DNA from: Mesorhizobium sp.
GTDB taxonomy: Bacteria; Pseudomonadota; Alphaproteobacteria; Rhizobiales; Rhizobiaceae
DNA length: 64,000 nt
Direction: 5' to 3'
NCBI GenBank assembly: GCA_004017535.1
Contig: SAJS01000001.1
Coordinates: 248,001 to 312,000 of the forward strand
Below are positions 1 through 64,000 of the stretch, in pieces. The position numbers and the translations under genes are program-made. A model generated the notes under the pieces. It ran no database searches and was not told the DNA's origin. It worked only from the letters and a program-made list of their open reading frames with translations. The stretch's first letter is position 1; each line of letters opens with the position of its first letter.

Positions 1-78
1 CCTTGCAAATTCCCGTACCAGCGTGAAAAACCAGCCGCGTGCGGGAGTGGAAACGAGTTTTTCCTGAACCGTGACCAT
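1..78 (-). CDS. N-terminus of an unidentified divergent gene (partial)
   Basis: An open frame of 26 codons starts with ATG at 78 on the minus strand and runs off the left edge without a stop. It would begin MVTVQEKLVSTPARGW and continue FFTLVREFAR. Its divergent position facing a LysR-family regulator is the usual arrangement for a LysR target gene. The Shine-Dalgarno is weak (AAGG about 10 bases upstream). Too little protein is present to name it, and the call rests on frame and context only. Confidence 0.35.
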   Translation of the reverse strand, partial: MVTVQEKLVSTPARGWFFTLVREFAR

Positions 79-178
79 GATCGTCAGCCTTGAACTGGAT
101 TGATCGTTGATCCCAAATATCGGTGTGGCTGGTTCGTGCTTCCAATTAAACCTCGATCATGACCCATAAGGAGGCCTT
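79..178. promoter_or_regulatory. Divergent promoter region of the LysR gene
   Basis: One hundred bases separate the partial minus-strand frame from the LysR gene. The region is more AT-rich than its surroundings and contains GATC repeated around GTT near 100-112 and an AT-rich stretch at 143-152. A clear Shine-Dalgarno AAGGAGG lies at 168-174, four bases before the LysR ATG. No convincing T-N11-A LysR box could be fixed by eye. Confidence 0.35.
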
Positions 179-1087
179 ATGCCCGATCTGAGTTCTCCGC
201 AGCTTGCGCCGCTGCCGCCGCTGCAGGCGGTCCGGGTGTTCGAAGCGGTGGCAAGGCACCTGTCCTTCACCAAGGCGGCGCAGGAATTGGGCATGACCCA
301 GGCGGCCGCGAGCTACCAGATCAAGCTGCTGGAGGAACGCATCGGCGCGCCGCTGTTCCTGCGCCGGCCGAAGCAGATCGAGTTGACCGGACCCGGCCAG
401 CGCCTGGCGCCCGCCGTCAGCGAAGCCTTTTCCATCCTGGGTCAGGCCTATGCCGCGGCGCGCGGCGGCGCCGAGGGGCTGCTTTGCGTTACTACCGTGC
501 TGACCTTCGCCTCGAACTGGCTGGCCCAGCATCTGGGCTCATTCCAGATTGCCCATCCGGCCCTTGCCGTGCGGCTCGACACGTCGAGCCGCCTGACCGA
601 TTTCGCGCGCGAGGATGTCGACCTCGCCATCCGTTCTGGCGGCGGCAAGTGGCCGGGCCTGGAGGCGCACAAACTGCTCGACGCCGACTTCACGCCGATG
701 CTGAGCCCCAAGCTCGCGGCGAGCATAGGCGGCGTCAAGGAGCCGGCGGACCTTTTGCGCCTGCCCATCCTCGACCCCGGGGACGTCTGGTGGTCGCAAT
801 GGTTCGAGGCCGCCGGTGTGACTGGCCATGATCTCGCCAAGCGGCCGGGTTCCAGCATGGGCGCGCAGGCCTATGAGGCGAATGCGGCGATGGCCGGCCA
901 TGGCGTGGCGATCCTGACCAGGGCGCTGTTCAAGAACGAGATCGCCGACGGCCGCCTGATCCAGCCCTTCGATCTCGTCGGCGATGACGGCCATGCCTAT
1001 TGGCTGGTCTATCCGACGGCGCGTCGCAACGTGCCGAAGATACGCGCCTTCCGCGACTGGATCCTCGCCGAGATCGCCTGCGCATGA
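179..1087 (+). CDS. LysR-family transcriptional regulator, GcvA-like
   Basis: 302 residues, the normal length for LysR regulators. The N-terminal winged helix-turn-helix (about residues 12-70) shows the typical order: LQAVRVFEAVARHLSFTKAA, then the recognition-helix segment MTQAAASYQIKLLEERIG. A periplasmic-binding-like effector domain follows (about residues 90-300). The pattern, with FTKAA followed by QAAASYQI, is that of the GcvA/AmpR-like subgroup. The start is fixed by AAGGAGG four bases upstream. It may control the divergent gene at the left edge or the polyol operon that begins 166 bases downstream. LysR proteins usually control a divergent neighbour, so the first is more likely. The effector is unknown. 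Confidence 0.85.
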   Translation: MPDLSSPQLAPLPPLQAVRVFEAVARHLSFTKAAQELGMTQAAASYQIKLLEERIGAPLFLRRPKQIELTGPGQRLAPAVSEAFSILGQAYAAARGGAEGLLCVTTVLTFASNWLAQHLGSFQIAHPALAVRLDTSSRLTDFAREDVDLAIRSGGGKWPGLEAHKLLDADFTPMLSPKLAASIGGVKEPADLLRLPILDPGDVWWSQWFEAAGVTGHDLAKRPGSSMGAQAYEANAAMAGHGVAILTRALFKNEIADGRLIQPFDLVGDDGHAYWLVYPTARRNVPKIRAFRDWILAEIACA

Positions 1088-1177
1088 GCTGACTGCTCTC
1101 AGCCTTCCTCGCCAAGATCCAGGCGGCGTCGCCGGGTCGGGGTCACGTTTCTGCTGCGCTGCAGCATCGATTCCGCC

Positions 1178-1211
1178 TTGACATAAATCACTCCAAGTGA
1201 GTAATTGCTCA
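1178..1211 (+). promoter_or_regulatory. Putative promoter and overlapping operators of the smo operon
   Basis: A consensus -35 TTGACA lies at 1178-1183, with weak -10 candidates at 1201-1207 (GTAATT/TAATTG). Two overlapping palindromes sit between and over these elements: TCACTCCAAGTGA (1188-1200, perfect five-base arms) and TGAGTAATTGCTCA (1198-1211, one mismatched pair). Their placement over spacer and -10 is what a repressor operator would show. The binding protein is unknown. Confidence 0.5.
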
Positions 1212-1253
1212 AAGCCAAGGCAAATGCTCATCTTGGTTTATGGGAGGAATTTG

Positions 1254-2564
1254 ATGAAACTTCGCACGCTCACCCTGGGCTTGTTGTCGGCCAGCGCCCT
1301 CGCTTTCGCCGCGCATGCCGAATCCATCACCATCGCCACCGTCAACAATGGCGACATGGTCCGCATGCAGAAGCTGACGGACGACTTCACCAAGGCCAAC
1401 CCCGACATCCAGCTCAACTGGGTCACGCTTGAAGAGAATGTGCTGCGCGAGCGCGTGACCACTGATATCGCCACCAAGGGCGGCCAGTACGACGTCATGA
1501 CCATCGGCACCTACGAGGTTCCGATCTGGGCCAAGCAGAGCTGGCTGCTGCCGCTCGACAAGCTCGGCGACGACTATGACGTCAAGGACATCATCCCGGC
1601 CATCGCCGGCGGCCTTTCGGTCGACGGCAAGCTCTATGCCGCGCCCTTCTACGGCGAAAGCTCTTTCGTCATGTACCGCAAGGACCTGATGGAGAAGGCG
1701 GGCCTGAAGATGCCCGACGCGCCGACCTGGGAATTCATCAAGCAGGCCGCCGACAAGATGACCGACCGCGCCAATGGCGTGAACGGCGTCTGCCTGCGCG
1801 GCAAGGCCGGCTGGGGCGAGAACATGGCCTTCCTCACCGCCATGTCGAACTCCTTCGGCGCCCGCTGGTTCGACGAGAACTGGAAGCCGCAATTCGATCA
1901 GCCCGAGTGGAAGAACACGCTGCAGTTCTATGTCGACCTGATGAAGGCCGACGGCCCTGAAGGCGCTTCGTCAAACGGCTTCAACGAGAACCTGGCGCTG
2001 TTCCAGCAGGGCAAGTGCGGCATGTGGATCGACGCCACCGTCGCAGCCTCCTTCGTCTCCGACCCGAAGGCCTCGCAGGTCGCCGACAAGGTCGGCTATG
2101 CGCTGGCGCCCGACAATGGTCTCGGCAAGCGCGGCAACTGGCTGTGGGCCTGGTCGCTGGCGATCCCCGCCGGCACCCAGAAGGCCGATGCCGCCGAGAA
2201 GTTTGTCTCCTGGGCAACCAGCAAGCACTATGCCGAGCTGGTCGCCTCGAAGGAAGGCTGGGCCAATGTTCCGCCTGGAACGCGCTCCTCGCTCTATGCC
2301 AACCCGGAGTACCAGAAGGCGGCGCCCTTCGCGAAGATGACGCTGGACTCCATCAACGCCGCCGACCCGACGCATCCGACCGTCAAGCCGGTGCCCTATG
2401 TCGGCGTGCAGTTCGTCGCCATTCCTGAATTCCAGGGTCTCGGCACCACCGTCGGCCAGCTCTTCTCGGCCGCCCTGGCCGGCCAGTCGAGCGTCGACGA
2501 CGCCCTCAAGCAGGCCCAGGACGCAGCCACCGCGGCGATGACCGAAGGCGGCTACATCAAGTAA
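1254..2564 (+). CDS. smoE: Sorbitol/mannitol ABC transporter substrate-binding protein
   Basis: 436 residues from the ATG at 1254. Although the frame is open from 1197, the ATG at 1254 is preferred because GGGAGG (1242-1247) precedes it and it opens directly on a signal peptide: MKLRTLTLGLLSASALAFA followed by an AHAE cleavage region. The mature protein is a family 1 extracellular solute-binding protein, acting in the periplasm to deliver polyols to the CUT1-type permease encoded just downstream. The assignment to polyols rests on the operon: two permeases, a UgpC-like ATPase, sorbitol dehydrogenase and mannitol dehydrogenase follow, as in the smo locus of Rhodobacter and rhizobia. Exact ligand preference (sorbitol, mannitol, arabitol) cannot be read from sequence. 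Confidence 0.88.
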   Translation: MKLRTLTLGLLSASALAFAAHAESITIATVNNGDMVRMQKLTDDFTKANPDIQLNWVTLEENVLRERVTTDIATKGGQYDVMTIGTYEVPIWAKQSWLLPLDKLGDDYDVKDIIPAIAGGLSVDGKLYAAPFYGESSFVMYRKDLMEKAGLKMPDAPTWEFIKQAADKMTDRANGVNGVCLRGKAGWGENMAFLTAMSNSFGARWFDENWKPQFDQPEWKNTLQFYVDLMKADGPEGASSNGFNENLALFQQGKCGMWIDATVAASFVSDPKASQVADKVGYALAPDNGLGKRGNWLWAWSLAIPAGTQKADAAEKFVSWATSKHYAELVASKEGWANVPPGTRSSLYANPEYQKAAPFAKMTLDSINAADPTHPTVKPVPYVGVQFVAIPEFQGLGTTVGQLFSAALAGQSSVDDALKQAQDAATAAMTEGGYIK

Positions 2565-2611
2565 GGCTCCTCCCGGTGCCGAACGCCGGTCGCCCATCAT
2601 GGCCGGCAAGG

Positions 2612-2639
2612 GGCCGCCCGAAACCCAGTTCGGGCGGCC
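2612..2639 (+). promoter_or_regulatory. GC-rich hairpin between smoE and smoF
   Basis: A perfect 11-base stem, GGCCGCCCGAA (2612-2622) and TTCGGGCGGCC (2629-2639), with a six-base loop. It lies 47 bases after the smoE stop and is not followed by a T-run, so it is not a classic terminator. By analogy with malE-malF it probably stabilises the upstream binding-protein mRNA and attenuates permease expression. Both other sugar ABC operons in this window have a hairpin at the same place. Confidence 0.7.
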
Positions 2640-2708
2640 ACCCTTCCAAACCGGGAAGATTCTGGGCGCAACTCTGAAAATCCGGCTGACTTTGGGAGGG
2701 TGACCGTC

Positions 2709-3581
2709 ATGGCTACTCAGCAAACCCGTTCGCTTGCCCGCTTCATGATGGCGCCATCGGTGATCCTGCTGTTCGTCTGGATGATCGTGCCGCTGCTGTT
2801 CACGCTCTGGTTCTCGTTTCAGCAATACAATCCGCTGAACCCGATGCGTGACGGCTTCGTCGGCTTCTCCAACTACGCGCTGTTCTATTCCAATCCGGCC
2901 TTTCTCTATTCGATCCTCAACACGCTGATCATCGTCGTCAGCGTGCTGGTCATCACGGTGGTCGGCGGCATCCTTCTGGCGATGCTGCTCGATCAGCCGA
3001 TCTGGGGCCAGGGCATCGTGCGCATCCTGGTCATCTCGCCGTTCTTCGTCATGCCGCCGGTCGCGGCACTTGTCTGGAAGAACATGATTATGCACCCGCA
3101 ATATGGCGTCTTCGCCGATATCGCGCGCTTCTTCGGCGCCCAGCCGATCGACTGGTTCGGCCAGCATCCGCTGACTGCCGTCATCCTGATCGTCGCCTGG
3201 CAGTGGCTGCCCTTCGCCACGCTGATCCTGCTCACCTCTTTGCAGTCGCTCGACGGCGAGCAGAAGGAGGCGGCCGAGATGGACGGCGCCGGCTTCCTCA
3301 GCCGCTTCTGGTATCTGACGCTGCCGCATATGTCGCGCGCCATCACCGTCGTCATCCTGATCCAGACGATCTTCCTGCTCTCGATCTACGCCGAGATCCT
3401 GGTCACCACCAATGGCGGCCCGGGCTACGCCTCCACCAACCTGCCTTTCCTCGTCTACCAGAAGGCGCTCCTGGAGTTCAAAATCGGCCAGGCATCCGCC
3501 GGTGGCGTGATCGCCGTCATTCTCGCCAACATCGTTGCCTTCTTCGCCATGCGCGCCGTCGGCAAGAACCTGGACAAGTGA
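2709..3581 (+). CDS. smoF: Polyol ABC transporter permease (MalF-type)
   Basis: 290 residues from the ATG at 2709. An upstream in-frame GTG at 2700 overlaps the Shine-Dalgarno (GGGAGGG, 2694-2700) and is rejected. About six membrane helices are visible, the first being SVILLFVWMIVPLLFTLWF. The cytoplasmic EAA loop is EAAEMDGAGFLSRFWYLTLP (about residues 190-210), which contacts the ATPase. This is the MalF-like half of a CUT1 importer in the inner membrane, pairing with the product of the next gene, which starts 13 bases after its stop. Confidence 0.88.
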   Translation: MATQQTRSLARFMMAPSVILLFVWMIVPLLFTLWFSFQQYNPLNPMRDGFVGFSNYALFYSNPAFLYSILNTLIIVVSVLVITVVGGILLAMLLDQPIWGQGIVRILVISPFFVMPPVAALVWKNMIMHPQYGVFADIARFFGAQPIDWFGQHPLTAVILIVAWQWLPFATLILLTSLQSLDGEQKEAAEMDGAGFLSRFWYLTLPHMSRAITVVILIQTIFLLSIYAEILVTTNGGPGYASTNLPFLVYQKALLEFKIGQASAGGVIAVILANIVAFFAMRAVGKNLDK

Positions 3582-3594
3582 GGGAGGACCTGAC

Positions 3595-4419
3595 ATGGCC
3601 CGCGCAGTCACCACCCAGCACAAGACCATCGCCACGGCCGCGGCCTGGGTCGTCGCCCTGCTGATCTTCTTTCCGATCCTCTACACGATCATCACCTCGT
3701 TTAAGTCGGAGCAGGAGGCGATCCAGGGCTTCAACCTGATACCCTCCGGTACCTTCGAGAGCTACTCGGAGGTTCAGCAGCAGAGCGGCTACTTCAAGTT
3801 CTTCTTCAATTCGGTGCTGCTCTCGGTCGGCTCGACCATCCTCGCCCTCATCGTCGCCATCCCGGCGGCCTGGTCGATGGCGTTCTCGCCGACCAAGCGC
3901 ACCAAGGACATCCTGATGTGGATGCTGTCCACCAAGATGATGCCGGCGGTCGCGGTGCTGTTCCCGATCTACCTGATCTTCCGCGACTCAGGGCTTCTCG
4001 ACAGCCGCATCGGCCTCACCGTCATGCTGATGCTGATCAACCTGCCGATCGTCGTCTGGATGCTCTACACCTATTTCCGCGAGATCCCGGGTGAGATCCT
4101 GGAAGCCGCGCGCATGGACGGCGCCTCGCTGTGGAACGAGATCATCTATGTTCTGACGCCGATGGCCGTTCCCGGCATCGCCTCGACGATGCTCTTGAAC
4201 ATCATCCTCGCCTGGAACGAGGCGTTCTGGACCATCCGGCTCACCACCACCAACGCCGCGCCGCTGACGGCTTTCATCAGCTCCTTCTCCAGTCCGCAAG
4301 GCCTGTTTTGGGCAAAGCTCTCGGCCGCATCGACCCTGGCGATCGCACCGATCCTGATCATGGGCTGGTTCAGCCAGAAGCAATTGGTGCGCGGCCTGAC
4401 CTTTGGCGCCGTGAAGTAG
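3595..4419 (+). CDS. smoG: Polyol ABC transporter permease (MalG-type)
   Basis: 274 residues. The frame is open further upstream, but the ATG at 3595 is preceded by GGGAGGA (3582-3588) and removes an unlikely overlap with smoF. Six helices are predicted, beginning [19 protein letters not shown]. The EAA loop [20 protein letters not shown] is clear, and the C-terminus [13 protein letters not shown] is the characteristic ending of MalG-like permeases. It forms the transmembrane channel with the upstream permease. Confidence 0.88.
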
Positions 4420-4465
4420 GAACGCCCAAGCGGCGGACGACGAAGACCATCCCCGGGAGGAAACC

Positions 4466-5470
<1,005 letters not shown>

Positions 5471-5480
5471 GGACGGGACG

Positions 5481-6251
5481 GTGAGGTTGAAAGGCAAATC
5501 GGCGCTGATCACCGGATCGGCGCGCGGCATCGGCAGGGCCTTCGCCGAAGCCTATGCGCGCGAAGGCGCGACGGTGGCGATTGCCGACATCGACCTCGAA
5601 GCGGCGCAAGCGACGGCGAAAGCGATCGGCTCCGCCGCTTACGCGCTGCGGCTCGACGTCACCGATCAGTCCTCGATCGAGGCGGCGGTGAAGGCGGTCG
5701 AGGAGAAGACCGGCGGTCTCGACGTGCTGATCAACAACGCAGCGATCTTCGACCTGGCGCCGATCGTCGAGATAACCAGGGCGAGCTATGAAAAGCTGTT
5801 CGCGGTCAATGTCGCCGGCACGCTGTTCATGCTGCAGGCCGCCGCCCGCTCGATGATCGCGCGTGGCAAGGGCGGCAGGATCATCAACATGGCGAGCCAG
5901 GCAGGCCGGCGCGGCGAGCCGCTGGTCGCGGTCTATTGCGCCACCAAGGCCGCCGTCATCTCGCTGACGCAGTCGGCGGGGCTCGATCTGATCAAGCATC
6001 GCATCAACGTCAACGGCATCGCGCCGGGCGTCGTCGACAGCGACATGTGGGACCAGGTCGACGCGCTGTTCGCCAAATATGAGAACCGGCCGAAGGGCGA
6101 GAAGAAGCGCCTGGTCGGCGAGGGCGTTCCCTATGGCCGCATGGGCAAGCCCGAGGATCTCGCCGGCATGGCCGTGTTCCTAGCCAGCGACGAGGCCGAC
6201 TACATCGTCGCCCAGACCTACAATGTCGATGGCGGCCAATGGATGAGCTGA
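5481..6251 (+). CDS. smoS: Sorbitol dehydrogenase, short-chain dehydrogenase family
   Basis: 256 residues from a GTG start ten bases after the smoK stop. Classical SDR features are present: cofactor loop TGSARGIGRAF (residues 11-21), acidic residue after strand 2 (ADID, favouring NAD), NNAA motif, catalytic Ser in INMASQAG, and YCATK with the catalytic Tyr and Lys. The C-terminus contains YNVDGGQWMS. In the smo locus this enzyme oxidises D-sorbitol (and galactitol/L-iditol in characterised relatives) to a ketose. The position between smoK and mtlK supports that role. Confidence 0.85.
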   Translation: MRLKGKSALITGSARGIGRAFAEAYAREGATVAIADIDLEAAQATAKAIGSAAYALRLDVTDQSSIEAAVKAVEEKTGGLDVLINNAAIFDLAPIVEITRASYEKLFAVNVAGTLFMLQAAARSMIARGKGGRIINMASQAGRRGEPLVAVYCATKAAVISLTQSAGLDLIKHRINVNGIAPGVVDSDMWDQVDALFAKYENRPKGEKKRLVGEGVPYGRMGKPEDLAGMAVFLASDEADYIVAQTYNVDGGQWMS

Positions 6252-6317
6252 CGGCATGAGTTGAGGGGGGAAGCGCTTCTCTCTTTTCCTCCGGAGAAGG
6301 CGTCACGGGGCAGGTGA

Positions 6318-6349
6318 GGGGCAGCATGCCGGACACCGGGTGCTGCCCC
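6318..6349 (+). promoter_or_regulatory. Hairpin in the smoS-mtlK spacer
   Basis: GGGGCAGCA (6318-6326) pairs with TGCTGCCCC (6341-6349) around a 14-base loop that itself contains CCGG twice. The 162-base spacer otherwise resembles one arm of the GGTGAGGGG-type palindromic repeats common between rhizobial genes. No T-run follows, so partial attenuation or RNA processing is more likely than full termination. mtlK is probably still read from the smo promoter. Confidence 0.5.
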
Positions 6350-6413
6350 CCATCCTCGCTCTCCTCAGGAGGCGTAAACAGTCGGGCTGCAGATCGGCCA
6401 AAGGGTAAATGAG

Positions 6414-7892
6414 ATGACCGTGAAACTCTCTTCCTCGAACCTCGCCAGGCTCCCGGCCAAGGTCGCCGGTCCGAAATATGACCGCTCGGCCCTGAAGGCC
6501 GGCATCGTCCATTTCGGCGTCGGCAATTTCCACCGCTCGCACCAGGCGGTCTATCTCGACGACCTGTTCGCCGCCGGCGAGGGCCATGACTGGGCGTTGA
6601 TCGGCGCCGGCGTGTTCGAAGGCGAGAAGATCGGCCGGTCCAAGCTCGAGGAGCAGGACTGGCTGACCACCGTCGTCGAGCAGGATCAGGGCCATATGAG
6701 CGCCCGCGTCACCGGCGCCATGATCGATTTCCTGACGCCTGGCGACGCGGCGGCGATCATCGAGCGGCTTGCCGATCCTGCGATCAAGATCGTCTCGCTG
6801 ACCATCACCGAAGGCGGCTATTTCATCGACCCGGCTTCCGGCAAGTTCAACCCGGCTCATCCCGACATCGTCGCCGACGCGCAGCCTGGCGCCGTGCCGA
6901 AAACCGTGTTCGGCATCATCCTTGCCGGCCTGCTGCGCCGGCGTGCCGACGGCATCGTGCCGTTCACCGTCATGTCCTGCGACAACATTCCCCATAACGG
7001 CCACGTCACCTCGGACGGCGTCATCGGCCTTGCCCGGCTGATCGACGAGGACCTGGCGACATGGGTGGAGGACAAGGTCGCCTTTCCGAACGGCATGGTC
7101 GATCGCATCACGCCGGCCACGACCGACCGCGAGCGCCGGATCCTCGCCGACGATTTCGGCCTGGAGGACAATTGGCCGGTGTTCTGCGAGCCGTTCAAGC
7201 AATGGGTGCTGGAGGACCATTTCACCGCCGGCCGTCCGGCGCTGGAAAAAGTCGGCGTGCAGTTCGTCAAGGATGTCTCGCCCTACGAGCTGATGAAGAT
7301 CCGCATCCTCAATGGCGGCCATGCGACAATAGCCTATCCGGCCGGCCTGATGGACATCCATTTCGTCCATGAAGGCATGCAGGAGCCGCTGGTGCGCGCC
7401 TTCCTGTCGAAGCTCGAGCATGACGAGATCATTCCGACCGTGCCGCCGGTGCCCGACACCGATCTGGAGGACTATTACCAGCTCATCGAGCGCCGCTTCT
7501 CAAATCCCAAGATCGGCGACACTATTCGCCGGCTGTGCCTCGACGGATCCAACCGCCAGCCGAAATTCATCATCCCGACCATCGCCGACCGGCTGAAGGC
7601 GGGCGAAGGTGTCGGCGGCCTCGCGCTGGAATCGGCCTTGTGGTGTCGTTACTGCTTCGGCACCACCGACAGCGGTGCCGTCATCGAGCCCAACGACCCG
7701 AGCTGGGACCGCATGCAGGCCACCGCCAAGGCGGCGAAGGACGACCCCAAGGCCTGGCTGGCGATGGAGGACATCTATGGCGATGTCGGCCGCTCGCCAG
7801 TCTTCGCCGAGGCCTTCGCCCACGCTCTGAAGGTGCTGTGGGCCAACGGCGCGCGCGAAACCCTGGCGCGCTATCTCGCTGGCAAGCTCTGA
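6414..7892 (+). CDS. mtlK: Mannitol 2-dehydrogenase (polyol-specific long-chain dehydrogenase)
   Basis: 492 residues, typical for this family. The N-terminal nucleotide-binding domain carries GVGNFHRSHQAVYLDDL (about residues 36-52). The family signature with the catalytic Lys and the Asn/His pair is ELMKIRILNGGHATIAYPAG (about residues 291-310). It oxidises D-mannitol to fructose with NAD, and relatives also convert D-arabitol to D-xylulose and D-sorbitol to fructose. It works with SmoS on polyols imported by SmoEFGK. An AAGGG stands about nine bases before the ATG. Confidence 0.92.
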   Translation: MTVKLSSSNLARLPAKVAGPKYDRSALKAGIVHFGVGNFHRSHQAVYLDDLFAAGEGHDWALIGAGVFEGEKIGRSKLEEQDWLTTVVEQDQGHMSARVTGAMIDFLTPGDAAAIIERLADPAIKIVSLTITEGGYFIDPASGKFNPAHPDIVADAQPGAVPKTVFGIILAGLLRRRADGIVPFTVMSCDNIPHNGHVTSDGVIGLARLIDEDLATWVEDKVAFPNGMVDRITPATTDRERRILADDFGLEDNWPVFCEPFKQWVLEDHFTAGRPALEKVGVQFVKDVSPYELMKIRILNGGHATIAYPAGLMDIHFVHEGMQEPLVRAFLSKLEHDEIIPTVPPVPDTDLEDYYQLIERRFSNPKIGDTIRRLCLDGSNRQPKFIIPTIADRLKAGEGVGGLALESALWCRYCFGTTDSGAVIEPNDPSWDRMQATAKAAKDDPKAWLAMEDIYGDVGRSPVFAEAFAHALKVLWANGARETLARYLAGKL

Positions 7893-7912
7893 GGTCAGCG
7901 GAAGCCTGCCCG

Positions 7913-8596
7913 ATGACGCCTGAGCTGGTCATCTTCGACTGTGACGGCGTGCTGGTCGACAGCGAGGCGCTTTCGGTCTCGGCGCTGCTCGGCATGATCG
8001 AGCTCGCCGGCGGCACGGTCAGCGAGGACGCCGCCTACGAGCATTTCCTGGGCAAGAGCATGAAAAGCGTGCGCGAGATCCTCGGCCAAGAGTTCGGGCT
8101 GGAGATCAGCGACCAGCACCTGACCGCCATGCGCGTCGACCTGATGCGCAAGTTCCGCGAGGAGTTGAAGCCGATCCCCGGCATCAAGGAGGTGCTGCCG
8201 AAGCTCGGTCTGCCTTGCTGCGTCGCATCGTCCGGTACGCTGGAACGCATCCGCTACGCGCTCGACGTCACCGGCCTGCTGCCGGCTCTGGAGCCGCATA
8301 TCTTCAGCGCCACCATGGTCAAGCGCGGCAAGCCGGCGCCCGACCTTTTCCTCCATGCCGCTGCCTCCATGCGGGCGCATCCGCGCAATTGCCTGGTCGT
8401 CGAGGACAGTCCGGCAGGTATTGCCGCGGCGCGGGCGGCGGGCATGCGGGTCTTCGCCTTTACCGGGGGCTCGCACGCGTCCAACCCGGGACTCAAGGCG
8501 CGGCTTGCGTCGACCGAACCGGACTCTATATTCGCTGACATGCTGCAATTGCCCGATCTGATTGCAGGCCTGGGAGCGAGAGTAAAAGCATCTTGA
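7913..8596 (+). CDS. HAD-superfamily sugar phosphatase / phosphoglucomutase-like
   Basis: 227 residues from the ATG at 7913, 20 bases after mtlK. HAD motifs are complete: motif I FDCDGVLVDSE (nucleophile Asp and acid/base Asp), motif II VASSGTLERI, motif III Lys in KRGKPAPD, motif IV VVEDSPAGIAAARAAGM. A helical cap (about residues 16-80) between motifs I and II makes it a subclass I HAD like GPP, 2-deoxyglucose-6-phosphatase or beta-phosphoglucomutase. In this operon it may remove dead-end phosphorylated polyols. The substrate is not readable. Its stop overlaps the TTG start of the next gene by four bases. Confidence 0.8.
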   Translation: MTPELVIFDCDGVLVDSEALSVSALLGMIELAGGTVSEDAAYEHFLGKSMKSVREILGQEFGLEISDQHLTAMRVDLMRKFREELKPIPGIKEVLPKLGLPCCVASSGTLERIRYALDVTGLLPALEPHIFSATMVKRGKPAPDLFLHAAASMRAHPRNCLVVEDSPAGIAAARAAGMRVFAFTGGSHASNPGLKARLASTEPDSIFADMLQLPDLIAGLGARVKAS

Positions 8597-10179
8597 CGAA
8601 GAGTTTCGTTTGCGCGGTCGATGTCGGCACCGGGAGCGCTCGCGCGGGCATTCTCGATGCTGAAGGCAACCTGCTTGCCCGTGCCGATCATCCGATCGCC
8701 ATGCACCAGCCCAAGCCCGATCATGCCGAGCACGATTCGGAGGATATCTGGTCGGCGGTGTGCAAATCGGTGCGGTCCGCCCTCGAAAAGTCTGGCGTTG
8801 CCGCCGGCGATATCGCCGGCATCTCTTTCGACGCGACCTGCTCGCTGGTCGCGCGCGACAGGCAAGGCGGCCAGATCAGCGTCTCGGTCACCGGCGAGAA
8901 GCGCTGGGACACGGTCGTCTGGCTCGATCACCGCGCCATCGCCGAGGCCGATGAATGCACGGCAAGCGGCCACGCCGTGCTCGACTATATCGGCGGCGTG
9001 ATGTCGCCGGAGATGGCGACGCCGAAGCTGATGTGGCTGAAGCGCCATCTGCCGAAGACATGGAATGAAGCCGGCTATCTGTTCGACCTCGCCGACTTCC
9101 TGACCTGGAAGGCATCAGGCTCGCTCGCCCGCTCGCAATGCACGCTGACGGCCAAATGGACCTATCTCGCGCATGAGGAAGAAAGCTGGCGGCGCGACTT
9201 CTTCGAGCTCGTCGGCCTCGGCGATCTTTTCGAACATGGCAATCTGCCGGAAAAGGCGAGCCCGGTCGGCACCGATATCGGTCCGCTGACGGCCAAGGCC
9301 GCCGCCGAGCTCGGCCTGACTGAGAAATGCCGGGTTGGCGCCGGCGTCATCGATGCCTATGCCGGCGCGCTGGGTGTTCTGGGCGGCTTCGCCGGCGACG
9401 AGAAGAACATCAGCCGGCACCTAGCGCTGATTGCCGGCACATCGTCCTGCGTCATGGCGATGTCGCATGACCCGCAGCCTTTCGCCGGCGTCTGGGGCCC
9501 CTATTTCGGCGCGGCCTTGCCGACGTTGTGGCTGTCGGAAGGCGGCCAATCGGCCACCGGCGCCCTGCTCGACCACATCATCCGCTGGCATGGCGCGGGC
9601 GGCGAGCCGGACGCGGCCATGCATATGAAGATCGCCAGGCGCGTCGCCGAATTGCGTGCCGAGGAGGGCGATGCGCTGGCGGCCAGGCTGCATGTGCTGC
9701 CGGACTTCCATGGCAACCGCTCGCCGCTTGCCGACCCGCATGCGGTCGGCGTCATCAGCGGCCTGACGCTTGATTCCTCCTTCGACAGCCTGTGCAAGCT
9801 CTACTGGCGCACCGCCGTCGGCATCGCGCTCGGCGTGCGCCATGTGCTCGAGGCGCTGAACGAGAACGGCTACCTGATCGACACGCTGCATGTCACCGGC
9901 GGCCACACCAAGAACCCGCTGTTGATGGAGCTCTATGCCGACGCCACCGGCTGCACGGTGGTCGAGCCGCTGGCCGACGAGGCGGTGCTGCTCGGCACCG
10001 GCATGGTGGCGGCGACCGCCGCCGGGCTCTACCCCGACCTCAAGGCGGCCTGTGTCGCCATGCAGCAGGGCGGCAGGACGCGCGCGCCCAACAAGGAAGC
10101 CGGCGCCCGCTTCGACCGCGACTACCGGATCTTCCTCGAGATGCATCGCCAGCGGCAGATGCTCGACGCGATCAGCTGA
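8593..10179 (+). CDS. FGGY-family pentulose kinase (D-ribulokinase-like)
   Basis: 528 residues starting at TTG, overlapping the HAD gene by four bases and so translationally coupled. The N-terminal ATPase-type strand is FVCAVDVGTGSARAGILDAE. Substrate-side features include ISFDATCSLVARD and WLDHRAIAEAD. The C-terminal FGGY signature region contains LHVTGGHTKNPLLMELYADA. Length and motif spellings match the pentulose-kinase subgroup (ribulose/ribitol kinases) rather than xylulokinase or glycerol kinase. It would phosphorylate the ketopentose made from arabitol or ribitol by the upstream dehydrogenases. Its stop overlaps the stop of the convergent ABC gene by eight bases. Confidence 0.85.
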   Translation: MTKSFVCAVDVGTGSARAGILDAEGNLLARADHPIAMHQPKPDHAEHDSEDIWSAVCKSVRSALEKSGVAAGDIAGISFDATCSLVARDRQGGQISVSVTGEKRWDTVVWLDHRAIAEADECTASGHAVLDYIGGVMSPEMATPKLMWLKRHLPKTWNEAGYLFDLADFLTWKASGSLARSQCTLTAKWTYLAHEEESWRRDFFELVGLGDLFEHGNLPEKASPVGTDIGPLTAKAAAELGLTEKCRVGAGVIDAYAGALGVLGGFAGDEKNISRHLALIAGTSSCVMAMSHDPQPFAGVWGPYFGAALPTLWLSEGGQSATGALLDHIIRWHGAGGEPDAAMHMKIARRVAELRAEEGDALAARLHVLPDFHGNRSPLADPHAVGVISGLTLDSSFDSLCKLYWRTAVGIALGVRHVLEALNENGYLIDTLHVTGGHTKNPLLMELYADATGCTVVEPLADEAVLLGTGMVAATAAGLYPDLKAACVAMQQGGRTRAPNKEAGARFDRDYRIFLEMHRQRQMLDAIS

Positions 10180-11266
10180 CCTGTTGCCTGCGCAGCGACT
10201 TGCCGGTCTCCGCGTCGAACAAATGGATGCTTTCTTCCTCGAAGCTGTAGCGAACCGGCGCGCGCAACTCCGGGCATTCGCGGGCCGGCACTAGCGCGCT
10301 GATCTCCTTGCCGCCGGAGCCGAACGTCACCAGCGCGTCATTGCCATGGAATTCGATGAGGTCGGCGGTGCCTTGCAGGATGTTGCCTGCGCCTCCGTTT
10401 GCCGTCTTCAGATCTGGAGGCCGGATGCCGAGCACGACCCGATCGCCGTGCTGAAGGTGGAAGTCGATGCCCTCCAGCGACAGCACCGTTCCGGCGCCGG
10501 TCAGAGTCCAGCCATCGCCTTTTCCGGCGACTGTCGCTTCGATGAAGTTCATGTTCGGCGTGCCGATGAAGCCGGCTACAAACAGATTGCCGGGACGCCG
10601 ATAGATCTCCGCCGGCGAGCCGATCTGCTCGATCACGCCGTCCTTCAGAAGCACGATGCGGTCGGCCAGCGTCATCGCTTCCAGCTGATCATGCGTGACA
10701 TAGACGGTGGTCGTCTTCAGCGACTGGTGCAATCTCGCGATCTCGACCCGCATATGGTTGCGCAGCTTGGCGTCGAGATTGGAGAGCGGCTCGTCGAAGA
10801 GAAAGACTTTCGGCGTCTTGATCATGGCGCGCGCGATCGCCACGCGCTGCTGCTGGCCGCCGGAAAGCTCGGTCGGCTTGCGGCCGAGATAGGGTTCCAG
10901 CCCAAGCGTCCTGGAGACCGCCTCGACCCGCTTCTTGATCTCGGCCGCCGGCACCTTCTGGCGCTTAAGCCCGAAGGCGATGTTGTCGAAGATCGTCATA
11001 TGCGGATAGAGCGCATAATTCTGGAACACCATGGCGATGCCGCGGTCGCCAGGGTCGAGATCGTTCACCACCTTGCCGCCGATCGACACCTCGCCGCCGC
11101 TGATGTCTTCCAGTCCGGCAAGCATCCTGAGCAGCGTGGATTTGCCGCAGCCGGAAGGGCCCAGGAACACGACGAATTCATGTTCCTCGATCGCGAGGTT
11201 GAGATCGCGGATGACGGTCGTGGCGCCATAGGCCTTGTCGACATGGGAGCAAACGATGGCGGACAT
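10172..11266 (-). CDS. Sugar/polyol ABC transporter ATP-binding protein (UgpC-like)
   Basis: 364 residues. Walker [10 protein letters not shown] (about residues 36-44), Q-loop in [14 protein letters not shown], signature [14 protein letters not shown], Walker [15 protein letters not shown] and switch His in [14 protein letters not shown] are all intact, and a C-terminal TOBE-type regulatory region follows (about residues 240-364). It is the last gene of a minus-strand operon (binding protein, two permeases, dehydrogenase, ATPase), three bases after the dehydrogenase stop. It is slightly longer than the smoK-type ATPase and is likely dedicated to the permeases of its own operon. Confidence 0.88.
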
Positions 11267-11269
11267 GCC

Positions 11270-12316
11270 TTATCCCTTCTCGCCGGTCAGCAGGATCTGC
11301 AGCTTGACGTCCTGCGGCCTGCCTTGCGCTGCGCGCTCGAACGCCTTGATGCTTTCGGAGAAATCATAGGTGCCGGTGATCAGCGGCTTGAGGTCGACCT
11401 TGCCGGAGGCGATCAGCTGCAAGGCGCGGTCGAAAATGTTCGCATAGCGGAACACGGTCTCGATGCGCACTTCCTTGGAGATCGCGGCCGGAACGTTGAG
11501 CTCGACCGTCTCCACCGGCAGCCCGACCAGCACCACCGCGCCGCCCGGCCGCACGATGTCGAACAGGTTGGCGAAGGCCTTTGGGCTGCCGCTCGCCTCG
11601 AACACGATATCGGCGCCCCAATTGTCCGTCGCGCTCCGCACCGCGTCGACCAGCGACTGCTCGCCGACATTGACCGGCACGATGCCCGGATACTGGCCGG
11701 CGATCTCAAGCTTGGGCGCGGAAAAATCGGAGATCAGCACCTTGGAACAGCCGCCAGCCAGCGCGGCGAGCGCGATCATGATGCCGATCGGGCCGCAGCC
11801 GACGACGACGGCGACGTCGCCCGGCACGATGCGGGCGCGCGCCGCCGCTTGCATGCCGATGGCGAAAGGCTCGACCATCGCGCCTTCGGCGAAGGAGACA
11901 TTGTCCGGCAGCTTGTAGGTGAAGGCCGCCGGATGAACGGCGTATGGCGCGAGCACGCCGTGCACCGGCGGCGTCGCCCAGAAGCGGACGTCCGGGTCGA
12001 CATTGTAGATGCCGAGCTTCGTCGCGCGCGATGAAAGATTCGGCACGCCCGGCTCCATGCAGACGCGGTCGCCGACCTTCAGGTTCGTGACGTTGGCGCC
12101 GACTTCGACGATGGTTCCCGAGGCCTCATGGCCGAGCACCATGGGCTGGCGCACGATATAGCTGCCGATGGCGCCATGCGTGTAGTAATGCACGTCGCTG
12201 CCGCAGACGCCGACCGTGTGGATAGCGATCCGAACATCGTCCGGTCCGACGTCTTGCGGCAGCGCGATCTCGCGCAGCGACAGTTCGCCTTTTTTCTCAA
12301 GCACCAGTGCCCGCAT
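11270..12316 (-). CDS. Zinc-type polyol dehydrogenase (xylitol/sorbitol dehydrogenase-like MDR)
   Basis: 348 residues, medium-chain dehydrogenase family. Catalytic zinc ligands are visible: Cys in [12 protein letters not shown] (residues 37-40), GHEASG, and Glu in AMVEPFAIG. The NAD-binding Rossmann loop is [17 protein letters not shown] (about residues 170-186). The segment that normally holds the four structural-zinc cysteines reads [16 protein letters not shown] and lacks the cluster, as in animal sorbitol dehydrogenases. It oxidises an imported polyol to the 2-ketose in the cytoplasm. Xylitol, sorbitol and L-arabitol are all possible, and the operon does not decide between them. Confidence 0.85.
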
Positions 12317-12330
12317 CGGATATCCTCACT

Positions 12331-13152
12331 TCAACTTTTCTTTTGCCGGAAAACGGAATTCAGGAAGCCGCTCAAAACGCCGAGGAAGAGCAGCGGCGGC
12401 AGCGACAGGAGCACCACCGAGGCGTTGAGGATGCCCCACGGCACGTTCATGCCTTGCTGCGACAGCTCGGAAGCGACGATCGGCAGCGTCTTGGCGTTGG
12501 AACTCGACAGCATCAGCGCGATCAGGAACTCGTTCCAGACCAGCACGAAGCTGAAGGCGATGGCGCCGATCAGCGAGCGCGCCGCGACGGGAAGCGCGAT
12601 CCGCCAGAACACCGAATAGGCGCCGTAGCCGTCGACGAAGGCGGCTTCCTCGATCTCCTTCGGCACGCCCTGGAAGGCGGGAATGGCAAGCCACATGATG
12701 ACGGAAATGGTGAGCAGCGAGTAGGTGACGATCAACGCGGGAAGCGTGTCGTAAAGGCCGATCTGCAGCCAGATCACCATCAGCGGGATGGCGACCGCCA
12801 CCGGCGGCAGGAAGCGCAGTGAAAGCACGAAGAACTGGATGTCGCCGGCGAAGCGGTTGGGATAGCGCGCCACGGCATAGGCCGCCGGCAGGCCGAGCAC
12901 GATGCCGATCAGCACCGCCGCGCCGCAGGCGACCGCGGAATTGTAGAGCCCGGTCAGCACGCTGTCGCGGCCGAGGATGTAGCTGATATTGGCGAGCGTC
13001 GGCGTGAAGATCACCTTTGGCACGCGCGTGATGATGTCGACGTTGTTCTTCAGCGCGTTGAGCGCGGTCCACACCAGCGGGAACACGGCCAGGAACCCGG
13101 CTAGCGCCAGGACGGCCTTGGCGATCAGGCGGCCCGGTCTCATCGTGTTCAT
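12331..13152 (-). CDS. Sugar/polyol ABC transporter permease (MalG-type)
   Basis: 273 residues from the ATG at 13152, which overlaps the stop of the preceding permease by four bases (ATGA). The frame stays open upstream to 13803 as antisense-like low-complexity sequence, so the downstream ATG is chosen. Six hydrophobic segments are present, beginning LIAKAVLALAGFLAVFPLVW. The EAA loop is EIEEAAFVDGYGAYSVFWRI. It forms the channel with the upstream permease of this CUT1 importer. Confidence 0.87.
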   Translation of the reverse strand: MNTMRPGRLIAKAVLALAGFLAVFPLVWTALNALKNNVDIITRVPKVIFTPTLANISYILGRDSVLTGLYNSAVACGAAVLIGIVLGLPAAYAVARYPNRFAGDIQFFVLSLRFLPPVAVAIPLMVIWLQIGLYDTLPALIVTYSLLTISVIMWLAIPAFQGVPKEIEEAAFVDGYGAYSVFWRIALPVAARSLIGAIAFSFVLVWNEFLIALMLSSSNAKTLPIVASELSQQGMNVPWGILNASVVLLSLPPLLFLGVLSGFLNSVFRQKKS

Positions 13153-14015
13153 GCCTGCACCCGCTTCCACAGCATGGTGAAGGTGATGACCGTCGCGATC
13201 ATCATCAGCACCGCCATGGCCGAGGCGTAGGAGACCTTGCCGGACTCGATGAAACCTTGCGAGAAGGCGTACATGTCGAGCGTTTCGGTCGCCACGCCCG
13301 GCCCGCCGCGCGTCATCACATAGATCAGGTCGAAGGAGCGCAGCGACTCGATCATCTTGACGAACATCAGGCTGATCAGCGGCGCCTTCAGCATTGGCAG
13401 CGTCACATACGCATGGATCTGCCAGCGCTTGGCGTGGTCGAGCCTGGCCGCCTCGATCGGCTGCGGCGGTAAGGTTTCGAGCAGCTTCAGCACGATGACG
13501 GCGAAGAACAGCCCCCATTGCCAGACATCGACCGAAGCGACGGCGAAGAGCGCTGAGCCGGGCTTGGACAGCGGATCGAAGATCAGCCCGCCGGTGATCA
13601 GCCGGTAGGGATAGGTGGCGATGCCGTAGAGCGGGTGATAGGCGAACTTCCAGACGAAGGCCGCCGAGACGCGCGGCAAAAGCACCGGGATGATGAACAG
13701 CAGGCAGTAGAAATTGCGCAGGCGTGGGCCGGCGACCTCGAACATCAGCACGCCAAGCCCGATCGCCACCACCATCGTCGCCACCACGGTGACGATCTCC
13801 CATTTCACCGAGACCCAGACGGCGTTGAGGAAACGGCGGTCGCTAAAGAGATCGGCGAAGTTCGAGAACCACACCCAGGAATAGCCCGGCGCGCTCAGCT
13901 CGCGGTTCTGCAGCGCGATCACGATGGCGTAGAGCGTCGGCACCATCGACAGCACCAGCAGGATGGCGAGGGTGGGAACCAGAAATGTGACCGGCAGGGA
14001 AGAGCGTCGGCGCAT
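13149..14015 (-). CDS. Sugar/polyol ABC transporter permease (MalF-type)
   Basis: 288 residues from the ATG at 14015, chosen because GAGGAGAGG lies just upstream. An alternative start at 14075 lies inside the hairpin region and would add a non-membrane leader. Six helices are visible, the first being VTFLVPTLAILLVLSMVPTL. The EAA loop is IEAARLDHAKRWQIHAYVTL. It overlaps the next permease by four bases. It is the MalF-like subunit of the second polyol importer. Confidence 0.87.
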   Translation of the reverse strand: MRRRSSLPVTFLVPTLAILLVLSMVPTLYAIVIALQNRELSAPGYSWVWFSNFADLFSDRRFLNAVWVSVKWEIVTVVATMVVAIGLGVLMFEVAGPRLRNFYCLLFIIPVLLPRVSAAFVWKFAYHPLYGIATYPYRLITGGLIFDPLSKPGSALFAVASVDVWQWGLFFAVIVLKLLETLPPQPIEAARLDHAKRWQIHAYVTLPMLKAPLISLMFVKMIESLRSFDLIYVMTRGGPGVATETLDMYAFSQGFIESGKVSYASAMAVLMMIATVITFTMLWKRVQA

Positions 14016-14053
14016 TGCCTCTCCTCGGGTTTTTGCTGCTGTCTGGTGAAGGT

Positions 14054-14107
14054 CCCGCGGCGCGGAGCCCGGCATTCCTTCGAATGCCGCGAGCCGCGCG
14101 CCGCGGG
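14054..14107 (-). promoter_or_regulatory. Long GC-rich hairpin after the binding-protein gene
   Basis: An extended inverted repeat with arms about 14054-14077 and 14082-14107. The apical stem is a perfect GGCATTC/GAATGCC around a four-base loop, and the base is CCCGCGGCGCG pairing with its complement, with a bulge between. It follows the binding-protein stop by nine bases and precedes the first permease. As in the smo operon it should protect the upstream mRNA 3' end and lower permease expression. Confidence 0.7.
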
Positions 14108-14115
14108 CGGGAGGA

Positions 14116-15390
14116 TTACTTCTTCTTCACCAGATCGTTGGCATAGGCCTCGAGCTCGTCGAGGCCGCCCTTGATGTCGGTGCGCGTGCCGGTGACCAGT
14201 TCTTCCAGGATGATGCCCCAGCGGTCGCCGAGATCCGGCCAGCGCGGATCCTGCCAGAAGTTCACCGCCGTCACCTTGCCGGTTTCGGCCAGCGCCTGGC
14301 CGAGATCGGCGCCGTAGATGTCGGCGAATTCCTTGCTGGAGAGCACGCTGGTGCGGTTGAGCTCGCCGAACTGATGCGCATCGAGCCGGCGCTTCTCGTT
14401 CTCCTTTGACGTCGCCCAGGCGATGAACAGGCCGGCGCACTTCTTCGCCGCCTCATCCACATTGGCCTTGGTGCCGATGGCAAGCCCATGGCCGTAGCCG
14501 CCGCCCGGCAGCGGCGACGGCGGCGGCAGGAAGCCGACCTTGTCGACCACCTGCGAGGTCTTCGGGTCGACCGCCATGCCCGACAGCGGTGTCGATTCGA
14601 CGAGGATGGCGACCTGGCCGGAGAGGAAGGCGCCGGTCGATTCATCCCAGCTGCCGGTCTGCGTGCCGGGCGCCGAGTCCTTGAACAGCTTCAGATAGGT
14701 CTCCGTCGCCTTCACGGCGGCGTCCGAATTGAAAGCCGGCTTGTCGCCGTCGAACCACTTGCCGCCATAGGCCCTGAAGAACGGCATCCAGCGCCAGACA
14801 TTGGCGCCCGAGCCGCGAGCGCCGCGCAGCGCGATGCCGTATATGCCCTTGTCGGCATTGGTCAACTTCGGCACGTCGGCGATCAGCTCGTCCAACGTCT
14901 TCGGCGGCTGGATACCGGCGGCCTCCAGCACATCCTTGCGATAGACCATCAGGTCGCCGCCGCCGGTCAGCGGCGCGAACCAGACCTTGCCGTCATAGGT
15001 GGCGACCTTCTGGCGACCCGGATCGAAATCGGCATAGTCGTAGTCAGCCGGGTAATAATCGGTCAGCGGCACGATCCAGCCCGAGGAGGCGAACAGCGCC
15101 ACATTGGCCTCGTCGACATAGTAGACGTTGTAATTGCCGACGGTGGAGGCATCGGCCCGCGACTTGGCGCGGCGATCGTTTTCGTTGAGGTAGTCGATCT
15201 GGAACGAGGCGCCGGAGAGCTTCTTGAACTCGTCCTTGGAGTCCTCCAGAAGCGTCAGGCCGTCGCGCGGCTGCGCCAGCACCTTGACCGGCGCCGAGCA
15301 CACCGGTGCCTGGGCAAGCGCTGCGGTTGATACGGAAGCGGTAAGCACGAACGCTGCGCCGAGGCTGGCAGCGAGCCGATATGAATTCAT
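14116..15390 (-). CDS. Sugar/polyol ABC transporter substrate-binding protein
   Basis: 424 residues. Signal peptide MNSYRLAASLGAAFVLTAS with an ALAQA cleavage region, then a family 1 extracellular solute-binding fold. GGAGGAG precedes the ATG. It is the first gene of the minus-strand polyol operon and is separated from the permeases by a strong hairpin. Family membership and operon structure are clear. The ligand is inferred to be a sugar alcohol only from the polyol dehydrogenase in the same operon. Confidence 0.86.
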   Translation of the reverse strand: MNSYRLAASLGAAFVLTASVSTAALAQAPVCSAPVKVLAQPRDGLTLLEDSKDEFKKLSGASFQIDYLNENDRRAKSRADASTVGNYNVYYVDEANVALFASSGWIVPLTDYYPADYDYADFDPGRQKVATYDGKVWFAPLTGGGDLMVYRKDVLEAAGIQPPKTLDELIADVPKLTNADKGIYGIALRGARGSGANVWRWMPFFRAYGGKWFDGDKPAFNSDAAVKATETYLKLFKDSAPGTQTGSWDESTGAFLSGQVAILVESTPLSGMAVDPKTSQVVDKVGFLPPPSPLPGGGYGHGLAIGTKANVDEAAKKCAGLFIAWATSKENEKRRLDAHQFGELNRTSVLSSKEFADIYGADLGQALAETGKVTAVNFWQDPRWPDLGDRWGIILEELVTGTRTDIKGGLDELEAYANDLVKKK

Positions 15391-15630
15391 TGATTTTTCT
15401 CCTCCAGGAACACTCGCGGAAGCGGCAGATCATTGGCCAAGCGACCCTCACCGTCGCCCGTCTGACCTGTCACCCGTCGCCAAAATGAGCAGTTGGGAAG
15501 AGTGAGACTAGAAGCCTCGTTGCAGCAGACTTGTACTTTTATGCATTGTGCGCCGCAAAAAATGTCACCGGCAGAGTCTGCCCGTCACACGAGTATCAGT
15601 GCAATCGGAAGTGGGCGGCTATCGGCTGTG
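15391..15630 (-). promoter_or_regulatory. Promoter region of the second polyol operon with repeated GTCAC boxes
   Basis: This 240-base spacer lies between the AraC gene and its likely target operon. A perfect palindrome GGCAGAGTCTGCC (15570-15582) is flanked by GTCAC boxes on both sides (around 15564-15568 and 15584-15588), and further GTCAC copies occur near 15470 and at the AraC gene end near 15630. Repeated boxes of this kind upstream of an operon and next to an AraC gene are plausible activator sites. Start sites cannot be fixed. Confidence 0.45.
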
Positions 15631-16548
15631 TCACGCCCTTAGTGTCAGCCGCTGCCGCGACAGCTTGCGGTAGGATGACGGCGTCATCTTGTGCTTGCGC
15701 AGGAAGGCGCGGTTGAAGTTCGAGATGTTCATATAGCCGACCTGGAAGCAGATGTCGGTGATCGGGATCTCGGTGTCCGCGAGCAGCTTGCAGGCCTGCC
15801 AGAGCCTGAGTTTGGCGAGGTGGTCGCTGAAGGAATTGCCGGTGTTCTTCTGGAAGAAGCGGGAGAAGGTGCTTTCGCTCATTCCGGCCAGTTGAGCCAC
15901 GTCCGGCAGCTTCAGGTCCTCGGCGAAATGCTGGAACAGATAGGTCAGCGAGCGCTGGATGATGTCGAGCGACTCCGCGTCGAGCAGCGGGGAGAAATCC
16001 GGCGACGACAACAGCGCGTATTCGTCGGTGGTGGCCAGAAGGCCGAGCAGCTCGAGGAACATGCGGAACCGCGCCAGGCCATGCACTTCGCCCATTCTCT
16101 CCATCAGCTCGGCGCCGTCGAGGGCCGTCTGGCCGTGGAAGACCATGCCGCGCAGCGAGCGTTCCAGGAACGGTTCCAGCTCGCGCAGTTCCGGCAGCAG
16201 CCCGGATGAGCCGCGCAGCCGCTCGGGATCGAACTGCAGCACGATATCGCGGCCCTCGATCAGCTCGCCGGGCTGCACCGCCGTTACCCAGTCATGCGGC
16301 AGCCCGCCGCCGACGATGGTCAAGTAGCCCGGCCCGAACTCGCCGATATGGTCGCCGACCAGCACCACGCCGGATGATTTCCGCAGAAGATGGATTTCGT
16401 ATTCCGGATGGAAATTCCAGACATTGCGCTCCCACGGATAATCGTCCAGCCGCCACAGGAAACTTTCGCTCGCCTCGGTCACGATGTGCTCGAAGGCGGG
16501 CGCCGTGCGCGGGATCGCGGCCGTGTTCTTTCTGCGCCTGAACGGCAT
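15631..16548 (-). CDS. AraC-family transcriptional regulator with N-terminal cupin
   Basis: 305 residues from the ATG at 16548, preceded by GGGAGG five bases upstream. The open frame extends to 16689, but that leader is cysteine- and proline-rich and has no Shine-Dalgarno. The N-terminal half (about 25-170) has the cupin-like sensory fold seen in sugar-responsive AraC proteins. The C-terminal DNA-binding domain (about 205-300) has two helix-turn-helices: LPDVAQLAGMSESTFSRFFQ and ITDICFQVGYMNISNFNRAF. It sits directly upstream of, and co-oriented with, the second polyol operon, so it probably activates that operon in response to the polyol. Confidence 0.85.
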   Translation of the reverse strand: MPFRRRKNTAAIPRTAPAFEHIVTEASESFLWRLDDYPWERNVWNFHPEYEIHLLRKSSGVVLVGDHIGEFGPGYLTIVGGGLPHDWVTAVQPGELIEGRDIVLQFDPERLRGSSGLLPELRELEPFLERSLRGMVFHGQTALDGAELMERMGEVHGLARFRMFLELLGLLATTDEYALLSSPDFSPLLDAESLDIIQRSLTYLFQHFAEDLKLPDVAQLAGMSESTFSRFFQKNTGNSFSDHLAKLRLWQACKLLADTEIPITDICFQVGYMNISNFNRAFLRKHKMTPSSYRKLSRQRLTLRA

Positions 16549-16716
16549 CCATTCCTCCCGGCATGGCGCGCCGGCTGCGCATGCCCGGGGGCATCCGTAG
16601 CAGCCTACGGGCGGCAAATGAAAGAGGCGCCGCGGAATCCGGGCTCCGCCTGGATCAATCGCTAACGCGGCCTCCTCCCTTGCCAACATGTCGCGCTTGG
16701 TTCACAAGGCGACGCA

Positions 16717-16738
16717 AATGGCGCCATTTTGCGCCATT
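16717..16738. promoter_or_regulatory. Palindrome and repeat in the MATE gene leader
   Basis: A perfect 12-base palindrome AATGGCGCCATT (16717-16728) is followed at once by a second GCGCCATT (16731-16738), giving an inverted plus direct repeat. It lies in the 246-base divergent space between the AraC gene and the MATE gene, about 60-80 bases before the MATE ATG, a reasonable operator position. The binding factor is unknown. Confidence 0.4.
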
Positions 16739-16794
16739 GTGTACGGCTTCCGGCCCTTTTTTGCCGATGCGCCGTGTTCAGAAAGAGCGGAACA

Positions 16795-18198
16795 ATGTCT
16801 GCGATCGAAACCGGCGCCCTCGCGCCGGAAAACCTTTGGCGTCAGGAAATCAGGGCGACGATCGCGCTTGCCTGGCCGATGGTGCTGACCAATCTCGGGC
16901 AGACGGCCATGACCGCGACCGACGTCATGATGATGGGCCGCCTCGGGTCCGATACGCTCGCCGCCGGCGCGCTTGGCTCCAATCTCTATTTCATGCCGCT
17001 GATCTTCGGCTTGGGCCTCATGCTGGCGACTTCGCCGATGATGGCGACCGAACTCGGCCGCCGCCGCCACTCTGTGCGCGACCTGCGCCGCACCGTGCGC
17101 CAGGGCCTGTGGCTGGCGATCCTGATCTCTCTCCCGATCTGGCTTTTCCTCTCGCATGGCGAAGAGGTGCTGCTGGCCATGGGCCAGAAGCCGGAGTTGG
17201 CGCATCAGGCCGGCATCTATCTGCACTGGCTGCAATGGGCGGTGCTGCCCTTCTATGGCTATATCGTGCTGCGCTCCTTCATCTCGGCGCTGGAGCGGCC
17301 GGGCTGGGCGCTGGTCATCGTTTTCGTCGCGGTCGCTTGCAACGCCTTCTTCAACTGGGTGTTCATGTTCGGCAATCTCGGCGTCAAATCGATGGGCATC
17401 GCCGGCTCCGGCCTCGCCACCACTCTGTCCAGCACGCTGATGTTCATCGGCCTGGCGGCGGTGGTGATGCTCGAGAAGAAATTCCGCCGCTACCGGCTGT
17501 TCGGCCGCTTCTGGCGCTCCGACTGGCCGCGCTTCCGCGGCCTGCTCAAGCTCGGCCTGCCGATCGCCGGCATCCTCGCCTTCGAGGTGACGATCTTCAA
17601 TGCGGCGGCCCTGCTCATGGGTCTGATTGATGCGGACTCGCTCGCCGCCCACGCCATCGCCATCCAGATCGCCTCGATCTCCTTCATGGTGCCGCTCGGC
17701 CTCAACCAGGCGGTCACGGTCCGCGTCGGCCTTGCGCATGGCGCCGGCAATCCGGAAGGCGTCTCGCGGGCCGGCTGGACAGCCTTCGTCATCGGCGTGT
17801 CCTTCATGGCGCTGATGGGCCTGGTGATGATTGTCTGGCCGCACGCGCTGATCAGCGCCTTCATCGACCTTGCCGATCCGGCCAATGCGAGGGTGATCAC
17901 GCTTGCCGTATCGTTCCTGGTGTTCGCCGCGCTGTTCCAGATCTTCGACGGCGCCCAGGCGGTGGCCGCCGGCATGCTGCGCGGGTTGCACGACACCAAG
18001 GTGCCGATGATCTATGCCGCGATCGGCTATTGGGGCGTCGGCCTGCCGCTCGGCGTGCTGCTCGCATTCCATTTCGGCCTGAACGGCGTCGGCATCTGGA
18101 TCGGCCTGGCCTCCGGGCTGGCCGTGGTGGCGGCGCTGCTGCTCGCGCGCTGGCTGCGGCGCGACCGCATCGCGCCGGCGCTGTCGTTCAGCCACTGA
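16795..18198 (+). CDS. MATE-family multidrug/toxin efflux protein (NorM-like)
   Basis: 467 residues from the ATG at 16795. A longer frame from 16729 is possible but its first 22 residues are not membrane-like. Twelve hydrophobic segments in two similar halves of six are apparent, with conserved MATE spellings near the start (ALAWPMVLTNLGQTAMTATD, then LGSDTLAAGALGSNLYF). It exports cationic or organic compounds against a Na+ or H+ gradient through the inner membrane. The Shine-Dalgarno is weak (AGAGCGG). It stands alone. Neighbours do not suggest its substrate. Confidence 0.88.
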   Translation: MSAIETGALAPENLWRQEIRATIALAWPMVLTNLGQTAMTATDVMMMGRLGSDTLAAGALGSNLYFMPLIFGLGLMLATSPMMATELGRRRHSVRDLRRTVRQGLWLAILISLPIWLFLSHGEEVLLAMGQKPELAHQAGIYLHWLQWAVLPFYGYIVLRSFISALERPGWALVIVFVAVACNAFFNWVFMFGNLGVKSMGIAGSGLATTLSSTLMFIGLAAVVMLEKKFRRYRLFGRFWRSDWPRFRGLLKLGLPIAGILAFEVTIFNAAALLMGLIDADSLAAHAIAIQIASISFMVPLGLNQAVTVRVGLAHGAGNPEGVSRAGWTAFVIGVSFMALMGLVMIVWPHALISAFIDLADPANARVITLAVSFLVFAALFQIFDGAQAVAAGMLRGLHDTKVPMIYAAIGYWGVGLPLGVLLAFHFGLNGVGIWIGLASGLAVVAALLLARWLRRDRIAPALSFSH

Positions 18199-18199
18199 G

Positions 18200-18234
18200 A
18201 ATACGGCCGCCGGGGAGTGCCCTGCGGCTGTATT
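18200..18234. terminator. Putative bidirectional terminator between MATE and agmatinase genes
   Basis: AATACGGCCGC (18200-18210) pairs with GCGGCTGTATT (18224-18234), an 11-base stem with one G-U pair and a 13-base loop. It lies between two convergent genes. The outer A/T pairs give short T stretches on each side, but there is no long T-run, so termination efficiency is uncertain. Confidence 0.4.
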
Positions 18235-18239
18235 GGCCG

Positions 18240-19295
18240 TTAGCCTCTCTTGATCGCCGGGCTGAACACCATCAGGCTGAGAATCTCGAACAGCACCTGC
18301 GCGCCGACATGGGCGGTGTTGGTGGTGGAGTCGTATTGCGGCGCCACCTCGACGACGTCGCCGCCGACGATGTTGAGGCCCTTCATGCCGCGCAGCAGCT
18401 CCAGCACCTCGCGCGTCGTCAGCCCGCCGACTTCCGGCGTGCCGGTGCCCGGCGCGAAGGCCGGGTCGATGCTGTCGACGTCGAAAGAGATGTAGGTCGG
18501 TCCATCGCCGACGATTTTGCGCGCCTTCTCGATGATGGCGGGGATGCCGAGCCCCGTCACCTCCTCGGCATGCACTACCGTCATGCCGGATTCGTAGGTG
18601 AACTCCCACAGATATTCGGCCGAGCCGCGGATGCCGATCTGGATCGTGCGCGAGGGATCGAGCACGCCGTCCAGCACCGCGTTGCGGAACGGCCCGCCAT
18701 GGTGGAACTTGGTCATGTCGAACAGCCCGCTGGTGTCGCAATGGGCGTCGATATGGATCATGCCAACCGGAGCCTTCTTGCCGACCGCTTTCAGGATCGG
18801 ATGGCTGATCGAGTGGTCGCCGCCGACCGAGAGCGGCAGCACGCCGGCATCGACGATCTGGTTGGTGCGTTTTTCGATGTCCTCGTGGCTGATCTCCAGC
18901 CGGTAGCGGCTGCGGAACGGCGTGTCGCCGATGTCGGCGACGCGCAGCTCATGCGTCGGCGCGCATTCCAGCACGTGATTGTAGGGCCCGATGCGTTCGA
19001 TGGCGCGCAGCGCGCGCGGCCCGAAGCGGGAGCCTGGCCGGTTGGTGACGCCGAGATCCATCGGCACGCCGATCATCGCCACCTGCAGGTCACCGAAATC
19101 CGGGTTCTCGGCTGCGATTTCGCGGTAGGGCGCGGCGAGGAAGGTCGGGATGCCGGAATAGGGCGCGAGCCGCGTGCCCGACTTGTTGAAGATCTTGTCG
19201 GCCACCTTGCGGAATTTAGGGTCGAACATCTCGCCGCCATGGCTCTCGCCATATTTGCGGCGCAACGCTTCGAGCTTACCGCGATCGTAACCCAT
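18240..19295 (-). CDS. speB: Agmatinase/ureohydrolase
   Basis: 351 residues from the ATG at 19295, with AGGAG about nine bases upstream. Ureohydrolase metal-binding motifs are complete: SVGGDHSISHP, IHIDAHCDTSG and ISFDVDSIDPAFAPGTG. Two Mn ions are expected at these Asp/His residues. The enzyme hydrolyses a guanidino compound to urea and an amine, and agmatine to putrescine is the default assignment. The N-terminal extension of about 50 residues compared with E. coli SpeB is common in rhizobial members. Related enzymes acting on guanidinobutyrate or guanidinopropionate look similar, so substrate is not certain. Confidence 0.85.
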   Translation of the reverse strand: MGYDRGKLEALRRKYGESHGGEMFDPKFRKVADKIFNKSGTRLAPYSGIPTFLAAPYREIAAENPDFGDLQVAMIGVPMDLGVTNRPGSRFGPRALRAIERIGPYNHVLECAPTHELRVADIGDTPFRSRYRLEISHEDIEKRTNQIVDAGVLPLSVGGDHSISHPILKAVGKKAPVGMIHIDAHCDTSGLFDMTKFHHGGPFRNAVLDGVLDPSRTIQIGIRGSAEYLWEFTYESGMTVVHAEEVTGLGIPAIIEKARKIVGDGPTYISFDVDSIDPAFAPGTGTPEVGGLTTREVLELLRGMKGLNIVGGDVVEVAPQYDSTTNTAHVGAQVLFEILSLMVFSPAIKRG

Positions 19296-19568
19296 ATCCG
19301 GATACTCCTGTCTCTTGTCACCCAGAGTGTCCGGTAGCGCATCTGAAAAATCAAATCCATTCGGCCTCGCCGCTGGCTGGACGATAGTTCTTTTTGTCGG
19401 ACCAGCTTGCAAAGCGGGGAGCGCGTTCGAAAATACAATGCTAAGAGGCAGTTGGCTGAGGCAATTCCAGGAAAACCGCGCGACGGTCTTCCAAGCGGAG
19501 TTGCTCGAACAAGGACTTGAAGCGTGGCGCCCGCGTTTGAATGCGTCGTGCTTCATGGGTGAGGAAGC

Positions 19569-20873
19569 ATGGCAAAGACAGACATAGCGCGGCGCGTCTA
19601 CAACCACACCTGGAAGCTGGACCCGATCGTCCGCAGCCTGCTGGACACCGATTTCTACAAGCTTCTGATGCTGCAGATGATCTGGGGCATGTATCCCAAG
19701 GTCGACGCCACCTTCACCTTGATCAACCGCACAACCTCGGTGCGTCTGGCCGACGAGATCGACGAAGGTGAACTGCGCGAGCAGCTCGACCATGCTCGCA
19801 CCTTGCGTTTCTCCAAGAAGGAAATGATCTGGCTGGGCGGCAACACCTTCTACGGCCGCAAGCAGATCTTCGAGCCCGAATTCCTCGCGTGGCTCGAGGA
19901 TTTCCGCTTGCCCGCCTACGAGCTTTCCAGGCGCGACGGCCAGTACGTGCTCTCCTTCCCCGGCCCCTGGATGTACACGACGCTCTGGGAAATCCCGGCC
20001 TTGGCCATCATCAACGAGCTGCGCTCCCGCGCGGCGATGCGCTCCTATGGGCCTTTCGCGCTCGATGTGCTCTACGCTCGCGCCAAGGCCAAGATGTGGG
20101 CCAAGACGGAGCGGCTGAAGGCGCTGCCCGGCATCCGCATTTCCGACTTCGGCACAAGACGCCGTCACTCTTTCCTCTGGCAGCGCTGGTGCGTCGAGGC
20201 GTTGAAGGAAGGCATCGGCGACGCCTTCACCGGTACCTCGAACGTGCTTCTGGCCATGGACAACGACCTCGAGGCTTTGGGCACCAACGCGCATGAGCTG
20301 CCGATGGTGTTCGGGGCTCTCGCCAATTCCGAGGAGGAGTTGCGGCAGTCGCCCTACAAGGTGCTGCGGGACTGGCAGCGCTATTATGGCGGCAATCTCC
20401 TGATCGTGCTGCCCGACGCCTTCGGCACGGACTCCTTCCTGCGCGATGCGCCGGACTGGGTCGCCGACTGGACCGGCTTCCGCCCCGACAGCGCGCCGCC
20501 GATCGAAGGCGGCGAGAAGATCATCGACTGGTGGCGCAAGAGGGGCAAGGATCCCAAGCAGAAGCTGCTGATCTTCTCCGACGGCCTTGAGGTCGAGACC
20601 ATCGAGGAGACCTACAGGCACTTCCGCGGCAAGGTGCGCATGTCCTTTGGCTGGGGCACTAACCTCACCAATGATTTCGAAGGCTGCGCGCCGACGGAGA
20701 CGGACAGCCTCGACGCCATCTCGCTGGTCTGCAAGGTGACGGAAGCCAATGGGCGGCCGGCGGTGAAGCTGTCGGACAACCCCGCCAAGGCGACAGGGGA
20801 TGAGAAGGAGATCAAGCGGTATCTGCGCATCTTTGGCGAGAAGGGCAGGGTGGAGCATCTGGTGAAGGTGTAG
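19569..20873 (+). CDS. pncB: Nicotinate phosphoribosyltransferase
   Basis: 434 residues. The N-terminal [20 protein letters not shown] (about residues 22-41) and later [14 protein letters not shown] and [11 protein letters not shown] segments are characteristic of NAPRTase. It makes nicotinate mononucleotide from nicotinate and PRPP in the Preiss-Handler salvage of NAD. GGTGAGGAAGC precedes the ATG. It is divergent from agmatinase across a 273-base spacer in which no specific site was recognised. A nicotinamidase gene occurs 9 kb downstream, and both act on the same metabolite pool. Confidence 0.93.
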
Positions 20874-20933
20874 AGGAATCTGACTCACCCGAGCTGACCA
20901 TGGATGGAATTCGGATAAGTTGAATTCCCGCCC

Positions 20934-21090
20934 ACCCCCCTCTGTCCTGCCGGACATCTCCCCCGCAAGGGGGAAGATTGGCAGCTTCGGGCACCTCGCC
21001 TCTTCCTGCGAAGTCGAAAATTGGCGAAAGCCAGGGCGACATCCGATCTGCCCCCTTGCGGGGGAGATGTCCGGCAGGACAGAGGGGGGT
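20934..21090. repeat. Intergenic palindromic element, family A copy 1 (perfect 40-base arms)
   Basis: The segments 20934-20973 and 21051-21090 are perfect inverted copies of each other (40 bases), enclosing 77 bases. Arms begin ACCCCCCTCTGTCCTGCCGG. Two further copies occur at 24001-24159 and 43364-43524. The interior shares ATTGGCGAA with the other copies. No transposase or target duplication is evident, so it resembles a non-autonomous palindromic repeat of rhizobial genomes. The right arm ends on the base before the GTG of the next gene. Confidence 0.85.
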
Positions 21091-22509
21091 GTGAAGGATC
21101 GCGGCGCTGGCGTTGTTCTCGCATTAGCAACTGCATTTGCCTCGTCTCTCCCCACCCCCGCCTTCGCCCACGCCTCCGATCGCGGCCACGTCCTGCTTCT
21201 CCCGACCGGCTACTACATCGCCGGCGGCGCGCTGGCTGTCGCCGTCAGCTTTCTCGTCCTGGCGCTGCTGCCGCCCACTGCCCTTGACCGCCTCTGGCGC
21301 CGGCGCTTGACCCTATTCACCTTCGGCGATGCTCCGCGCACCCTCTTCAGCTTGATTTCTTTTGCCGGCTTCTTACTTCTTGTCGCCGCCGGCTTTCTCG
21401 GCAGCCGCGACCCGCTCTCCAACCCGCTGCCGCTGGTGATCTGGACGCTGCTCTGGGCAGGCTTCACGCTGCTGCAGGGCGTGCTCGGCAATCTCTGGTC
21501 ATGGCTCAACCCATTGTACGGGCCGTGGCGTGTCGCCTCTCGCGTCTTCGGCCTTCGCGGGGACGATGGAAGGCGGTCACGCCTGCCCAACTGGCTCGGC
21601 TACTGGCCGGCCTTCGTGCTGTTCTTCGCCTTCGCTTGGTTCGAGCTGATCGATCCCGCCCCCGACGATCCGGCCCGCCTCGCCGTTGCCAACGGCCTCT
21701 ACTGGCTGGTGAGCTTCATCGCCATGCTTGTGTTCGGCTACGACGCCTGGAGCAAGCGCGGCGAATTTCTCACGGTCTTCTTTTCCATGGTCGCCCGCTT
21801 CGCGCCGGTCGAACGCGTCGAAGGCCGGCTGAAACTCTGCTGGCCCGGCGCCAAGCTCCTCACCGCCGAGCCGCTGCCTCTGAGCGGCACGGCTTTCCTC
21901 CTGCTGACGCTGTCGTCAGTGTCCTTCGATGGCCTGTCGAAAACCTTCTTCTGGCTCGGCCTCTTCGGCGTCAATCCGCTGGAATATCCCGGCCGCACCG
22001 CGCTTATCGGCATCGGCAGTTTTGGCTTGGTGCTCACCTTTGTCCTGCTGGCGGCGGTGTTCGCCCTGGCCGTCTTTCTCGGCCAAGGCCAAGCCGGCGA
22101 CAAACATTCTTTCGGCGAAGCGGCCGGCCTGCTGGTCTGGTCGATCGTGCCCATCGCGCTTGCCTATCACGTCGCGCATTACCTCACCGTGCTTCTGGTC
22201 GACGGCCAGTATGCGCTGGTCGCGCTCTCCGATCCGTTCGCGCTTGGCTGGAACCTGTTCGGCACCGCCAACAGGATGGTCGAAGCAGGCGTCGTGGCCG
22301 GCGCTGAGTCGGCTTGGTGGCTGTGGAATCTGCAGGCCGGCGTCATCATCGCCGGCCATGTGCTGGCGGTGCTCGTCGCGCATGGCCTTGCCTGGCGCCT
22401 CCATCGGCAGCCATCGCGCGCAGCGCTCAGTCAATTGCCACTCACCTTGCTGATGATCGCCTACACGATCTTCGGCCTTTGGCTGCTTGCCACGCCGACC
22501 GCCGGATGA
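21091..22509 (+). CDS. Multi-spanning membrane protein of unknown function with signal peptide
   Basis: 472 residues from GTG at 21091. The frame is open from 20920, but that upstream part is the translated palindromic repeat, so the GTG directly after it is chosen. It gives a good signal peptide (GVVLALATAFASSLPTPAFA, then HASDRG). The mature part has about ten hydrophobic segments, with conserved-looking short motifs LWSWLNPLYGPW, FAWFELIDPAP and VAYHVAHYLTVLLVDGQY-like sequence near residues 370-390 (His pair in YHVAHYL). The Shine-Dalgarno (GAGGGGGG) lies inside the repeat arm. I do not recognise a function. The His-rich TM segment could bind a metal or heme, which is speculation. Confidence 0.65.
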   Translation: MKDRGAGVVLALATAFASSLPTPAFAHASDRGHVLLLPTGYYIAGGALAVAVSFLVLALLPPTALDRLWRRRLTLFTFGDAPRTLFSLISFAGFLLLVAAGFLGSRDPLSNPLPLVIWTLLWAGFTLLQGVLGNLWSWLNPLYGPWRVASRVFGLRGDDGRRSRLPNWLGYWPAFVLFFAFAWFELIDPAPDDPARLAVANGLYWLVSFIAMLVFGYDAWSKRGEFLTVFFSMVARFAPVERVEGRLKLCWPGAKLLTAEPLPLSGTAFLLLTLSSVSFDGLSKTFFWLGLFGVNPLEYPGRTALIGIGSFGLVLTFVLLAAVFALAVFLGQGQAGDKHSFGEAAGLLVWSIVPIALAYHVAHYLTVLLVDGQYALVALSDPFALGWNLFGTANRMVEAGVVAGAESAWWLWNLQAGVIIAGHVLAVLVAHGLAWRLHRQPSRAALSQLPLTLLMIAYTIFGLWLLATPTAG

Positions 22510-22575
22510 AACAACGCGTGCCAACGATGCCGTCGGGTAAAGCTCGCTTGCCAGGCCAAAGCTTTGGTGATTTAG

Positions 22576-22590
22576 TTTGTACACATGCAA
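22576..22590. promoter_or_regulatory. Operator-like site upstream of the ABC binding-protein gene
   Basis: TTTGTACACATGCAA at 22576-22590 resembles the near-palindromes at 29841-29858 and 41178-41189 (shared TTTGyAyAC). It lies 75 bases before the start of the binding-protein gene. This is the weakest of the three copies, with one arm degenerate. Confidence 0.4.
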
Positions 22591-22664
22591 TTTTTCCATC
22601 CTTCGGAACGGGATGGATTAGCCGCCTTATTGCTGGTCAAGACTGAAAAAACAGGGGAACGGAC

Positions 22665-23969
22665 ATGGCTGACAAGAACGGATTTTTCGACCTCTCCAAG
22701 ACGACGCTGTCGCGCCGCACCGCGCTGAAAGGCATCGCCGCCGGTGCCGGCCTTGCGCTGGCGCCCGGCTTCGTCCGCTATAGCCAGGCGCAGAGCTCGG
22801 CGCCGATCAGAATAGGCTTCCAGTCGCACCGCACCGGCATCGGGGCCGCCTATGGCCGCTGGTACGAGAAGACGAGTGCTGCCGCCGTCAAGGCGATCAA
22901 CGATGCCGGCGGCATCAGCGGCCGCAAGGTCGAGCTGGTGATCGAGGATGACGGCACCGATCCGGCGCGCGGCGCCGAGGTGGTCAACAAATTCGCCAAG
23001 CAGCACAAGACCGACATCGTCTTCGGCACTTTGTTCTCGCATGTCGTGATCGGCTCGGCGCCGGCGGCGGGTGAGAACAAGATCCCCTATTTCGTGGTCA
23101 GCGAAGGCCACCACGTCGCCTCCACCAAGCTCAACCGCTATGTCTTCCAGCCAGGCATCACCGACGTGAAGAGCCAGATCCAGTCCATGGCGCCGTGGAT
23201 CGCGGCGAACGCCGGCAAGAAGGTGACGCAGATCTTCCCCGACTTCGCTTTCGGCTACGACCATCGCGACTACCTGCCGCCGGCGCTGAAGGCGCAAGGC
23301 GCCGACGTCATCGCCCAGATCGCTATCCCGCCAACGGAATCGTCCTTCACGAAGTACTTCCCGCAGATCCCGGCCGAGACCGAGGTGATCTACCACGTCA
23401 TGGTCGGCCCTGCGGTGCTCACCTTCGTCAAGGAGCTCGGCGAGTTCTACGGTTCGCAAAGGCCGCAGCTCTTCGGCTTCATGGACTCGCTCGAAGCCGT
23501 CGACATCAACAGCCCCGGCCTCGAATTCCTTGATGGCAGCCATTTCTGGGAAGGCTCGCCGCGCTACGCGCAGCCCGATGATTCCGCCGCGCAGAAGGCC
23601 TACCGCGCCGCCGTCGGCATCGACGACAATGGCGCCGCGGTCGGCGATCCCAAGGACATCTCCACCGCATCGCACATGTTCGGCTGCTGGGAAACGCTCT
23701 ACGTCGTCAAGAAGGCGATGGAAGATGCCGGCTACAAGGGACCCGAAGACCGCGCCAAGCTGGTCGAGGCGACCGAGGCGCTGAAGGAATTCGCCGAGGG
23801 ACCGGAACATCCGCAGGGCCCGAAGACCTTCAACGGCAAGATCCACCAGTGCTTCGGCATCCAGAACATCTCCAAGGTCGAAGGCGGCAAGCTCAAGGTC
23901 GTGCACAAGACCAAGATCGAGGACGGCCTTTACGAGCCGGAAGGGGATTATACGACGCAGGCGCTGTGA
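22665..23969 (+). CDS. Branched-chain-type ABC transporter substrate-binding protein (Tat-exported)
   Basis: 434 residues. The N-terminus has a twin-arginine signal, SRRTALKGIAAGAGLALAPG (about residues 17-36). The mature part (IRIGFQSHRTGIGAAYGRWY, later GAEVVNKFAKQHKTDIVFG) is a type I periplasmic-binding fold of the LivJ/urea/amide group. It would deliver ligand to the LivHMGF-type genes downstream. Members of this family bind amino acids, amides, urea or aromatic acids, so the branched-chain name is only a family label. Linkage to the Mo-hydroxylase operon and a shared operator-like motif suggest an N-heteroaromatic acid. Confidence 0.85.
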   Translation: MADKNGFFDLSKTTLSRRTALKGIAAGAGLALAPGFVRYSQAQSSAPIRIGFQSHRTGIGAAYGRWYEKTSAAAVKAINDAGGISGRKVELVIEDDGTDPARGAEVVNKFAKQHKTDIVFGTLFSHVVIGSAPAAGENKIPYFVVSEGHHVASTKLNRYVFQPGITDVKSQIQSMAPWIAANAGKKVTQIFPDFAFGYDHRDYLPPALKAQGADVIAQIAIPPTESSFTKYFPQIPAETEVIYHVMVGPAVLTFVKELGEFYGSQRPQLFGFMDSLEAVDINSPGLEFLDGSHFWEGSPRYAQPDDSAAQKAYRAAVGIDDNGAAVGDPKDISTASHMFGCWETLYVVKKAMEDAGYKGPEDRAKLVEATEALKEFAEGPEHPQGPKTFNGKIHQCFGIQNISKVEGGKLKVVHKTKIEDGLYEPEGDYTTQAL

Positions 23970-24000
23970 GTTTAGCTGCTCCTGCAAACGTGAGCGCCAA

Positions 24001-24159
24001 GGCACCTCCCTCTGGCCTGCCGGCCATCTCCCCTGCAAGGGGGGAGATCAGCAGTTCACGCGGCGCCTGTCTGCCGACGTTGGCGATTGGCGAAGCCCCC
24101 GATGATATCCAATCTCCCCCCTTGCGGGGGAAATGCCCGGCAGGGCAGAGGGGGGTGCC
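24001..24159. repeat. Intergenic palindromic element, family A copy 2
   Basis: Arms 24001-24048 and 24112-24159 (48 bases) are inverted copies with a handful of mismatches. Arms and interior (GGCGATTGGCGAA, CCAATCTCC) match copy 3 at 43364-43524, and the arms match copy 1. It separates the binding-protein gene from livH inside an otherwise continuous operon, so it will be transcribed and form a long hairpin that may reduce permease expression. Confidence 0.82.
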
Positions 24160-24180
24160 TCGCGCATCCGTTCGCGTGTA

Positions 24181-25062
24181 ATGCATTTCGGACCCCATCT
24201 CCTCCTCGCCGCCCTTGAAGGCCTGGTCACCTCGGCCGTGCTGGCACTGACGGCGCTCGGCCTGTCGCTGGTGTTCGGCGTCATGCGCATCGTCAATGTC
24301 GCCCACGGCGAGTTCTTCATGCTGGGCGCGGTGCTCGCCTGGGCGGTCTCGACTGCGATTTCCGGCCATCCGGCGGTAGGCTTCGTCGCAGCACTCGTGA
24401 TCGCGCCCTCGCTCGTCGGGCTGGTCGCGTTTCTCGCCGAATGGCTGGTGCTGCGGCGGCTGAACTACAACCCCGAAAGCACCATCGTCGCCACCATCGG
24501 CATGCTCTACATCATCCAGCAGCTGGCGCTGACCTTCTACGGTCCAGAGGCGCGGCCGGTTGAGCCGCCCTTCAGCTACCGCATCCTTCTGCCCTGGTTT
24601 GGCTATTCCGGCTACAAGCTCTCGGTGGTCGCCGCCTCCGCTATCCTGCTCGTGATCACCTGGCTGGTGCTGACGCGCACGAAGATCGGTCTGATCATGC
24701 GCGCCACCCAATATGACCGCGAGACGGCGCAGGCCTTCGGCATTCCGGTCGAGCGCGTCTATGCCGGCGTCTTCGCCATAGGCGCCATGCTGGCGGCGAT
24801 CGCCGCGGTGCTGATCGTGCCGATCAGCCAGGCGCATTATCTGATGGGGCAGGACCCGCTGCTTCTGTCCTTCATCGTCGTGATCATCGGTGGCCTGGGA
24901 TCGCTGCGCGGAACCGTGGTCGCCGCCGTGCTGATCGGCCTCTCCGACGGCATCATCTCGATGTTCTTCTCGCCGACGCTCGCCAAGATCATCGCCACCC
25001 TGGTGGTCGCCATGGTGCTGGTGTTCCGGCCGCAGGGCCTGTTCGGAACCGCGCCGCGATGA
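24181..25062 (+). CDS. livH: Branched-chain-type ABC transporter permease (LivH-like)
   Basis: 293 residues from the ATG at 24181. The frame is open from 24133, but that part translates the repeat arm. The family motif VFGVMRIVNVAHGEFFMLGA (about residues 28-47) and ENPLAVVIIGG-like FIVVIIGGLGSLRGTVVAA near the C-terminus are diagnostic of LivH-type permeases. About eight membrane helices. It overlaps the next permease by ATGA. No good Shine-Dalgarno precedes the ATG, so the exact start is less certain. Confidence 0.87.
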   Translation: MHFGPHLLLAALEGLVTSAVLALTALGLSLVFGVMRIVNVAHGEFFMLGAVLAWAVSTAISGHPAVGFVAALVIAPSLVGLVAFLAEWLVLRRLNYNPESTIVATIGMLYIIQQLALTFYGPEARPVEPPFSYRILLPWFGYSGYKLSVVAASAILLVITWLVLTRTKIGLIMRATQYDRETAQAFGIPVERVYAGVFAIGAMLAAIAAVLIVPISQAHYLMGQDPLLLSFIVVIIGGLGSLRGTVVAAVLIGLSDGIISMFFSPTLAKIIATLVVAMVLVFRPQGLFGTAPR

Positions 25063-26021
25063 GGGATGCTTCGCCGGCAAAGACCTACGCCCTGCATATC
25101 GGCGTCATCGTGCTTTTGTTCGCGCTGAACTTCGTCCTGCCGGATTACCATCAGGGCCTGTTTGCCCGCATCATGGCGCTGGCGGTCTTTGCCATGGGCT
25201 ACAATCTGCTCTTCGGCTATGTCGGCCTGCTCAGCCTCGGCCACGCCATGTTCTTCTCGGCTGGCCTCTATGGCGCGGGCCTGACCGTTTACCACCTCGG
25301 CTGGGGCGTGCCGGAAGCCTTCCTTGCCGGCGTCGCTTGCGGCGCGCTGCTCGCCCTGGTCATCGGCCTGCTGGCGCTGCGCACCTCGGGCGTGGCGTTC
25401 ATGATCGTCACCATGATGTTCGCCCAGGTCTTCTACCTGATGATCCTCTATTTCGCCGGCTGGACCGGCGGCGACCAGGGGCTGGTCATCCAGCAGGCAT
25501 CCCGGGTGATCGCGATCGGCGGCGTCTCGCTCGACCTGACCAACCCGACGGTGCGCTACATGGGCGCGCTGGCGCTGTTCTCGGTCGTGCTGCTCACCAC
25601 GCTTGCCCTTGTCCGCTCCCGCTTCGGCCGCGTGCTGGTCGCCATCCGAGAAAACGAAGAGCGCACGAAGATGCTCGGCTATGACACTGTGGCCAACAAG
25701 CTCATCGCTGTTGTCGCCTCCGGCGTCATCTGCGCGGCGTCGGGCGCCGCCTATGCGCTGCTGTTCGGCTATGTCGGATCGAATTTCGCGTCGATCCAGT
25801 ATTCCATCCTGCCGCTGCTCTGGGTGCTGCTCGGCGGCGCCGCGACCACGCTCGGGCCGTTCATAGGCACCCTGTTCATGTATTATGTCACCGACATCAC
25901 CAGCGGCTTCACCTCGGCCTATCTGCTGATCGTCGGCGTCGCGCTCATCCTGCTCGTCCTGTTTGCCCCGAAGGGCATCATGGGCAGCATCCGCGAGCGC
26001 TGGCTGGGGTGGCTGCCATGA
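25059..26021 (+). CDS. livM: Branched-chain-type ABC transporter permease (LivM-like)
   Basis: 320 residues, coupled to livH by ATGA. LivM features are present: YNLLFGYVGLLSLGHAMFF (about residues 48-66), the cytoplasmic loop VAIRENEERTKMLGYDT, and LGGAATTLGPFIGT. About nine membrane helices. It forms the heterodimeric channel with LivH for the amino-acid-like substrate captured by the Tat-exported binding protein. Confidence 0.9.
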   Translation: MRDASPAKTYALHIGVIVLLFALNFVLPDYHQGLFARIMALAVFAMGYNLLFGYVGLLSLGHAMFFSAGLYGAGLTVYHLGWGVPEAFLAGVACGALLALVIGLLALRTSGVAFMIVTMMFAQVFYLMILYFAGWTGGDQGLVIQQASRVIAIGGVSLDLTNPTVRYMGALALFSVVLLTTLALVRSRFGRVLVAIRENEERTKMLGYDTVANKLIAVVASGVICAASGAAYALLFGYVGSNFASIQYSILPLLWVLLGGAATTLGPFIGTLFMYYVTDITSGFTSAYLLIVGVALILLVLFAPKGIMGSIRERWLGWLP

Positions 26022-26746
26022 CTCCGCTGCTCACCACCAAGGGCCTTTCGCGCCAGTTCGGCGGCCTGCGCGCCGTCGACGGCGTCGACTTCGCGCTGAT
26101 GCCGGGCGAGATCCGCGCTGTCATCGGCCCCAACGGCGCTGGCAAGACGACGTTCGTCAGCCTGCTCTCGGGCCGCATCCGGCCATCGTCGGGTGCCGTT
26201 GTCTTCGACGGCGTCGACATCACCGCCATGCCGGCCTACCAACGGGTCAGGCTCGGCGTCGCCTACACGTTCCAGATCACCAGCGTCTTCGCCAACCTCA
26301 CGGTCTTCGACAATGTCGCGCTGCCGGTGCAGCGCACGCTGACGGACGGCCGCACCAAGGGGCAGGTCAGGACCGGCGTCATGGCGGCGCTCGAGCGCAC
26401 CGGACTTGCCGACCGCGCCGGCACGCTGGCCGCGCACCTTTCCTACGGCCATCAGCGTCTGCTGGAAGTGGCCATGGGCCTGGCGCTGAAGCCGCGCCTG
26501 CTGATCCTCGATGAGCCGACACAGGGCCTGGCCGACAGCGAGATCGACAATTTCATCACGCTGGTGCGCGGGATCGCCAGGGACGCGACGGTGCTTCTGA
26601 TCGAGCACAACATGCCGGTCGTCATGGGACTCGCCGACCGCATCACCGTCTTCAATTCGGGCAAGATCCTCGCAGAGGGCACGCCGGGCGAGATCCGCGC
26701 CAACACGCAAGTCCAGGACGCCTATCTTGGAGCGACCCATGGCTGA
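26018..26746 (+). CDS. livG: Branched-chain-type ABC transporter ATPase (LivG-like)
   Basis: 242 residues from the ATG at 26018, which overlaps the livM stop as ATGA. A GTG at 26009 in frame is less likely. Walker A GPNGAGKTT (about residues 34-42), Q-loop in AYTFQITSVFANLTV, signature LSYGHQRLLEVAMG, Walker B LLILDEPTQGLAD and switch His in IEHNMPVVMGL are all present. The LSYG form of the signature is typical for LivG. Confidence 0.9.
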   Translation: MTPLLTTKGLSRQFGGLRAVDGVDFALMPGEIRAVIGPNGAGKTTFVSLLSGRIRPSSGAVVFDGVDITAMPAYQRVRLGVAYTFQITSVFANLTVFDNVALPVQRTLTDGRTKGQVRTGVMAALERTGLADRAGTLAAHLSYGHQRLLEVAMGLALKPRLLILDEPTQGLADSEIDNFITLVRGIARDATVLLIEHNMPVVMGLADRITVFNSGKILAEGTPGEIRANTQVQDAYLGATHG

Positions 26747-27467
26747 CTCCGTTGGAATCAGTGGCGGATTGCTCGCCATTGCCGGCCTCGACTGCTTCTA
26801 TGGCGAGGTGCAGGTGCTCTACGGCCTCGACTTGGCCTTGAACAAGGGCGAGGTGCTGTGCCTGTTCGGCCGCAACGGCGCCGGCAAGACGACGACGCTG
26901 AAGGCCATCATGGGGCTGGTGCCGGCGGCCGCCGGCTCGATCAAGCTGGACGGCAAGGAACTGACCGGGCTCGCCGCGCATGACGTGCCGAAGGCAGGCG
27001 TCGCCTATGTGCCGCAGGGCAGGCGCCTGTTCGCCGAGATGAGCGTGGCGGAAAACATAGAGATCGGCCTCATGGCGCGCGGTAAGGGCAAGCAGACGCG
27101 CGAGAACGTCCTCGATCTCTTCCCGCTGCTACGCGAGCGGCTGAAGCAGCGTTCAGGCACGCTCTCCGGCGGCGAGCAGCAGATGCTGGCCATGGCCCGC
27201 GCGCTCTGCCTCGAGCCGCAGGTGCTGTTGCTGGACGAGCCGACCGAGGGCCTGATGCCGTCGATGATCGCCAGGATCCGCGAGACGGTGGCCAAGCTGC
27301 GCGAGCTCGGCGTCTCCACCATCCTGGTCGAGCAGCGCGTTGACGCCGTGCTGTCGGTCGCCGATCGGGTTTGCTTCATCGAGAACGGCCGCAACCGCGA
27401 GACGGTCGACGTCGAGGCGCTGCGGGCGGATCCCTCGGCGGTGCGAAGATATGTTGGAGTGGGCTGA
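26739..27467 (+). CDS. livF: Branched-chain-type ABC transporter ATPase (LivF-like)
   Basis: 242 residues from the ATG at 26739, eight bases inside the end of livG, with TTGGAG as Shine-Dalgarno. Walker A GRNGAGKTT, Q-loop AYVPQGRRLFAEMSV, signature LSGGEQQMLAMARA, Walker B LLLDEPTEGLMP and the switch segment LVEQRVDAVLSVAD are present. The switch position is Arg/Val-like rather than His (VEQRV), which is common in LivF. It pairs with LivG to energise the importer. Confidence 0.9.
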   Translation: MADSVGISGGLLAIAGLDCFYGEVQVLYGLDLALNKGEVLCLFGRNGAGKTTTLKAIMGLVPAAAGSIKLDGKELTGLAAHDVPKAGVAYVPQGRRLFAEMSVAENIEIGLMARGKGKQTRENVLDLFPLLRERLKQRSGTLSGGEQQMLAMARALCLEPQVLLLDEPTEGLMPSMIARIRETVAKLRELGVSTILVEQRVDAVLSVADRVCFIENGRNRETVDVEALRADPSAVRRYVGVG

Positions 27468-27470
27468 GGA

Positions 27471-27573
27471 TTACCTCCCCCTTTGTGGGGAGGGTCGCTG
27501 CGCGCAGCGGGGAGGGGCAGCGCTGACCTCCAAGCCGGACCTGCGGTCCGACCTCCCCACAAAGGGGAAGTAA
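27471..27573. repeat. Intergenic palindromic element, family B
   Basis: Arms 27471-27493 and 27552-27573 are inverted copies of about 22 bases (TTACCTCCCCCTTTGTGGGG and complement), each bounded by TTAC/GTAA, with one mismatch and one indel. It lies between the convergent livF and antiporter genes and may act as a bidirectional terminator or mRNA end. It is a different family from the 20934 element. Confidence 0.75.
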
Positions 27574-27587
27574 CGCTCCGCGCCGCT

Positions 27588-29036
27588 TCAGAAAAACAAA
27601 AACCCGGCAATCAGAAACGTCGGGATCAGCACAAGGCCGGACCATGCCATGTAGCCGAAGAAGCCCGGCATCTTGAAGCCGCGATGCCTGGCGATGGCGA
27701 AGACCATGAAGTTCGGCGCGTTGCCGATATAGGTGTTGGCGCCCATGAACACCGCGCCGGCCGAGATCGCGGCCAGCGTCGAGGCTGCCTCAGTCATCAG
27801 GTGCTGGGCATCGCCGCCGGCGAGCTCGAAGAACACCAGATAGGTCGGGGCGTTGTCAAGGAAGGAAGACAGCGCGCCGGTCAGCCAGAAATAGGCGAGA
27901 TCGTTGGGCTGGCCGTCAGACGACGTGACAAGTGCCACCAGCGGCGCCAGCGCGCCGTCATGGCCGGCCCGCAGGATGGCGATGACCGGCACTATGCAGA
28001 TGAAGATGCCGGCAAACAATTTCGCCACCTCGGCGATCGGCCCCCAGGTGAAGCCGTTGGCCTCGCGGTGGCTCTTGTACGAGACCTTCAGCGACAGGAA
28101 GGCCAGCACCAGGATGACGGCGTCGCGCACCAGGTTCTGGAGCCCCAAGCCGACGCCGAGAACCGGGATGCTGACGCCCGGCTTCCAGCTCGCCGAAAGC
28201 AGGATCGCGCCGATCACGCCGGCGAGCAGCGGCAGGTTGGCCAGCCCGCGCAGGCGCACCTTTGTGTCGGGTGTCGGATCCTTGATCTTGGGCATGCCAG
28301 CCTCACGGCGGTGCAGGATGATGTCGATCGCGAGAAAGACAGCCAACACCAGGCCGCCGACGAAGAGCGTGTCGGGCAGGATGTGCACCGTCGTCCAGAA
28401 GAAATCGACGCCGCGCAGAAAGCCGACGAACAGCGGCGGGTCGCCGAGCGGCGTCAGTGAGCCGCCGATGTTGGAGACCAGGAAGATGAAGAAGATGACC
28501 ACATGGGCATTGAACGGCCGGTTGTCGTTGGCGCGCAGCATCGGCCGGATCAGGATCATCGAGGCGCCGGTCGTGCCGATGACCGAGGCAAGCAGCGCGC
28601 CAATGAGCAGCAACCCGGCATTGGTGAGCGGCGTGCCATGGATGTTGCCGGCAAGCAGGATGCCGCCCGAGATGGTGTAGAGCGCGAACAACAGGATGAT
28701 GAAGGACATGTATTCGGTGAGCAGCGTGTGCAGCACGGCCTCGCCTGCCGTCGGAATGCCGAAAGCGACGGCAAGCGGGACCACCGCCAGCGCCGCCCAG
28801 CCGGCGGCGATCTTGCCGTAATGATGTTCCCACAGGTGATGAAAGAGCAGCGGTCCGGTCGCGATCGACAAGAGCAGGCCGGCAAAGGGCAGTCCCCACC
28901 AGAGCGACATGGCGGCCCCGGGCAATTCGTGGATTTCGGCGGCGAAAGCCGATTCCGGACAGCCGAGAATGAGTGCGGCAGCCATGCCTGCCGCCAGCAC
29001 TTTTGCAAATGTTGTGAAGCCCCGTCGCTGCCTCAC
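27588..29036 (-). CDS. NhaD/ArsB-type sodium:proton antiporter
   Basis: 482 residues from GTG at 29036, seven bases after the pncA stop. The N-terminus has a signal-like segment (KVLAAGMAAALILGCPESAFA). About eleven to twelve membrane helices follow, with ion-transporter family motifs VSNIGGSLTPLGDPPLFVGF (about residues 200-220), FLDNAPTYLVFFEL and MGANTYIGNAPNFMVF. The paired N-G-D/N-A-P motifs in two halves place it in the ion transporter superfamily with NhaD and ArsB. It may balance Na+/H+ during uptake. A role in the catabolic cluster is only suggested by its coupling to pncA. The GTG start has a poor Shine-Dalgarno. Confidence 0.8.
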   Translation of the reverse strand: MRQRRGFTTFAKVLAAGMAAALILGCPESAFAAEIHELPGAAMSLWWGLPFAGLLLSIATGPLLFHHLWEHHYGKIAAGWAALAVVPLAVAFGIPTAGEAVLHTLLTEYMSFIILLFALYTISGGILLAGNIHGTPLTNAGLLLIGALLASVIGTTGASMILIRPMLRANDNRPFNAHVVIFFIFLVSNIGGSLTPLGDPPLFVGFLRGVDFFWTTVHILPDTLFVGGLVLAVFLAIDIILHRREAGMPKIKDPTPDTKVRLRGLANLPLLAGVIGAILLSASWKPGVSIPVLGVGLGLQNLVRDAVILVLAFLSLKVSYKSHREANGFTWGPIAEVAKLFAGIFICIVPVIAILRAGHDGALAPLVALVTSSDGQPNDLAYFWLTGALSSFLDNAPTYLVFFELAGGDAQHLMTEAASTLAAISAGAVFMGANTYIGNAPNFMVFAIARHRGFKMPGFFGYMAWSGLVLIPTFLIAGFLFF

Positions 29037-29043
29037 CGTGGCG

Positions 29044-29658
29044 TCAATCCGCCGAGTGATCTTCGAGCGTCACGCCGGCTTCGCGCATGCGCTTCAGCAT
29101 AGCCTCGACCGAGCCGTTGAGGTCGATGCCGCGGCAGGCGTCGAGCCGGACCGTCGTCTTGAAACCCTGCTTCACCGCGTCGAGTGCGGAAAAGGCAACG
29201 CAGAAATCAGTGGCGAGCCCGACCAGCGTGATCGTGTCGATGCCGCGTTCCTTGAGATAGCCGCCAAGGCCGGTCGGTGTCTTATGGTCGTTCTCGAAGA
29301 ACGCCGAATAGGAGTCGATCGCCGTGCGGAACCCCTTGCGGAGCACCAGCTCGGCTTTGGTCCAGGCAAGCCCGGAATGGAAATCGGAACCGAGGCTGCC
29401 CTGGATGCAATGGTCCGGCCACAAGGTCTGCGGCCCATAGGGCATATCTATGGTTTCGAAGGGCTGTTTGCCCGGATGGCTGGAGGCGAAGCTCGAATGG
29501 CCGGCCGGGTGCCAGTCCTGCGTCAGGATCACGTGGTCGGTCCGCCGGATCAGGTCGTTGACCAAAGGCACGATCTCGTCGCCGCCTGCCACCGCCAGCG
29601 CGCCGCCTGGACAAAAATCGTTCTGCAGGTCGATGACGATCAGCGCTTCGTCGGCCAT
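29044..29658 (-). CDS. pncA: Nicotinamidase/pyrazinamidase
   Basis: 204 residues from the ATG at 29658, with GAGGAAAG upstream. Catalytic triad Asp10 (VIDLQNDF), Lys108 (LRKGF) and Cys153 (ATDFCVAFSALD), and metal ligands Asp48 and His50 (TQDWHP) and His83 (PDHC), all match characterised PncA. It deamidates nicotinamide to nicotinate in the cytoplasm. It is divergent from the Mo-hydroxylase operon across a 302-base region holding a near-palindromic operator-like site, so both may be induced together: nicotinamide would be fed as nicotinate into that pathway or, through PncB, into NAD. Confidence 0.92.
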   Translation of the reverse strand: MADEALIVIDLQNDFCPGGALAVAGGDEIVPLVNDLIRRTDHVILTQDWHPAGHSSFASSHPGKQPFETIDMPYGPQTLWPDHCIQGSLGSDFHSGLAWTKAELVLRKGFRTAIDSYSAFFENDHKTPTGLGGYLKERGIDTITLVGLATDFCVAFSALDAVKQGFKTTVRLDACRGIDLNGSVEAMLKRMREAGVTLEDHSAD

Positions 29659-29960
29659 GCGGCTTTCCTCTCGTTTAGGCCCCTTCGTATCGGCCTGAGG
29701 CTCCAGTCCAAAGCCGCTGACGCGACCGGACACGGAACCTTGACCAGATGGGCGGCGGCGTCAACCTCCGGCACCATAACAATCGCGTTCAGGTCTTTGC
29801 CGCGCCAACTCCGGCTTTGACAATTCCGACCGGCCTGATATCATTTGCATACGAATGAATTTGACCGGTCTGGATACCGGCGGAAAGTCCCAGGGCAAGG
29901 CGCTTTGGGCGGGCCAATCGGGGACGGCTCGTTTTCTGGGAAGGTTCTGGAAGGCAGAGC
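29659..29960. promoter_or_regulatory. Divergent control region with near-palindrome TCATTTGCATACGAATGA
   Basis: This 302-base spacer separates pncA from the Mo-hydroxylase operon. At 29841-29858 lies an 18-base near-palindrome, TCATTTGCATACGAATGA, with two mismatched pairs. Its core matches TTTGTATACTAA at 41178-41189 in the HyuA/Fpr spacer and TTTGTACACATGCAA at 22576-22590. GGAAGG (29950-29955) serves as Shine-Dalgarno for the GTG at 29961. No ORF or RNA gene was seen in the rest. Confidence 0.55.
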
Positions 29961-30818
29961 GTGATCCGTTACGCGAAACCCACCAAGGTTGACGAGGCGC
30001 TCGCTCTGCTTGGCGAGGATCGCTGGCGCATTCTCGCCGGCGGCACCGATTTCTACCCCGCCCAGGGCGCAAAACCCTTCCGCGACAACATCCTCGACAT
30101 CAACGGCCTCGCCGACCTGCGCGGCGTCGAAGAGACGGACGAATGCTGGCGAATCGGTGCGCGAACGACGTGGACCGACATCGTGCGCCTGCCGCTCCCG
30201 CCCGCCTTCGACGCGCTGAAATCGGCCGCGCGCGAGGTCGGCTCGGTCCAGATCCAAAACGTCGCCTCGATTGCCGGCAATCTCTGCAACGCCTCGCCCG
30301 CCGCCGACGGCGTGCCGGCGCTGCTTGCGCTCGACGCCGATGTTGAATTGCGCTCGGCGAAAGCCATCCGCCATCTGCCGCTCGACGCGTTCATACTTGG
30401 CAATCGCCGCACGGCGCTGCAGCCGGGCGAGATGGTCACCGCCATCCGCGTGCCGAAGCGTTCCGCGGTCGGCAGCTCGGCCTTCGTCAAGCTCGGCGCC
30501 CGTCGCTATCTCGTCATCTCGATCGCCATGACTGCGGCGCGGCTTGTGGTCGAGAATGGCGTCGTCGCCGAAGCGGCGATCGCGGTCGGTTCCTGCTCGG
30601 CGGTCGCCCGCCGCCTCGCAGGCGTCGAGACGGTCCTGCGCGGGCATCGGATCGATGAGGGGCTTGCCGACGCGGTGCTGTCGGCGCCCATCGATGAATT
30701 GTCGCCGATCGCCGATGTGCGTGGCAGCGCCGAGTATCGGGAGCAAGCGGCGCGCGAGATCGTTGCGCGCGCGGTGCGTGCCGCAATCGGCGTCGACCAA
30801 GACAAGGTGGCCGCATGA
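29961..30818 (+). CDS. FAD-binding subunit of a xanthine dehydrogenase-family enzyme
   Basis: 285 residues from GTG. FAD-binding motifs are ILAGGTDFYP (about residues 30-39) and VQIQNVASIAGNLCNASPAAD (about residues 97-117, shown in part by the conserved GGN/AGN loop), followed by a CO-dehydrogenase flavoprotein C-terminal domain (about 175-285). It passes electrons from the Fe-S domain of the next gene product to an acceptor. It is the first gene of a six-gene operon in which every junction overlaps. The next gene starts within its stop (ATGA). Confidence 0.87.
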   Translation: MIRYAKPTKVDEALALLGEDRWRILAGGTDFYPAQGAKPFRDNILDINGLADLRGVEETDECWRIGARTTWTDIVRLPLPPAFDALKSAAREVGSVQIQNVASIAGNLCNASPAADGVPALLALDADVELRSAKAIRHLPLDAFILGNRRTALQPGEMVTAIRVPKRSAVGSSAFVKLGARRYLVISIAMTAARLVVENGVVAEAAIAVGSCSAVARRLAGVETVLRGHRIDEGLADAVLSAPIDELSPIADVRGSAEYREQAAREIVARAVRAAIGVDQDKVAA

Positions 30819-33598
30819 GCATGGTCCGACCCGGCATGGCCCAATCCGGCATCGAGCGCGCCGACATTGCTTTCGAGGTCAACGGCGCCGCCGTCCGGGT
30901 ATCCGTGCCGCCGGTGCGGCGCCTGTCGCAGGTGTTGCGCGACGAGTTGCGGCTGACCGGCACCAAGGTCGGCTGCGATGCCGGCGATTGCGGCGCCTGC
31001 ACGGTGCTGGTCGACGGCGATCCGGTCTGCGCCTGCCTGGTGCCTGCGGCCTCGGTGCTAGGGGCTTCCGTCACCACGGTCGAGGGCCTTGCCAATGGCA
31101 GGCTCTCCGCCCTCCAGGCCTCCTTCCTCGAACATGGCGCCGCGCAATGCGGCATCTGCACGCCCGGCCTGCTGGTCGCGGCCACCGCGCTTTTGGAGCG
31201 CAATCCCACCCCCAGCGAAGCCGAGACGCAGGAGGCGCTGGGCGGCGTGCTCTGCCGCTGCACCGGCTATCGAAAAATCGTCGCGGCGGTGATGCAAGCC
31301 TCGCGGCATATGAACGGCATAGACCTTCGCCTCCCGGACGTGGGCCACGCGGTCGGCGCCTCGCCGATCCGGCTCGACGGCGTGCCGAAGGTCAATGGCA
31401 CCGAGAAATTCGGCGGTGACTCCTTTCCTGCCGATGCGCTGTCGGTGCTGGTGGTCCGCTCGCCGCATTATCATGCTCGTTTCAGCTTCGGCGATCTCGA
31501 TGCCTGGGTCAAAGCGCATCCCGGCATCGCCGGTGTTTTCACCGCCGCGGATATTCCCGGCAGGAACTGCTTCGGCGTCATCGGCCCCTTTGCCGACCAG
31601 CCGGCGCTGGCCGAAGGCTTTGTCCGCCTGCGCGGCGAGGCTGTGGCGCTGGTGGCGGGAGAGCGTGAGGCAATCCTCGATCTCGACCTGACGGATTTTC
31701 CGATCACCTGGACCGAGCTGCCGCACGTGCTGCAGCCGCGCGAGGCGAAGGCTGAAGGCGCCGCGCTGATCCACGGCCACCGCCCGGCGAACCTGCTTAC
31801 CTCCGGCTATGTCGAGCGCGGCGATCCCGACGGCGCGCTCGCGGGCGCGACGGTCACGGCCTCCGGCGCCATCGAAACCTCTTTCGTCGAGCACGCCTAT
31901 ATCGAGCCGGAAGCCGGCTACGCCTACATGGATGGGGACACGCTGGTCGTCGTCGCCTGCACGCAGGCGCCTTATATGGACCGCGACGACACCGCCAAGG
32001 TGCTCGGGCTTCCCGTCGAGAAGGTCCGCATCGTGCCGACCGCCACTGGCGGCGGCTTCGGCTCGAAGCTCGATGTCTCGCTGCAGCCGCTCATCGGCCT
32101 TGTGGCGATGAAGACCGGGCGGCCGGCGGCGCTTGCCTACACCCGCAATGAATCGATGATGTCGACCACCAAACGCCATCCCGCCGAAATGAAGGCGACC
32201 ATCGGCGCCGATGCCGATGGCCGCATCACCGGCATGGTGTTCGAGGGGGACTTCAACACCGGCGCTTATGCCAGCTGGGGGCCGACCGTCGCGAACCGCG
32301 TTCCGGTGCATGCCTCCGGCCCCTATGCCACGCCGAACTATCGCGCCACCGGCTACGCCATTCACACCAACGGCCCGATCGCCGGCGCCTTCCGCGGCTT
32401 CGGCGTGCCGCAGGCCACCATCATGCAGGAAACGCTCTATGACGAGCTCGCCGGCAAGCTCGGTATGGATCGGCTCGACTTCCGCCTGAAAAACTGCCTT
32501 CATAACGGATCCGAAACGGTGACCGGCCAGCGCCTGGAGTCGGGTGTCGGCATCGGTGAATGCCTGGAGCGGCTCGGGCCGCATTGGGCGCGCGCACTTG
32601 CCGAAGCCGAAGCTTTCAACGCCGCCGCCACGGGGAAAAAACGCGGCGTCGGCGTCGCCTCCTGCTGGTATGGCTGCGGCAACACCTCGCTGCCCAATCC
32701 CTCGACCATCAAGGTCGGCATCTCGGTCTCGGGCGACGTCGTGCTGCATCAGGGCGCGGTCGATATCGGCCAGGGCTCGAACACCGTCATCACCCAGATC
32801 TGCGCCGACGCGCTCGGCCTGCCGCTGGGCAAGTTCAAGCTGAAGAGCGCCGACACCGCCATCACGCCCGACGCCGGCAAGACATCCGCCTCGCGCCAGA
32901 CTTTTGTAACGGGCAAGGCGGCGGAGAAGGCAGGCCGCGCCTTGCGCGAAAAAATCCTGCGCTTCGCCAACGTCTCGGAACAGGCGACGATTGCGCTCGA
33001 CGGCGCGAACCTTTCCATTCGCGAAGGCGATGCCGCGCGGCGCATTGATCTGGCGGGGTTGAAGGCCGATGCCGACGGCCTGGTGTTCGTCGCGGAAGAA
33101 ACCTACGACCCGCCCACACTGCCGCTCGATGCCAAGGGACAAGGCAAACCTTACGCGGTCTATGGTTATGGCGCGCAGATCGCCGAGCTCGAGGTCGATC
33201 TCAAGCTGGGCACCGTGAAACTCATCAAGATCACCGCCGCGCACGATGTCGGCAGGGCAATCAACCCGGTGCTGGTCGAGGGCCAGATCGAGGGCGGCAT
33301 CGCGCAGGGCATCGGCATGGCGCTGATGGAGGAATACATCCCCGGCCGCACCGAGAACCTGCACGACTATCTCATCCCGACGATCGGCGACGTGCCGCCG
33401 GTGGAGCACATACTCGTCGAGGTTCCCGACCCCGAAGGACCCTTCGGCGCCAAGGGCCTGGGCGAGCATGTGCTGATCCCCACCGCGCCGGCGATCCTCA
33501 ACGCCATCCGCCATGCAACGGGCGTCCTGGTCACCAAGGTGCCGGCGACGCCGAGCCGCATCCTGGCGGCGATCCGCGAGAAGGAGGCGCGCCGATGA
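30815..33598 (+). CDS. Fused [2Fe-2S]/molybdopterin hydroxylase subunit (xanthine dehydrogenase family)
   Basis: 927 residues. Residues 1-165 form the two Fe-S domains: plant-type cluster Cys54, Cys59, Cys62, Cys74, and second cluster Cys112, Cys115, Cys147, Cys149. Residues about 185-927 are the molybdopterin domain: TATGGGFGSKLDV, GAFRGFGVPQATIMQE, and the putative catalytic Glu884 in FGAKGLGEHVL. Such enzymes insert an oxygen from water next to a ring nitrogen or oxidise aldehydes. The Fe-S domain fused ahead of the Mo domain with a separate FAD subunit is less common than three separate subunits. Next to a 6-hydroxynicotinate reductase-like gene and nicotinamidase, a nicotinate-type hydroxylase is the leading hypothesis. 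The substrate is unproven. Confidence 0.85.
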   Translation: MSMVRPGMAQSGIERADIAFEVNGAAVRVSVPPVRRLSQVLRDELRLTGTKVGCDAGDCGACTVLVDGDPVCACLVPAASVLGASVTTVEGLANGRLSALQASFLEHGAAQCGICTPGLLVAATALLERNPTPSEAETQEALGGVLCRCTGYRKIVAAVMQASRHMNGIDLRLPDVGHAVGASPIRLDGVPKVNGTEKFGGDSFPADALSVLVVRSPHYHARFSFGDLDAWVKAHPGIAGVFTAADIPGRNCFGVIGPFADQPALAEGFVRLRGEAVALVAGEREAILDLDLTDFPITWTELPHVLQPREAKAEGAALIHGHRPANLLTSGYVERGDPDGALAGATVTASGAIETSFVEHAYIEPEAGYAYMDGDTLVVVACTQAPYMDRDDTAKVLGLPVEKVRIVPTATGGGFGSKLDVSLQPLIGLVAMKTGRPAALAYTRNESMMSTTKRHPAEMKATIGADADGRITGMVFEGDFNTGAYASWGPTVANRVPVHASGPYATPNYRATGYAIHTNGPIAGAFRGFGVPQATIMQETLYDELAGKLGMDRLDFRLKNCLHNGSETVTGQRLESGVGIGECLERLGPHWARALAEAEAFNAAATGKKRGVGVASCWYGCGNTSLPNPSTIKVGISVSGDVVLHQGAVDIGQGSNTVITQICADALGLPLGKFKLKSADTAITPDAGKTSASRQTFVTGKAAEKAGRALREKILRFANVSEQATIALDGANLSIREGDAARRIDLAGLKADADGLVFVAEETYDPPTLPLDAKGQGKPYAVYGYGAQIAELEVDLKLGTVKLIKITAAHDVGRAINPVLVEGQIEGGIAQGIGMALMEEYIPGRTENLHDYLIPTIGDVPPVEHILVEVPDPEGPFGAKGLGEHVLIPTAPAILNAIRHATGVLVTKVPATPSRILAAIREKEARR

Positions 33599-35136
33599 GC
33601 GAGCTTGCCGAACGTTTCGAAACCCATGACCCCGGCGAGAAGCAGGTGGCGGAGAAGATCCGCTGCGATGCCTGCCCGGTCATGTGCTACATCGCCGACG
33701 GCCGCACCGGCGCCTGCGACCGCTACGGCAATGTCGGCGGCCGCATCGTGCGCATGGATCCGCTGACCATTCTCGACCATGCCGCCGAGACCGGCGGCGC
33801 GGTCGTGCCTTTCGTTGCCGAGGGCGAGGCCTGGAACGGCGAGCTGGTCAACACCGGAAGGCGCTTCGTCACCGCGATCGGCGCCGGAACCACCTATCCG
33901 GACTACAAGCCGGCGCCCTTCATTGTCAGCCAGGAGGTCGAGGGCGTCGATCTCGTCACTGTCGTCACCGAAGGGATATTCTCCTACTGCGGCGTCAAGG
34001 TGAAGATCGACACCGACCGCCATATCGGCGACGAGACGGCAATCGTGCGCTCGCAAGGCGAGGCGATCGGCCATGTCACCACAGGCGAATACGGCTCGCA
34101 GATGCTGTCGCTCGGCGGCGTCCATCATTTGACCGGCGGCTCCAAGCAGGAAGGCCGCGCCACTTGCGACGCGCTGCTTAACCTCTGCAACCGCAAGCCG
34201 GTCGAGCTCACCATCGACGGCGGCGCCACCGTGATCGTCGAAGCCGGCAAACCGCCGGTCATCGACGGAAAGGTCGAGCACCGCATGCGCGTCGGCTGCG
34301 GCTCGGCCACCATCGGCATGTTCGCCACGCAATGGCGCGGGCTGGTCGACGAGGTGGTGGTGGTCGACGACCACATCACCGGCGTCGTCTCGGAGCATCA
34401 GGCCGGCAAGGTGCTGGGCTGGGAAGACACCGGCATAAAGATCATCGGCCGCCGTTCGACGCCGGGCCGTTATTTCAAGGTGTCTGAGCCCGGCCTCGGC
34501 TGGGGCGGCACGACGATTTCCGACCCGCTGTCGATCCTCGGCGACTGGAACGTCAAGAAGGGCGCGCGCCCCGGCCTGTCGCTGCTGATGGTGTCGACCA
34601 CCGGCGAGCAGTTCGCCTATTACGAACTCGACGACGAGCTGAAGCCGGTACAAAAACCGTTTCCGGAGCGGCTGCAGAAGTCGGTCGGCCTGATCGAAGA
34701 CAATTGCGAGCCGGCTTTGTGCACCGTGCTGTTCGTCGGCGGCGCCGGCGGCTCGCTGCGCGCCGGCGTCACCGAAAACCCGGTCAACCTCACCCGCTCT
34801 GTTCAGGGCCTGAAGACCTACGTGACGGTGGGCGGCGCGCCGGTCTATGTCTGGCCGGGCGGCGGCATCACGCTCATGGTCGACGTCACCCGCGTGCCGG
34901 AAGGCGCCTTCGGCTATGTGCCGACGCCGGCTCTGGTCGCGCCGATCGAGTTCACCATGCGCCGCGATGACTATGTCCGGCTCGGCGGCTATGAGAATGA
35001 GATCCGCAGCGTCGAGGATATCCTCGCCAAGGGCGGTGAGTATCTCAACCCGCGCCGTGGCACCGGGGCGCCGGTCAACAACCCCTGGCCGCCGCTGGCG
35101 CAGCTGCGGCGCGCGGCGGCAAACGGTGCCGGCTGA
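33595..35136 (+). CDS. 6-hydroxynicotinate reductase-like protein
   Basis: 513 residues, coupled by ATGA to the upstream gene. It resembles the ferredoxin-dependent 6-hydroxynicotinate reductase (Hnr) of clostridial nicotinate fermentation, as recalled from family knowledge. An N-terminal Cys cluster Cys24, Cys27, Cys31, Cys41 (CDACPVMCYI, then RTGACDR) suggests an Fe-S centre. Further Cys occur in YCGVKV, VGCGSATIG and NCEPALC. Inside the cluster, DGRTGAC (residues 35-41) resembles the Asp-x-x-Thr-Gly-Ala-Thr/Ser signal for covalent flavin attachment. The expected reaction is reduction of the 6-hydroxypyridine ring to the 1,4,5,6-tetrahydro-6-oxo form. Homologues in aerobes are often annotated this way without proof. 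Confidence 0.7.
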   Translation: MSELAERFETHDPGEKQVAEKIRCDACPVMCYIADGRTGACDRYGNVGGRIVRMDPLTILDHAAETGGAVVPFVAEGEAWNGELVNTGRRFVTAIGAGTTYPDYKPAPFIVSQEVEGVDLVTVVTEGIFSYCGVKVKIDTDRHIGDETAIVRSQGEAIGHVTTGEYGSQMLSLGGVHHLTGGSKQEGRATCDALLNLCNRKPVELTIDGGATVIVEAGKPPVIDGKVEHRMRVGCGSATIGMFATQWRGLVDEVVVVDDHITGVVSEHQAGKVLGWEDTGIKIIGRRSTPGRYFKVSEPGLGWGGTTISDPLSILGDWNVKKGARPGLSLLMVSTTGEQFAYYELDDELKPVQKPFPERLQKSVGLIEDNCEPALCTVLFVGGAGGSLRAGVTENPVNLTRSVQGLKTYVTVGGAPVYVWPGGGITLMVDVTRVPEGAFGYVPTPALVAPIEFTMRRDDYVRLGGYENEIRSVEDILAKGGEYLNPRRGTGAPVNNPWPPLAQLRRAAANGAG

Positions 35137-36020
35137 TGAACGGCCCGCAGGCGCATTGGCTTGCCGACGGCCGACGGCTCCATCTCAACCATGGGCCGAT
35201 CGATCTCATTATCGAAGCCTTCGGCTCTGACGACGAGCGTCGCGCCGCCTACCAGCAGGCGGTCACGCGCTTCCAGACGGTCCTGATCGAGTTGGTCGAG
35301 GAGCTGCCCGAGTTGCGCCTGCCAGCCTTCTTCCTGGCGCCGCGCGATTTCGCCGGCCCGACGGCGCGCCGCATGGAAGCGGCCGTCATGCCGCTGGCGG
35401 AATGCTTCATCACGCCGATGGCCGCCGTTGCCGGTTCGGTAGCCGACGAAATTCTTGCCGCGATGCTCGCCGGCCGCCGGCTCGACCGCGCTTACGTCAA
35501 CAATGGCGGCGATTGCGCCCTCTATCTCGGCAGGGACCAGTCGATGACGGTGGCGATTGCCGGCACCGGCAATGGCATAGCCGATCGCGTCGGCATCCGC
35601 GCCGAGGATGGCGTGCGCGGTGTTGCCACCAGCGGCTGGCGCGGCCGCTCGTTTTCGTTCGGCATCGCCGATGCCGTCACCGTTCTCGCGCCGACCGGCG
35701 CCGAGGCCGATGCGGCGGCGACGCTGATTGCCAACGCCGTCGACCTGCCCGGTCACCCTGCCATCGCGCGCGTGCCGGCGCGCGACCTTGCGCCCGACAG
35801 CGATCTCGGAGAGCAACTGGTGACGCGGAGCGTCGGCGCGCTTTCGCCGGGTGACATTGCCCGGGCGCTGGACAAGGGCCTCGCCGTCGCCGAAGATTTT
35901 CGCCGGCGCGGCCTGGTCGCCGCCTCGGCGCTGTTTCTGGCGGGCGAGGCCCGCATCAGCGGCGCGATAGCGCTCGCTGCGCCCAACAAGCATGCACAGG
36001 AGGAATTTGCCGATGCCTGA
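35136..36020 (+). CDS. UPF0280 family protein (ApbE-like superfamily)
   Basis: 294 residues. It starts on the last base of the previous stop (TGATG). Conserved family spellings include MAAVAGSVADEILAAM (about residues 94-109), YVNNGGDCALYL and GVATSGWRGRSFSFGIADAV. UPF0280 is grouped structurally with the ApbE flavin-transferase superfamily, and its function is unknown. Its place directly after a reductase carrying a flavinylation-like motif suggests it could mature that enzyme. That is inference only. It overlaps the next gene by eight bases. Confidence 0.8.
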   Translation: MNGPQAHWLADGRRLHLNHGPIDLIIEAFGSDDERRAAYQQAVTRFQTVLIELVEELPELRLPAFFLAPRDFAGPTARRMEAAVMPLAECFITPMAAVAGSVADEILAAMLAGRRLDRAYVNNGGDCALYLGRDQSMTVAIAGTGNGIADRVGIRAEDGVRGVATSGWRGRSFSFGIADAVTVLAPTGAEADAAATLIANAVDLPGHPAIARVPARDLAPDSDLGEQLVTRSVGALSPGDIARALDKGLAVAEDFRRRGLVAASALFLAGEARISGAIALAAPNKHAQEEFADA

Positions 36021-36597
36021 GTTTCCGATCCGCAAGGTCGCGGTGCTGACCGAGGAGATTTTCCACGACGGCGGGCCCGTCGCCCAACAGCCGCGCCTTC
36101 GCGCGGCGGCTCTCGCAGTGGTCAAGAACCCTTTCGCCGGCCGTTATGTGGAAGAGCTGCAGGGCGCGATGGAGGACTTGAAGCCGCTGGGCCTTCTGCT
36201 CTCCGACAGGCTGATTGCGGCGCTCGGCGGCGACGTGAAGAAGATCGACGGCTATGGCAAGGGCGCCATCGTCGGCACGGCAGGAGAGCTTGAGCACGGC
36301 GCTCTGTGGCACGTGCCTGGCGGCTACGCCATGCGCGAGCGGCTCGGCGACGCCAAGGCGATCGTGCCCTCGGCCAAGAAGGTCGGCGCTTTCGGCTCGA
36401 GGCTCGACGTGCCGCTCGGCCACATCAACGCCGCCTATGTGCGCAGCCATTTCGATGCCATGGAGGTCGGCATCAGCGACGGCCCGCGCCCCGACGAGAT
36501 CCTGTTTTGCCTCGCCATGACCTGCGGCCCGCGCGTCCACAACCGCATGGGCGGGCTGGCGGCCGAGGACATCAAGGCATGGGATGGCCTCAGGTGA
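36013..36597 (+). CDS. AA_synth (DUF1185, PF06684) family protein
   Basis: 194 residues from the ATG at 36013, with AGGAGGA upstream (35998-36004). The frame from 35992 is open but lacks a Shine-Dalgarno. Typical spellings are VLTEEIFHDGGP (residues 11-22), GKGAIVGTAGELEHGALWHV and LGHINAAYVRSHFDAMEVG. The family has a variant of the Bacillus chorismate-mutase-like fold and no settled reaction. It often sits beside UPF0280 and reductase genes. In this operon a role in ring-opening or isomerisation of the reduced heterocycle is possible. It overlaps marR by GTGA. Confidence 0.8.
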   Translation: MPEFPIRKVAVLTEEIFHDGGPVAQQPRLRAAALAVVKNPFAGRYVEELQGAMEDLKPLGLLLSDRLIAALGGDVKKIDGYGKGAIVGTAGELEHGALWHVPGGYAMRERLGDAKAIVPSAKKVGAFGSRLDVPLGHINAAYVRSHFDAMEVGISDGPRPDEILFCLAMTCGPRVHNRMGGLAAEDIKAWDGLR

Positions 36598-37055
36598 GCG
36601 GCGAGGACAATCTGCTGCGGCTGGTCGAGGCTGAAGACGGCGACGAGAACAACTACCATCTGCAGGATCAGGTCGGCTTCATCCTGCGCAAGGCGCATCA
36701 GCGCCATGTCTCGATCTTCGCTTCGCAAATCGGCGACCTGACGCCGCCGCAATTCGCCGCTTTGGCCAAGCTCTACGACATCGGCGAGACCTCGCAGAAC
36801 CAGCTGGGAACGCTCATCGCCATGGACGCCGCCACTGTGAAAGGCGTCATCGACCGGCTGAAAGCGCGGGGGCTGGTCGAGGTCTCCAAGCACGAGGTCG
36901 ACAAAAGGCGGCTGCTGGTCAATCTGACGCCGGAAGGCCGCGAGGCGATCGAGCGGCTGATCCCACTTGCCCGCGCCATCACCGAGGAAACGCTGGCGCC
37001 GCTGACGGCGAAGGAGGCCGCGACGTTTTTGCGGCTGCTGGCGAAGCTGGCGTAA
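36594..37055 (+). CDS. MarR-family repressor, NicR/BpsR-like
   Basis: 153 residues from a GTG that overlaps the preceding stop by four bases. Winged-helix features include LTPPQFAALAKLYDIGETSQ, recognition helix MDAATVKGVIDRLKARGLVE and wing HEVDKRRLLVNLT (about residues 38-110). The SQNQLG...MDAAT.KGV.DRL spelling is like that of MarR proteins that control nicotinate degradation in Pseudomonas (NicR) and Bordetella (BpsR), which respond to 6-hydroxynicotinate. Being last in the operon it probably regulates, it would give autoregulation. The likely targets are the TTTGyAyAC near-palindromes at 22576, 29841 and 41178. Confidence 0.8.
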   Translation: MSGEDNLLRLVEAEDGDENNYHLQDQVGFILRKAHQRHVSIFASQIGDLTPPQFAALAKLYDIGETSQNQLGTLIAMDAATVKGVIDRLKARGLVEVSKHEVDKRRLLVNLTPEGREAIERLIPLARAITEETLAPLTAKEAATFLRLLAKLA

Positions 37056-37090
37056 CTCCAGCGGGCTCGATTTGGCGGAGTCCCCCCAAC

Positions 37091-37275
37091 GTCGTCATCC
37101 CTGGGCGTAGCGACCCGAAGCGGAGCGAAGACCCAAGGATCCATGCCGTGATTTCGCGCGAAGAGTGCGGCGGTGCAGAATTCCGCACCGTGAGCGGCGC
37201 TGCTCTGTAATGGCATGGATCCTATGGTCTGCGCTGCGTCGCTTCGCTCCTTGCTCCGCCACAGGATGACGAAGC
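37091..37275. repeat. Nested-palindrome intergenic element, family D copy 1
   Basis: A dispersed element of about 185 bases whose ends are GTCGTCATCC and GGATGACGA. Inside are an inverted pair around GGATCCATGCCGTGA and its complement-like GGCATGGATCC, and a near-palindromic centre CGGTGCAGAATTCCGCACCG (37171-37190). A second copy lies at 59011-59172. The stretch TCTGCGCTGCGTCGCTTCGC before the right end is nearly identical in both copies. It fills the spacer between convergent marR and hyuB. Confidence 0.8.
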
Positions 37276-37332
37276 GATACGCATTGCGGCCAATCTCCAA
37301 ACCGCCTGATCCAGCGACACAAGCAGCGCGCT

Positions 37333-39021
37333 CTACAAATCCACCCCGAACATCTCCCTGGCCTGCTCGGCCGTGTAGTACCCAAGCCTGACATCGTCGG
37401 CGACCTGCTTCGGGTCCCGCTCGCGCGGATCGCCGTAACCGCCGCCGCCCGGCGTGCCTACGCGCACGCGGTCGCCGGCCTTGAGCGCGATGTCCTGTTC
37501 CTTGGAAAGATGCGGCGGCACATGCGCCTCGCCGCCCCGGAAGACGGTCACGCTGTTCGGCGCGCCGTCCTTGCCGCCGAGCGCGCCCTGCGGCCCGAAG
37601 CGGCCGTGATCCATGACGAAGGACGCGCGGGCCTCGCCGCGCAAGATCTCGACCTCATAGGCGAGCCCGAAGCCGCCGCGATGTTTTCCAGCGCCGCCGG
37701 AGCCCTCGCGCAGCGCGTAATGCCGGTAGAGCACCGGAAAAGCCTGCTCCATGATCTCCACCGGCGGCGACTTCGAAATGCCGATGGTCGAGCAGCCATT
37801 GCTCAAGCCGTCATGGCCGGCATTGCCGCCATACCCGCCGCCGGAGATCTGGTACATCACATAGTCGCGGCCGCGCGCCGGATCGTTGCCGCCGAGCGCG
37901 AAATTGCCGCTGGAGCCGGCGGGCGCCGCCGTCACCTTCTCCGGCAATGCCTGCACCATCGCCGCGAACACCGCCTCGGCGATGCGCTGCGATACCTCTG
38001 CCGCGCAGCCCGACACCGGGCGCGGATATTTTGCATCGAGGAACGTGCCCTCAGGCCGCCTGACGTTCAGCGGTTCGAACGCCCCGGCGCTGATCGGCAC
38101 CTCGGGGAAAATGTGGCGCATGGCGAGATAGACCGACGACAAGGTGGTAGCCAGCACGCTGTTCATCGGCCCGGCGCAGGGTTTCGACGAGCCAACGAAA
38201 TCGAAAGTCAGCGTATCGCCTTTCTTCTCGACGGCGAGATTGATGGTCAGCGGCTCGTTCACCACCCCATCGGAATCGACGAAGGCCTGCGAGCGATAGA
38301 TACCGTCGGGGATCACGGCGATCGAGGCGCGCATCTGCTCGGCGGCCCGGCGCCGCAGTTCCGCAATCGCCTCGACGACGGTTTCGCCACCGTAACGATC
38401 GAGGATTTCGTTGAGCCTGTCCTGGCCGATCAGCAGCGCCGCGGCCTGCGCTCGGATATCGCCGATCCGCTGGTCGGCGACGCGGATGTTCGAGCAGATG
38501 ATGGCGTAGATCTCGGGGTCGAGCACGCCCCTCTTGAACAGTTTCACCGGCGGCAGCCGCAACCCTTCCTGCTCGACCGCGGTGGCCGAGGCTGAAAAAC
38601 CGCCCGGGACCGAGCCGCCGATATCCGGCCAATGTCCAGTGTTGGACAGCCAGCAAAAGATCTTGCCGCCCCGATAGACCGGCATGACGAAGCGCACATC
38701 CATCAGATGCGTGCCGCCGAGATAGGGGTCGTTGACGATGTAGATGTCGCCGGGTTCGGGGGCCAGACAGCGGCCGTCGGCGATCATCTCGATCACCGTC
38801 CTGGTCGAATACTGCATCACGCCGACGAACACCGGCAGGCCCTGGCTGCCTTGCGCGATCAGTGAACCGTCGACCGCCGAATAGATGCCGTCCGAGCGGT
38901 CATTGGCCTCGGCGATGACCGGCGAGAAAGCCGCGCGCGAGAAGGTCAGGTCCATCTCGTCGCAGACCTGCTGCAGGGCCGCCTGCAGCACCGAAAGCGT
39001 GATCGTGTCGAGCGTGCTCAT
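37333..39021 (-). CDS. hyuB: Hydantoinase B/oxoprolinase family subunit
   Basis: 562 residues from the ATG at 39021, one base after the hyuA stop. An upstream extension to 39132 antisense-reads the hyuA end and is rejected. HyuB spellings are AEANDRSDGIYSAVDGSLIA (about residues 37-56), IVNDPYLGGTHLMDV and the glycine-rich tail RVGTPGGGGYGDPRERDP. With HyuA it forms an ATP-dependent cyclic-amide hydrolase of the N-methylhydantoinase/5-oxoprolinase/acetophenone carboxylase family. In this cluster it could open a lactam ring such as tetrahydro-6-oxonicotinate, replacing the enamidase of the anaerobic pathway. Confidence 0.87.
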   Translation of the reverse strand: MSTLDTITLSVLQAALQQVCDEMDLTFSRAAFSPVIAEANDRSDGIYSAVDGSLIAQGSQGLPVFVGVMQYSTRTVIEMIADGRCLAPEPGDIYIVNDPYLGGTHLMDVRFVMPVYRGGKIFCWLSNTGHWPDIGGSVPGGFSASATAVEQEGLRLPPVKLFKRGVLDPEIYAIICSNIRVADQRIGDIRAQAAALLIGQDRLNEILDRYGGETVVEAIAELRRRAAEQMRASIAVIPDGIYRSQAFVDSDGVVNEPLTINLAVEKKGDTLTFDFVGSSKPCAGPMNSVLATTLSSVYLAMRHIFPEVPISAGAFEPLNVRRPEGTFLDAKYPRPVSGCAAEVSQRIAEAVFAAMVQALPEKVTAAPAGSSGNFALGGNDPARGRDYVMYQISGGGYGGNAGHDGLSNGCSTIGISKSPPVEIMEQAFPVLYRHYALREGSGGAGKHRGGFGLAYEVEILRGEARASFVMDHGRFGPQGALGGKDGAPNSVTVFRGGEAHVPPHLSKEQDIALKAGDRVRVGTPGGGGYGDPRERDPKQVADDVRLGYYTAEQAREMFGVDL

Positions 39022-39022
39022 C

Positions 39023-41095
39023 TCAGGCCTCGCCGATGTCGATAATGATGTTGCCGTCCGCATCCGAGCGCGCCCGGTCGCCGGGTTCGAGCACCGTGGT
39101 GGCGTCCATCTGCTCCAGGATAGCCGGCCCATCGATCACGGCATCGAGCGGCAGCTTTTCGCGGGCATAGACCGGCGTTTCGTGCCAGGTGCCGTGATAC
39201 CAGACCGGGCGGATCTCGCGCCGCGCCTCCTCGAGCGTCGCCGCGCGGCCCGCGGGGTCGATCAGCCGCGACAGGTCGATTTGCGGTCGTACCCCGGTGA
39301 CCGACGTGTTGAGGTTGACGAGGTTGGCGCGGATTTCCGGCAACTCGACCTTGAAGCGGGCGAAATAAGCCTTCTCGAACAAGTGCTGCAGCGTTTCTCG
39401 TGAAACCGAAGAGGAGGGCAGCGGCACGTTGATGATATGCGTCTGGCCGACGAACTGCATGTCGGCGGAATGCGTCACGCGGATCGCGTCCGGCTTCACC
39501 GCTTCCTTGGCGATCAGCGCCTCGCCTTCGTAACGGTGCCGTTCCAATACCTTGCGAAGCGCAGCTTCGTCGAGCAGCTTCACCGGCTGGTTGATCGTGT
39601 TGACGAAGTCGTGCCGCAAATCCGCGACGACGCAGCCGAGCGCATTGGTGATGCCCGGGCGCGCGGGTACCAGCACGCGCGGCAGGCCGAGCTCGCGGGC
39701 AAGCGCCGTCGCATGCAGTGGCCCGGCGCCGCCGAAGGCGAACAGCGCGAAATCGCGCGGGTCGTGACCGCGCGAGACCGACACCATGCGGATCGCGCCG
39801 GCCATCTTCATGTTGCCGAGCCTGAGCACGGCGCCGGCTGCTTCAACGCCGGAAAGGCCGGTGCGCTTGCCGATCTTGTCCTCGAAAATGCCGGTGACGC
39901 GCTCGACGGTGACCGGATTGTCGACCGCGAGCAGCTTTTTCGGCGCCAGGCGGCCGAGCACCAGATTGGCGTCGGTGATGGTCGGCTCCTCGCCGCCGCG
40001 CCCGTAGCAGATCGGGCCGGGATTGGCGCCGGCACTTTCCGGGCCGATCTGGATCAGCCCGGCCGCATCGACGCGCGCGATCGAGCCGCCGCCGGCGCCG
40101 ACCGTATGCACCGCCACCATCGGTACATGGATCGGCATCGCATATTCGATCTCGATCTCGTTCGACACGGCGGGCTCGGCATTGCGGATCAGCGCCACAT
40201 CGGTCGAGGTGCCGCCCATGTCGTAGGTGACCAGATTGCCGAAGCCGGCGCGCTTGCCCGTATAGGCGGCGGCGATGACGCCGGAAGCCGGGCCGGACAT
40301 CACCGTTTTGGCCGATTCCAGCGTGACGAAGCGCGCCGAGATCATGCCGCCATTGCCGTTCATGATCAGGAAGTCGCGGGCGTAGCCCTTTGCCGCCAGC
40401 TCCTTGCGCAGCCGTTCGACATAACGCTCCAGGATCGGCTGCACCGAGGCGTTGACCGCCGCCGTCACGCCTCGTTCGAACTCGCGCGCTTCCGACAGCA
40501 GCGCATGTCCGGTGGTGATGTGCCCGTTTGGCCAAAGCTCCGCCGCGATCTCGGCCGCGCGCCGCTCATGCGACGGGTTGGCGTAGGAGTGCAGGAAGTG
40601 GATGACGAGCGACTCGCAGCCGGCGTCGAGCAGCTTCTTCACCGCATCGCGCATCTCGGCTTCATCGAGCGCAATGCGTACCGCGCCCGAAGCCTCGATC
40701 CGCTCCGACACTTCGAGCCGAAGGTCGCGGGGAATGACGGGGACAAAAGTGCCGGTCATGCCATAGGCCTGCGGCCTGGTGCGGCGGCCAAGCTCGATCA
40801 CGTCGCGAAAGCCGCGCGTGGTGATCATGCCGGTCCGCGCCAGGCGACGCTCCAGCACGGCGTTGGTGGTAGTCGTCGTGCCATGCACGATGAGGTCGAT
40901 GCCGTCGATCGGAAAGCCGGTGGCGCCAAGCGCGGCGACCACGCCGAAGGCCTGGTTTTCCACCGTGGTCGGCGTCTTGGCGATATGCACCTTGCCGCCT
41001 GCCTTGCCGTCGATCAAAAGCAGGTCGGTGAAGGTCCCGCCGACATCGATGCCTGCGACAACATTTCCCGCCGACGCCGAAAATTTCTCATCCAT
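39023..41095 (-). CDS. hyuA: Hydantoinase A/oxoprolinase family subunit
   Basis: 690 residues from the ATG at 41095. An ATG at 41128 in frame would add 11 residues, and neither start has a strong Shine-Dalgarno. The N-terminal ATPase motif VAGIDVGGTFTDLLLIDGKA (about residues 13-32) and later TYDMGGTSTDVALI and FGGAGPLHATALARELG are typical of HyuA. The subunit activates the cyclic amide with ATP. It is the first gene of a two-gene operon that diverges from fpr, with a TTTGTATACTAA site in the spacer. Confidence 0.88.
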   Translation of the reverse strand: MDEKFSASAGNVVAGIDVGGTFTDLLLIDGKAGGKVHIAKTPTTVENQAFGVVAALGATGFPIDGIDLIVHGTTTTTNAVLERRLARTGMITTRGFRDVIELGRRTRPQAYGMTGTFVPVIPRDLRLEVSERIEASGAVRIALDEAEMRDAVKKLLDAGCESLVIHFLHSYANPSHERRAAEIAAELWPNGHITTGHALLSEAREFERGVTAAVNASVQPILERYVERLRKELAAKGYARDFLIMNGNGGMISARFVTLESAKTVMSGPASGVIAAAYTGKRAGFGNLVTYDMGGTSTDVALIRNAEPAVSNEIEIEYAMPIHVPMVAVHTVGAGGGSIARVDAAGLIQIGPESAGANPGPICYGRGGEEPTITDANLVLGRLAPKKLLAVDNPVTVERVTGIFEDKIGKRTGLSGVEAAGAVLRLGNMKMAGAIRMVSVSRGHDPRDFALFAFGGAGPLHATALARELGLPRVLVPARPGITNALGCVVADLRHDFVNTINQPVKLLDEAALRKVLERHRYEGEALIAKEAVKPDAIRVTHSADMQFVGQTHIINVPLPSSSVSRETLQHLFEKAYFARFKVELPEIRANLVNLNTSVTGVRPQIDLSRLIDPAGRAATLEEARREIRPVWYHGTWHETPVYAREKLPLDAVIDGPAILEQMDATTVLEPGDRARSDADGNIIIDIGEA

Positions 41096-41177
41096 TGTCG
41101 AAACCCGAAATGCTAAAACTACGGACATGTCCCAGTTTGGAAAGGCGTTTTACGCCTCGATCTTGACCGCAAGATCG

Positions 41178-41189
41178 TTTGTATACTAA
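41178..41189. promoter_or_regulatory. Operator-like palindrome TTTGTATACTAA in the hyuA-fpr spacer
   Basis: TTTGTATACTAA at 41178-41189 is a palindrome with one mismatched pair. It lies 82 bases upstream of the chosen hyuA start and 125 bases before fpr. The core recurs at 29841-29858 and, weaker, at 22576-22590. It fits a dimeric winged-helix regulator. The MarR protein encoded in the neighbouring operon is the best candidate. Confidence 0.55.
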
Positions 41190-41313
41190 TAACTTTCCAA
41201 CACAAGGGCCTACTGTTGGCAGTGTGCGGTAAGCGCGTCGGAACCGACCGTTCGGAGGCGCAGAGAGCAATTTGGCGCCAGGGCCTCGCGTCTGGGCCGG
41301 AAAGTTGGGTTTG

Positions 41314-42141
41314 ATGAACACGACATCCGCGTTGAACACCGCCGGCGCAAGGCCGCTGCAGTTCCCGATCCCGGCCAATGTCTACGCCGAGACGGTGGTG
41401 TCGGTGAAGCATTACACCGACCGGCTCTTCTCGTTCCGCATTACCCGCCCGCAGTCGCTGCGCTTCCGCTCCGGCGAGTTCGTCATGATCGGCTTGCCCA
41501 ATGCCGAGAAGCCGATCTTCCGCGCCTACTCGGTCGCCAGCCCCGCCTGGGACGACGAGCTGGAATTCTTCTCGATCAAGGTGCCGGACGGCCCGCTCAC
41601 TTCCGAGCTGCAGAAGATCCAGGTCGGCGACACCATCATCATGCGCAAGAAGGCGACCGGCACGCTGGTGCTCGACGCACTGACGCCCGCCAAGCGCCTG
41701 TTCATGATCTCGACCGGCACCGGCATCGCGCCTTTCGCCAGCCTGCTGCGCGATCCCGACACCTATGAGAAGTTCGACCAGGTGATCCTCACCCACACCT
41801 GCCGCGACATTGCCGAGCTCACTTACGGCCAGGAACTGGTGGCGGCGCTCGAAAGCGATCCTCTGATCGGCGAGCTGACCGCCGGCCGCGTCACGCTCTA
41901 CAATTCGACGACGCGCGAGGAATCGGCTCGCATGGGCCGCATCACCGCGCTGATCGGCTCGGGCAAGTTCTATTCGGATCTCGGCATCGAGAAGCTCAAT
42001 TCCGAGACCGACCGCATCATGATCTGCGGCTCGATGCATATGCTGAAGGACGTCAAGGAACTCGCCGAAAGCCTCGGCTTCCAGGAGGGCTCCTTGAGCA
42101 ATCCAGCGAGCTTCGTCGTCGAGCGCGCCTTCGTCGGCTGA
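41314..42141 (+). CDS. fpr: Ferredoxin-NADP+ reductase
   Basis: 275 residues from the ATG at 41314. A TTG at 41272 is possible but adds a non-conserved leader. FAD-binding RxYS is in FRAYSVASPAWDD (about residues 70-82), the NADP loop is FMISTGTGIAPFASLLRD, and the C-terminal CGSMHMLKDVKEL and final VERAFVG match the subclass of bacterial FPRs. It transfers electrons between NADPH and ferredoxin or flavodoxin. Divergent placement next to hyuA and a possible shared operator suggest it could supply reduced ferredoxin to the 6-hydroxynicotinate reductase-like enzyme. A general housekeeping role is the alternative. Confidence 0.92.
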   Translation: MNTTSALNTAGARPLQFPIPANVYAETVVSVKHYTDRLFSFRITRPQSLRFRSGEFVMIGLPNAEKPIFRAYSVASPAWDDELEFFSIKVPDGPLTSELQKIQVGDTIIMRKKATGTLVLDALTPAKRLFMISTGTGIAPFASLLRDPDTYEKFDQVILTHTCRDIAELTYGQELVAALESDPLIGELTAGRVTLYNSTTREESARMGRITALIGSGKFYSDLGIEKLNSETDRIMICGSMHMLKDVKELAESLGFQEGSLSNPASFVVERAFVG

Positions 42142-42157
42142 GGCGCCGCCGTTTCAA

Positions 42158-42175
42158 TTTGACCATACGGTCAAA
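42158..42175. promoter_or_regulatory. Perfect palindrome resembling a RutR box
   Basis: TTTGACC (42158-42164) and GGTCAAA (42169-42175) are perfect seven-base arms around ATAC. The site differs from the RutR consensus TTGACCAnnTGGTCAA at one base. It lies about 110 bases before deoC. RutR-type TetR proteins respond to uracil/thymine and control pyrimidine and purine catabolism, consistent with a deoxynucleoside-catabolic deoC. No TetR gene is in the window. Confidence 0.5.
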
Positions 42176-42223
42176 AATCTACTGCCTCGGCTGCCTTTTT
42201 CCGCTATGAGCCTTTGAAAGACT

Positions 42224-42242
42224 CGTGAAGCATCGCTTCACG
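42224..42242 (+). promoter_or_regulatory. Short hairpin in the fpr-deoC spacer
   Basis: CGTGAAGC (42224-42231) pairs perfectly with GCTTCACG (42235-42242) around a three-base loop. It is downstream of fpr and upstream of deoC, without a following T-run. It may be the 3' end of fpr mRNA or part of the deoC leader. Confidence 0.4.
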
Positions 42243-42283
42243 GGCTATCCTTCGGCGTAAGCAGCTGAATGAAAGGGCAGGAG

Positions 42284-43330
42284 ATGAGCACGATCCGCGA
42301 AGCAGGCGCTGGCGCGTCCAAGGTGATGCCGCTGCCGGCGCGCGCCGCCGCCAACACGCCGCTCCCGCTGGAACATGGCATTGCCCGCAACCCCGGCATG
42401 AAGCTCGATCTCGGCTTCCTGGAATCGGTGCGCAGCGTCAACCGCTCGGCGCTGGAGCGCCGCGTCGCGACGCTGACCAAGCGGCGCTCGATCAAGGCTG
42501 ACAACCAGGCCGCCTGGCTCCTGCGCGCCATCGCCTGCATGGACCTGACAACGCTGAATTCCAATGACACGGACGAGCGCGTGCGCCGGCTCTGCGCCAA
42601 GGCGATCAATCCGCTGCGCCGCGACATCGTCGAGGGTCTCGGCATCTCGGGCGAAACCATCCGTCCGGCGGCGGTCTGCGTCTATCATCCCTTTGTCGCC
42701 ACCGCGGTCGACGCGCTGCGCGGCACCGGCATCCATGTCGCCGCGGTCTCCACCGCCTTCCCGCACGGCCTTGCGCCGCTGTCGACCCGCCTGCAGGAGA
42801 TCGAGGCTTCGGTGAAGGACGGCGCCGACGAGATCGACGTCGTCATTCCGCGCGGCCTGGTCTACGGCGCCAAATGGCGCGAGCTGTTCAACGAGATCGT
42901 CGCCATGCGCGCCGCCTGCGGCGATGCGCATCTGAAAGTCATCCTCGGCACCGGCGATCTCGCCACTTTGCGCAATGTCATGCTCGCCTCCATGGTGGCG
43001 ATGATGGCGGGCGCCGATTTCATCAAGACCTCGACCGGCAAGGAGAGCGTCAACGCCACGCTCCCCGTTGGCCTCACCATGGTGCGCGCCATCCGCGCCT
43101 ATTTCGAGGAGACCGGCTATCTCATCGGCTTCAAGCCGGCCGGCGGTATTTCCACTGCCAAGGTCGCGCTCGACTGGCTGGTGCTGATGAAGGAGGAACT
43201 CGGCCGGCCGTGGCTGGAGCCGGACCTGTTCCGCTTCGGCGCGTCGAGCCTACTCACCGACATCGAACGCCAGCTCGAGCATCATTTGACCGGCCATTAC
43301 TCGGCCAACCATCGCCACGCGATGGCGTGA
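42284..43330 (+). CDS. deoC: Deoxyribose-phosphate aldolase
   Basis: 348 residues from the ATG at 42284, preceded by AAAGGGCAGGAG. An ATG at 42269 is possible but has no Shine-Dalgarno. Aldolase features are VVIPRGLVYGAKW, HLKVILGTGDLATL, the Schiff-base Lys in DFIKTSTGKES and the second Lys in LIGFKPAGGISTAK. It cleaves 2-deoxyribose-5-phosphate to glyceraldehyde-3-phosphate and acetaldehyde. It has a long N-terminal extension compared with E. coli DeoC (259 residues), as in eukaryotic and alphaproteobacterial DERA. The next gene encodes an aldehyde dehydrogenase that can remove the acetaldehyde. Confidence 0.92.
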   Translation: MSTIREAGAGASKVMPLPARAAANTPLPLEHGIARNPGMKLDLGFLESVRSVNRSALERRVATLTKRRSIKADNQAAWLLRAIACMDLTTLNSNDTDERVRRLCAKAINPLRRDIVEGLGISGETIRPAAVCVYHPFVATAVDALRGTGIHVAAVSTAFPHGLAPLSTRLQEIEASVKDGADEIDVVIPRGLVYGAKWRELFNEIVAMRAACGDAHLKVILGTGDLATLRNVMLASMVAMMAGADFIKTSTGKESVNATLPVGLTMVRAIRAYFEETGYLIGFKPAGGISTAKVALDWLVLMKEELGRPWLEPDLFRFGASSLLTDIERQLEHHLTGHYSANHRHAMA

Positions 43331-43363
43331 GGCGAGTGAAGGCCTTGAACGCCGAGTTCCTTC

Positions 43364-43524
43364 GCGCCCCCCTCCGTCCTGCCGGACATCTCCCCCACAA
43401 GGGGGGAGATCCGCTTGCGCCTTTGTCCGCTTCAGTCCTGCACCGCTGGCGATTGGCGAAATCGCCGATGACGGCCAATCTCACCACAAGTGGGGGAGAT
43501 GTCCGGCAGGACAGAGGGGGGCGC
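43364..43524. repeat. Intergenic palindromic element, family A copy 3
   Basis: Arms 43364-43410 and 43478-43524 are inverted copies with few mismatches, and the interior carries GGCGATTGGCGAA and CCAATCTC as in copy 2. It lies between deoC and the aldehyde dehydrogenase gene, so if the two are co-transcribed the element becomes a long intercistronic hairpin. Confidence 0.82.
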
Positions 43525-43571
43525 CGTAGAGCGCCTACTTGTCCTGAAATCTCCTCCGAAAGGAGCGCCCC

Positions 43572-45947
43572 GTGAATATCCTCGAACGCTATCACGCCAT
43601 GGAATACGGCCCGGCGCCGGAAGCCCGCAACGAGGCCGATGCTTGGCTCGCCGGGCGCGATTTCTCAAAGAGCCTGTTCATCGACGGCGCCTGGAAAGCG
43701 GCGGCCGGCGGCAAGATTTTCGAGACCAGCGAGCCGTCCTCCGGTGAGCTTCTGGCCAACATATCGGATGCCGGCTCGGCCGACATCGATGCCGCGGTCG
43801 CGGCGGCCGCCAAGGCGCTGCCGAAATGGAGCGCCAGCTCGGGCTACGCCCGCGCGAAAGTCCTCTACGCCATCGGCCGCGCCATGCAGCGCCACCAGCG
43901 CCTGTTCGCGGTGCTGGAATCGATCGACAATGGCAAGCCGATCCGCGAAAGCCGCGACATCGACGTGCCGTTGGCGATCCGTCATTTCATCCACCACGCC
44001 GGCTGGGCGCAAACACTTGAAAAGGATTTTGCCGACCACAAGCCGGTCGGCGTCGTCGGCCAGGTCATCCCTTGGAACTTCCCGCTGCTGATGCTGGCCT
44101 GGAAGATTGCGCCGGCGCTGGCCGCCGGCTGCACCGTGGTGCTGAAGCCCGCCGAATTCACGCCGCTCACCGCCATCCTGTTCGCCGAGATCTGCGAAGG
44201 GGCCGGCGTACCGAAGGGTGTCGTCAACATCGTCCAGGGCGGGCCTGAGGCGGGCGCAGCCATCGTCAATCATCCGGGCGTGCAGAAGATCGCCTTCACC
44301 GGCTCTTCGGAAGTGGGCAAGATCATCCGCAAGGCGACGGCCGGGTCCGGGAAAAAACTGTCGCTGGAGCTCGGCGGCAAGTCGGCCTTCATCGTCTTCG
44401 AGGATGCCGATCTCGACAGCGCCGTCGAAGGACTGGTCGACGGCATCTGGTTCAACCAGGGTCAGGTCTGCTGCGCCGGCTCGCGGCTTTTGGTGCAGGA
44501 GGGCATCGCCGAGGCCTTCATCGCCAAGGTCAAGGTCAGGATGAGCCGGCTGCGCGTCGGCAACCCACTCGACAAGAACACCGATATCGGCCCGCTGGTC
44601 GACCGCACCCAGCTCGACCGCGTCAAGGGCTTGATCGCCGAGGGCGCGAAACAGGGCGCCGTCTGCTGGCAGCCGGACGCCGCTTTGCCGTCCTCCGGCT
44701 ATTATCACCTGCCGACGCTGGCGACTTCTGTGTCGCCGGCTAACATTCTCGCGCAGGAAGAGGTGTTCGGCCCGGTGCTGGCGACCATGACCTTCCGCAA
44801 CACCGAGGAAGCGATCGAGCTTGCCAACAACACGCGCTACGGCCTTGCCGCTTCCGCGTGGAGCGAGAACGTCAATCTGGCGCTGCATGTCGCGCCGCAG
44901 CTGAAAGCCGGCGTCGTCTGGGTCAACGGCACCAATATGTTCGACGCCGGCTGCGGCTTCGGCGGCTATCGCGAAAGCGGTTTCGGCCGCGAGGGCGGTC
45001 GCGAGGGCATGTTCGAGTATTTGGCGGCAAAGCTGCCTGTTGGGGCTGTCGTCAAGCCAGCCGCGGCCGGCTCGGCGCAGCCGGTCGAACAGGCCGACGG
45101 CACGGCCATCGACCGCACGGCAAAACTTTTCATCGGCGGCAAGCAGGTCAGGCCGGACGGCAACTATTCTCTGGCCGTCGCCACCGCCAAGGGCAAGCTT
45201 GCCGGCGAAGTCGGTCTCGGCAACCGCAAGGATATCCGCGATGCCGTGGCTGCAGCCCGCGCCTGCAAGGCCTGGCCGGACGCGACCGCCTATAACCGCA
45301 GCCAGGTTCTCTATTATTTCGCCGAGAACCTGTCCGGCCGCGCCGACGAGTTCGCCGCGCGCCTTGTTCAGCTGACGGGCGTTACGGCCAAGGCTGCGCG
45401 CGAGGAGGTCGAGCAGTCGATCGAGCGGCTGTTCCTCTATGCCGGCCTCGCCGACAAGTTCGAGGGCCGTGTCCATCAGCCGCCGGCCCGTGTCGTGACG
45501 CTTGCGCTGCATGAGCCGGTCGGCGTCGTCGGCATCGTCGCGCCGGACAACCAGCCGCTGCTCAACTTCATCTCGCTGGCGGCGCCGGCGCTCGCCATGG
45601 GCAACACGGTGGTCGCGGTTCCGTCGGAGCGGCATCCGCTTTTGGCCACCGACCTTTATCAGGTGATAGAATATTCCGACTTGCCGGCCGGCGCCATCAA
45701 CATCGTCACCGGCCGCAGCGCCGAGCTTGCCGGCGTTCTAGCCAAGCATGACGATGTCGACGGACTCTGGCTGTTCGCCGATGCTGACACCTGCGCCAAG
45801 GCGGAGGCCGATTCCATCGGCAATCTCAAACGCGTCTGGACCGGCAATGGCCGCACGCTCGATTGGACGTCGAACGAGGCGGCCGGCGAGCCCTTCCTGC
45901 GCCGCGCCATAGAGGTCAAGAACGTCTGGGTGCCTTACGGCGACTGA
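43572..45947 (+). CDS. ALDH16-type two-domain aldehyde dehydrogenase
   Basis: 791 residues from GTG with AAAGGAGCG upstream (43559-43566). Residues about 1-500 form a complete ALDH domain: PWNFPLLMLAWK, LELGGK with Glu266, and the catalytic Cys300 in FNQGQVCCAGSRL. Residues about 525-791 form a second, shorter ALDH-like domain (KLFIGGKQVRPDGNYSLAVA, VGVVGIVAPDNQPLLNFISL) that has no GQxC catalytic segment. This is the ALDH16 architecture, in which the second domain is thought to be structural. Following deoC, it likely oxidises acetaldehyde from deoxyribose phosphate cleavage to acetate. Confidence 0.88.
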   Translation: MNILERYHAMEYGPAPEARNEADAWLAGRDFSKSLFIDGAWKAAAGGKIFETSEPSSGELLANISDAGSADIDAAVAAAAKALPKWSASSGYARAKVLYAIGRAMQRHQRLFAVLESIDNGKPIRESRDIDVPLAIRHFIHHAGWAQTLEKDFADHKPVGVVGQVIPWNFPLLMLAWKIAPALAAGCTVVLKPAEFTPLTAILFAEICEGAGVPKGVVNIVQGGPEAGAAIVNHPGVQKIAFTGSSEVGKIIRKATAGSGKKLSLELGGKSAFIVFEDADLDSAVEGLVDGIWFNQGQVCCAGSRLLVQEGIAEAFIAKVKVRMSRLRVGNPLDKNTDIGPLVDRTQLDRVKGLIAEGAKQGAVCWQPDAALPSSGYYHLPTLATSVSPANILAQEEVFGPVLATMTFRNTEEAIELANNTRYGLAASAWSENVNLALHVAPQLKAGVVWVNGTNMFDAGCGFGGYRESGFGREGGREGMFEYLAAKLPVGAVVKPAAAGSAQPVEQADGTAIDRTAKLFIGGKQVRPDGNYSLAVATAKGKLAGEVGLGNRKDIRDAVAAARACKAWPDATAYNRSQVLYYFAENLSGRADEFAARLVQLTGVTAKAAREEVEQSIERLFLYAGLADKFEGRVHQPPARVVTLALHEPVGVVGIVAPDNQPLLNFISLAAPALAMGNTVVAVPSERHPLLATDLYQVIEYSDLPAGAINIVTGRSAELAGVLAKHDDVDGLWLFADADTCAKAEADSIGNLKRVWTGNGRTLDWTSNEAAGEPFLRRAIEVKNVWVPYGD

Positions 45948-46167
45948 GGCCTCCCGCCTGAGGCGCGCCGTGCGCCGGAGCCATTCGGGCGCTGTCGCGA
46001 AGGTGATCGCCGTCGGGCTTGACGCTTGTTCGCGTGTTCTTTAACGAGAAAAAACATCTTTATCTGTGAAGCGGAAATCTGACCGCACGATGCCGACTGT
46101 CTGGCACATGACGCCCGGGCCGGCCATCGACAGAGGCGGACCGCATCGGTCAGGCAGGAGAAAAAAC

Positions 46168-46899
46168 ATGGCGGATCTGGCGGGTAAGGTGGTTGTGATC
46201 ACCGCGGCGGCGCAAGGTATCGGTCGGGCGAGCGCGCTGGCCTTCGCCAAGACAGGCGCGACCGTCCACGCCACCGATATCAACGAGCCTCTTCTTGCCG
46301 AACTAGCCAAGACTGCCGGCATCAAGACCCGCAAGCTCGATGTGCTGAACGACGCGGCCGTCGCTTCTGCCTTCGCCGAGATCGGCCGCGTCGATGTGCT
46401 GTTCAACTGCGCCGGCTTCGTCCATGGCGGCTCGGTCCTGGAGATGAAGGACGAGGATCTCGACTTCGCGCTCAACCTCAATGTCCGTTCGATGATCCGT
46501 ACCATCCGCGCGGTGCTGCCGGGCATGCTGGAGCGCGGCGACGGCTCGATCATCAACATGGCCTCGCTGGCAAGCTCGCAGAAGGGCGTGCCGAACCGCT
46601 TCGTCTACGGTCTTACCAAGGCCGCTGTGGTCGGCCTGACCAAGGCGGTCGCCGCCGACTATGTCTCCAAGGGCATTCGCTGCAACGCCATCTGCCCGGG
46701 CACGGTCGAAAGCCCGTCGCTGCAGGATCGCATGCATGCGCAGGGCGACTATGAAGCAGCGCGCGCGGCCTTCATAGCCCGCCAGCCGATGGGTCGGCTG
46801 GGCACGCCCGAGGAGATCGCCGATCTCGCCGTTTATCTGGCCGGCGCCACCTACACGTCGGGGCAGGCCTACAACATCGACGGCGGCTGGTCGATCTGA
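46168..46899 (+). CDS. Short-chain dehydrogenase, 2-keto-3-deoxy-L-fuconate dehydrogenase-like
   Basis: 243 residues from the ATG at 46168, with CAGGAG (46155-46160) upstream. The frame is open from 46066 but that leader is not conserved-looking. SDR motifs: ITAAAQGIGRASALAF (residues 10-25), ATDIN acidic residue for NAD, NCAG, Ser in INMASLASSQKG, and YGLTK. The C-terminus is YNIDGGWSI. The family includes enzymes that oxidise 2-keto-3-deoxy-L-fuconate or -rhamnonate at C4. The FAH-type hydrolase that follows is the next step of that pathway, which supports the assignment. Confidence 0.78.
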   Translation: MADLAGKVVVITAAAQGIGRASALAFAKTGATVHATDINEPLLAELAKTAGIKTRKLDVLNDAAVASAFAEIGRVDVLFNCAGFVHGGSVLEMKDEDLDFALNLNVRSMIRTIRAVLPGMLERGDGSIINMASLASSQKGVPNRFVYGLTKAAVVGLTKAVAADYVSKGIRCNAICPGTVESPSLQDRMHAQGDYEAARAAFIARQPMGRLGTPEEIADLAVYLAGATYTSGQAYNIDGGWSI

Positions 46900-47071
46900 C
46901 GAAAGGCTCGGATGTCGGCGAGGCGGTCGGATCGAAACGTCTGAAAATCTCGACGATTTGGCCGGCGTAGCAGCAAGCTCGCTTGCCGCCGGTATGGTCG
47001 GCGACTAGGGTCCGCTGGCTTTGACGGGAATTTGTGAAACGGCCGCTGGCCGCAAGGTGGAGAACGTTGAG

Positions 47072-47917
47072 ATGAAATTGTTGCGCTATGGCGAAGCTGG
47101 TAGCGAGAAGCCGGGCCTGCTCGATGCGGATGGGAATATCCGCGACCTTTCCGCTCATGTCGCCGATATCGCCGGCACGGCGCTTCATCCGGCCTCGCTG
47201 GAGATGCTTTCCAAGCTCGATCCCAAGACGCTGCCGGTGGTCTCCGGCAAGCCGCGCCTGGGCGCCTGCGTCGCCGGAACGGGCAAGTTCATCTGCATCG
47301 GCCTCAACTATTCCGATCACGCCGCCGAGACCGGCGCCACCGTGCCGCCGGAGCCGATCATCTTCATGAAGGCAAGCTCGGCGATCGTCGGGCCGGATGA
47401 CGACGTGCTGATCCCGCGCGGTTCGGAAAAGACCGACTGGGAAGTCGAGCTCGCCGTCATCATCGGCAAGACGGCGAAATATGTCTCGGAGGACGACGCG
47501 CTGGATTATGTCGCCGGCTACGCCGTCGCGCATGATGTGTCGGAGCGCGCCTTCCAGGCCGAGCGCCAGGGCCAGTGGACCAAGGGCAAATCCTGCGACA
47601 CCTTCGGCCCGACCGGCCCGTGGCTGGTCACCAAGGACGAGGTCGCCGATCCGCAGAACCTGAAGATGTGGCTGACCGTCAACGGCAAGACCATGCAGAA
47701 CGGCTCGACCAAGACCATGGTCTATGGCGTGAAGTATCTGGTCTCCTATCTCAGCCAGTTCATGTCGCTGCACCCGGGAGACATCATCTCCACCGGCACG
47801 CCACCCGGCGTCGGGCTCGGCATGAAGCCGCCGGTGTTCCTGAAGGCCGGCGACATCGTGGAGCTCGGCATCGAAGGGCTCGGCCAGCAGAAGCAGACGT
47901 TCAAGGCGGACGAGTAA
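47072..47917 (+). CDS. FAH-family hydrolase (2,4-diketo-3-deoxy-L-fuconate hydrolase-like)
   Basis: 281 residues from the ATG at 47072, preceded by AAGGTGGAG. FAH motifs are FICIGLNYSDHAAETGATVP (about residues 72-91), EPIIFMKASSAIVGPDD, the metal-binding DWEVELAVIIGKTAKYV and the GDIISTGTPPGVGLGMKPP loop near the C-terminus. It is commonly annotated as ureidoglycolate lyase, but the close relatives characterised cleave 2,4-diketo-3-deoxy-L-fuconate to pyruvate and lactate. The upstream SDR makes that substrate, so a pathway pair is likely. No sugar dehydrogenase, lactonase or dehydratase for the earlier steps is nearby. Confidence 0.82.
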   Translation: MKLLRYGEAGSEKPGLLDADGNIRDLSAHVADIAGTALHPASLEMLSKLDPKTLPVVSGKPRLGACVAGTGKFICIGLNYSDHAAETGATVPPEPIIFMKASSAIVGPDDDVLIPRGSEKTDWEVELAVIIGKTAKYVSEDDALDYVAGYAVAHDVSERAFQAERQGQWTKGKSCDTFGPTGPWLVTKDEVADPQNLKMWLTVNGKTMQNGSTKTMVYGVKYLVSYLSQFMSLHPGDIISTGTPPGVGLGMKPPVFLKAGDIVELGIEGLGQQKQTFKADE

Positions 47918-47928
47918 GCTCGACCTCC

Positions 47929-48110
47929 ACCTTCCCCCCTTGTGGGAGAAGGTGGATCGGCGCGCAGCGCCGAGACGGATGAGGGGTGTTGGAAGAAATG
48001 AGGCGCGGGAAGATAACGCGCTTTGAGCACCCTATTGTGCCGCGTCGCGATCCTTCCAACACCCCTCATCCGGCCGCTTCGCGGCCACCTTCTCCCACAA
48101 GGGGAGAAGG
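47929..48110. repeat. Intergenic palindromic element, family C
   Basis: Two nested inverted pairs: about 47929-47955 with 48083-48110 (ACCTTCCCCCCTTGTGGGAG and complement-like), and ATGAGGGGTGTTGGAAG (47979-47995) with CTTCCAACACCCCTCAT (48053-48069). The total length is about 180 bases. It lies between the convergent FAH and ABC genes. It is a separate family from the elements at 20934 and 37091. Confidence 0.78.
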
Positions 48111-48121
48111 GAGCGCCGGCG

Positions 48122-49120
<999 letters not shown>

Positions 49121-49135
49121 GGCTTCGTTCCTGTT

Positions 49136-50191
49136 CTAGAGTTTGACGGCGTTGCCGCTGCGCACGCTCTCGTCGGCGGCGAGGCAGACGGCGAGCGACT
49201 TCACGGCATCGTCCATGTGGCGGGTGAGGTCGATATTTTCGCGGATGGCCTTGAGCAGGAAGGCCTGCTCCAGATCGCAGAGCTCCTGGTGGCCCGGCTC
49301 GCCTTCCATCGACAGCAACTGGTCTTCCTTGGCGAAGCTGCCGTCGGGTCCGGTCGCCGCACTATGCAGCCGGATGGTCGAGGTCTTGGTGTGGGTGTCG
49401 ATGTCGTTGGACTTCACGCCTTCCTTCATGACGATCGAGACGCAGCCCTTGGGCGAGATCACGTCCTTCACGAAGAAGGCTGTCTCGGAGATCATCGGCC
49501 CCCAGCCGGCTTCATACCAGCCGACCGAGCCGTCCTCGAACAGCACTTGCAGGTGGCCGTAATTGTACATCGACGGCGCCACCTCGTCGCTGAGCCGCAC
49601 GCCCATGCCGCGCACCTCGACGGGCTTCGCGTCGGTGATCTGCAGCATGACGTCGAGATAATGCACGCCGCAGTCGACGATCGGCGAGGTCGTCCGCATC
49701 AGCTGCTTGTGCGTCTCCCAGGTGTGGCCGGAAGACTGCTGGTTGAGGTTCATGCGAAAGACATACGGACCGCCGAGCTTGCGCGCCTCGGCGATCAGCC
49801 GGATCCAGGACGGATGGTGGCGCAATATATAGCCGATCACCAGTTTCCTGCCGTTGGCCCTGGCAGCATCGACGACGCGCTGCGCGTCGGCAACCGTCGT
49901 CGCCAGCGGCTTCTCGACGAAGACATGGCAGCCTGCCTCGAAGGCCCGCACCGCATAGTCGGCATGGCTGTCGGAATAGGTGGCGATCGCGGCCACATCC
50001 GGCTTCTCGTCGCGCAGCGCGTCCTCGAAGGAGCGGCGGATGCCGTACCGCTCAAGCCCGTTGGACAGCGGCACGTCGGAACGGTTGATCAGCGCCGCGA
50101 TCTCGAAGCCTGGATTGGTGTGATAGGCCAGCGCATGGCTGCGGCCCATATTGCCTAGCCCGGCGACGACGACGCGTAGAGGTTGAGCCAT
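49136..50191 (-). CDS. Gfo/Idh/MocA-family oxidoreductase
   Basis: 351 residues. Rossmann loop VVVAGLGNMGRSHALAYH (residues 7-24) and the catalytic Lys in HVFVEKPLATTVADAQ are clear, and a C-terminal alpha/beta domain follows (about 125-351) with VDCGVHYLDVML holding the usual Asp and His. It oxidises or epimerises a sugar with NAD(P). In an operon with amino-sugar genes it could act on an anhydro- or N-acetyl sugar. The substrate cannot be read. It lies three bases after the DUF4304-like gene and 15 before the ATPase gene. Confidence 0.85.
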   Translation of the reverse strand: MAQPLRVVVAGLGNMGRSHALAYHTNPGFEIAALINRSDVPLSNGLERYGIRRSFEDALRDEKPDVAAIATYSDSHADYAVRAFEAGCHVFVEKPLATTVADAQRVVDAARANGRKLVIGYILRHHPSWIRLIAEARKLGGPYVFRMNLNQQSSGHTWETHKQLMRTTSPIVDCGVHYLDVMLQITDAKPVEVRGMGVRLSDEVAPSMYNYGHLQVLFEDGSVGWYEAGWGPMISETAFFVKDVISPKGCVSIVMKEGVKSNDIDTHTKTSTIRLHSAATGPDGSFAKEDQLLSMEGEPGHQELCDLEQAFLLKAIRENIDLTRHMDDAVKSLAVCLAADESVRSGNAVKL

Positions 50192-50194
50192 CCT

Positions 50195-50662
50195 TCAGTT
50201 TACCTTTTCTTGCATGCGAGCTTTCAAAGCCACCGCTACAAGTGGCCCAGCCTCATCCGCGACGCGCAAAGCTTCTTGTTCGGTCTCGCAACGGGACAAA
50301 AGCGCAAAACCGTATCCGTCGGCCCCGGCCTCGATCAGCGAATGTCTCGAATCGGCAGCCAGTGGATGTTCAAGGTCGAGAGCCTGTGTAAACGCCTTCG
50401 ATTGATCGCCTTCCATAGGCGAGCCGATGCGCCAGCGAATTTGGCACTTGTATTCTTTTGGCCGTCGCTCTGGTCCGAACCGCCTAAACCAGACCGCGGC
50501 ATTGAGATAGAACTGCGGCCCCCAAGCAGATCTCTGAATGTTGACCAAGCAGATTGTCTCGGGCCACTCGCGGTAGAAATTCGTCGCGCGAACACCTCGA
50601 AATCCATAACGGCTCGCTGCCTCGGCAACAGCTTGAGCAATGATGTCCCGACCGTGGCTCAC
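50195..50662 (-). CDS. DUF4304-like protein inside the sugar operon
   Basis: 155 residues from a GTG that overlaps the permease stop by four bases (GTGA), with GGGAGCC upstream. The central part, FYREWPETICLVNIQRSAWG (about residues 28-47) followed by QFYLNAAVWF, matches the style of DUF4304 proteins, whose function is unknown and which are often found near toxin-immunity or mobile loci. There is no signal peptide or membrane helix. Hand-counted GC over 50281-50640 is about 57 percent, lower than the adjacent permease gene. It is unusual in an ABC operon and may be a late insertion that kept translational coupling. Confidence 0.65.
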   Translation of the reverse strand: MSHGRDIIAQAVAEAASRYGFRGVRATNFYREWPETICLVNIQRSAWGPQFYLNAAVWFRRFGPERRPKEYKCQIRWRIGSPMEGDQSKAFTQALDLEHPLAADSRHSLIEAGADGYGFALLSRCETEQEALRVADEAGPLVAVALKARMQEKVN

Positions 50663-51498
50663 TTGACGGCTCCCGAGGTGATGCCGCGGATCAGCTGCCG
50701 CGAGAAGATGACATAGAGGATCAGCACCGGCAGGATCGCCAGCGAGAGTGCGGCCAGGATCGCGTTCCAATTGGTCACGAACTGGCCGAGGAAGAGCTGC
50801 GCGCCGAGCGTCACCGTCTTGGTCTCTTCCGACGGCGCCAGGATCAGCGGGAACCACAGATCGTTCCAGATCGGGATCATGGTGAAGACGGCGACCGTCG
50901 CCATTGCCGGCCGCACCAGCGGCAGCACCAGCCGGAAGAAAATTGTGTATTCCGAAAGCCCGTCGATGCGTCCCGCGTTCTTCAGGTCATTGGACACCTG
51001 CTTCATGAATTCCGACAGGATGAAGATCGCCAGCGGCAGGCCTTGCGCGGTGTAGACCAGGATCAGCGCCGTCAGCGTGTTGACCAGCCCGCTCGCCACC
51101 ATCAGCTGCAGGATGGCGACGGTGCCGAGGCGGATCGGGATCATGATGCCGAGCGCCAGGTAAAGCCCCATCAGCGTGTTGCCGCGGAAGCGGTATTCCG
51201 ACAGCGCGAAAGCCGCCATCGCCCCGAACAAAAGCACAAAGAACAGCGACGCGACGGTGACGACCAGGCTGTTCTGGAAATAGTGGAAGAAATCGCCCTG
51301 GCCGAACACGGTGGTGTAGCCGATCAGATCGAAGGTATTGGCCGTCGGCGGCGTCAGCGGCGCGCCGAAGATGCCCGCGCGCGACTTGAACGAATTCATC
51401 ACCACCAGGATCACCGGGAACAGCGCGATCACCGTGTAGGTGACAAGGATCGCGTGCGCGCCGATGGTCCGGGGCAGGGAACGGGTGGCTGTGCTCAT
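50659..51498 (-). CDS. Sugar ABC transporter permease (MalG-type)
   Basis: 279 residues. Six hydrophobic segments are visible, beginning HAILVTYTVIALFPVILVVM. The EAA-type loop is LKNAGRIDGLSEYTIFFRLV, and the C-terminus RQLIRGITSGAVK is typical of MalG-like proteins. It starts eight bases after the upstream permease stop. It pairs with that permease for uptake of what the operon suggests is an amino sugar. Confidence 0.87.
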   Translation of the reverse strand: MSTATRSLPRTIGAHAILVTYTVIALFPVILVVMNSFKSRAGIFGAPLTPPTANTFDLIGYTTVFGQGDFFHYFQNSLVVTVASLFFVLLFGAMAAFALSEYRFRGNTLMGLYLALGIMIPIRLGTVAILQLMVASGLVNTLTALILVYTAQGLPLAIFILSEFMKQVSNDLKNAGRIDGLSEYTIFFRLVLPLVRPAMATVAVFTMIPIWNDLWFPLILAPSEETKTVTLGAQLFLGQFVTNWNAILAALSLAILPVLILYVIFSRQLIRGITSGAVK

Positions 51499-51506
51499 GG
51501 CGCGCC

Positions 51507-52451
51507 TCAGAACTGGTAGCGACGCAGGCGCGTCTGCACGAGGAACAGGTAGACGCAGACGCCGGCGAGGATGATCAGGAACATGATCGTGGCGATGGCC
51601 GCGCCCATATTGGGGTCGCCGACCTGCAACTGGAAGCCGAAGAAGGCGCGGTAGAGGAAAGTGCCGAGGATGTCGGTCGAATAGTTCGGCCCGGCGAGCG
51701 CGCCCTGCGCGGTGTAGATCAGGTCGAAGGCATTGAAATTACCGACGAAGGTCAGGATCGAGATGATGCCGATCGAGGGCAGGATCAGCGGCAGCTTGAT
51801 CTTCCAGAACTGCGCCATGCCGGTGACGCCGTCGCATTCGGCCGCCTCGATCACCTCGTCGGGAATCGACAGCAGCGCCGCATAGATCAGCATCATCGGG
51901 ATGCCGACGAACTGCCACACCGAGACCAGGCTGAGCGCGGTCAGCGCATACTGCTCCTTGCCAAGCCATGGCGTGAAGAAGCTCTTCAGTCCGACGAAAT
52001 CCATCAGATGCGGCGCCACGCCCCAGATCGGCGACAGGATCAGCTTCCAGGCGAAACCGACGATGACGAAGGACAGGATCGTCGGCACGAAGATCGCCGT
52101 GCGGTAGAAGGCGGTGAACCGCAACCTGGGGCTGGAAAGCAGCGCCGCCAGAAGGATGCCGATCGGGTTCTGCACCAGCATGTGGATGATGAAGAACCAG
52201 ACATTGTTCCTCAGCGCATTCCAGAAATTCACCGACCAGTTCGGGTCGCCGAACAGCGTGCGGAAATTACCGAGTCCGACAAAGACCTGGGACTGTTCGA
52301 TGTTGCGGAACAGCGAGAGCTGCAGCGTGCCGAACAGCGGCAGGATCATGAAGGCGGTGTAGACCAGCACCGCCGGCGCTAGGAAGACGCCGACATGCCA
52401 GCGGATCGGTCTTTTCGCTCGCGTTTCTGCAGCCATGGTTTCGGTGTCCAT
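51507..52451 (-). CDS. Sugar ABC transporter permease (MalF-type)
   Basis: 314 residues from the ATG at 52451. A second ATG at 52436 is also possible. Six or more helices are present, beginning WHVGVFLAPAVLVYTAFMIL. The EAA loop is VIEAAECDGVTGMAQFWKIK. It is separated from the binding-protein gene by 225 bases that contain a perfect hairpin. It is part of the CUT1 importer of the murQ operon. Confidence 0.87.
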   Translation of the reverse strand: MDTETMAAETRAKRPIRWHVGVFLAPAVLVYTAFMILPLFGTLQLSLFRNIEQSQVFVGLGNFRTLFGDPNWSVNFWNALRNNVWFFIIHMLVQNPIGILLAALLSSPRLRFTAFYRTAIFVPTILSFVIVGFAWKLILSPIWGVAPHLMDFVGLKSFFTPWLGKEQYALTALSLVSVWQFVGIPMMLIYAALLSIPDEVIEAAECDGVTGMAQFWKIKLPLILPSIGIISILTFVGNFNAFDLIYTAQGALAGPNYSTDILGTFLYRAFFGFQLQVGDPNMGAAIATIMFLIILAGVCVYLFLVQTRLRRYQF

Positions 52452-52632
52452 GAGTTCGGTTCCCCGCCGTCTCTGGGGTCCAGTTCAGGTGATGCTAGCT
52501 GATGCCTCGATGCACGGCCTGACTGTCCCCTCTTCGGGGAAGACAGGCAAGACAGATCGGCTCCGTCTTCCCCGCGGGATCGAGGGTAAGACCGGGAGGC
52601 TGTGCCGACAATCGCTATCTGGACCTGTTTGA

Positions 52633-52662
52633 ATGCCGGCCGGGCAAGCGCCCGGCCGGCAT
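52633..52662 (-). promoter_or_regulatory. Perfect 13-base hairpin after the binding-protein gene
   Basis: ATGCCGGCCGGGC (52633-52645) and GCCCGGCCGGCAT (52650-52662) form a perfect stem with a four-base loop, 14 bases after the binding-protein stop. The same spacer has a second inverted pair GGGGAAGAC (52536-52544) and GTCTTCCCC (52565-52573). No T-run follows. Differential expression of binding protein over permeases is the likely purpose. Confidence 0.72.
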
Positions 52663-52676
52663 CGCAATCGATCTGC

Positions 52677-53936
52677 TTACTTTGCCGGCTTGTACCAGCT
52701 GTCGAGGCCGTCCTGCAGCTTTTTGGCCGCGGCTTCGGGCGTGTCGGTGCCGTTGATCACATTGGCCGATTCAACCCAGGTCTCGTTTTCGAGGTTCGGC
52801 GTGCCGCGCGACAGGATCTGGTAGGTCGAGCGGATCGTCGACTTGCACTTTCCGCGCCAGGAGACGAATTCCTGCGCCAGCGGGTCTTCCATCTTCACCG
52901 GCGTCGAGTTCAGGCTGAAGAAGCCCGGCAGCGCGTTGGCATAGATGGTGGCGAAGTCCGGCGAAGCGACCCAGGACAGGAACTTCTTGGCCTCTTCCGG
53001 ATGCTTCGATGCCGCGTTCAGGCCCATGCCGATATCGGTATGGTCGGAGATGTAGCAGGTGTCGCCGGCCTTCTGCACCGGCGGCGGGAAGGCGCCCATC
53101 TTGAACTGCGCCTGCGTGTTGAACAGGCCGATCTCCCACGAGCCGGCCGGGTAGATGGCGGCGCGGCCGAGCGTGAACAGGTTCTGGCTATCCGGATAGG
53201 TCTGCGCCTCGAAGCCGTCGCCCAGATAGGGCTTCCACTTGGCCAGTTCCTTGTAGGGCTCGACCCACTGCGGATCGGTCAGCTTCTGCTCGCCCTTGAT
53301 TAGCGCCGCGCGGCCTTCCTCGCCCTTCCAGTAGTTCGGGCCGATATTCTGGTAGCCCATGGTCGCTGCTTCCCAGAGATCCTTGGTGCCCATCGCCATC
53401 GGGATGTAGGTGCCGTCGGCCTTGATCTTGTCGAGCACGGCGTAGAACTCTTCGTTGGTGGTCGGCACCTTGAGGCCGAGCTTGTCGAAGGCGTCCTTGT
53501 TGTAGATGAAGCCGTGGATGACCGAAGCCATCGGCACGCAGAAGCTCGACTTGCCGTCGTCGGTCTGCCAGGCGGCCTTGGCGACCGGCGAGAAGTTGTC
53601 CATGCCGGGCAGCGAGGAGATGTCGGCAAGGTTGCCCTTCTTGAACAGCTCGAGCGACTTGTCGAAGGGGCGGCAGGTGATCAGGTCGCCGGCCGAGCCG
53701 GCGGCGAGCTTGGCGCCGAGCGCTGCGTCATACTCGGTCGGAGCCGAAGGCGCGAAGACCACCTTGATGCCGGGGTTCTTGGCTTCGAAGGCCGGGATCA
53801 GCTTGTCCTTCCAGATGGTCAGGTCGTCGCCGCGCCAGCTTTCTATGTTGAGGGTCACGTCCTCGGCCAGAGCCATCCCGGTGGTGCCAAGGATGCTTGT
53901 GCCGAGCAGAAGGGCCGTCAGTAGTTTGGTCTTCAT
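52677..53936 (-). CDS. Sugar ABC transporter substrate-binding protein
   Basis: 419 residues. Signal peptide MKTKLLTALLLGTSILGTTG with an ALAED cleavage region, then a family 1 extracellular binding fold (NIESWRGDDLTIWKDKLIPA at the mature N-terminus). GGGAGACTGAAG precedes the ATG. It is the second gene of the operon, 53 bases after murQ. The ligand is inferred to be an amino sugar (GlcNAc, MurNAc or anhydro-MurNAc type) from murQ, nagA and the kinase next door. Confidence 0.86.
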   Translation of the reverse strand: MKTKLLTALLLGTSILGTTGMALAEDVTLNIESWRGDDLTIWKDKLIPAFEAKNPGIKVVFAPSAPTEYDAALGAKLAAGSAGDLITCRPFDKSLELFKKGNLADISSLPGMDNFSPVAKAAWQTDDGKSSFCVPMASVIHGFIYNKDAFDKLGLKVPTTNEEFYAVLDKIKADGTYIPMAMGTKDLWEAATMGYQNIGPNYWKGEEGRAALIKGEQKLTDPQWVEPYKELAKWKPYLGDGFEAQTYPDSQNLFTLGRAAIYPAGSWEIGLFNTQAQFKMGAFPPPVQKAGDTCYISDHTDIGMGLNAASKHPEEAKKFLSWVASPDFATIYANALPGFFSLNSTPVKMEDPLAQEFVSWRGKCKSTIRSTYQILSRGTPNLENETWVESANVINGTDTPEAAAKKLQDGLDSWYKPAK

Positions 53937-53989
53937 CTTCAGTCTCCCTGTTGACCTTTTTCAGGTTCGGTTTTGATGAGAACAGAGGC

Positions 53990-54898
53990 TCAGCGCCCCT
54001 TGCTCCCCTCGATCTCGGAAAGCGCCGGCCGAAGCTTCTGGCCGGTTCCTTCCAGTATCTTCTCGGCCGCATCGGCGTTTGCCGCGCCCGCGGCGAGCAG
54101 AATGGCGGTCTTGATCACGCCGCCGCTCTCCTCGAGCAGGCGGATGGCGTCGTCGCGGCTCTTGCCGCTGATGGCGGCGACCATACGCACGGCGCGGTCG
54201 CGCAGCTTGATGTTGTCGGCGGTGAGATTGACCATGTAGCCGTCATGGACATGGCCGAGATGGATGGCGGTCAGCGTCGACAGCATGTTGAGCGCGATCT
54301 TCTGCGCGGTGCCCGCGCCCATGCGCGTCGAGCCGGCGATCAGCTCGGGCGGCGTTTCGAGCAGGATGGCGACATCGGCCTGTTTGAACAGCGCGGCGCC
54401 CCGGTTGTTGGCGATGGCGATGGTCGCCGCGCCGCGGCTGCGTGCGTCCTGCAGCGCCTGGACCGCATAGGGGGTCGAGCCGCTGGCGGAGATTGCGATC
54501 AGGCAGTCGCCCTTGCCGATAGCGGCCGCGGCAACAGCCGCAGAAGCTTCGTCGGTGTCATCCTCCGGTCCGCCTGCCAGCGTGCGGAAGGCATTGTCGC
54601 CGCCAGCGATCAGGATGGCGATGCGGTCGCGGGCGATGCCGAAGGTGCCAGGCAATTCCAGCGCGTCGGCCACCGCCATCAGGCCGGAACTGCCGGCCGC
54701 CGCATAGGCAAGTTTCCCGCCACTCTTCAACTGCTTCGCGATGAGTTCGGCGGAGGCGGCGATCGCCGGAATGGCGCCCTGCACGGCCTTGGCGGCCTCG
54801 ATCTGGGCGTTGGCCAGGAATGACAGAATGGCTTCCGGGGCCTGGACGTCCAGCCCCTCGGCATTCTGGTGGAGCGCTTCCGTGCGCGTCTCGGCCAT
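53990..54898 (-). CDS. murQ: N-acetylmuramic acid 6-phosphate etherase
   Basis: 302 residues from the ATG at 54898, with GGAGGAAAATGG upstream. The frame is open to 54952 but the extra residues cover the operator. SIS fold with AAGSSGLMAVADALELPGTF (about residues 68-87). Glu81 and Glu112 (GPEDDTDE) align with the catalytic Glu83 and Glu114 of E. coli MurQ. ISASGSTPYAV is the second phosphosugar loop. It removes D-lactate from MurNAc-6-phosphate to give GlcNAc-6-phosphate. The usual TSGR is SSGL here, so it is a divergent member. It heads the leftward operon and faces the nag genes across a shared control region. Confidence 0.87.
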   Translation of the reverse strand: MAETRTEALHQNAEGLDVQAPEAILSFLANAQIEAAKAVQGAIPAIAASAELIAKQLKSGGKLAYAAAGSSGLMAVADALELPGTFGIARDRIAILIAGGDNAFRTLAGGPEDDTDEASAAVAAAAIGKGDCLIAISASGSTPYAVQALQDARSRGAATIAIANNRGAALFKQADVAILLETPPELIAGSTRMGAGTAQKIALNMLSTLTAIHLGHVHDGYMVNLTADNIKLRDRAVRMVAAISGKSRDDAIRLLEESGGVIKTAILLAAGAANADAAEKILEGTGQKLRPALSEIEGSKGR

Positions 54899-55100
54899 CC
54901 ATTTTCCTCCGACCTGATCGAACAATACCAAAAAAATACCACTTGTCCACACGCATTAACGAATTTCAGGACGCGCAGCGCGCTTACCGGGGAATTGACG
55001 TGAGTTTTCAATAAAAATACGGCTTAATCTTTTTTGAACCGAAATTAACTCTTGGCTATTGGTATTTTATTGGTATTATCCGGCCCCGAGGAGAAATCGC
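54899..55100. promoter_or_regulatory. Amino-sugar divergon control region with paired TGGTATT operators
   Basis: Two tandem pairs of TGGTATT, each with an 11-base period, face outward: AATACCA at 54924-54930 and 54935-54941 for murQ, and ATTGGTATT at 55058-55066 and 55069-55077 for the kinase gene. Each pair spans a predicted promoter with a 16-base spacer: TGGACA/TATTGT (54949-54922, minus) and TTGGCT/TATTAT (55052-55079, plus). The pairs are 24-26 bases from their start codons. The GntR protein encoded two genes downstream is the likely repressor. Confidence 0.7.
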
Positions 55101-55982
55101 GTGAAATTCGTGCTTGGCATCGATGGCGGCGGCACCAGCTGCAGGGCGGCCCTTGCGACCGTTGACGGCACCGTCGTCGGCCGCGCCAAGAGCGGCGCCG
55201 CCAACATCCGCACCGATCTGACCGGCGCCCGCGCCAACATCGTCGAAGCGGCCAGGCAGGCTTTCCTTGCCGCTGGCGCGAATCCGGAGCTGATCCCGCA
55301 AACACCGGCCATTCTCGGCCTCGCTGGCGCCAATGTCGGCACCTACCGGCAGCAGCTCGAGGCGATCCTGCCGTTCAGCCTCAGTCGCGTCGAAACCGAT
55401 GCCGAGATCGCGCTCGAGGGCGCGGTCGGTTCCGGTGACGGCGCCATGGCCATCCTGGGCACCGGCACCGCCTATATGGCCCGCAAGGGCGGAAAATCGC
55501 GCGCCATCGGCGGCTGGGGTTTCCAGGTCGGCGACCAGGGCAGCGGCGCCCGCATCGGCCGGGACTTGCTGGAGCAGACGCTGCTTGCCTATGACGGCAT
55601 CCGTCCGGGCTCGCCCCTGACCGACGCAATGCTTGCCGTCTTCCGCAACAATCCGGAAGACGTGGTCGAATTCACCACCAACGCCAAGCCCGGCGATTTC
55701 GGCGGCTTCGCGCCAAAAGTCTTCGAGCATGCCGAAAAGGGCGATCTCGTCGCCAATTTCATCCTCGCCAAGGCGGTGGCCGATGTCGAGGCCTCGCTCG
55801 GCGCGCTCGATCTTGCCGACGGCGCTCCGCTCTGCCTGCTCGGCGGCTTGGCGCCGCTTTACGCGCCGCGCTTGTCGGCGCGCTATCAGGCGCTGCTCAA
55901 AGCGCCGCTCGACGATGCGCTGGGTGGCGCCGTGCAGATGGCCGTGCGCGTCTTCGCCAGCGGTTCGGAGGCGCCGCGATGA
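55101..55982 (+). CDS. BadF/BadG-family amino-sugar kinase (GlcNAc/MurNAc kinase-like)
   Basis: 293 residues from GTG at 55101, preceded by GAGGAGAAA. ATPase-fold motifs: FVLGIDGGGTSCRAALATVD (residues 3-22), AGANVGTYR, AMAILGTGTAYMA and WGFQVGDQGSGARIGRDLL (about residues 140-158). The BadF/BadG/BcrA group includes eukaryotic-type GlcNAc kinase and clostridial MurK, which phosphorylates both GlcNAc and MurNAc. Opposite murQ and upstream of nagA, a kinase providing MurNAc-6-P and GlcNAc-6-P fits well. It overlaps gntR by ATGA. Confidence 0.82.
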   Translation: MKFVLGIDGGGTSCRAALATVDGTVVGRAKSGAANIRTDLTGARANIVEAARQAFLAAGANPELIPQTPAILGLAGANVGTYRQQLEAILPFSLSRVETDAEIALEGAVGSGDGAMAILGTGTAYMARKGGKSRAIGGWGFQVGDQGSGARIGRDLLEQTLLAYDGIRPGSPLTDAMLAVFRNNPEDVVEFTTNAKPGDFGGFAPKVFEHAEKGDLVANFILAKAVADVEASLGALDLADGAPLCLLGGLAPLYAPRLSARYQALLKAPLDDALGGAVQMAVRVFASGSEAPR

Positions 55983-56758
55983 GCGCCGCCGACCAGATCT
56001 TCGCGATGCTGAAACAATCCTCGCAAAGCGGCGCGCCGCTTTATCTGCAGCTGCGGAAAAGCATCGAGGAAGCGGTCAATCGTGGCCTGATCGGTCCAGG
56101 CGACGCGCTGCCCTCCGAGCGCGATATCGCCAGCAAGGCTGATATCTCGCGCGTCACCGTGCGCAAGGCGGTGCAGGATCTGGTCAAGGGTGGCATCCTC
56201 GTCCAGCGCCACGGCTCCGGCACTTTCGTGGCGCCGCGCATGGAGCGCGTCGAGCAGTCGCTGTCGCGGCTCACCTCCTTCACCGAGGACATGGCGCGCC
56301 GCGGCATGACGGTGCGCTCGGTCTGGCTCGACCGTGGCCTCTATGCGCCGTCGCCGGACGAGATGATGGTGCTGGGGCTGTCCTCGACCGAACTGGTGGC
56401 GCGCGTCGCGCGCCTGCGCATCGCCAACGACACGCCGCTGGCGATCGAGCGCGCGGCGCTCTCTGCCAGTGTCCTCCCCGATCCCGAAGCGATCGGTTCC
56501 TCGCTCTACGCCGCGCTTGGCATGACCGGCAATCGCCCGGTGCGCGCCGTGCAGCGCATCTCGGCCACCAATCTCGGCGATGCCGACGCGCGCCTCCTGG
56601 AAGTACCGCCGGGGGTTGCCGGACTGCAGATCGAGCGCATTTCCTATCTGGCGAGCGGCAAGGTGATCGAGTTCACCCGCTCGGTCTACAGGGGCGACGC
56701 CTATGATTTCGTCGCTGAACTCCGGCTGACCGGGCCGGGAGAGGAGATCCGGCCATGA
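55979..56758 (+). CDS. GntR-family repressor with UTRA domain (HutC subfamily, NagR-like)
   Basis: 259 residues. N-terminal winged helix (about residues 18-85): LYLQLRKSIEEAVNRGLIG, LPSERDIASKADISRVTVRK and QRHGSGTFVAP. The C-terminal UTRA effector domain (about 110-255) has LARVARLRIANDTPLAIERA-like sequence and VIEFTRSVYRGDAYDFVAEL. HutC-type GntR proteins in amino-sugar operons bind GlcN-6-P or GlcNAc-6-P. It is coupled to its neighbours on both sides by ATGA, and the TGGTATT pairs in the divergent promoter are its probable operators. Confidence 0.87.
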   Translation: MSAADQIFAMLKQSSQSGAPLYLQLRKSIEEAVNRGLIGPGDALPSERDIASKADISRVTVRKAVQDLVKGGILVQRHGSGTFVAPRMERVEQSLSRLTSFTEDMARRGMTVRSVWLDRGLYAPSPDEMMVLGLSSTELVARVARLRIANDTPLAIERAALSASVLPDPEAIGSSLYAALGMTGNRPVRAVQRISATNLGDADARLLEVPPGVAGLQIERISYLASGKVIEFTRSVYRGDAYDFVAELRLTGPGEEIRP

Positions 56759-57786
56759 GCGCCAACGCCACCCATATGCGGCGCGAGATCGACGAGATCC
56801 CGGAAGCCGCCGCCCGCCTTCTCGACGGCTCGGCTTCGGCTTTGGCCGAGGCCGGTCGCGGCCTGCGCGAGCGTGACCCGCAATTCGTCGTCACCGTGGC
56901 GCGCGGCTCGTCCGATCATGCCGCGACCTTCATGAAATACGCCGTCGAGCTAACGGCCGGCCTCGCGGTCGCTTCCGTCGGGCCGTCGATCGCTTCGATC
57001 TACGGCGCCAAGTTGAGACTCCGCGGCTCCGCCTGTCTGGCGGTGTCGCAGTCGGGCAAGAGCCCCGACATCGTCGCGATGGCGGAAACGGCAAGGGCCG
57101 GCGGCGCGCTCACCGTCGCCATCACCAACACGGCCGACTCGCCGCTCGCGCGGGCTTCCGATTACGCTATCGATATCCTCGCCGGGCCCGAACGCTCCGT
57201 CGCGGCCACCAAGACCTTCGTCAATTCCGCCGTCGCCGGCCTGGCGCTCATGGCGCATGCGACCGATGACAAGCCGTTGCTGAAGGCGCTCGCCGGCCTG
57301 CCGGCTCATTTTGAGAAGGCGATCGCCTGCGACTGGATGGCGCTCGCCGGCGCCCTAGAGGATCCGCAGTCGCTCTTCATCCTTGGCCGTGGCCCATCCT
57401 TCGCGATCGCCAGCGAAGCGGCGCTGAAATTCAAGGAGACCTGCGCCATGCATGCCGAGGCCTACAGCGCGGCCGAGGTCATGCATGGCCCGCTGGCGCT
57501 GGTCGGGCCTGGTTTTCCGGTCCTGGCGCTCGCCGCCCGTGATGCGTCCGAACCCTCGGTCGCCGAGGCGGCCGACAGCCTGACGGTCAAGGGCGCCGCC
57601 GCCTTCGTCACCTCCGACAAGGCCAAGGCCGCGAGGCTTCTGCCGCATGTGGCCACCGGCCATCCGCTGACCGATCCGCTGCCGCTGATCGTGTCCTTCT
57701 ACGGCTTCGTCGAGGCCTTCGCGCGCCATCGCGGCCTCGACCCGGATACGCCGCGCAACCTGCGCAAGGTGACGGAAACCGTATGA
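56755..57786 (+). CDS. SIS-domain glucosamine-6-phosphate deaminase-like protein (NagB-II type)
   Basis: 343 residues made of two SIS domains (about 30-165 and 200-330). Phosphosugar loops are FVVTVARGSSDHAATFMKY, AVSQSGKSPDIVAMAE and ILGRGPSFAIASEAALKFKE, with Glu and Lys residues typical of GlmS-type isomerase domains. It lacks the glutaminase domain, so it is not GlmS. In nag operons such proteins deaminate and isomerise GlcN-6-P to fructose-6-P. It lies between gntR and nagA, overlapping both by ATGA, and no classical nagB is present, which supports this role. Confidence 0.83.
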   Translation: MSANATHMRREIDEIPEAAARLLDGSASALAEAGRGLRERDPQFVVTVARGSSDHAATFMKYAVELTAGLAVASVGPSIASIYGAKLRLRGSACLAVSQSGKSPDIVAMAETARAGGALTVAITNTADSPLARASDYAIDILAGPERSVAATKTFVNSAVAGLALMAHATDDKPLLKALAGLPAHFEKAIACDWMALAGALEDPQSLFILGRGPSFAIASEAALKFKETCAMHAEAYSAAEVMHGPLALVGPGFPVLALAARDASEPSVAEAADSLTVKGAAAFVTSDKAKAARLLPHVATGHPLTDPLPLIVSFYGFVEAFARHRGLDPDTPRNLRKVTETV

Positions 57787-58943
57787 GCAGCCGTTTCGCA
57801 CTCACCGGCGCGCGCATCTTCGACGGCGCCGACTGGCATGACAACGCCGCCCTTGTCGTCAAGTGCGACGTGGTCGAGGCCATCCTGCCCGCCGGTGCCA
57901 TTCCGTCCGGCGTTCCGGCGGTCGAGACCGGCGGCGGCCTGCTGGTGCCCGGCTTCGTCGACATCCAGGTCAATGGCGGCGGCGGCGTCATGCTCAACGA
58001 CCATCCCGACGTCGCCTCGATCGAGACCATCTGCCGGGCGCATGCGTCTTTCGGCACCACGGCGCTGCTGGTGACGCTGATCACCGACACGCCGGCGATC
58101 ACCGCGGCTGCGGTCGCTGCCGGCGCCGAGGCCGCGCGGGAAGAGGTGCCGGGCTTCCTCGGCCTGCATCTGGAGGGGCCGCATCTTTCCCTGGCCCGCA
58201 AGGGCGCGCATGATCCGGCGCTGATCCGGGCGATGACCGACGCCGACCAGGCGGCGCTTATCTCGGCGCGCAAGGACCTGCCGGTGCTGCTCACCACGAT
58301 CGCGCCGGAATCGGTCGAGCCGGCCCGTGTCACCGCGCTGGCCAAGGCCGGCGTTATCGTGAGCCTCGGCCATAGCGATACAAATTACGCGACGGCCAGC
58401 GCCTACGCCGCCGCCGGCGCCACGGTGGTCACGCATCTGTTCAATGCCATGAGCCAGATCGGCAACCGCGAGCCGGGCCTTGCGGGCGCGGCGATCGACA
58501 CCGGCGGCCTATACGCCGGCATCATCGCCGACGGCATCCATGTCCATCCGGCGACGATGATCCTTGCGCTGCGCGGCAAGCAGCGGCCCGGCAAGATCGT
58601 GCTCGTCACCGACGCCATGGCAACGATCGGCACCGACATGACGTCGTTCACCCTGAACGGCCGCACCATCTACCGCAAGGACGGAAGTCTGCGGCTCGCC
58701 GATGGCACGCTGGCCGGCGCCGACCTTGACATGATCTCCGCCATCCGCTTCGTCCATCGCGTCATCGGGCTCGATCTCGACGAGGCCCTGCGCATGGCCT
58801 CGCTTTATCCCGCCGAGGCAATCGGCCAGGCGCATAGGCTCGGCCGCTTCGCCAACGGGACGGCTGCCGACATTGTTGGGCTGTCGGAGGGACTGGATGT
58901 GAAGGGCGTCTGGATCGGTGGCGAGAAGGTGTTTGGCGCGTAG
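57783..58943 (+). CDS. nagA: N-acetylglucosamine-6-phosphate deacetylase
   Basis: 386 residues. Amidohydrolase features: VPGFVDIQVNGGGGVMLNDH (about residues 53-72), metal-binding Glu in LGLHLEGPHLSLARKGAHD, His in SLGHSDTNYATA, HLFNAMSQIGNREPG and the catalytic Asp in VLVTDAMATIG. It removes acetate from GlcNAc-6-P, feeding the SIS-domain deaminase encoded just upstream. It ends the rightward nag operon. Confidence 0.93.
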   Translation: MSSRFALTGARIFDGADWHDNAALVVKCDVVEAILPAGAIPSGVPAVETGGGLLVPGFVDIQVNGGGGVMLNDHPDVASIETICRAHASFGTTALLVTLITDTPAITAAAVAAGAEAAREEVPGFLGLHLEGPHLSLARKGAHDPALIRAMTDADQAALISARKDLPVLLTTIAPESVEPARVTALAKAGVIVSLGHSDTNYATASAYAAAGATVVTHLFNAMSQIGNREPGLAGAAIDTGGLYAGIIADGIHVHPATMILALRGKQRPGKIVLVTDAMATIGTDMTSFTLNGRTIYRKDGSLRLADGTLAGADLDMISAIRFVHRVIGLDLDEALRMASLYPAEAIGQAHRLGRFANGTAADIVGLSEGLDVKGVWIGGEKVFGA

Positions 58944-59010
58944 GCTGCTCGATCCCGCCGTCAATGAGGAAACGCATGCAAACGTTCGCGATTGGCCGGG
59001 GCCCCTCTCG

Positions 59011-59172
59011 CGTCGTCATCCTCGGGCTGACCCGAGGATCCATTCCGTGACCTGTGACGTAAAGTGCTACGGTGCAGAATTCTGCAACGTTAGCAGCGCG
59101 TTAGCGTCACGGCATGGATCCTAGGGTCTACGCTGCGTCGCTTCGCTCCTTGCTTCGCCCTAGGATGACGAA
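59011..59172. repeat. Nested-palindrome intergenic element, family D copy 2
   Basis: Ends are CGTCGTCATCC and GGATGACGA. An inner pair, GACCCGAGGATCCATTCCGT and its near-complement ACGGCATGGATCCTAGGGTC, surrounds a perfect palindrome TGCAGAATTCTGCA (59073-59086). It matches the 37091-37275 element over most of its length. It lies between convergent nagA and matB. Confidence 0.8.
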
Positions 59173-59226
59173 CGCACGCGATCTTCCCCCGGCAAACCAG
59201 CCGAGGTTCGGCCAACGGGCCATCCA

Positions 59227-60747
59227 TTAGCCCGCTTTGGCATAGATATCCTTATACGCCTCGCGCAGCGCGTTCTTCTGCACCTTGCCCATCGTGTTGC
59301 GCGGCAGTTCTTCGACGAAGATCACCTGCTTCGGGTGCTTGTATTTCGCCAGCCGTCCGGCAATGGCGCCGGCAATGTCGGCGGCGTTGATCGCCGATCC
59401 CGGCTTGCGCACCACCACAGCCGTGACGCCCTCGCCGAAATCCGGATGCGCGACGCCGATCACCGCGCTTTCTGCCACGCCGTCAAGCGCGTCGATCTCG
59501 CTCTCGATTTCCTTCGGATAGACATTGTAGCCGCCTGAGATGATCAGGTCCTTGCCGCGTCCGACGATGTGGACATAGCCGTCGGCGTCGATCAGGCCGA
59601 GGTCGCCGGTGATGAAGAAGCCGTCGTCGCGGAACTCGGCCTTGGTCTTCTCGGGCATGCGCCAATAGCCGGCAAAGACGTTCGGCCCCTTGACCTCGAT
59701 CATGCCGATCTCGCCCTGTGCCAGCGGCCTGGCGGTCTCGGGATCGGTGATACGCAGCGAAACGCCGGCCAAGGGGAAGCCTACCGTGCCGGCGCGCCGC
59801 TCTCCGTCATAGGGGTTGGAGGTGTTCATGTTGGTCTCGGTCATGCCGTAGCGCTCGAGGATGGCGTGACCGGTCCTTTCGCGCCAGGCCTTGTGAGTCT
59901 CGGCGAGCAGTGGCGCCGAGCCGGAGATAAACACCCGGATCGTCTTCGCAGCCTCGCGTGTCAGCCCCTCCTGCTGCAACAGCCGCACATAGAAGGTCGG
60001 CACGCCCATCAAGGCCGTCGCGCGCGGCATAAGCGACAGGATGCGCGCCGGGTCGAATTTCTGCTCGAACAACATTGTCGCGCCGGCCATCAGAATGACG
60101 TTGGTGGCGACGAACAGGCCGTGCGTGTGGAAGATCGGCAGCGCGTGGATGAGCACGTCGTCGGCGACGAAGCGCCACTGCTCGACCAGCACGCGGGCAT
60201 TGGACGCAAGATTCTCGTGGCTGAGCATCGCGCCCTTCGAACGACCAGTGGTGCCGGATGTGTAGAGGATGGCGGCGAGGTCGTCTGGCCCGCGCGCAAC
60301 GTCGCTGAATTCCGTCGCCTGCCGCGAAGCCTGCCTAGTCAAGGTCCCTTGTCCGTCGCGGCCAAGCGTGAGCACCGTGGCGCCGGTCGACGCGGCAAGC
60401 GGCTCGACGCCGCCAAGACGGTCCGGATCGCATATAATCAGCCTCGGCTCGGCGTCGCGGAAGAAATAGTCGAGCTCGGGCAGCGTGTAGGCGGTGTTGA
60501 GCGGCAGGAAGATCGCGCCGGCGCGCAGACATGCGAGATAGAGCAGCGCCGCCTCCGGACTCTTCTCGACCTGGACCGCGACGCGGTCGCCCGGCTCGAC
60601 GCCGGCCTGCGCCAGGGCATGCGCCAGTTGCGCCGACTTCGCCAACATGTCGCCATAGGTGATCGAACGGCCGTCATCCGTCTCCATCAGCAGCCGGTCG
60701 GGAGCCGGCATGCGGGAACGGAAGGCGTCGAACAGATGGTTGGTCAT
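59227..60747 (-). CDS. matB: Malonyl-CoA synthetase
   Basis: 506 residues from the ATG at 60747, with GAGGAACCC upstream. The frame to 60828 lacks a start signal. Acyl-CoA ligase motifs: AILYTSGTTGRSKGAMLSHE (P-loop, about residues 153-172), ERYGMTETNM, DGFFITGDLGLIDADGYVHI and the catalytic Lys in PRNTMGKVQKNALRE. MatB activates malonate (or methylmalonate) with ATP and CoA. The usual rhizobial partners matA (decarboxylase) and matC (carrier) are absent here. An FCD GntR gene lies directly upstream, as in mat loci. Confidence 0.85.
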   Translation of the reverse strand: MTNHLFDAFRSRMPAPDRLLMETDDGRSITYGDMLAKSAQLAHALAQAGVEPGDRVAVQVEKSPEAALLYLACLRAGAIFLPLNTAYTLPELDYFFRDAEPRLIICDPDRLGGVEPLAASTGATVLTLGRDGQGTLTRQASRQATEFSDVARGPDDLAAILYTSGTTGRSKGAMLSHENLASNARVLVEQWRFVADDVLIHALPIFHTHGLFVATNVILMAGATMLFEQKFDPARILSLMPRATALMGVPTFYVRLLQQEGLTREAAKTIRVFISGSAPLLAETHKAWRERTGHAILERYGMTETNMNTSNPYDGERRAGTVGFPLAGVSLRITDPETARPLAQGEIGMIEVKGPNVFAGYWRMPEKTKAEFRDDGFFITGDLGLIDADGYVHIVGRGKDLIISGGYNVYPKEIESEIDALDGVAESAVIGVAHPDFGEGVTAVVVRKPGSAINAADIAGAIAGRLAKYKHPKQVIFVEELPRNTMGKVQKNALREAYKDIYAKAG

Positions 60748-60852
60748 GCAGGGTTCCTCAGGCGCGGACGCCGAATGGACATGCGTCGCGCTCGCCTGAG
60801 CGAATAGCAGATTTGGCCGCTGTAGCAAAAAGACCGCGTCGGTTTTCCGTCG

Positions 60853-61590
60853 CTATCTGCGGCGCGCCTTCGCAACGCCGGCCCTCGGATCACAGCCTTG
60901 GGCGAAGCGTTCCATGCACATCGCGGCGGTGAGGCGGTAGTGATTGAGAAGCGCCTCGACCGCGCCGTCGGCATCGCCGTCCAGGGTGCGCTCGGCAATG
61001 ATGCGGTGCTCGCCGAGATCGTCGCGCCCAATTCCTGGCGCGTCTTGCGAGATCAGCCGGTAGCGCGAGGCCTGGTCGGAAAGCTGGTCGCAAAAGCCGA
61101 TCAGCCAGTGTGACCTGCATGCCGAGATCAGTGCCCGGTGGAAAGCCCGGTGCAGCTTCTCCCATTCCGGATCGTTGGTCGAGGGATTCTCCGGCAGGCG
61201 ACGCTCGGCGCGAGCCAGGCGGTGGAGGGCCAGCACCAGCTGTTCCTCCCATTCGGCCGTTCGGTGCGCAATGGATTCGCGCAGCGCCCGTTCTTCCAGC
61301 CAGCAGCGCGTCCGCGTCAATTCCTCCAGTTCCGCGGCGCTCACCGGCATGAGGAAGAAGCCGCGCTGGTCATGCCGCCCGAGCAAGCCTTCGGCGGCAA
61401 GGCGGTTGAGGGCCTCGCGCACCGGTGACGCGCCCGCGCCGTAGCGCGAAACGACCCACTCAACACGCAGCTTGCTCTCGGCCTCCAGCGCGCCGCGCAA
61501 AAGATCATCGCGGAGTTGCTGGTAAACCGCGCTGGCAAGCGTGCTTTTGGCGCCCTTGGTGGCGCTTGGCTCGATGTTTCCGCTTGTCAA
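60853..61590 (-). CDS. GntR-family regulator with FCD domain (MatR-like)
   Basis: 245 residues from a TTG at 61590, preceded by AGGAG five bases upstream. The N-terminal winged helix (about residues 18-80) has YQQLRDDLLRGALEAESKLR, ASPVREALNRLAAEGLLGRH and QRGFFLMPVS. The C-terminal FCD domain (about 95-220) carries the metal/effector-binding pattern with LHRAFHRALISACRSHWLIG and GEHRIIAERTLDGD. Co-oriented directly upstream of matB with 105 bases between, it likely controls that gene in response to malonate or its CoA ester. Confidence 0.83.
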   Translation of the reverse strand: MTSGNIEPSATKGAKSTLASAVYQQLRDDLLRGALEAESKLRVEWVVSRYGAGASPVREALNRLAAEGLLGRHDQRGFFLMPVSAAELEELTRTRCWLEERALRESIAHRTAEWEEQLVLALHRLARAERRLPENPSTNDPEWEKLHRAFHRALISACRSHWLIGFCDQLSDQASRYRLISQDAPGIGRDDLGEHRIIAERTLDGDADGAVEALLNHYRLTAAMCMERFAQGCDPRAGVAKARRR

Positions 61591-61842
61591 TCGAACTCCT
61601 TGCCCCTGGCGTGCCAGGTCCCGCGGCGAAGCAATTCTCGCAAATACATCATACAGCGAGGCAACGACGCCTCAAGCGGAAGATGATGATATTGGACTTA
61701 AAGGCGAGGCAAACTGTCTATTTATTGGATAAAGTACAATTCGCAGGAAAGCGGATGTTTCTGCACAGCCTCATCTATTCAACAGCCGCTCAACCGCTGG
61801 CGCGATTGTGCAACTCTCGCGAGAGGTCTGACGGGCATAGGT

Positions 61843-62520
61843 TTAACTGGCGGCCTTGTCGCCGGCCCTCCTGATTGCTTCGATGTTTGCCCTATAGGCT
61901 TCGACGCTGCCGCCCTTGAACACGGCGGCGCCAGCCACCAGCACATTGGCGCCGGCCGCGGTCACCAGCGGCGCCGTCTCGGCCGAGACGCCGCCGTCGA
62001 TCTCGATATGGATCGGCCGGTTGCCGATCAGCGCCTTCACCCGCCTCACCTTGTCGACGATCGCCGGGATGAAGGCCTGCCCGCCGAAACCCGGATTGAC
62101 GGTCATGATCAGGATCAGGTCGAGCCGGTCGAGCACATATTCGATCGCCGTCTCCGGCGTCGCCGGGTTCAGCGAGACGCCGGCTTTCTTGCCGAGGCTC
62201 TTGATGGTCTGCAGCGAGCGGTCGAGATGCGGCCCGGCCTCGGCGTGCACCGTCATGCCGTCGCAGCCGGCTTCGGCGAATGCCGCCAGGTAAGGATCGG
62301 CCGGCGCTATCATCAGATGGCAGTCGAAGAAGGCCTTGGTGCGGTTGCGGATCGCCTTGATCACCGGTGGGCCGAAGGTGATGTTGGGCACGAAATGGCC
62401 GTCCATCACGTCGAGATGAATCCAGTCGGCGCCGGCCGCCGCGACGGCCTCGACCTCATCGCCCAGCTTCGAAAAATCCGATGCCAGCACCGAAGGCGCG
62501 ATCAGGGTCTTCTTGCTCAT
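61843..62520 (-). CDS. rpe: Ribulose-phosphate 3-epimerase
   Basis: 225 residues. TIM-barrel epimerase with metal and catalytic residues in [37 protein letters not shown] (residues 32-51), [23 protein letters not shown] and [12 protein letters not shown]. It interconverts ribulose-5-P and xylulose-5-P in the pentose phosphate and Calvin-type pathways. GGGAGA lies upstream of the ATG. The 252-base gap after it (61591-61842) is AT-rich and holds the promoter of the leftward gntR gene, but no distinct site was recognised. Confidence 0.94.
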
Positions 62521-62651
62521 GGCGCAAATTCTCCCGGCAGTGCTGCGCGCGGCCGCGCGCCTGTCAGGGCGATTGCCTAGACCATGAACCGGCCAAGGGG
62601 AAGCATGTTTTAAGACGGGCGCATCGCTCGCCTGCTGTGATGTGGAAAAGA

Positions 62652-62677
62652 AACCCGCCGGATCGCTCCGGCGGGTT
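62652..62677. terminator. Rho-independent terminator after the Cys-rich gene
   Basis: AACCCGCCGGA (62652-62662) and TCCGGCGGGTT (62667-62677) form a perfect 11-base stem with a four-base loop. On the minus strand TTTCTTTTCC follows, a good T-rich tail, so it terminates the Cys-rich gene that ends at 62708. On the plus strand it is followed by CTTCTT, so it may work both ways. Confidence 0.8.
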
Positions 62678-62707
62678 CTTCTTCAGCCGGCAATTTGCGG
62701 CTTGATG

Positions 62708-64000
62708 CTACTGGATGTTCGCGCCGCTCGGGTCCTGAATGATCCGCCGCGGCTGGCGCTGCGGCACCAGTTGCTGCAGCACGTTCGGATTGAGCAGGAT
62801 GCCGGGGTTGATCTCGATACCCGGCTGCCTGCGGATCGGCGTGCAGTCAGGGAACCGCCCGGTCGTGCCGGCCGGGCAGCGCCGCCGGGTGAAGACTGGC
62901 TGGCACTGTCCGTCGATGAACTCCGCACCCGGCGCGCATTCCACCTGCGGCTTGCGGCAGGCGCCGTTGCGAACCTCGGTCTCGCGCGGGCAGATGCAGT
63001 CGCCCCGTTTGTTGTGGACCTGGCCGCGAATAGTGCACTGCTCCTGGCTCGGCTTCGGCCGCTGGCAGGCCTTGCCGCGCACTTCCAGGCCGTCCGGGCA
63101 GGCGCAATTGCCGTTGGCGTCACGCACCTGGCCGCGGATCGGGCATTGCTTCGATACGATCGGCCGGCAGGCACCGTCGCGCACCTCCGTACCGCTCGGG
63201 CAGACGCAATCGCCGTCGCCGTTGCGGACCTGACCGCGAATGCGGCACTGGGCAGGCGGCTGCCGGTCAGGCACGCAAGCCTTGGCCGCGCGGTCGACAT
63301 GCGTGCCGTCCGGACAGGTGCAGCCGTTCGACGTTGGCACCGCGCCACGGATCGTGCACTTCGGCGGGACGACCTGACACACGCCGTTCACCAGCTGGCC
63401 GCGGCGGCACACGCAATTGCCGTTCTCGTCGCGGTATTGGCCAGGACGCAGCGTGCATTGCGGCTCCTGCGGCTCTCCGCCCTTGACGCACTTGCCGTTT
63501 TCCAGCTCCGTGCCGCGCGGGCAGACGCAGCGTCCATCCTCGGTCCGGATTTGGCCCTGCAGCAGGACACAGCGCGGCGGTGGCGGCAGTGGCAGGAGCT
63601 TGGTGCCGCCGCCTGTGTCCCCGCTGCCCGAACACTGGCCATTGCGGAAGGTGGTGCCCTCCGGGCAGACGCAACGGCCGGCCGAGTTCATCACCAGTCC
63701 ATACAAGCACTGGTTCTTCACCTCGTGCCGGATGGTGAAGGGATGGCACGCATAAGCCTTGCCGCGATCGCCCTGGACGTTGCTCAAGTCGCGCGACAGC
63801 ACGTCGCCGCCGCCTTGCACCGGCGTGTTCGGAGGAAGCACGCCGACGCAGTTCTGTCCGCTGACCGTGCCCTGCAGAGCGGCAAGACGCCCATCCGCGG
63901 GAAGGATCACGGTGACCTGGTGGCTGTGGCTTTCGCCGGCGCCCAGCGTCAGATTGGCGATGCAGGACGCCGGCAGCGTCTTCGGCTCCGGCGAGCAGCC
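62708..64000 (-). CDS. Cysteine-rich tandem-repeat protein (C-terminal part, runs off the edge)
   Basis: At least 430 residues are open from the right edge to the stop at 62708. A GTG at 63910 is internal, since the frame continues upstream with a plausible folded sequence (CIANLTLGAGESHSHQVT). From about residue 95 onward there are seven tandem units of about 30-35 residues with four Cys each, pattern C-x(2)-RGQV-x(4)-G-x-C-x-CP-x-G-T-E-V-R-x-G-x-C, the best three being consecutive (CRIRGQV, CPIRGQV, CTIRGQV). A degenerate eighth unit and a basic Gln/Pro-rich tail (QQLVPQRQPRRI) follow. Such disulfide-rich repeats suggest an exported or surface protein. I do not recognise the family, and the N-terminus is outside the window. 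Confidence 0.75.
   Translation of the reverse strand, partial: GCSPEPKTLPASCIANLTLGAGESHSHQVTVILPADGRLAALQGTVSGQNCVGVLPPNTPVQGGGDVLSRDLSNVQGDRGKAYACHPFTIRHEVKNQCLYGLVMNSAGRCVCPEGTTFRNGQCSGSGDTGGGTKLLPLPPPPRCVLLQGQIRTEDGRCVCPRGTELENGKCVKGGEPQEPQCTLRPGQYRDENGNCVCRRGQLVNGVCQVVPPKCTIRGAVPTSNGCTCPDGTHVDRAAKACVPDRQPPAQCRIRGQVRNGDGDCVCPSGTEVRDGACRPIVSKQCPIRGQVRDANGNCACPDGLEVRGKACQRPKPSQEQCTIRGQVHNKRGDCICPRETEVRNGACRKPQVECAPGAEFIDGQCQPVFTRRRCPAGTTGRFPDCTPIRRQPGIEINPGILLNPNVLQQLVPQRQPRRIIQDPSGANIQ

Follow-up and report, generated by a model that had tools for sequence, protein, structure and literature searches.

The anaerobe Eubacterium barkeri ferments nicotinate by a route that, in an account attributed to Alhapel (2006), reportedly leads through a Mo hydroxylase and 6-hydroxynicotinate reductase (Hnr) to 1,4,5,6-tetrahydro-6-oxonicotinate (THON); an enamidase is said to open the ring, with a B12-dependent fermentation following. 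Gene clusters of the Hnr type were published in 2012 for Bradyrhizobiaceae SG-6C, Azorhizobium caulinodans, Bradyrhizobium japonicum and R. palustris HaA2, and the available sections of that paper (PMC3511419) report growth experiments in which nicotinate and 6-hydroxynicotinate were broken down by a Bradyrhizobiaceae strain that carries such a cluster. According to the same sections, BLAST searches with the E. barkeri genes identified those for steps one to three in the SG-6C-type cluster; we take this to imply that an enamidase is among them.

We analyzed a 64,000-nt stretch of DNA (hereafter, the window) from the 6.86-Mb genome of a Mesorhizobium sp. It is likely that the locus described below serves nicotinate catabolism by an Hnr-type route, with HyuAB opening the lactam instead of enamidase. 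The Hnr cluster type itself has been in print since 2012 (PMC3511419), so the novelty lies in the HyuAB substitution alone; our literature search turned up no report of this exchange, and no HyuAB-type strain for which enzyme activity had been assayed or growth tested.

Gene order and the proposed route

Six genes on the plus strand, overlapping by 1 to 29 bases with the starts used, form one operon, as the initial annotation had described. They encode the FAD subunit of a Mo hydroxylase (29961..30818; FAD_binding_5, 140.4 bits; CO_deh_flav_C, 58.5 bits), a fused 2Fe-2S/Mo-cofactor subunit, the predicted nicotinate 6-hydroxylase (30815..33598; MoCoBD_1/2, Fer2 and Fer2_2), a 6-hydroxynicotinate reductase-like protein (Hnr, 33595..35136), a UPF0280/COG2122 protein predicted to be an obligate partner of Hnr (35136..36020; NF003322, 393.2 bits against a cut-off of 290), an AA_synth protein (35992..36597; PF06684, 234 bits) and a MarR-family regulator, the predicted binder of the operators discussed below (36594..37055; MarR, 47.6 bits). 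The strands of the open reading frames confirm that hyuB (37333..39018, minus strand; Hydantoinase_B, 529.8 bits) and hyuA (39023..41128, minus strand; Hydantoinase_A, 297 bits) are convergent to the operon, with fpr, a ferredoxin-NADP reductase-like gene (41272..42141, plus strand; NF008178, 140.9 bits, below the cut-off of 390), adjoining and divergent from hyuA. The nicotinamidase gene pncA (29044..29658; NF008623, 218.9 bits, cut-off 174) had been counted as an operon member; it is located on the minus strand, divergent from the operon and about 300 bp away from it. The Liv-type importer placed at 22.7-27.5 kb is indeed present (LivKHMGF, 22665..27467, plus strand; open reading frames, with Peripla_BP_6 for LivK); gene order suggests that it may take up nicotinate, and Liv-type genes adjoin Hnr in other clades, too. 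A pncB-like nicotinate phosphoribosyltransferase gene, near the operon and outside it (19569..20873, plus strand; NAPRTase, 155.8 bits; NAPRTase_N, 90.1 bits), had been overlooked.

From these genes, we infer the following reactions. PncA would convert nicotinamide to nicotinate, and the Mo hydroxylase would convert nicotinate to 6-hydroxynicotinate, which Hnr, predicted to receive electrons via ferredoxin and Fpr, would reduce to THON. HyuA, as the predicted ATP-dependent activating subunit, and HyuB, as the predicted metal-binding, ring-opening subunit, would then open the six-membered lactam of THON, a step that enamidase would perform in relatives. The enamine product would presumably lose ammonia to give 2-formylglutarate, and the overall route would be an aerobic, reductive catabolism of nicotinate.

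The name Hnr was assigned because of 57-70% identity to 26 plasmid-borne relatives, of which 17 are annotated as 6-hydroxynicotinate reductase, 3 are hypothetical and 6 are unannotated in those records, and because the available part of PMC3511419 gives 42% identity between a relative and the E. barkeri enzyme. Neither Pfam nor NCBIfam has a model that names the protein (there is one sub-threshold Pfam match), PDB sequences gave no match, and a profile of Hnr compared with solved structures found no relative (best E 0.39). Its cysteine motif, C24-x2-C27-x3-C31-x9-C41, is invariant in our alignment A2. Within up to about 10 kb on either side of Hnr, 122 of 129 loci contain UPF0280, 104 contain AA_synth, 100 the fused Mo subunit and 98 MarR; 45 of these loci came from the order set and 84 from named records, many of them closely related. 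The conservation of this neighborhood exceeds chance. The pncA gene is near Hnr in 54 of the 129 loci (20 of 95 outside Mesorhizobium), and fpr is near Hnr in 36.

Distribution of HyuAB and enamidase in Hnr-bearing genomes

The order set comprised 199 genomes, 48 with Hnr and 151 without it. The HyuA type of the window was counted at 58% identity or more, and enamidase at 71% identity or more to a query that itself shares 47% of 378 aligned residues with the E. barkeri enzyme (2VUN; E 2.4e-108). The conserved co-occurrence that the initial annotation had proposed as a check was found: this HyuA type is present in 18 of the 199 genomes, namely in 17/48 genomes with Hnr versus 1/151 without it, and enamidase is present in 29/48 and 3/151, respectively, although exact tests on such genome counts ignore relatedness. 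In the sole Hnr-lacking carrier of the HyuA type (G185), a contig ends directly upstream of UPF0280, at the expected place of MarR and Hnr. We also used a second set of 47 genomes, from which two duplicates of genomes in the earlier count, judged by identical contig coordinates, were dropped (G588 = G079 and G593 = G452); its named part consists of 24 genomes picked from 80 loci, mostly outside Mesorhizobium.

Among 93 distinct genomes with Hnr, 48 carry the HyuA type and 45 carry enamidase, with three carrying both and three neither; thus, the two are near-complete alternatives. In the three genomes with both, enamidase is found in a separate cluster without Hnr. The genome of the window itself has no enamidase match at E <= 1e-40. 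In two of the genomes with neither (G064 and G159), Hnr and UPF0280 occur without this HyuA type, enamidase and AA_synth, so that Hnr does not always imply the proposed route; both genomes carry a HyuA of 49-50% identity. The third (G032) is fragmented into 770 contigs. A distant enamidase relative (40-44% identity), which was not counted, is found in G004, G020, G038, G056, G092, G144 and G185. If it is counted in G004 and G020, which are HyuAB-type genomes with Hnr, the number of genomes carrying both becomes five, and that of genomes carrying just one of the two becomes 85. It should be noted that this relative is almost as near to the enamidase query as the E. barkeri enzyme.

In a tree of Hnr from the window and 72 loci (built without the Hnr fragments from G133 and G183, without L153, which is a duplicate, and without most of the named Mesorhizobium loci), the HyuAB-type genomes fall into three separate supported clades, with hyuAB near Hnr in members of all three. 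No more than four switches are required in this tree, a caveat to the exact tests on genome counts. Nine loci (L087-L091, L093, L095, L101 and L162) were omitted from the HyuA tree. The HyuAB-type genomes include Mesorhizobium and roseobacters and, judging from its gene order, one genome of the SAR116 cluster (L150).

A shared operator and alternative readings

A sigma-70-like promoter of the Hnr operon, TTGACA-16-TATCAT, was read by eye at 29817..29844 (plus strand), in a region conserved in aligned Mesorhizobium rows. Its -10 box is overlapped by a palindromic operator, TCATTTGCATACGAATGA (29841..29858), with core bases invariant in 8 aligned Mesorhizobium rows; a second operator, TCGTTTGTATACTAATAA (41175..41192), is located between hyuA and fpr. 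These are the only two exact matches in the 6.86-Mb genome to a pattern based on both sites of the window and on the variants that these have in Mesorhizobium. A third motif-like site, with two mismatches and identical letters in the four Mesorhizobium genomes searched, was not counted as a regulon member because it occurs in two different gene contexts; G069 has one further two-mismatch site, and a reversed control pattern gave one match, in G105. In two genomes (G069 and G136), the operator stays between hyuA and fpr though the pair is about 75 and 100 kb away from Hnr. In other genomes, the motif precedes FAD, Hnr, fpr, hyuA or enamidase genes; outside Mesorhizobium, its density is 35 times higher upstream of pathway genes than elsewhere, an enrichment that is partly circular because the consensus was picked after the sites had been seen and divergent genes can share one site, and many loci are without a site. 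We propose that a MarR-type repressor, probably the operon's own, controls both the Hnr operon and hyuAB/fpr via this one palindromic operator. Taken with the alternation in the 93 genomes and the three Hnr clades, the shared operator gives comparative support to the proposal of the initial annotation that HyuAB stands in for enamidase.

OplAB, which belongs to the HyuAB family, hydrolyzes the six-membered delta-valerolactam in an ATP-dependent manner and converts 5-methylpiperidin-2-one well, according to the available text of PMC11033972; by our own reading, the 5-methyl would occupy the ring position that bears the carboxylate in THON. The same text states that a 3-ester piperidone is rejected by OplAB, and no charged or unsaturated lactam is among the substrates described in it (PMC11033972). 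The HyuB metal tetrad (D40, H104, D107 and H129), which corresponds to the Asp-His-Asp-His tetrad of the caprolactamase subunit CapB, is invariant in all 32 rows (the window and 31 of 32 relatives, with at least 80% coverage and no stops). The CapB pocket residues Leu38, Tyr136, Met339 and Cys410-Cys411 are matched by Glu37, Phe141, Ser343 and Ser410-Thr411 in HyuB, and Phe is found at the Tyr136 position in all 32 rows; in the accessible portion of PMC8453981, this Tyr is described as the only obvious acid/base group for ring opening. With the caprolactamase equivalogs NF050156 and NF050157, HyuA and HyuB score 497.9 and 318.1 bits, far under the cut-offs of 1000; thus, the substrate is not readable from known members. 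In three annotated plasmid records, hyuAB is called hydantoinase/oxoprolinase, N-methylhydantoinase or acetophenone carboxylase.

It is conceivable, if unlikely, that HyuAB acts on another cyclic amide (5-oxoproline, hydantoin or another lactam), and is a mere neighbor of the nicotinate operon. The family is broad, the genome of the window has three further HyuB genes (about 28-31% identity), HyuA and HyuB stay under the named-family cut-offs, and, of 31 named Mesorhizobium loci, 19 have no hyuAB in the fetched stretch, some of these 19 being cut by contig ends. Conversely, this HyuA type is almost confined to genomes with Hnr, it alternates with enamidase, and the Hnr operator is found at hyuA even when the two are unlinked.

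The identity of the acid is a separate matter. With the steps unchanged, the substrate might be another N-heteroaromatic acid, such as a substituted nicotinate, a reading to which we give a low probability. The Mo hydroxylase that adjoins Hnr has all three kinds of domain (FAD, 2Fe-2S and Mo). Its type differs among Hnr clusters (fused, NicB-like, or split into two genes). The best PDB match of the FAD subunit is a xanthine dehydrogenase, with the FAD subunit of the E. barkeri nicotinate dehydrogenase ranking sixth; for the fused Fe-S/Mo subunit, the top single chain is an aldehyde oxidoreductase (423 bits), and the split chains of the E. barkeri nicotinate dehydrogenase score 279, 223 and 136 bits. 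Judged by these scores, the Mo subunits are as close to aldehyde and xanthine enzymes as to nicotinate dehydrogenase. The Hnr-bearing genomes with neither opener (G064 and G159) would also fit another acid. Nicotinate is favored over such acids by pncA and the pncB-like gene beside the locus, and by the link between the Hnr cluster and nicotinate breakdown in the available sections of PMC3511419.

The second AA_synth paralog, common beside enamidase, was seen among the viewed hyuAB-bearing loci only in L084, so more than one gene changes together between HyuAB and enamidase loci. That HyuAB is part of the pathway yet catalyzes a different step, perhaps as a carboxylase of the acetone carboxylase kind on a later intermediate while something else opens the ring, is very improbable: this paralog pattern, the membership of acetone and acetophenone carboxylases in the HyuAB superfamily and the Phe in place of the proposed catalytic Tyr of CapB would fit it, but the gene that alternates with HyuAB is enamidase, and the best solved relatives (7HK5 for HyuA and the caprolactamase 6YRA for HyuB) are lactam or hydantoin hydrolases.

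UPF0280 and comparison with known systems

UPF0280 is present in 46/48 genomes of the order with Hnr versus 1/151 without it; for AA_synth, at E <= 1e-30, the numbers are 44/48 and 8/151. Enamidase-like genes often adjoin AA_synth genes even where Hnr is absent. COG2122 works with DUF39 in homocysteine synthesis, according to the available text of PMC5764234. Hnr was considered as a DUF39 relative and rejected, as PF01837 (DUF39) has no match in 150 Pseudomonadota genomes, including that of the window. As an ApbE flavin transferase, UPF0280 scores 14.7 bits with PF02424, under the gathering score of 25.6; in 122 rows, no His besides H16 is conserved at 95%, and Arg171 is found, by eye, in the ApbE-matching stretch. 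The ApbE acceptor motif is D-x-x-[ST]-G-A-[ST] in the accessible part of PMC12052999. Inspection of Hnr by eye found no canonical attachment site of this kind, the best candidate, DHITGV[LV], being without A6 and S/T7, and our literature search found no paper on a catabolic role of UPF0280 as an Hnr maturation factor.

A broader reading, which we offer tentatively and would not expect to hold in full, is that HyuAB and enamidase have interchanged at least three times in alphaproteobacterial nicotinate catabolism under the same operator motif, and that UPF0280 acts as a maturation factor dedicated to Hnr, perhaps by attaching its flavin covalently through non-canonical ApbE-like chemistry. The likelier reading, HyuAB as the opener of the THON lactam, would assign the ring-opening step in about half of the genomes with Hnr in our sets (48/93). 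It implies that a metal amidohydrolase and an enzyme that spends ATP have been exchanged repeatedly at one step. The pairing with Hnr gives UPF0280 a second partner context, in bacteria that are easy to grow.

The tie between UPF0280 and Hnr resembles the COG2122/DUF39 system, in which UPF0280 is likewise tied to one partner protein; the partner here is Hnr. The window pair shares the two-subunit HyuA/HyuB architecture of OplAB and CapAB, as described in the available parts of PMC11033972 and PMC8453981. In E. barkeri, the ring opener is the enamidase 2VUN and the Mo protein consists of two separate subunits (3HRD), whereas the window has HyuAB and a fused Mo subunit. The SG-6C-type cluster, as presented in the available sections of PMC3511419, is like the window in its Hnr, Mo hydroxylase, ABC importer and reductive route via THON, and its two conserved unknown proteins are, we guess, UPF0280 and AA_synth; an enamidase seems to be implied for that cluster, whereas the genome of the window is without one and has HyuAB, which would stand in for it.

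Gene layout and a probable shared palindromic operator

All the genes named in the initial annotation are present in the window. Six of them, on the + strand from 29961 to 37055 and each overlapping the next, end to start, encode an FAD subunit, a fused 2Fe-2S/Mo subunit, the 6-hydroxynicotinate reductase-like protein (Hnr), UPF0280 (COG2122), AA_synth and MarR. The genes hyuB and hyuA (37333-41128) are convergent to this series, and fpr is divergent from hyuA. It should be noted that pncA had been wrongly counted as an operon member, since it is a minus-strand gene divergent from the operon, and that a pncB-like gene (19569-20873) had been overlooked. The source is Mesorhizobium, the best named match of the Hnr-like protein being that of Mesorhizobium sp. 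ORS3359 (99% identity). In the PDB, the FAD subunit is matched best by a xanthine dehydrogenase and the Mo subunit by an aldehyde oxidoreductase chain, ahead of the split nicotinate dehydrogenase chains of E. barkeri; sequence alone does not tell which substrate the Mo hydroxylase acts on. Two further genes were observed: a CitMHS_2 family transporter between livF and pncA (27588-29036, minus strand), with relatives in 30/34 Mesorhizobium Hnr loci versus 2/95 other Hnr loci, and a gene before livK for a 472-aa protein (21091-22509) with no Pfam match at E <= 1e-5, whose relatives occur in 14/129 Hnr loci, mostly adjoining Liv genes.

The palindrome TCATTTGCATACGAATGA (29841-29858) overlaps the promoter of the Hnr operon (TTGACA at 29817 and TATCAT at 29839, read by eye), and the core of the palindrome is invariant across eight aligned Mesorhizobium rows; allowing up to 3 mismatches, the window contains no second site, and chance alone would give none. 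Between hyuA and fpr is a looser copy, TCGTTTGTATACTAATAA (41175-41192). The pattern TCRTTTGYATACKAATRA, derived from these two sites and from the variants of them seen in Mesorhizobium, is matched exactly at these two places alone in the 6.86-Mb genome, and with two mismatches at one more. Three further genomes (G069, G105 and G136) show the same picture, with two exact matches per genome, located at these promoters, and in G069 and G136 the site is retained with hyuA/fpr, which there lie some 75 and 100 kb away from Hnr. Each of the four Mesorhizobium genomes searched also has a third palindrome, TCATTTGAATACAAATAA (loci L187-L190), its gene context taking two different forms.

Outside Mesorhizobium, sites with up to 2 mismatches from a symmetrical consensus occur 35 times more densely ahead of mapped cluster genes (73 sites/239,477 bp) than in the rest of the loci (16/1,836,281 bp). 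They precede FAD (25/66), Hnr (16/103), fpr (10/26), hyuA (8/27), enamidase (9/23), pncA (11/21), MarR (8/69) and livK (3/30), and none was found upstream of UPF0280 (0/99), AA_synth (0/84) or hyuB (0/27); in these counts divergent genes may share one site, the loci are related to one another, and in a large number of them no site is present. Because the same motif precedes hyuA and enamidase in different genomes, the distribution fits the view that hyuAB and enamidase fill one pathway slot.

HyuAB and enamidase in Hnr-containing genomes

The central idea of the initial annotation was that HyuAB would open the lactam instead of enamidase in an Hnr-type nicotinate pathway. Among 199 genomes of the host's order, drawn evenly, 48 have Hnr. 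Window-type HyuA (at least 58% identity) is found in 17/48 Hnr-positive versus 1/151 Hnr-negative genomes; HyuA proteins of about 50% identity (six genomes), and one of 43-47%, were treated as separate groups outside this count. In the sole Hnr-negative exception, G185, the contig ends about 70 bases from UPF0280, at the point where relatives continue into MarR and Hnr. Many Hnr clusters without HyuAB adjoin an amidohydrolase (cluster c14) whose best PDB match is the E. barkeri enamidase 2VUN (E 2.4e-108; 47% identity over 378 residues). This enamidase (at least 71% identity) occurs in 29/48 Hnr-positive versus 3/151 Hnr-negative genomes, not counting a fragment in G072 or the 40-44% relative that seven genomes carry (G004, G020, G038, G056, G092, G144 and G185); among these seven, G004 and G020 are Hnr-positive genomes of the HyuAB type. 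Both openers are present in one Hnr-positive genome (G098) and neither in three (G032, G064 and G159).

A second set comprised 47 Hnr-positive genomes, 23 of them new (398 Pseudomonadota searched) and 24 chosen from 80 named loci. Here HyuA (at least 61%) is present in 32, once as a fragment (G581), and enamidase (at least 62%) in 17, with both in 2 and neither in 0. After two duplicate genomes were taken out, the 93 combined Hnr-positive genomes include 48 with HyuA and 45 with enamidase (3 with both, 3 with neither), and 87 have exactly one; exact tests on such counts ignore relatedness. In the three genomes with both (G098, G305 and G373), enamidase lies in a cluster of its own, along with a MarR gene, Liv-type genes and two AA_synth genes, and no Hnr, UPF0280 or Mo hydroxylase was found in the stretch viewed. 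The genomes G159 (locus L066) and G064 (L067) have Hnr and UPF0280 but neither window-type HyuA, enamidase nor AA_synth, and a cupin-like gene was noticed by eye inside the L066 cluster; a third route may exist. In G212 (L182), the Hnr sequence comes as two adjacent matches.

When 73 Hnr proteins are placed in a tree, the HyuAB-type rows fall into three distinct clades with good support: one of 12 rows, also holding an enamidase genome (G181, 86% complete) and one with both; one of Pleomorphomonas and Neorhizobium; and one of 24 rows from Mesorhizobium, Rhodobacterales and others. Treated as two states, HyuAB and enamidase require a minimum of four changes. In the HyuA tree, a branch with weak support (76) separates the proteins of the three clades from the 50% and 30% groups.

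Gene order varies. In nine order genomes (L070-L073, L075-L079), hyuA-hyuB come first on one strand, followed by FAD-MoFeS-Hnr-MarR-UPF0280, with AA_synth at the end in all except L071. A Pleomorphomonas plasmid has the order Hnr-UPF0280-AA_synth-hyuA-hyuB (annotated there as hypothetical and acetophenone carboxylase), and a Neorhizobium plasmid carries hnr and UPF0280 together with two AA_synth genes as well as hyuA and hyuB, while fpr and a nicB gene lie close by; in 19/31 named Mesorhizobium loci, hyuAB are absent from the fetched stretch. An fpr-like gene lies within the fetched stretch of 36/129 Hnr loci, and a 2-oxoacid:ferredoxin oxidoreductase pair adjoins pathway genes in L038 (with POR and TPP domains), L079 and L173; both are consistent with a ferredoxin-dependent Hnr. 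Enamidase-like amidohydrolases lie beside AA_synth (PF06684) genes in three viewed clusters without Hnr (L167, L168 and L176), and by coordinates AA_synth adjoins the 40-44% relatives in 4/7 genomes (G004, G020, G056 and G092). That enamidase-like genes adjoin AA_synth even without Hnr hints that AA_synth works together with lactam ring opening.

UPF0280 as a probable partner of Hnr

UPF0280 was found in 47/199 order genomes: 46/48 with Hnr, plus G185 as the only one among the 151 without. In the two Hnr-positive genomes lacking it (G120 and G183), Hnr sits at the end of a contig; UPF0280 is kept in G068, G135 and G181 despite Hnr being on another contig or 229 kb off. The partnership is well supported; because UPF0280 tracks Hnr almost perfectly, even when unlinked, the pattern suggests an obligate maturation or partner role.

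The E. barkeri Hnr is said, with reference to Alhapel's work of 2006, to carry a covalent flavin. This, together with the ApbE similarity of UPF0280, makes a role in flavin attachment tempting, but sequence tests for classical ApbE failed. According to passages of PMC5764234, the similarity seemingly stops short of the flavin-binding region, and Desulfovibrio homocysteine synthesis needs the UPF0280 family together with DUF39.

HyuAB, characterised lactamases and the known pathway

As judged from their sequences, HyuA and HyuB are members of the ATP-dependent lactamase family. HyuB D40, H104, D107 and H129, invariant in the 32 rows examined, align with the metal ligands described in passages on the caprolactamase subunit CapB (Asp41, His99, Asp102 and His124; PMC8453981). 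Several CapB pocket residues are replaced in HyuB, and since the replacements are invariant in the same rows, they are consistent with HyuB-type proteins sharing a substrate that differs from that of CapB. Tyr136, the proposed acid/base of CapB in the same source passages (PMC8453981), corresponds to Phe141 in HyuB, a change that speaks against a simple transfer of the mechanism. The related lactamase OplAB, as portrayed in sections of PMC11033972, hydrolyses delta-valerolactam with ATP, accepts 5-methylpiperidin-2-one well and refuses a 3-ester. In these terms, by our own reading, the carboxylate of 1,4,5,6-tetrahydro-6-oxonicotinate (THON), the predicted Hnr product, would be at position 5. 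Opening of THON by HyuAB would yield an enamine and then 2-formylglutarate and ammonia.

The replacement of enamidase by HyuAB, as initially proposed, is thus a candidate assignment supported by the comparative evidence, and the remaining doubt is biochemical. Among the literature matches inspected for 6-hydroxynicotinate joined with hydantoinase, oxoprolinase or HyuA, none addressed the ring-opening swap. Portions of PMC3511419 describe a nicotinate cluster common to Azorhizobium, Bradyrhizobium, Rhodopseudomonas and strain SG-6C, which contains an Hnr sharing 42% identity with the E. barkeri enzyme, an importer, the genes of the first three steps and two unknown but conserved proteins; SG-6C degraded nicotinate and 6-hydroxynicotinate in growth experiments. 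Ring opening of THON is described in parts of PMC9304392 as hydrolytic in E. barkeri and Azorhizobium, and as carried out in E. barkeri by a bifunctional enamidase. The pathway type is therefore already known, and it is the use of HyuAB in ring opening that would be a new departure within it.
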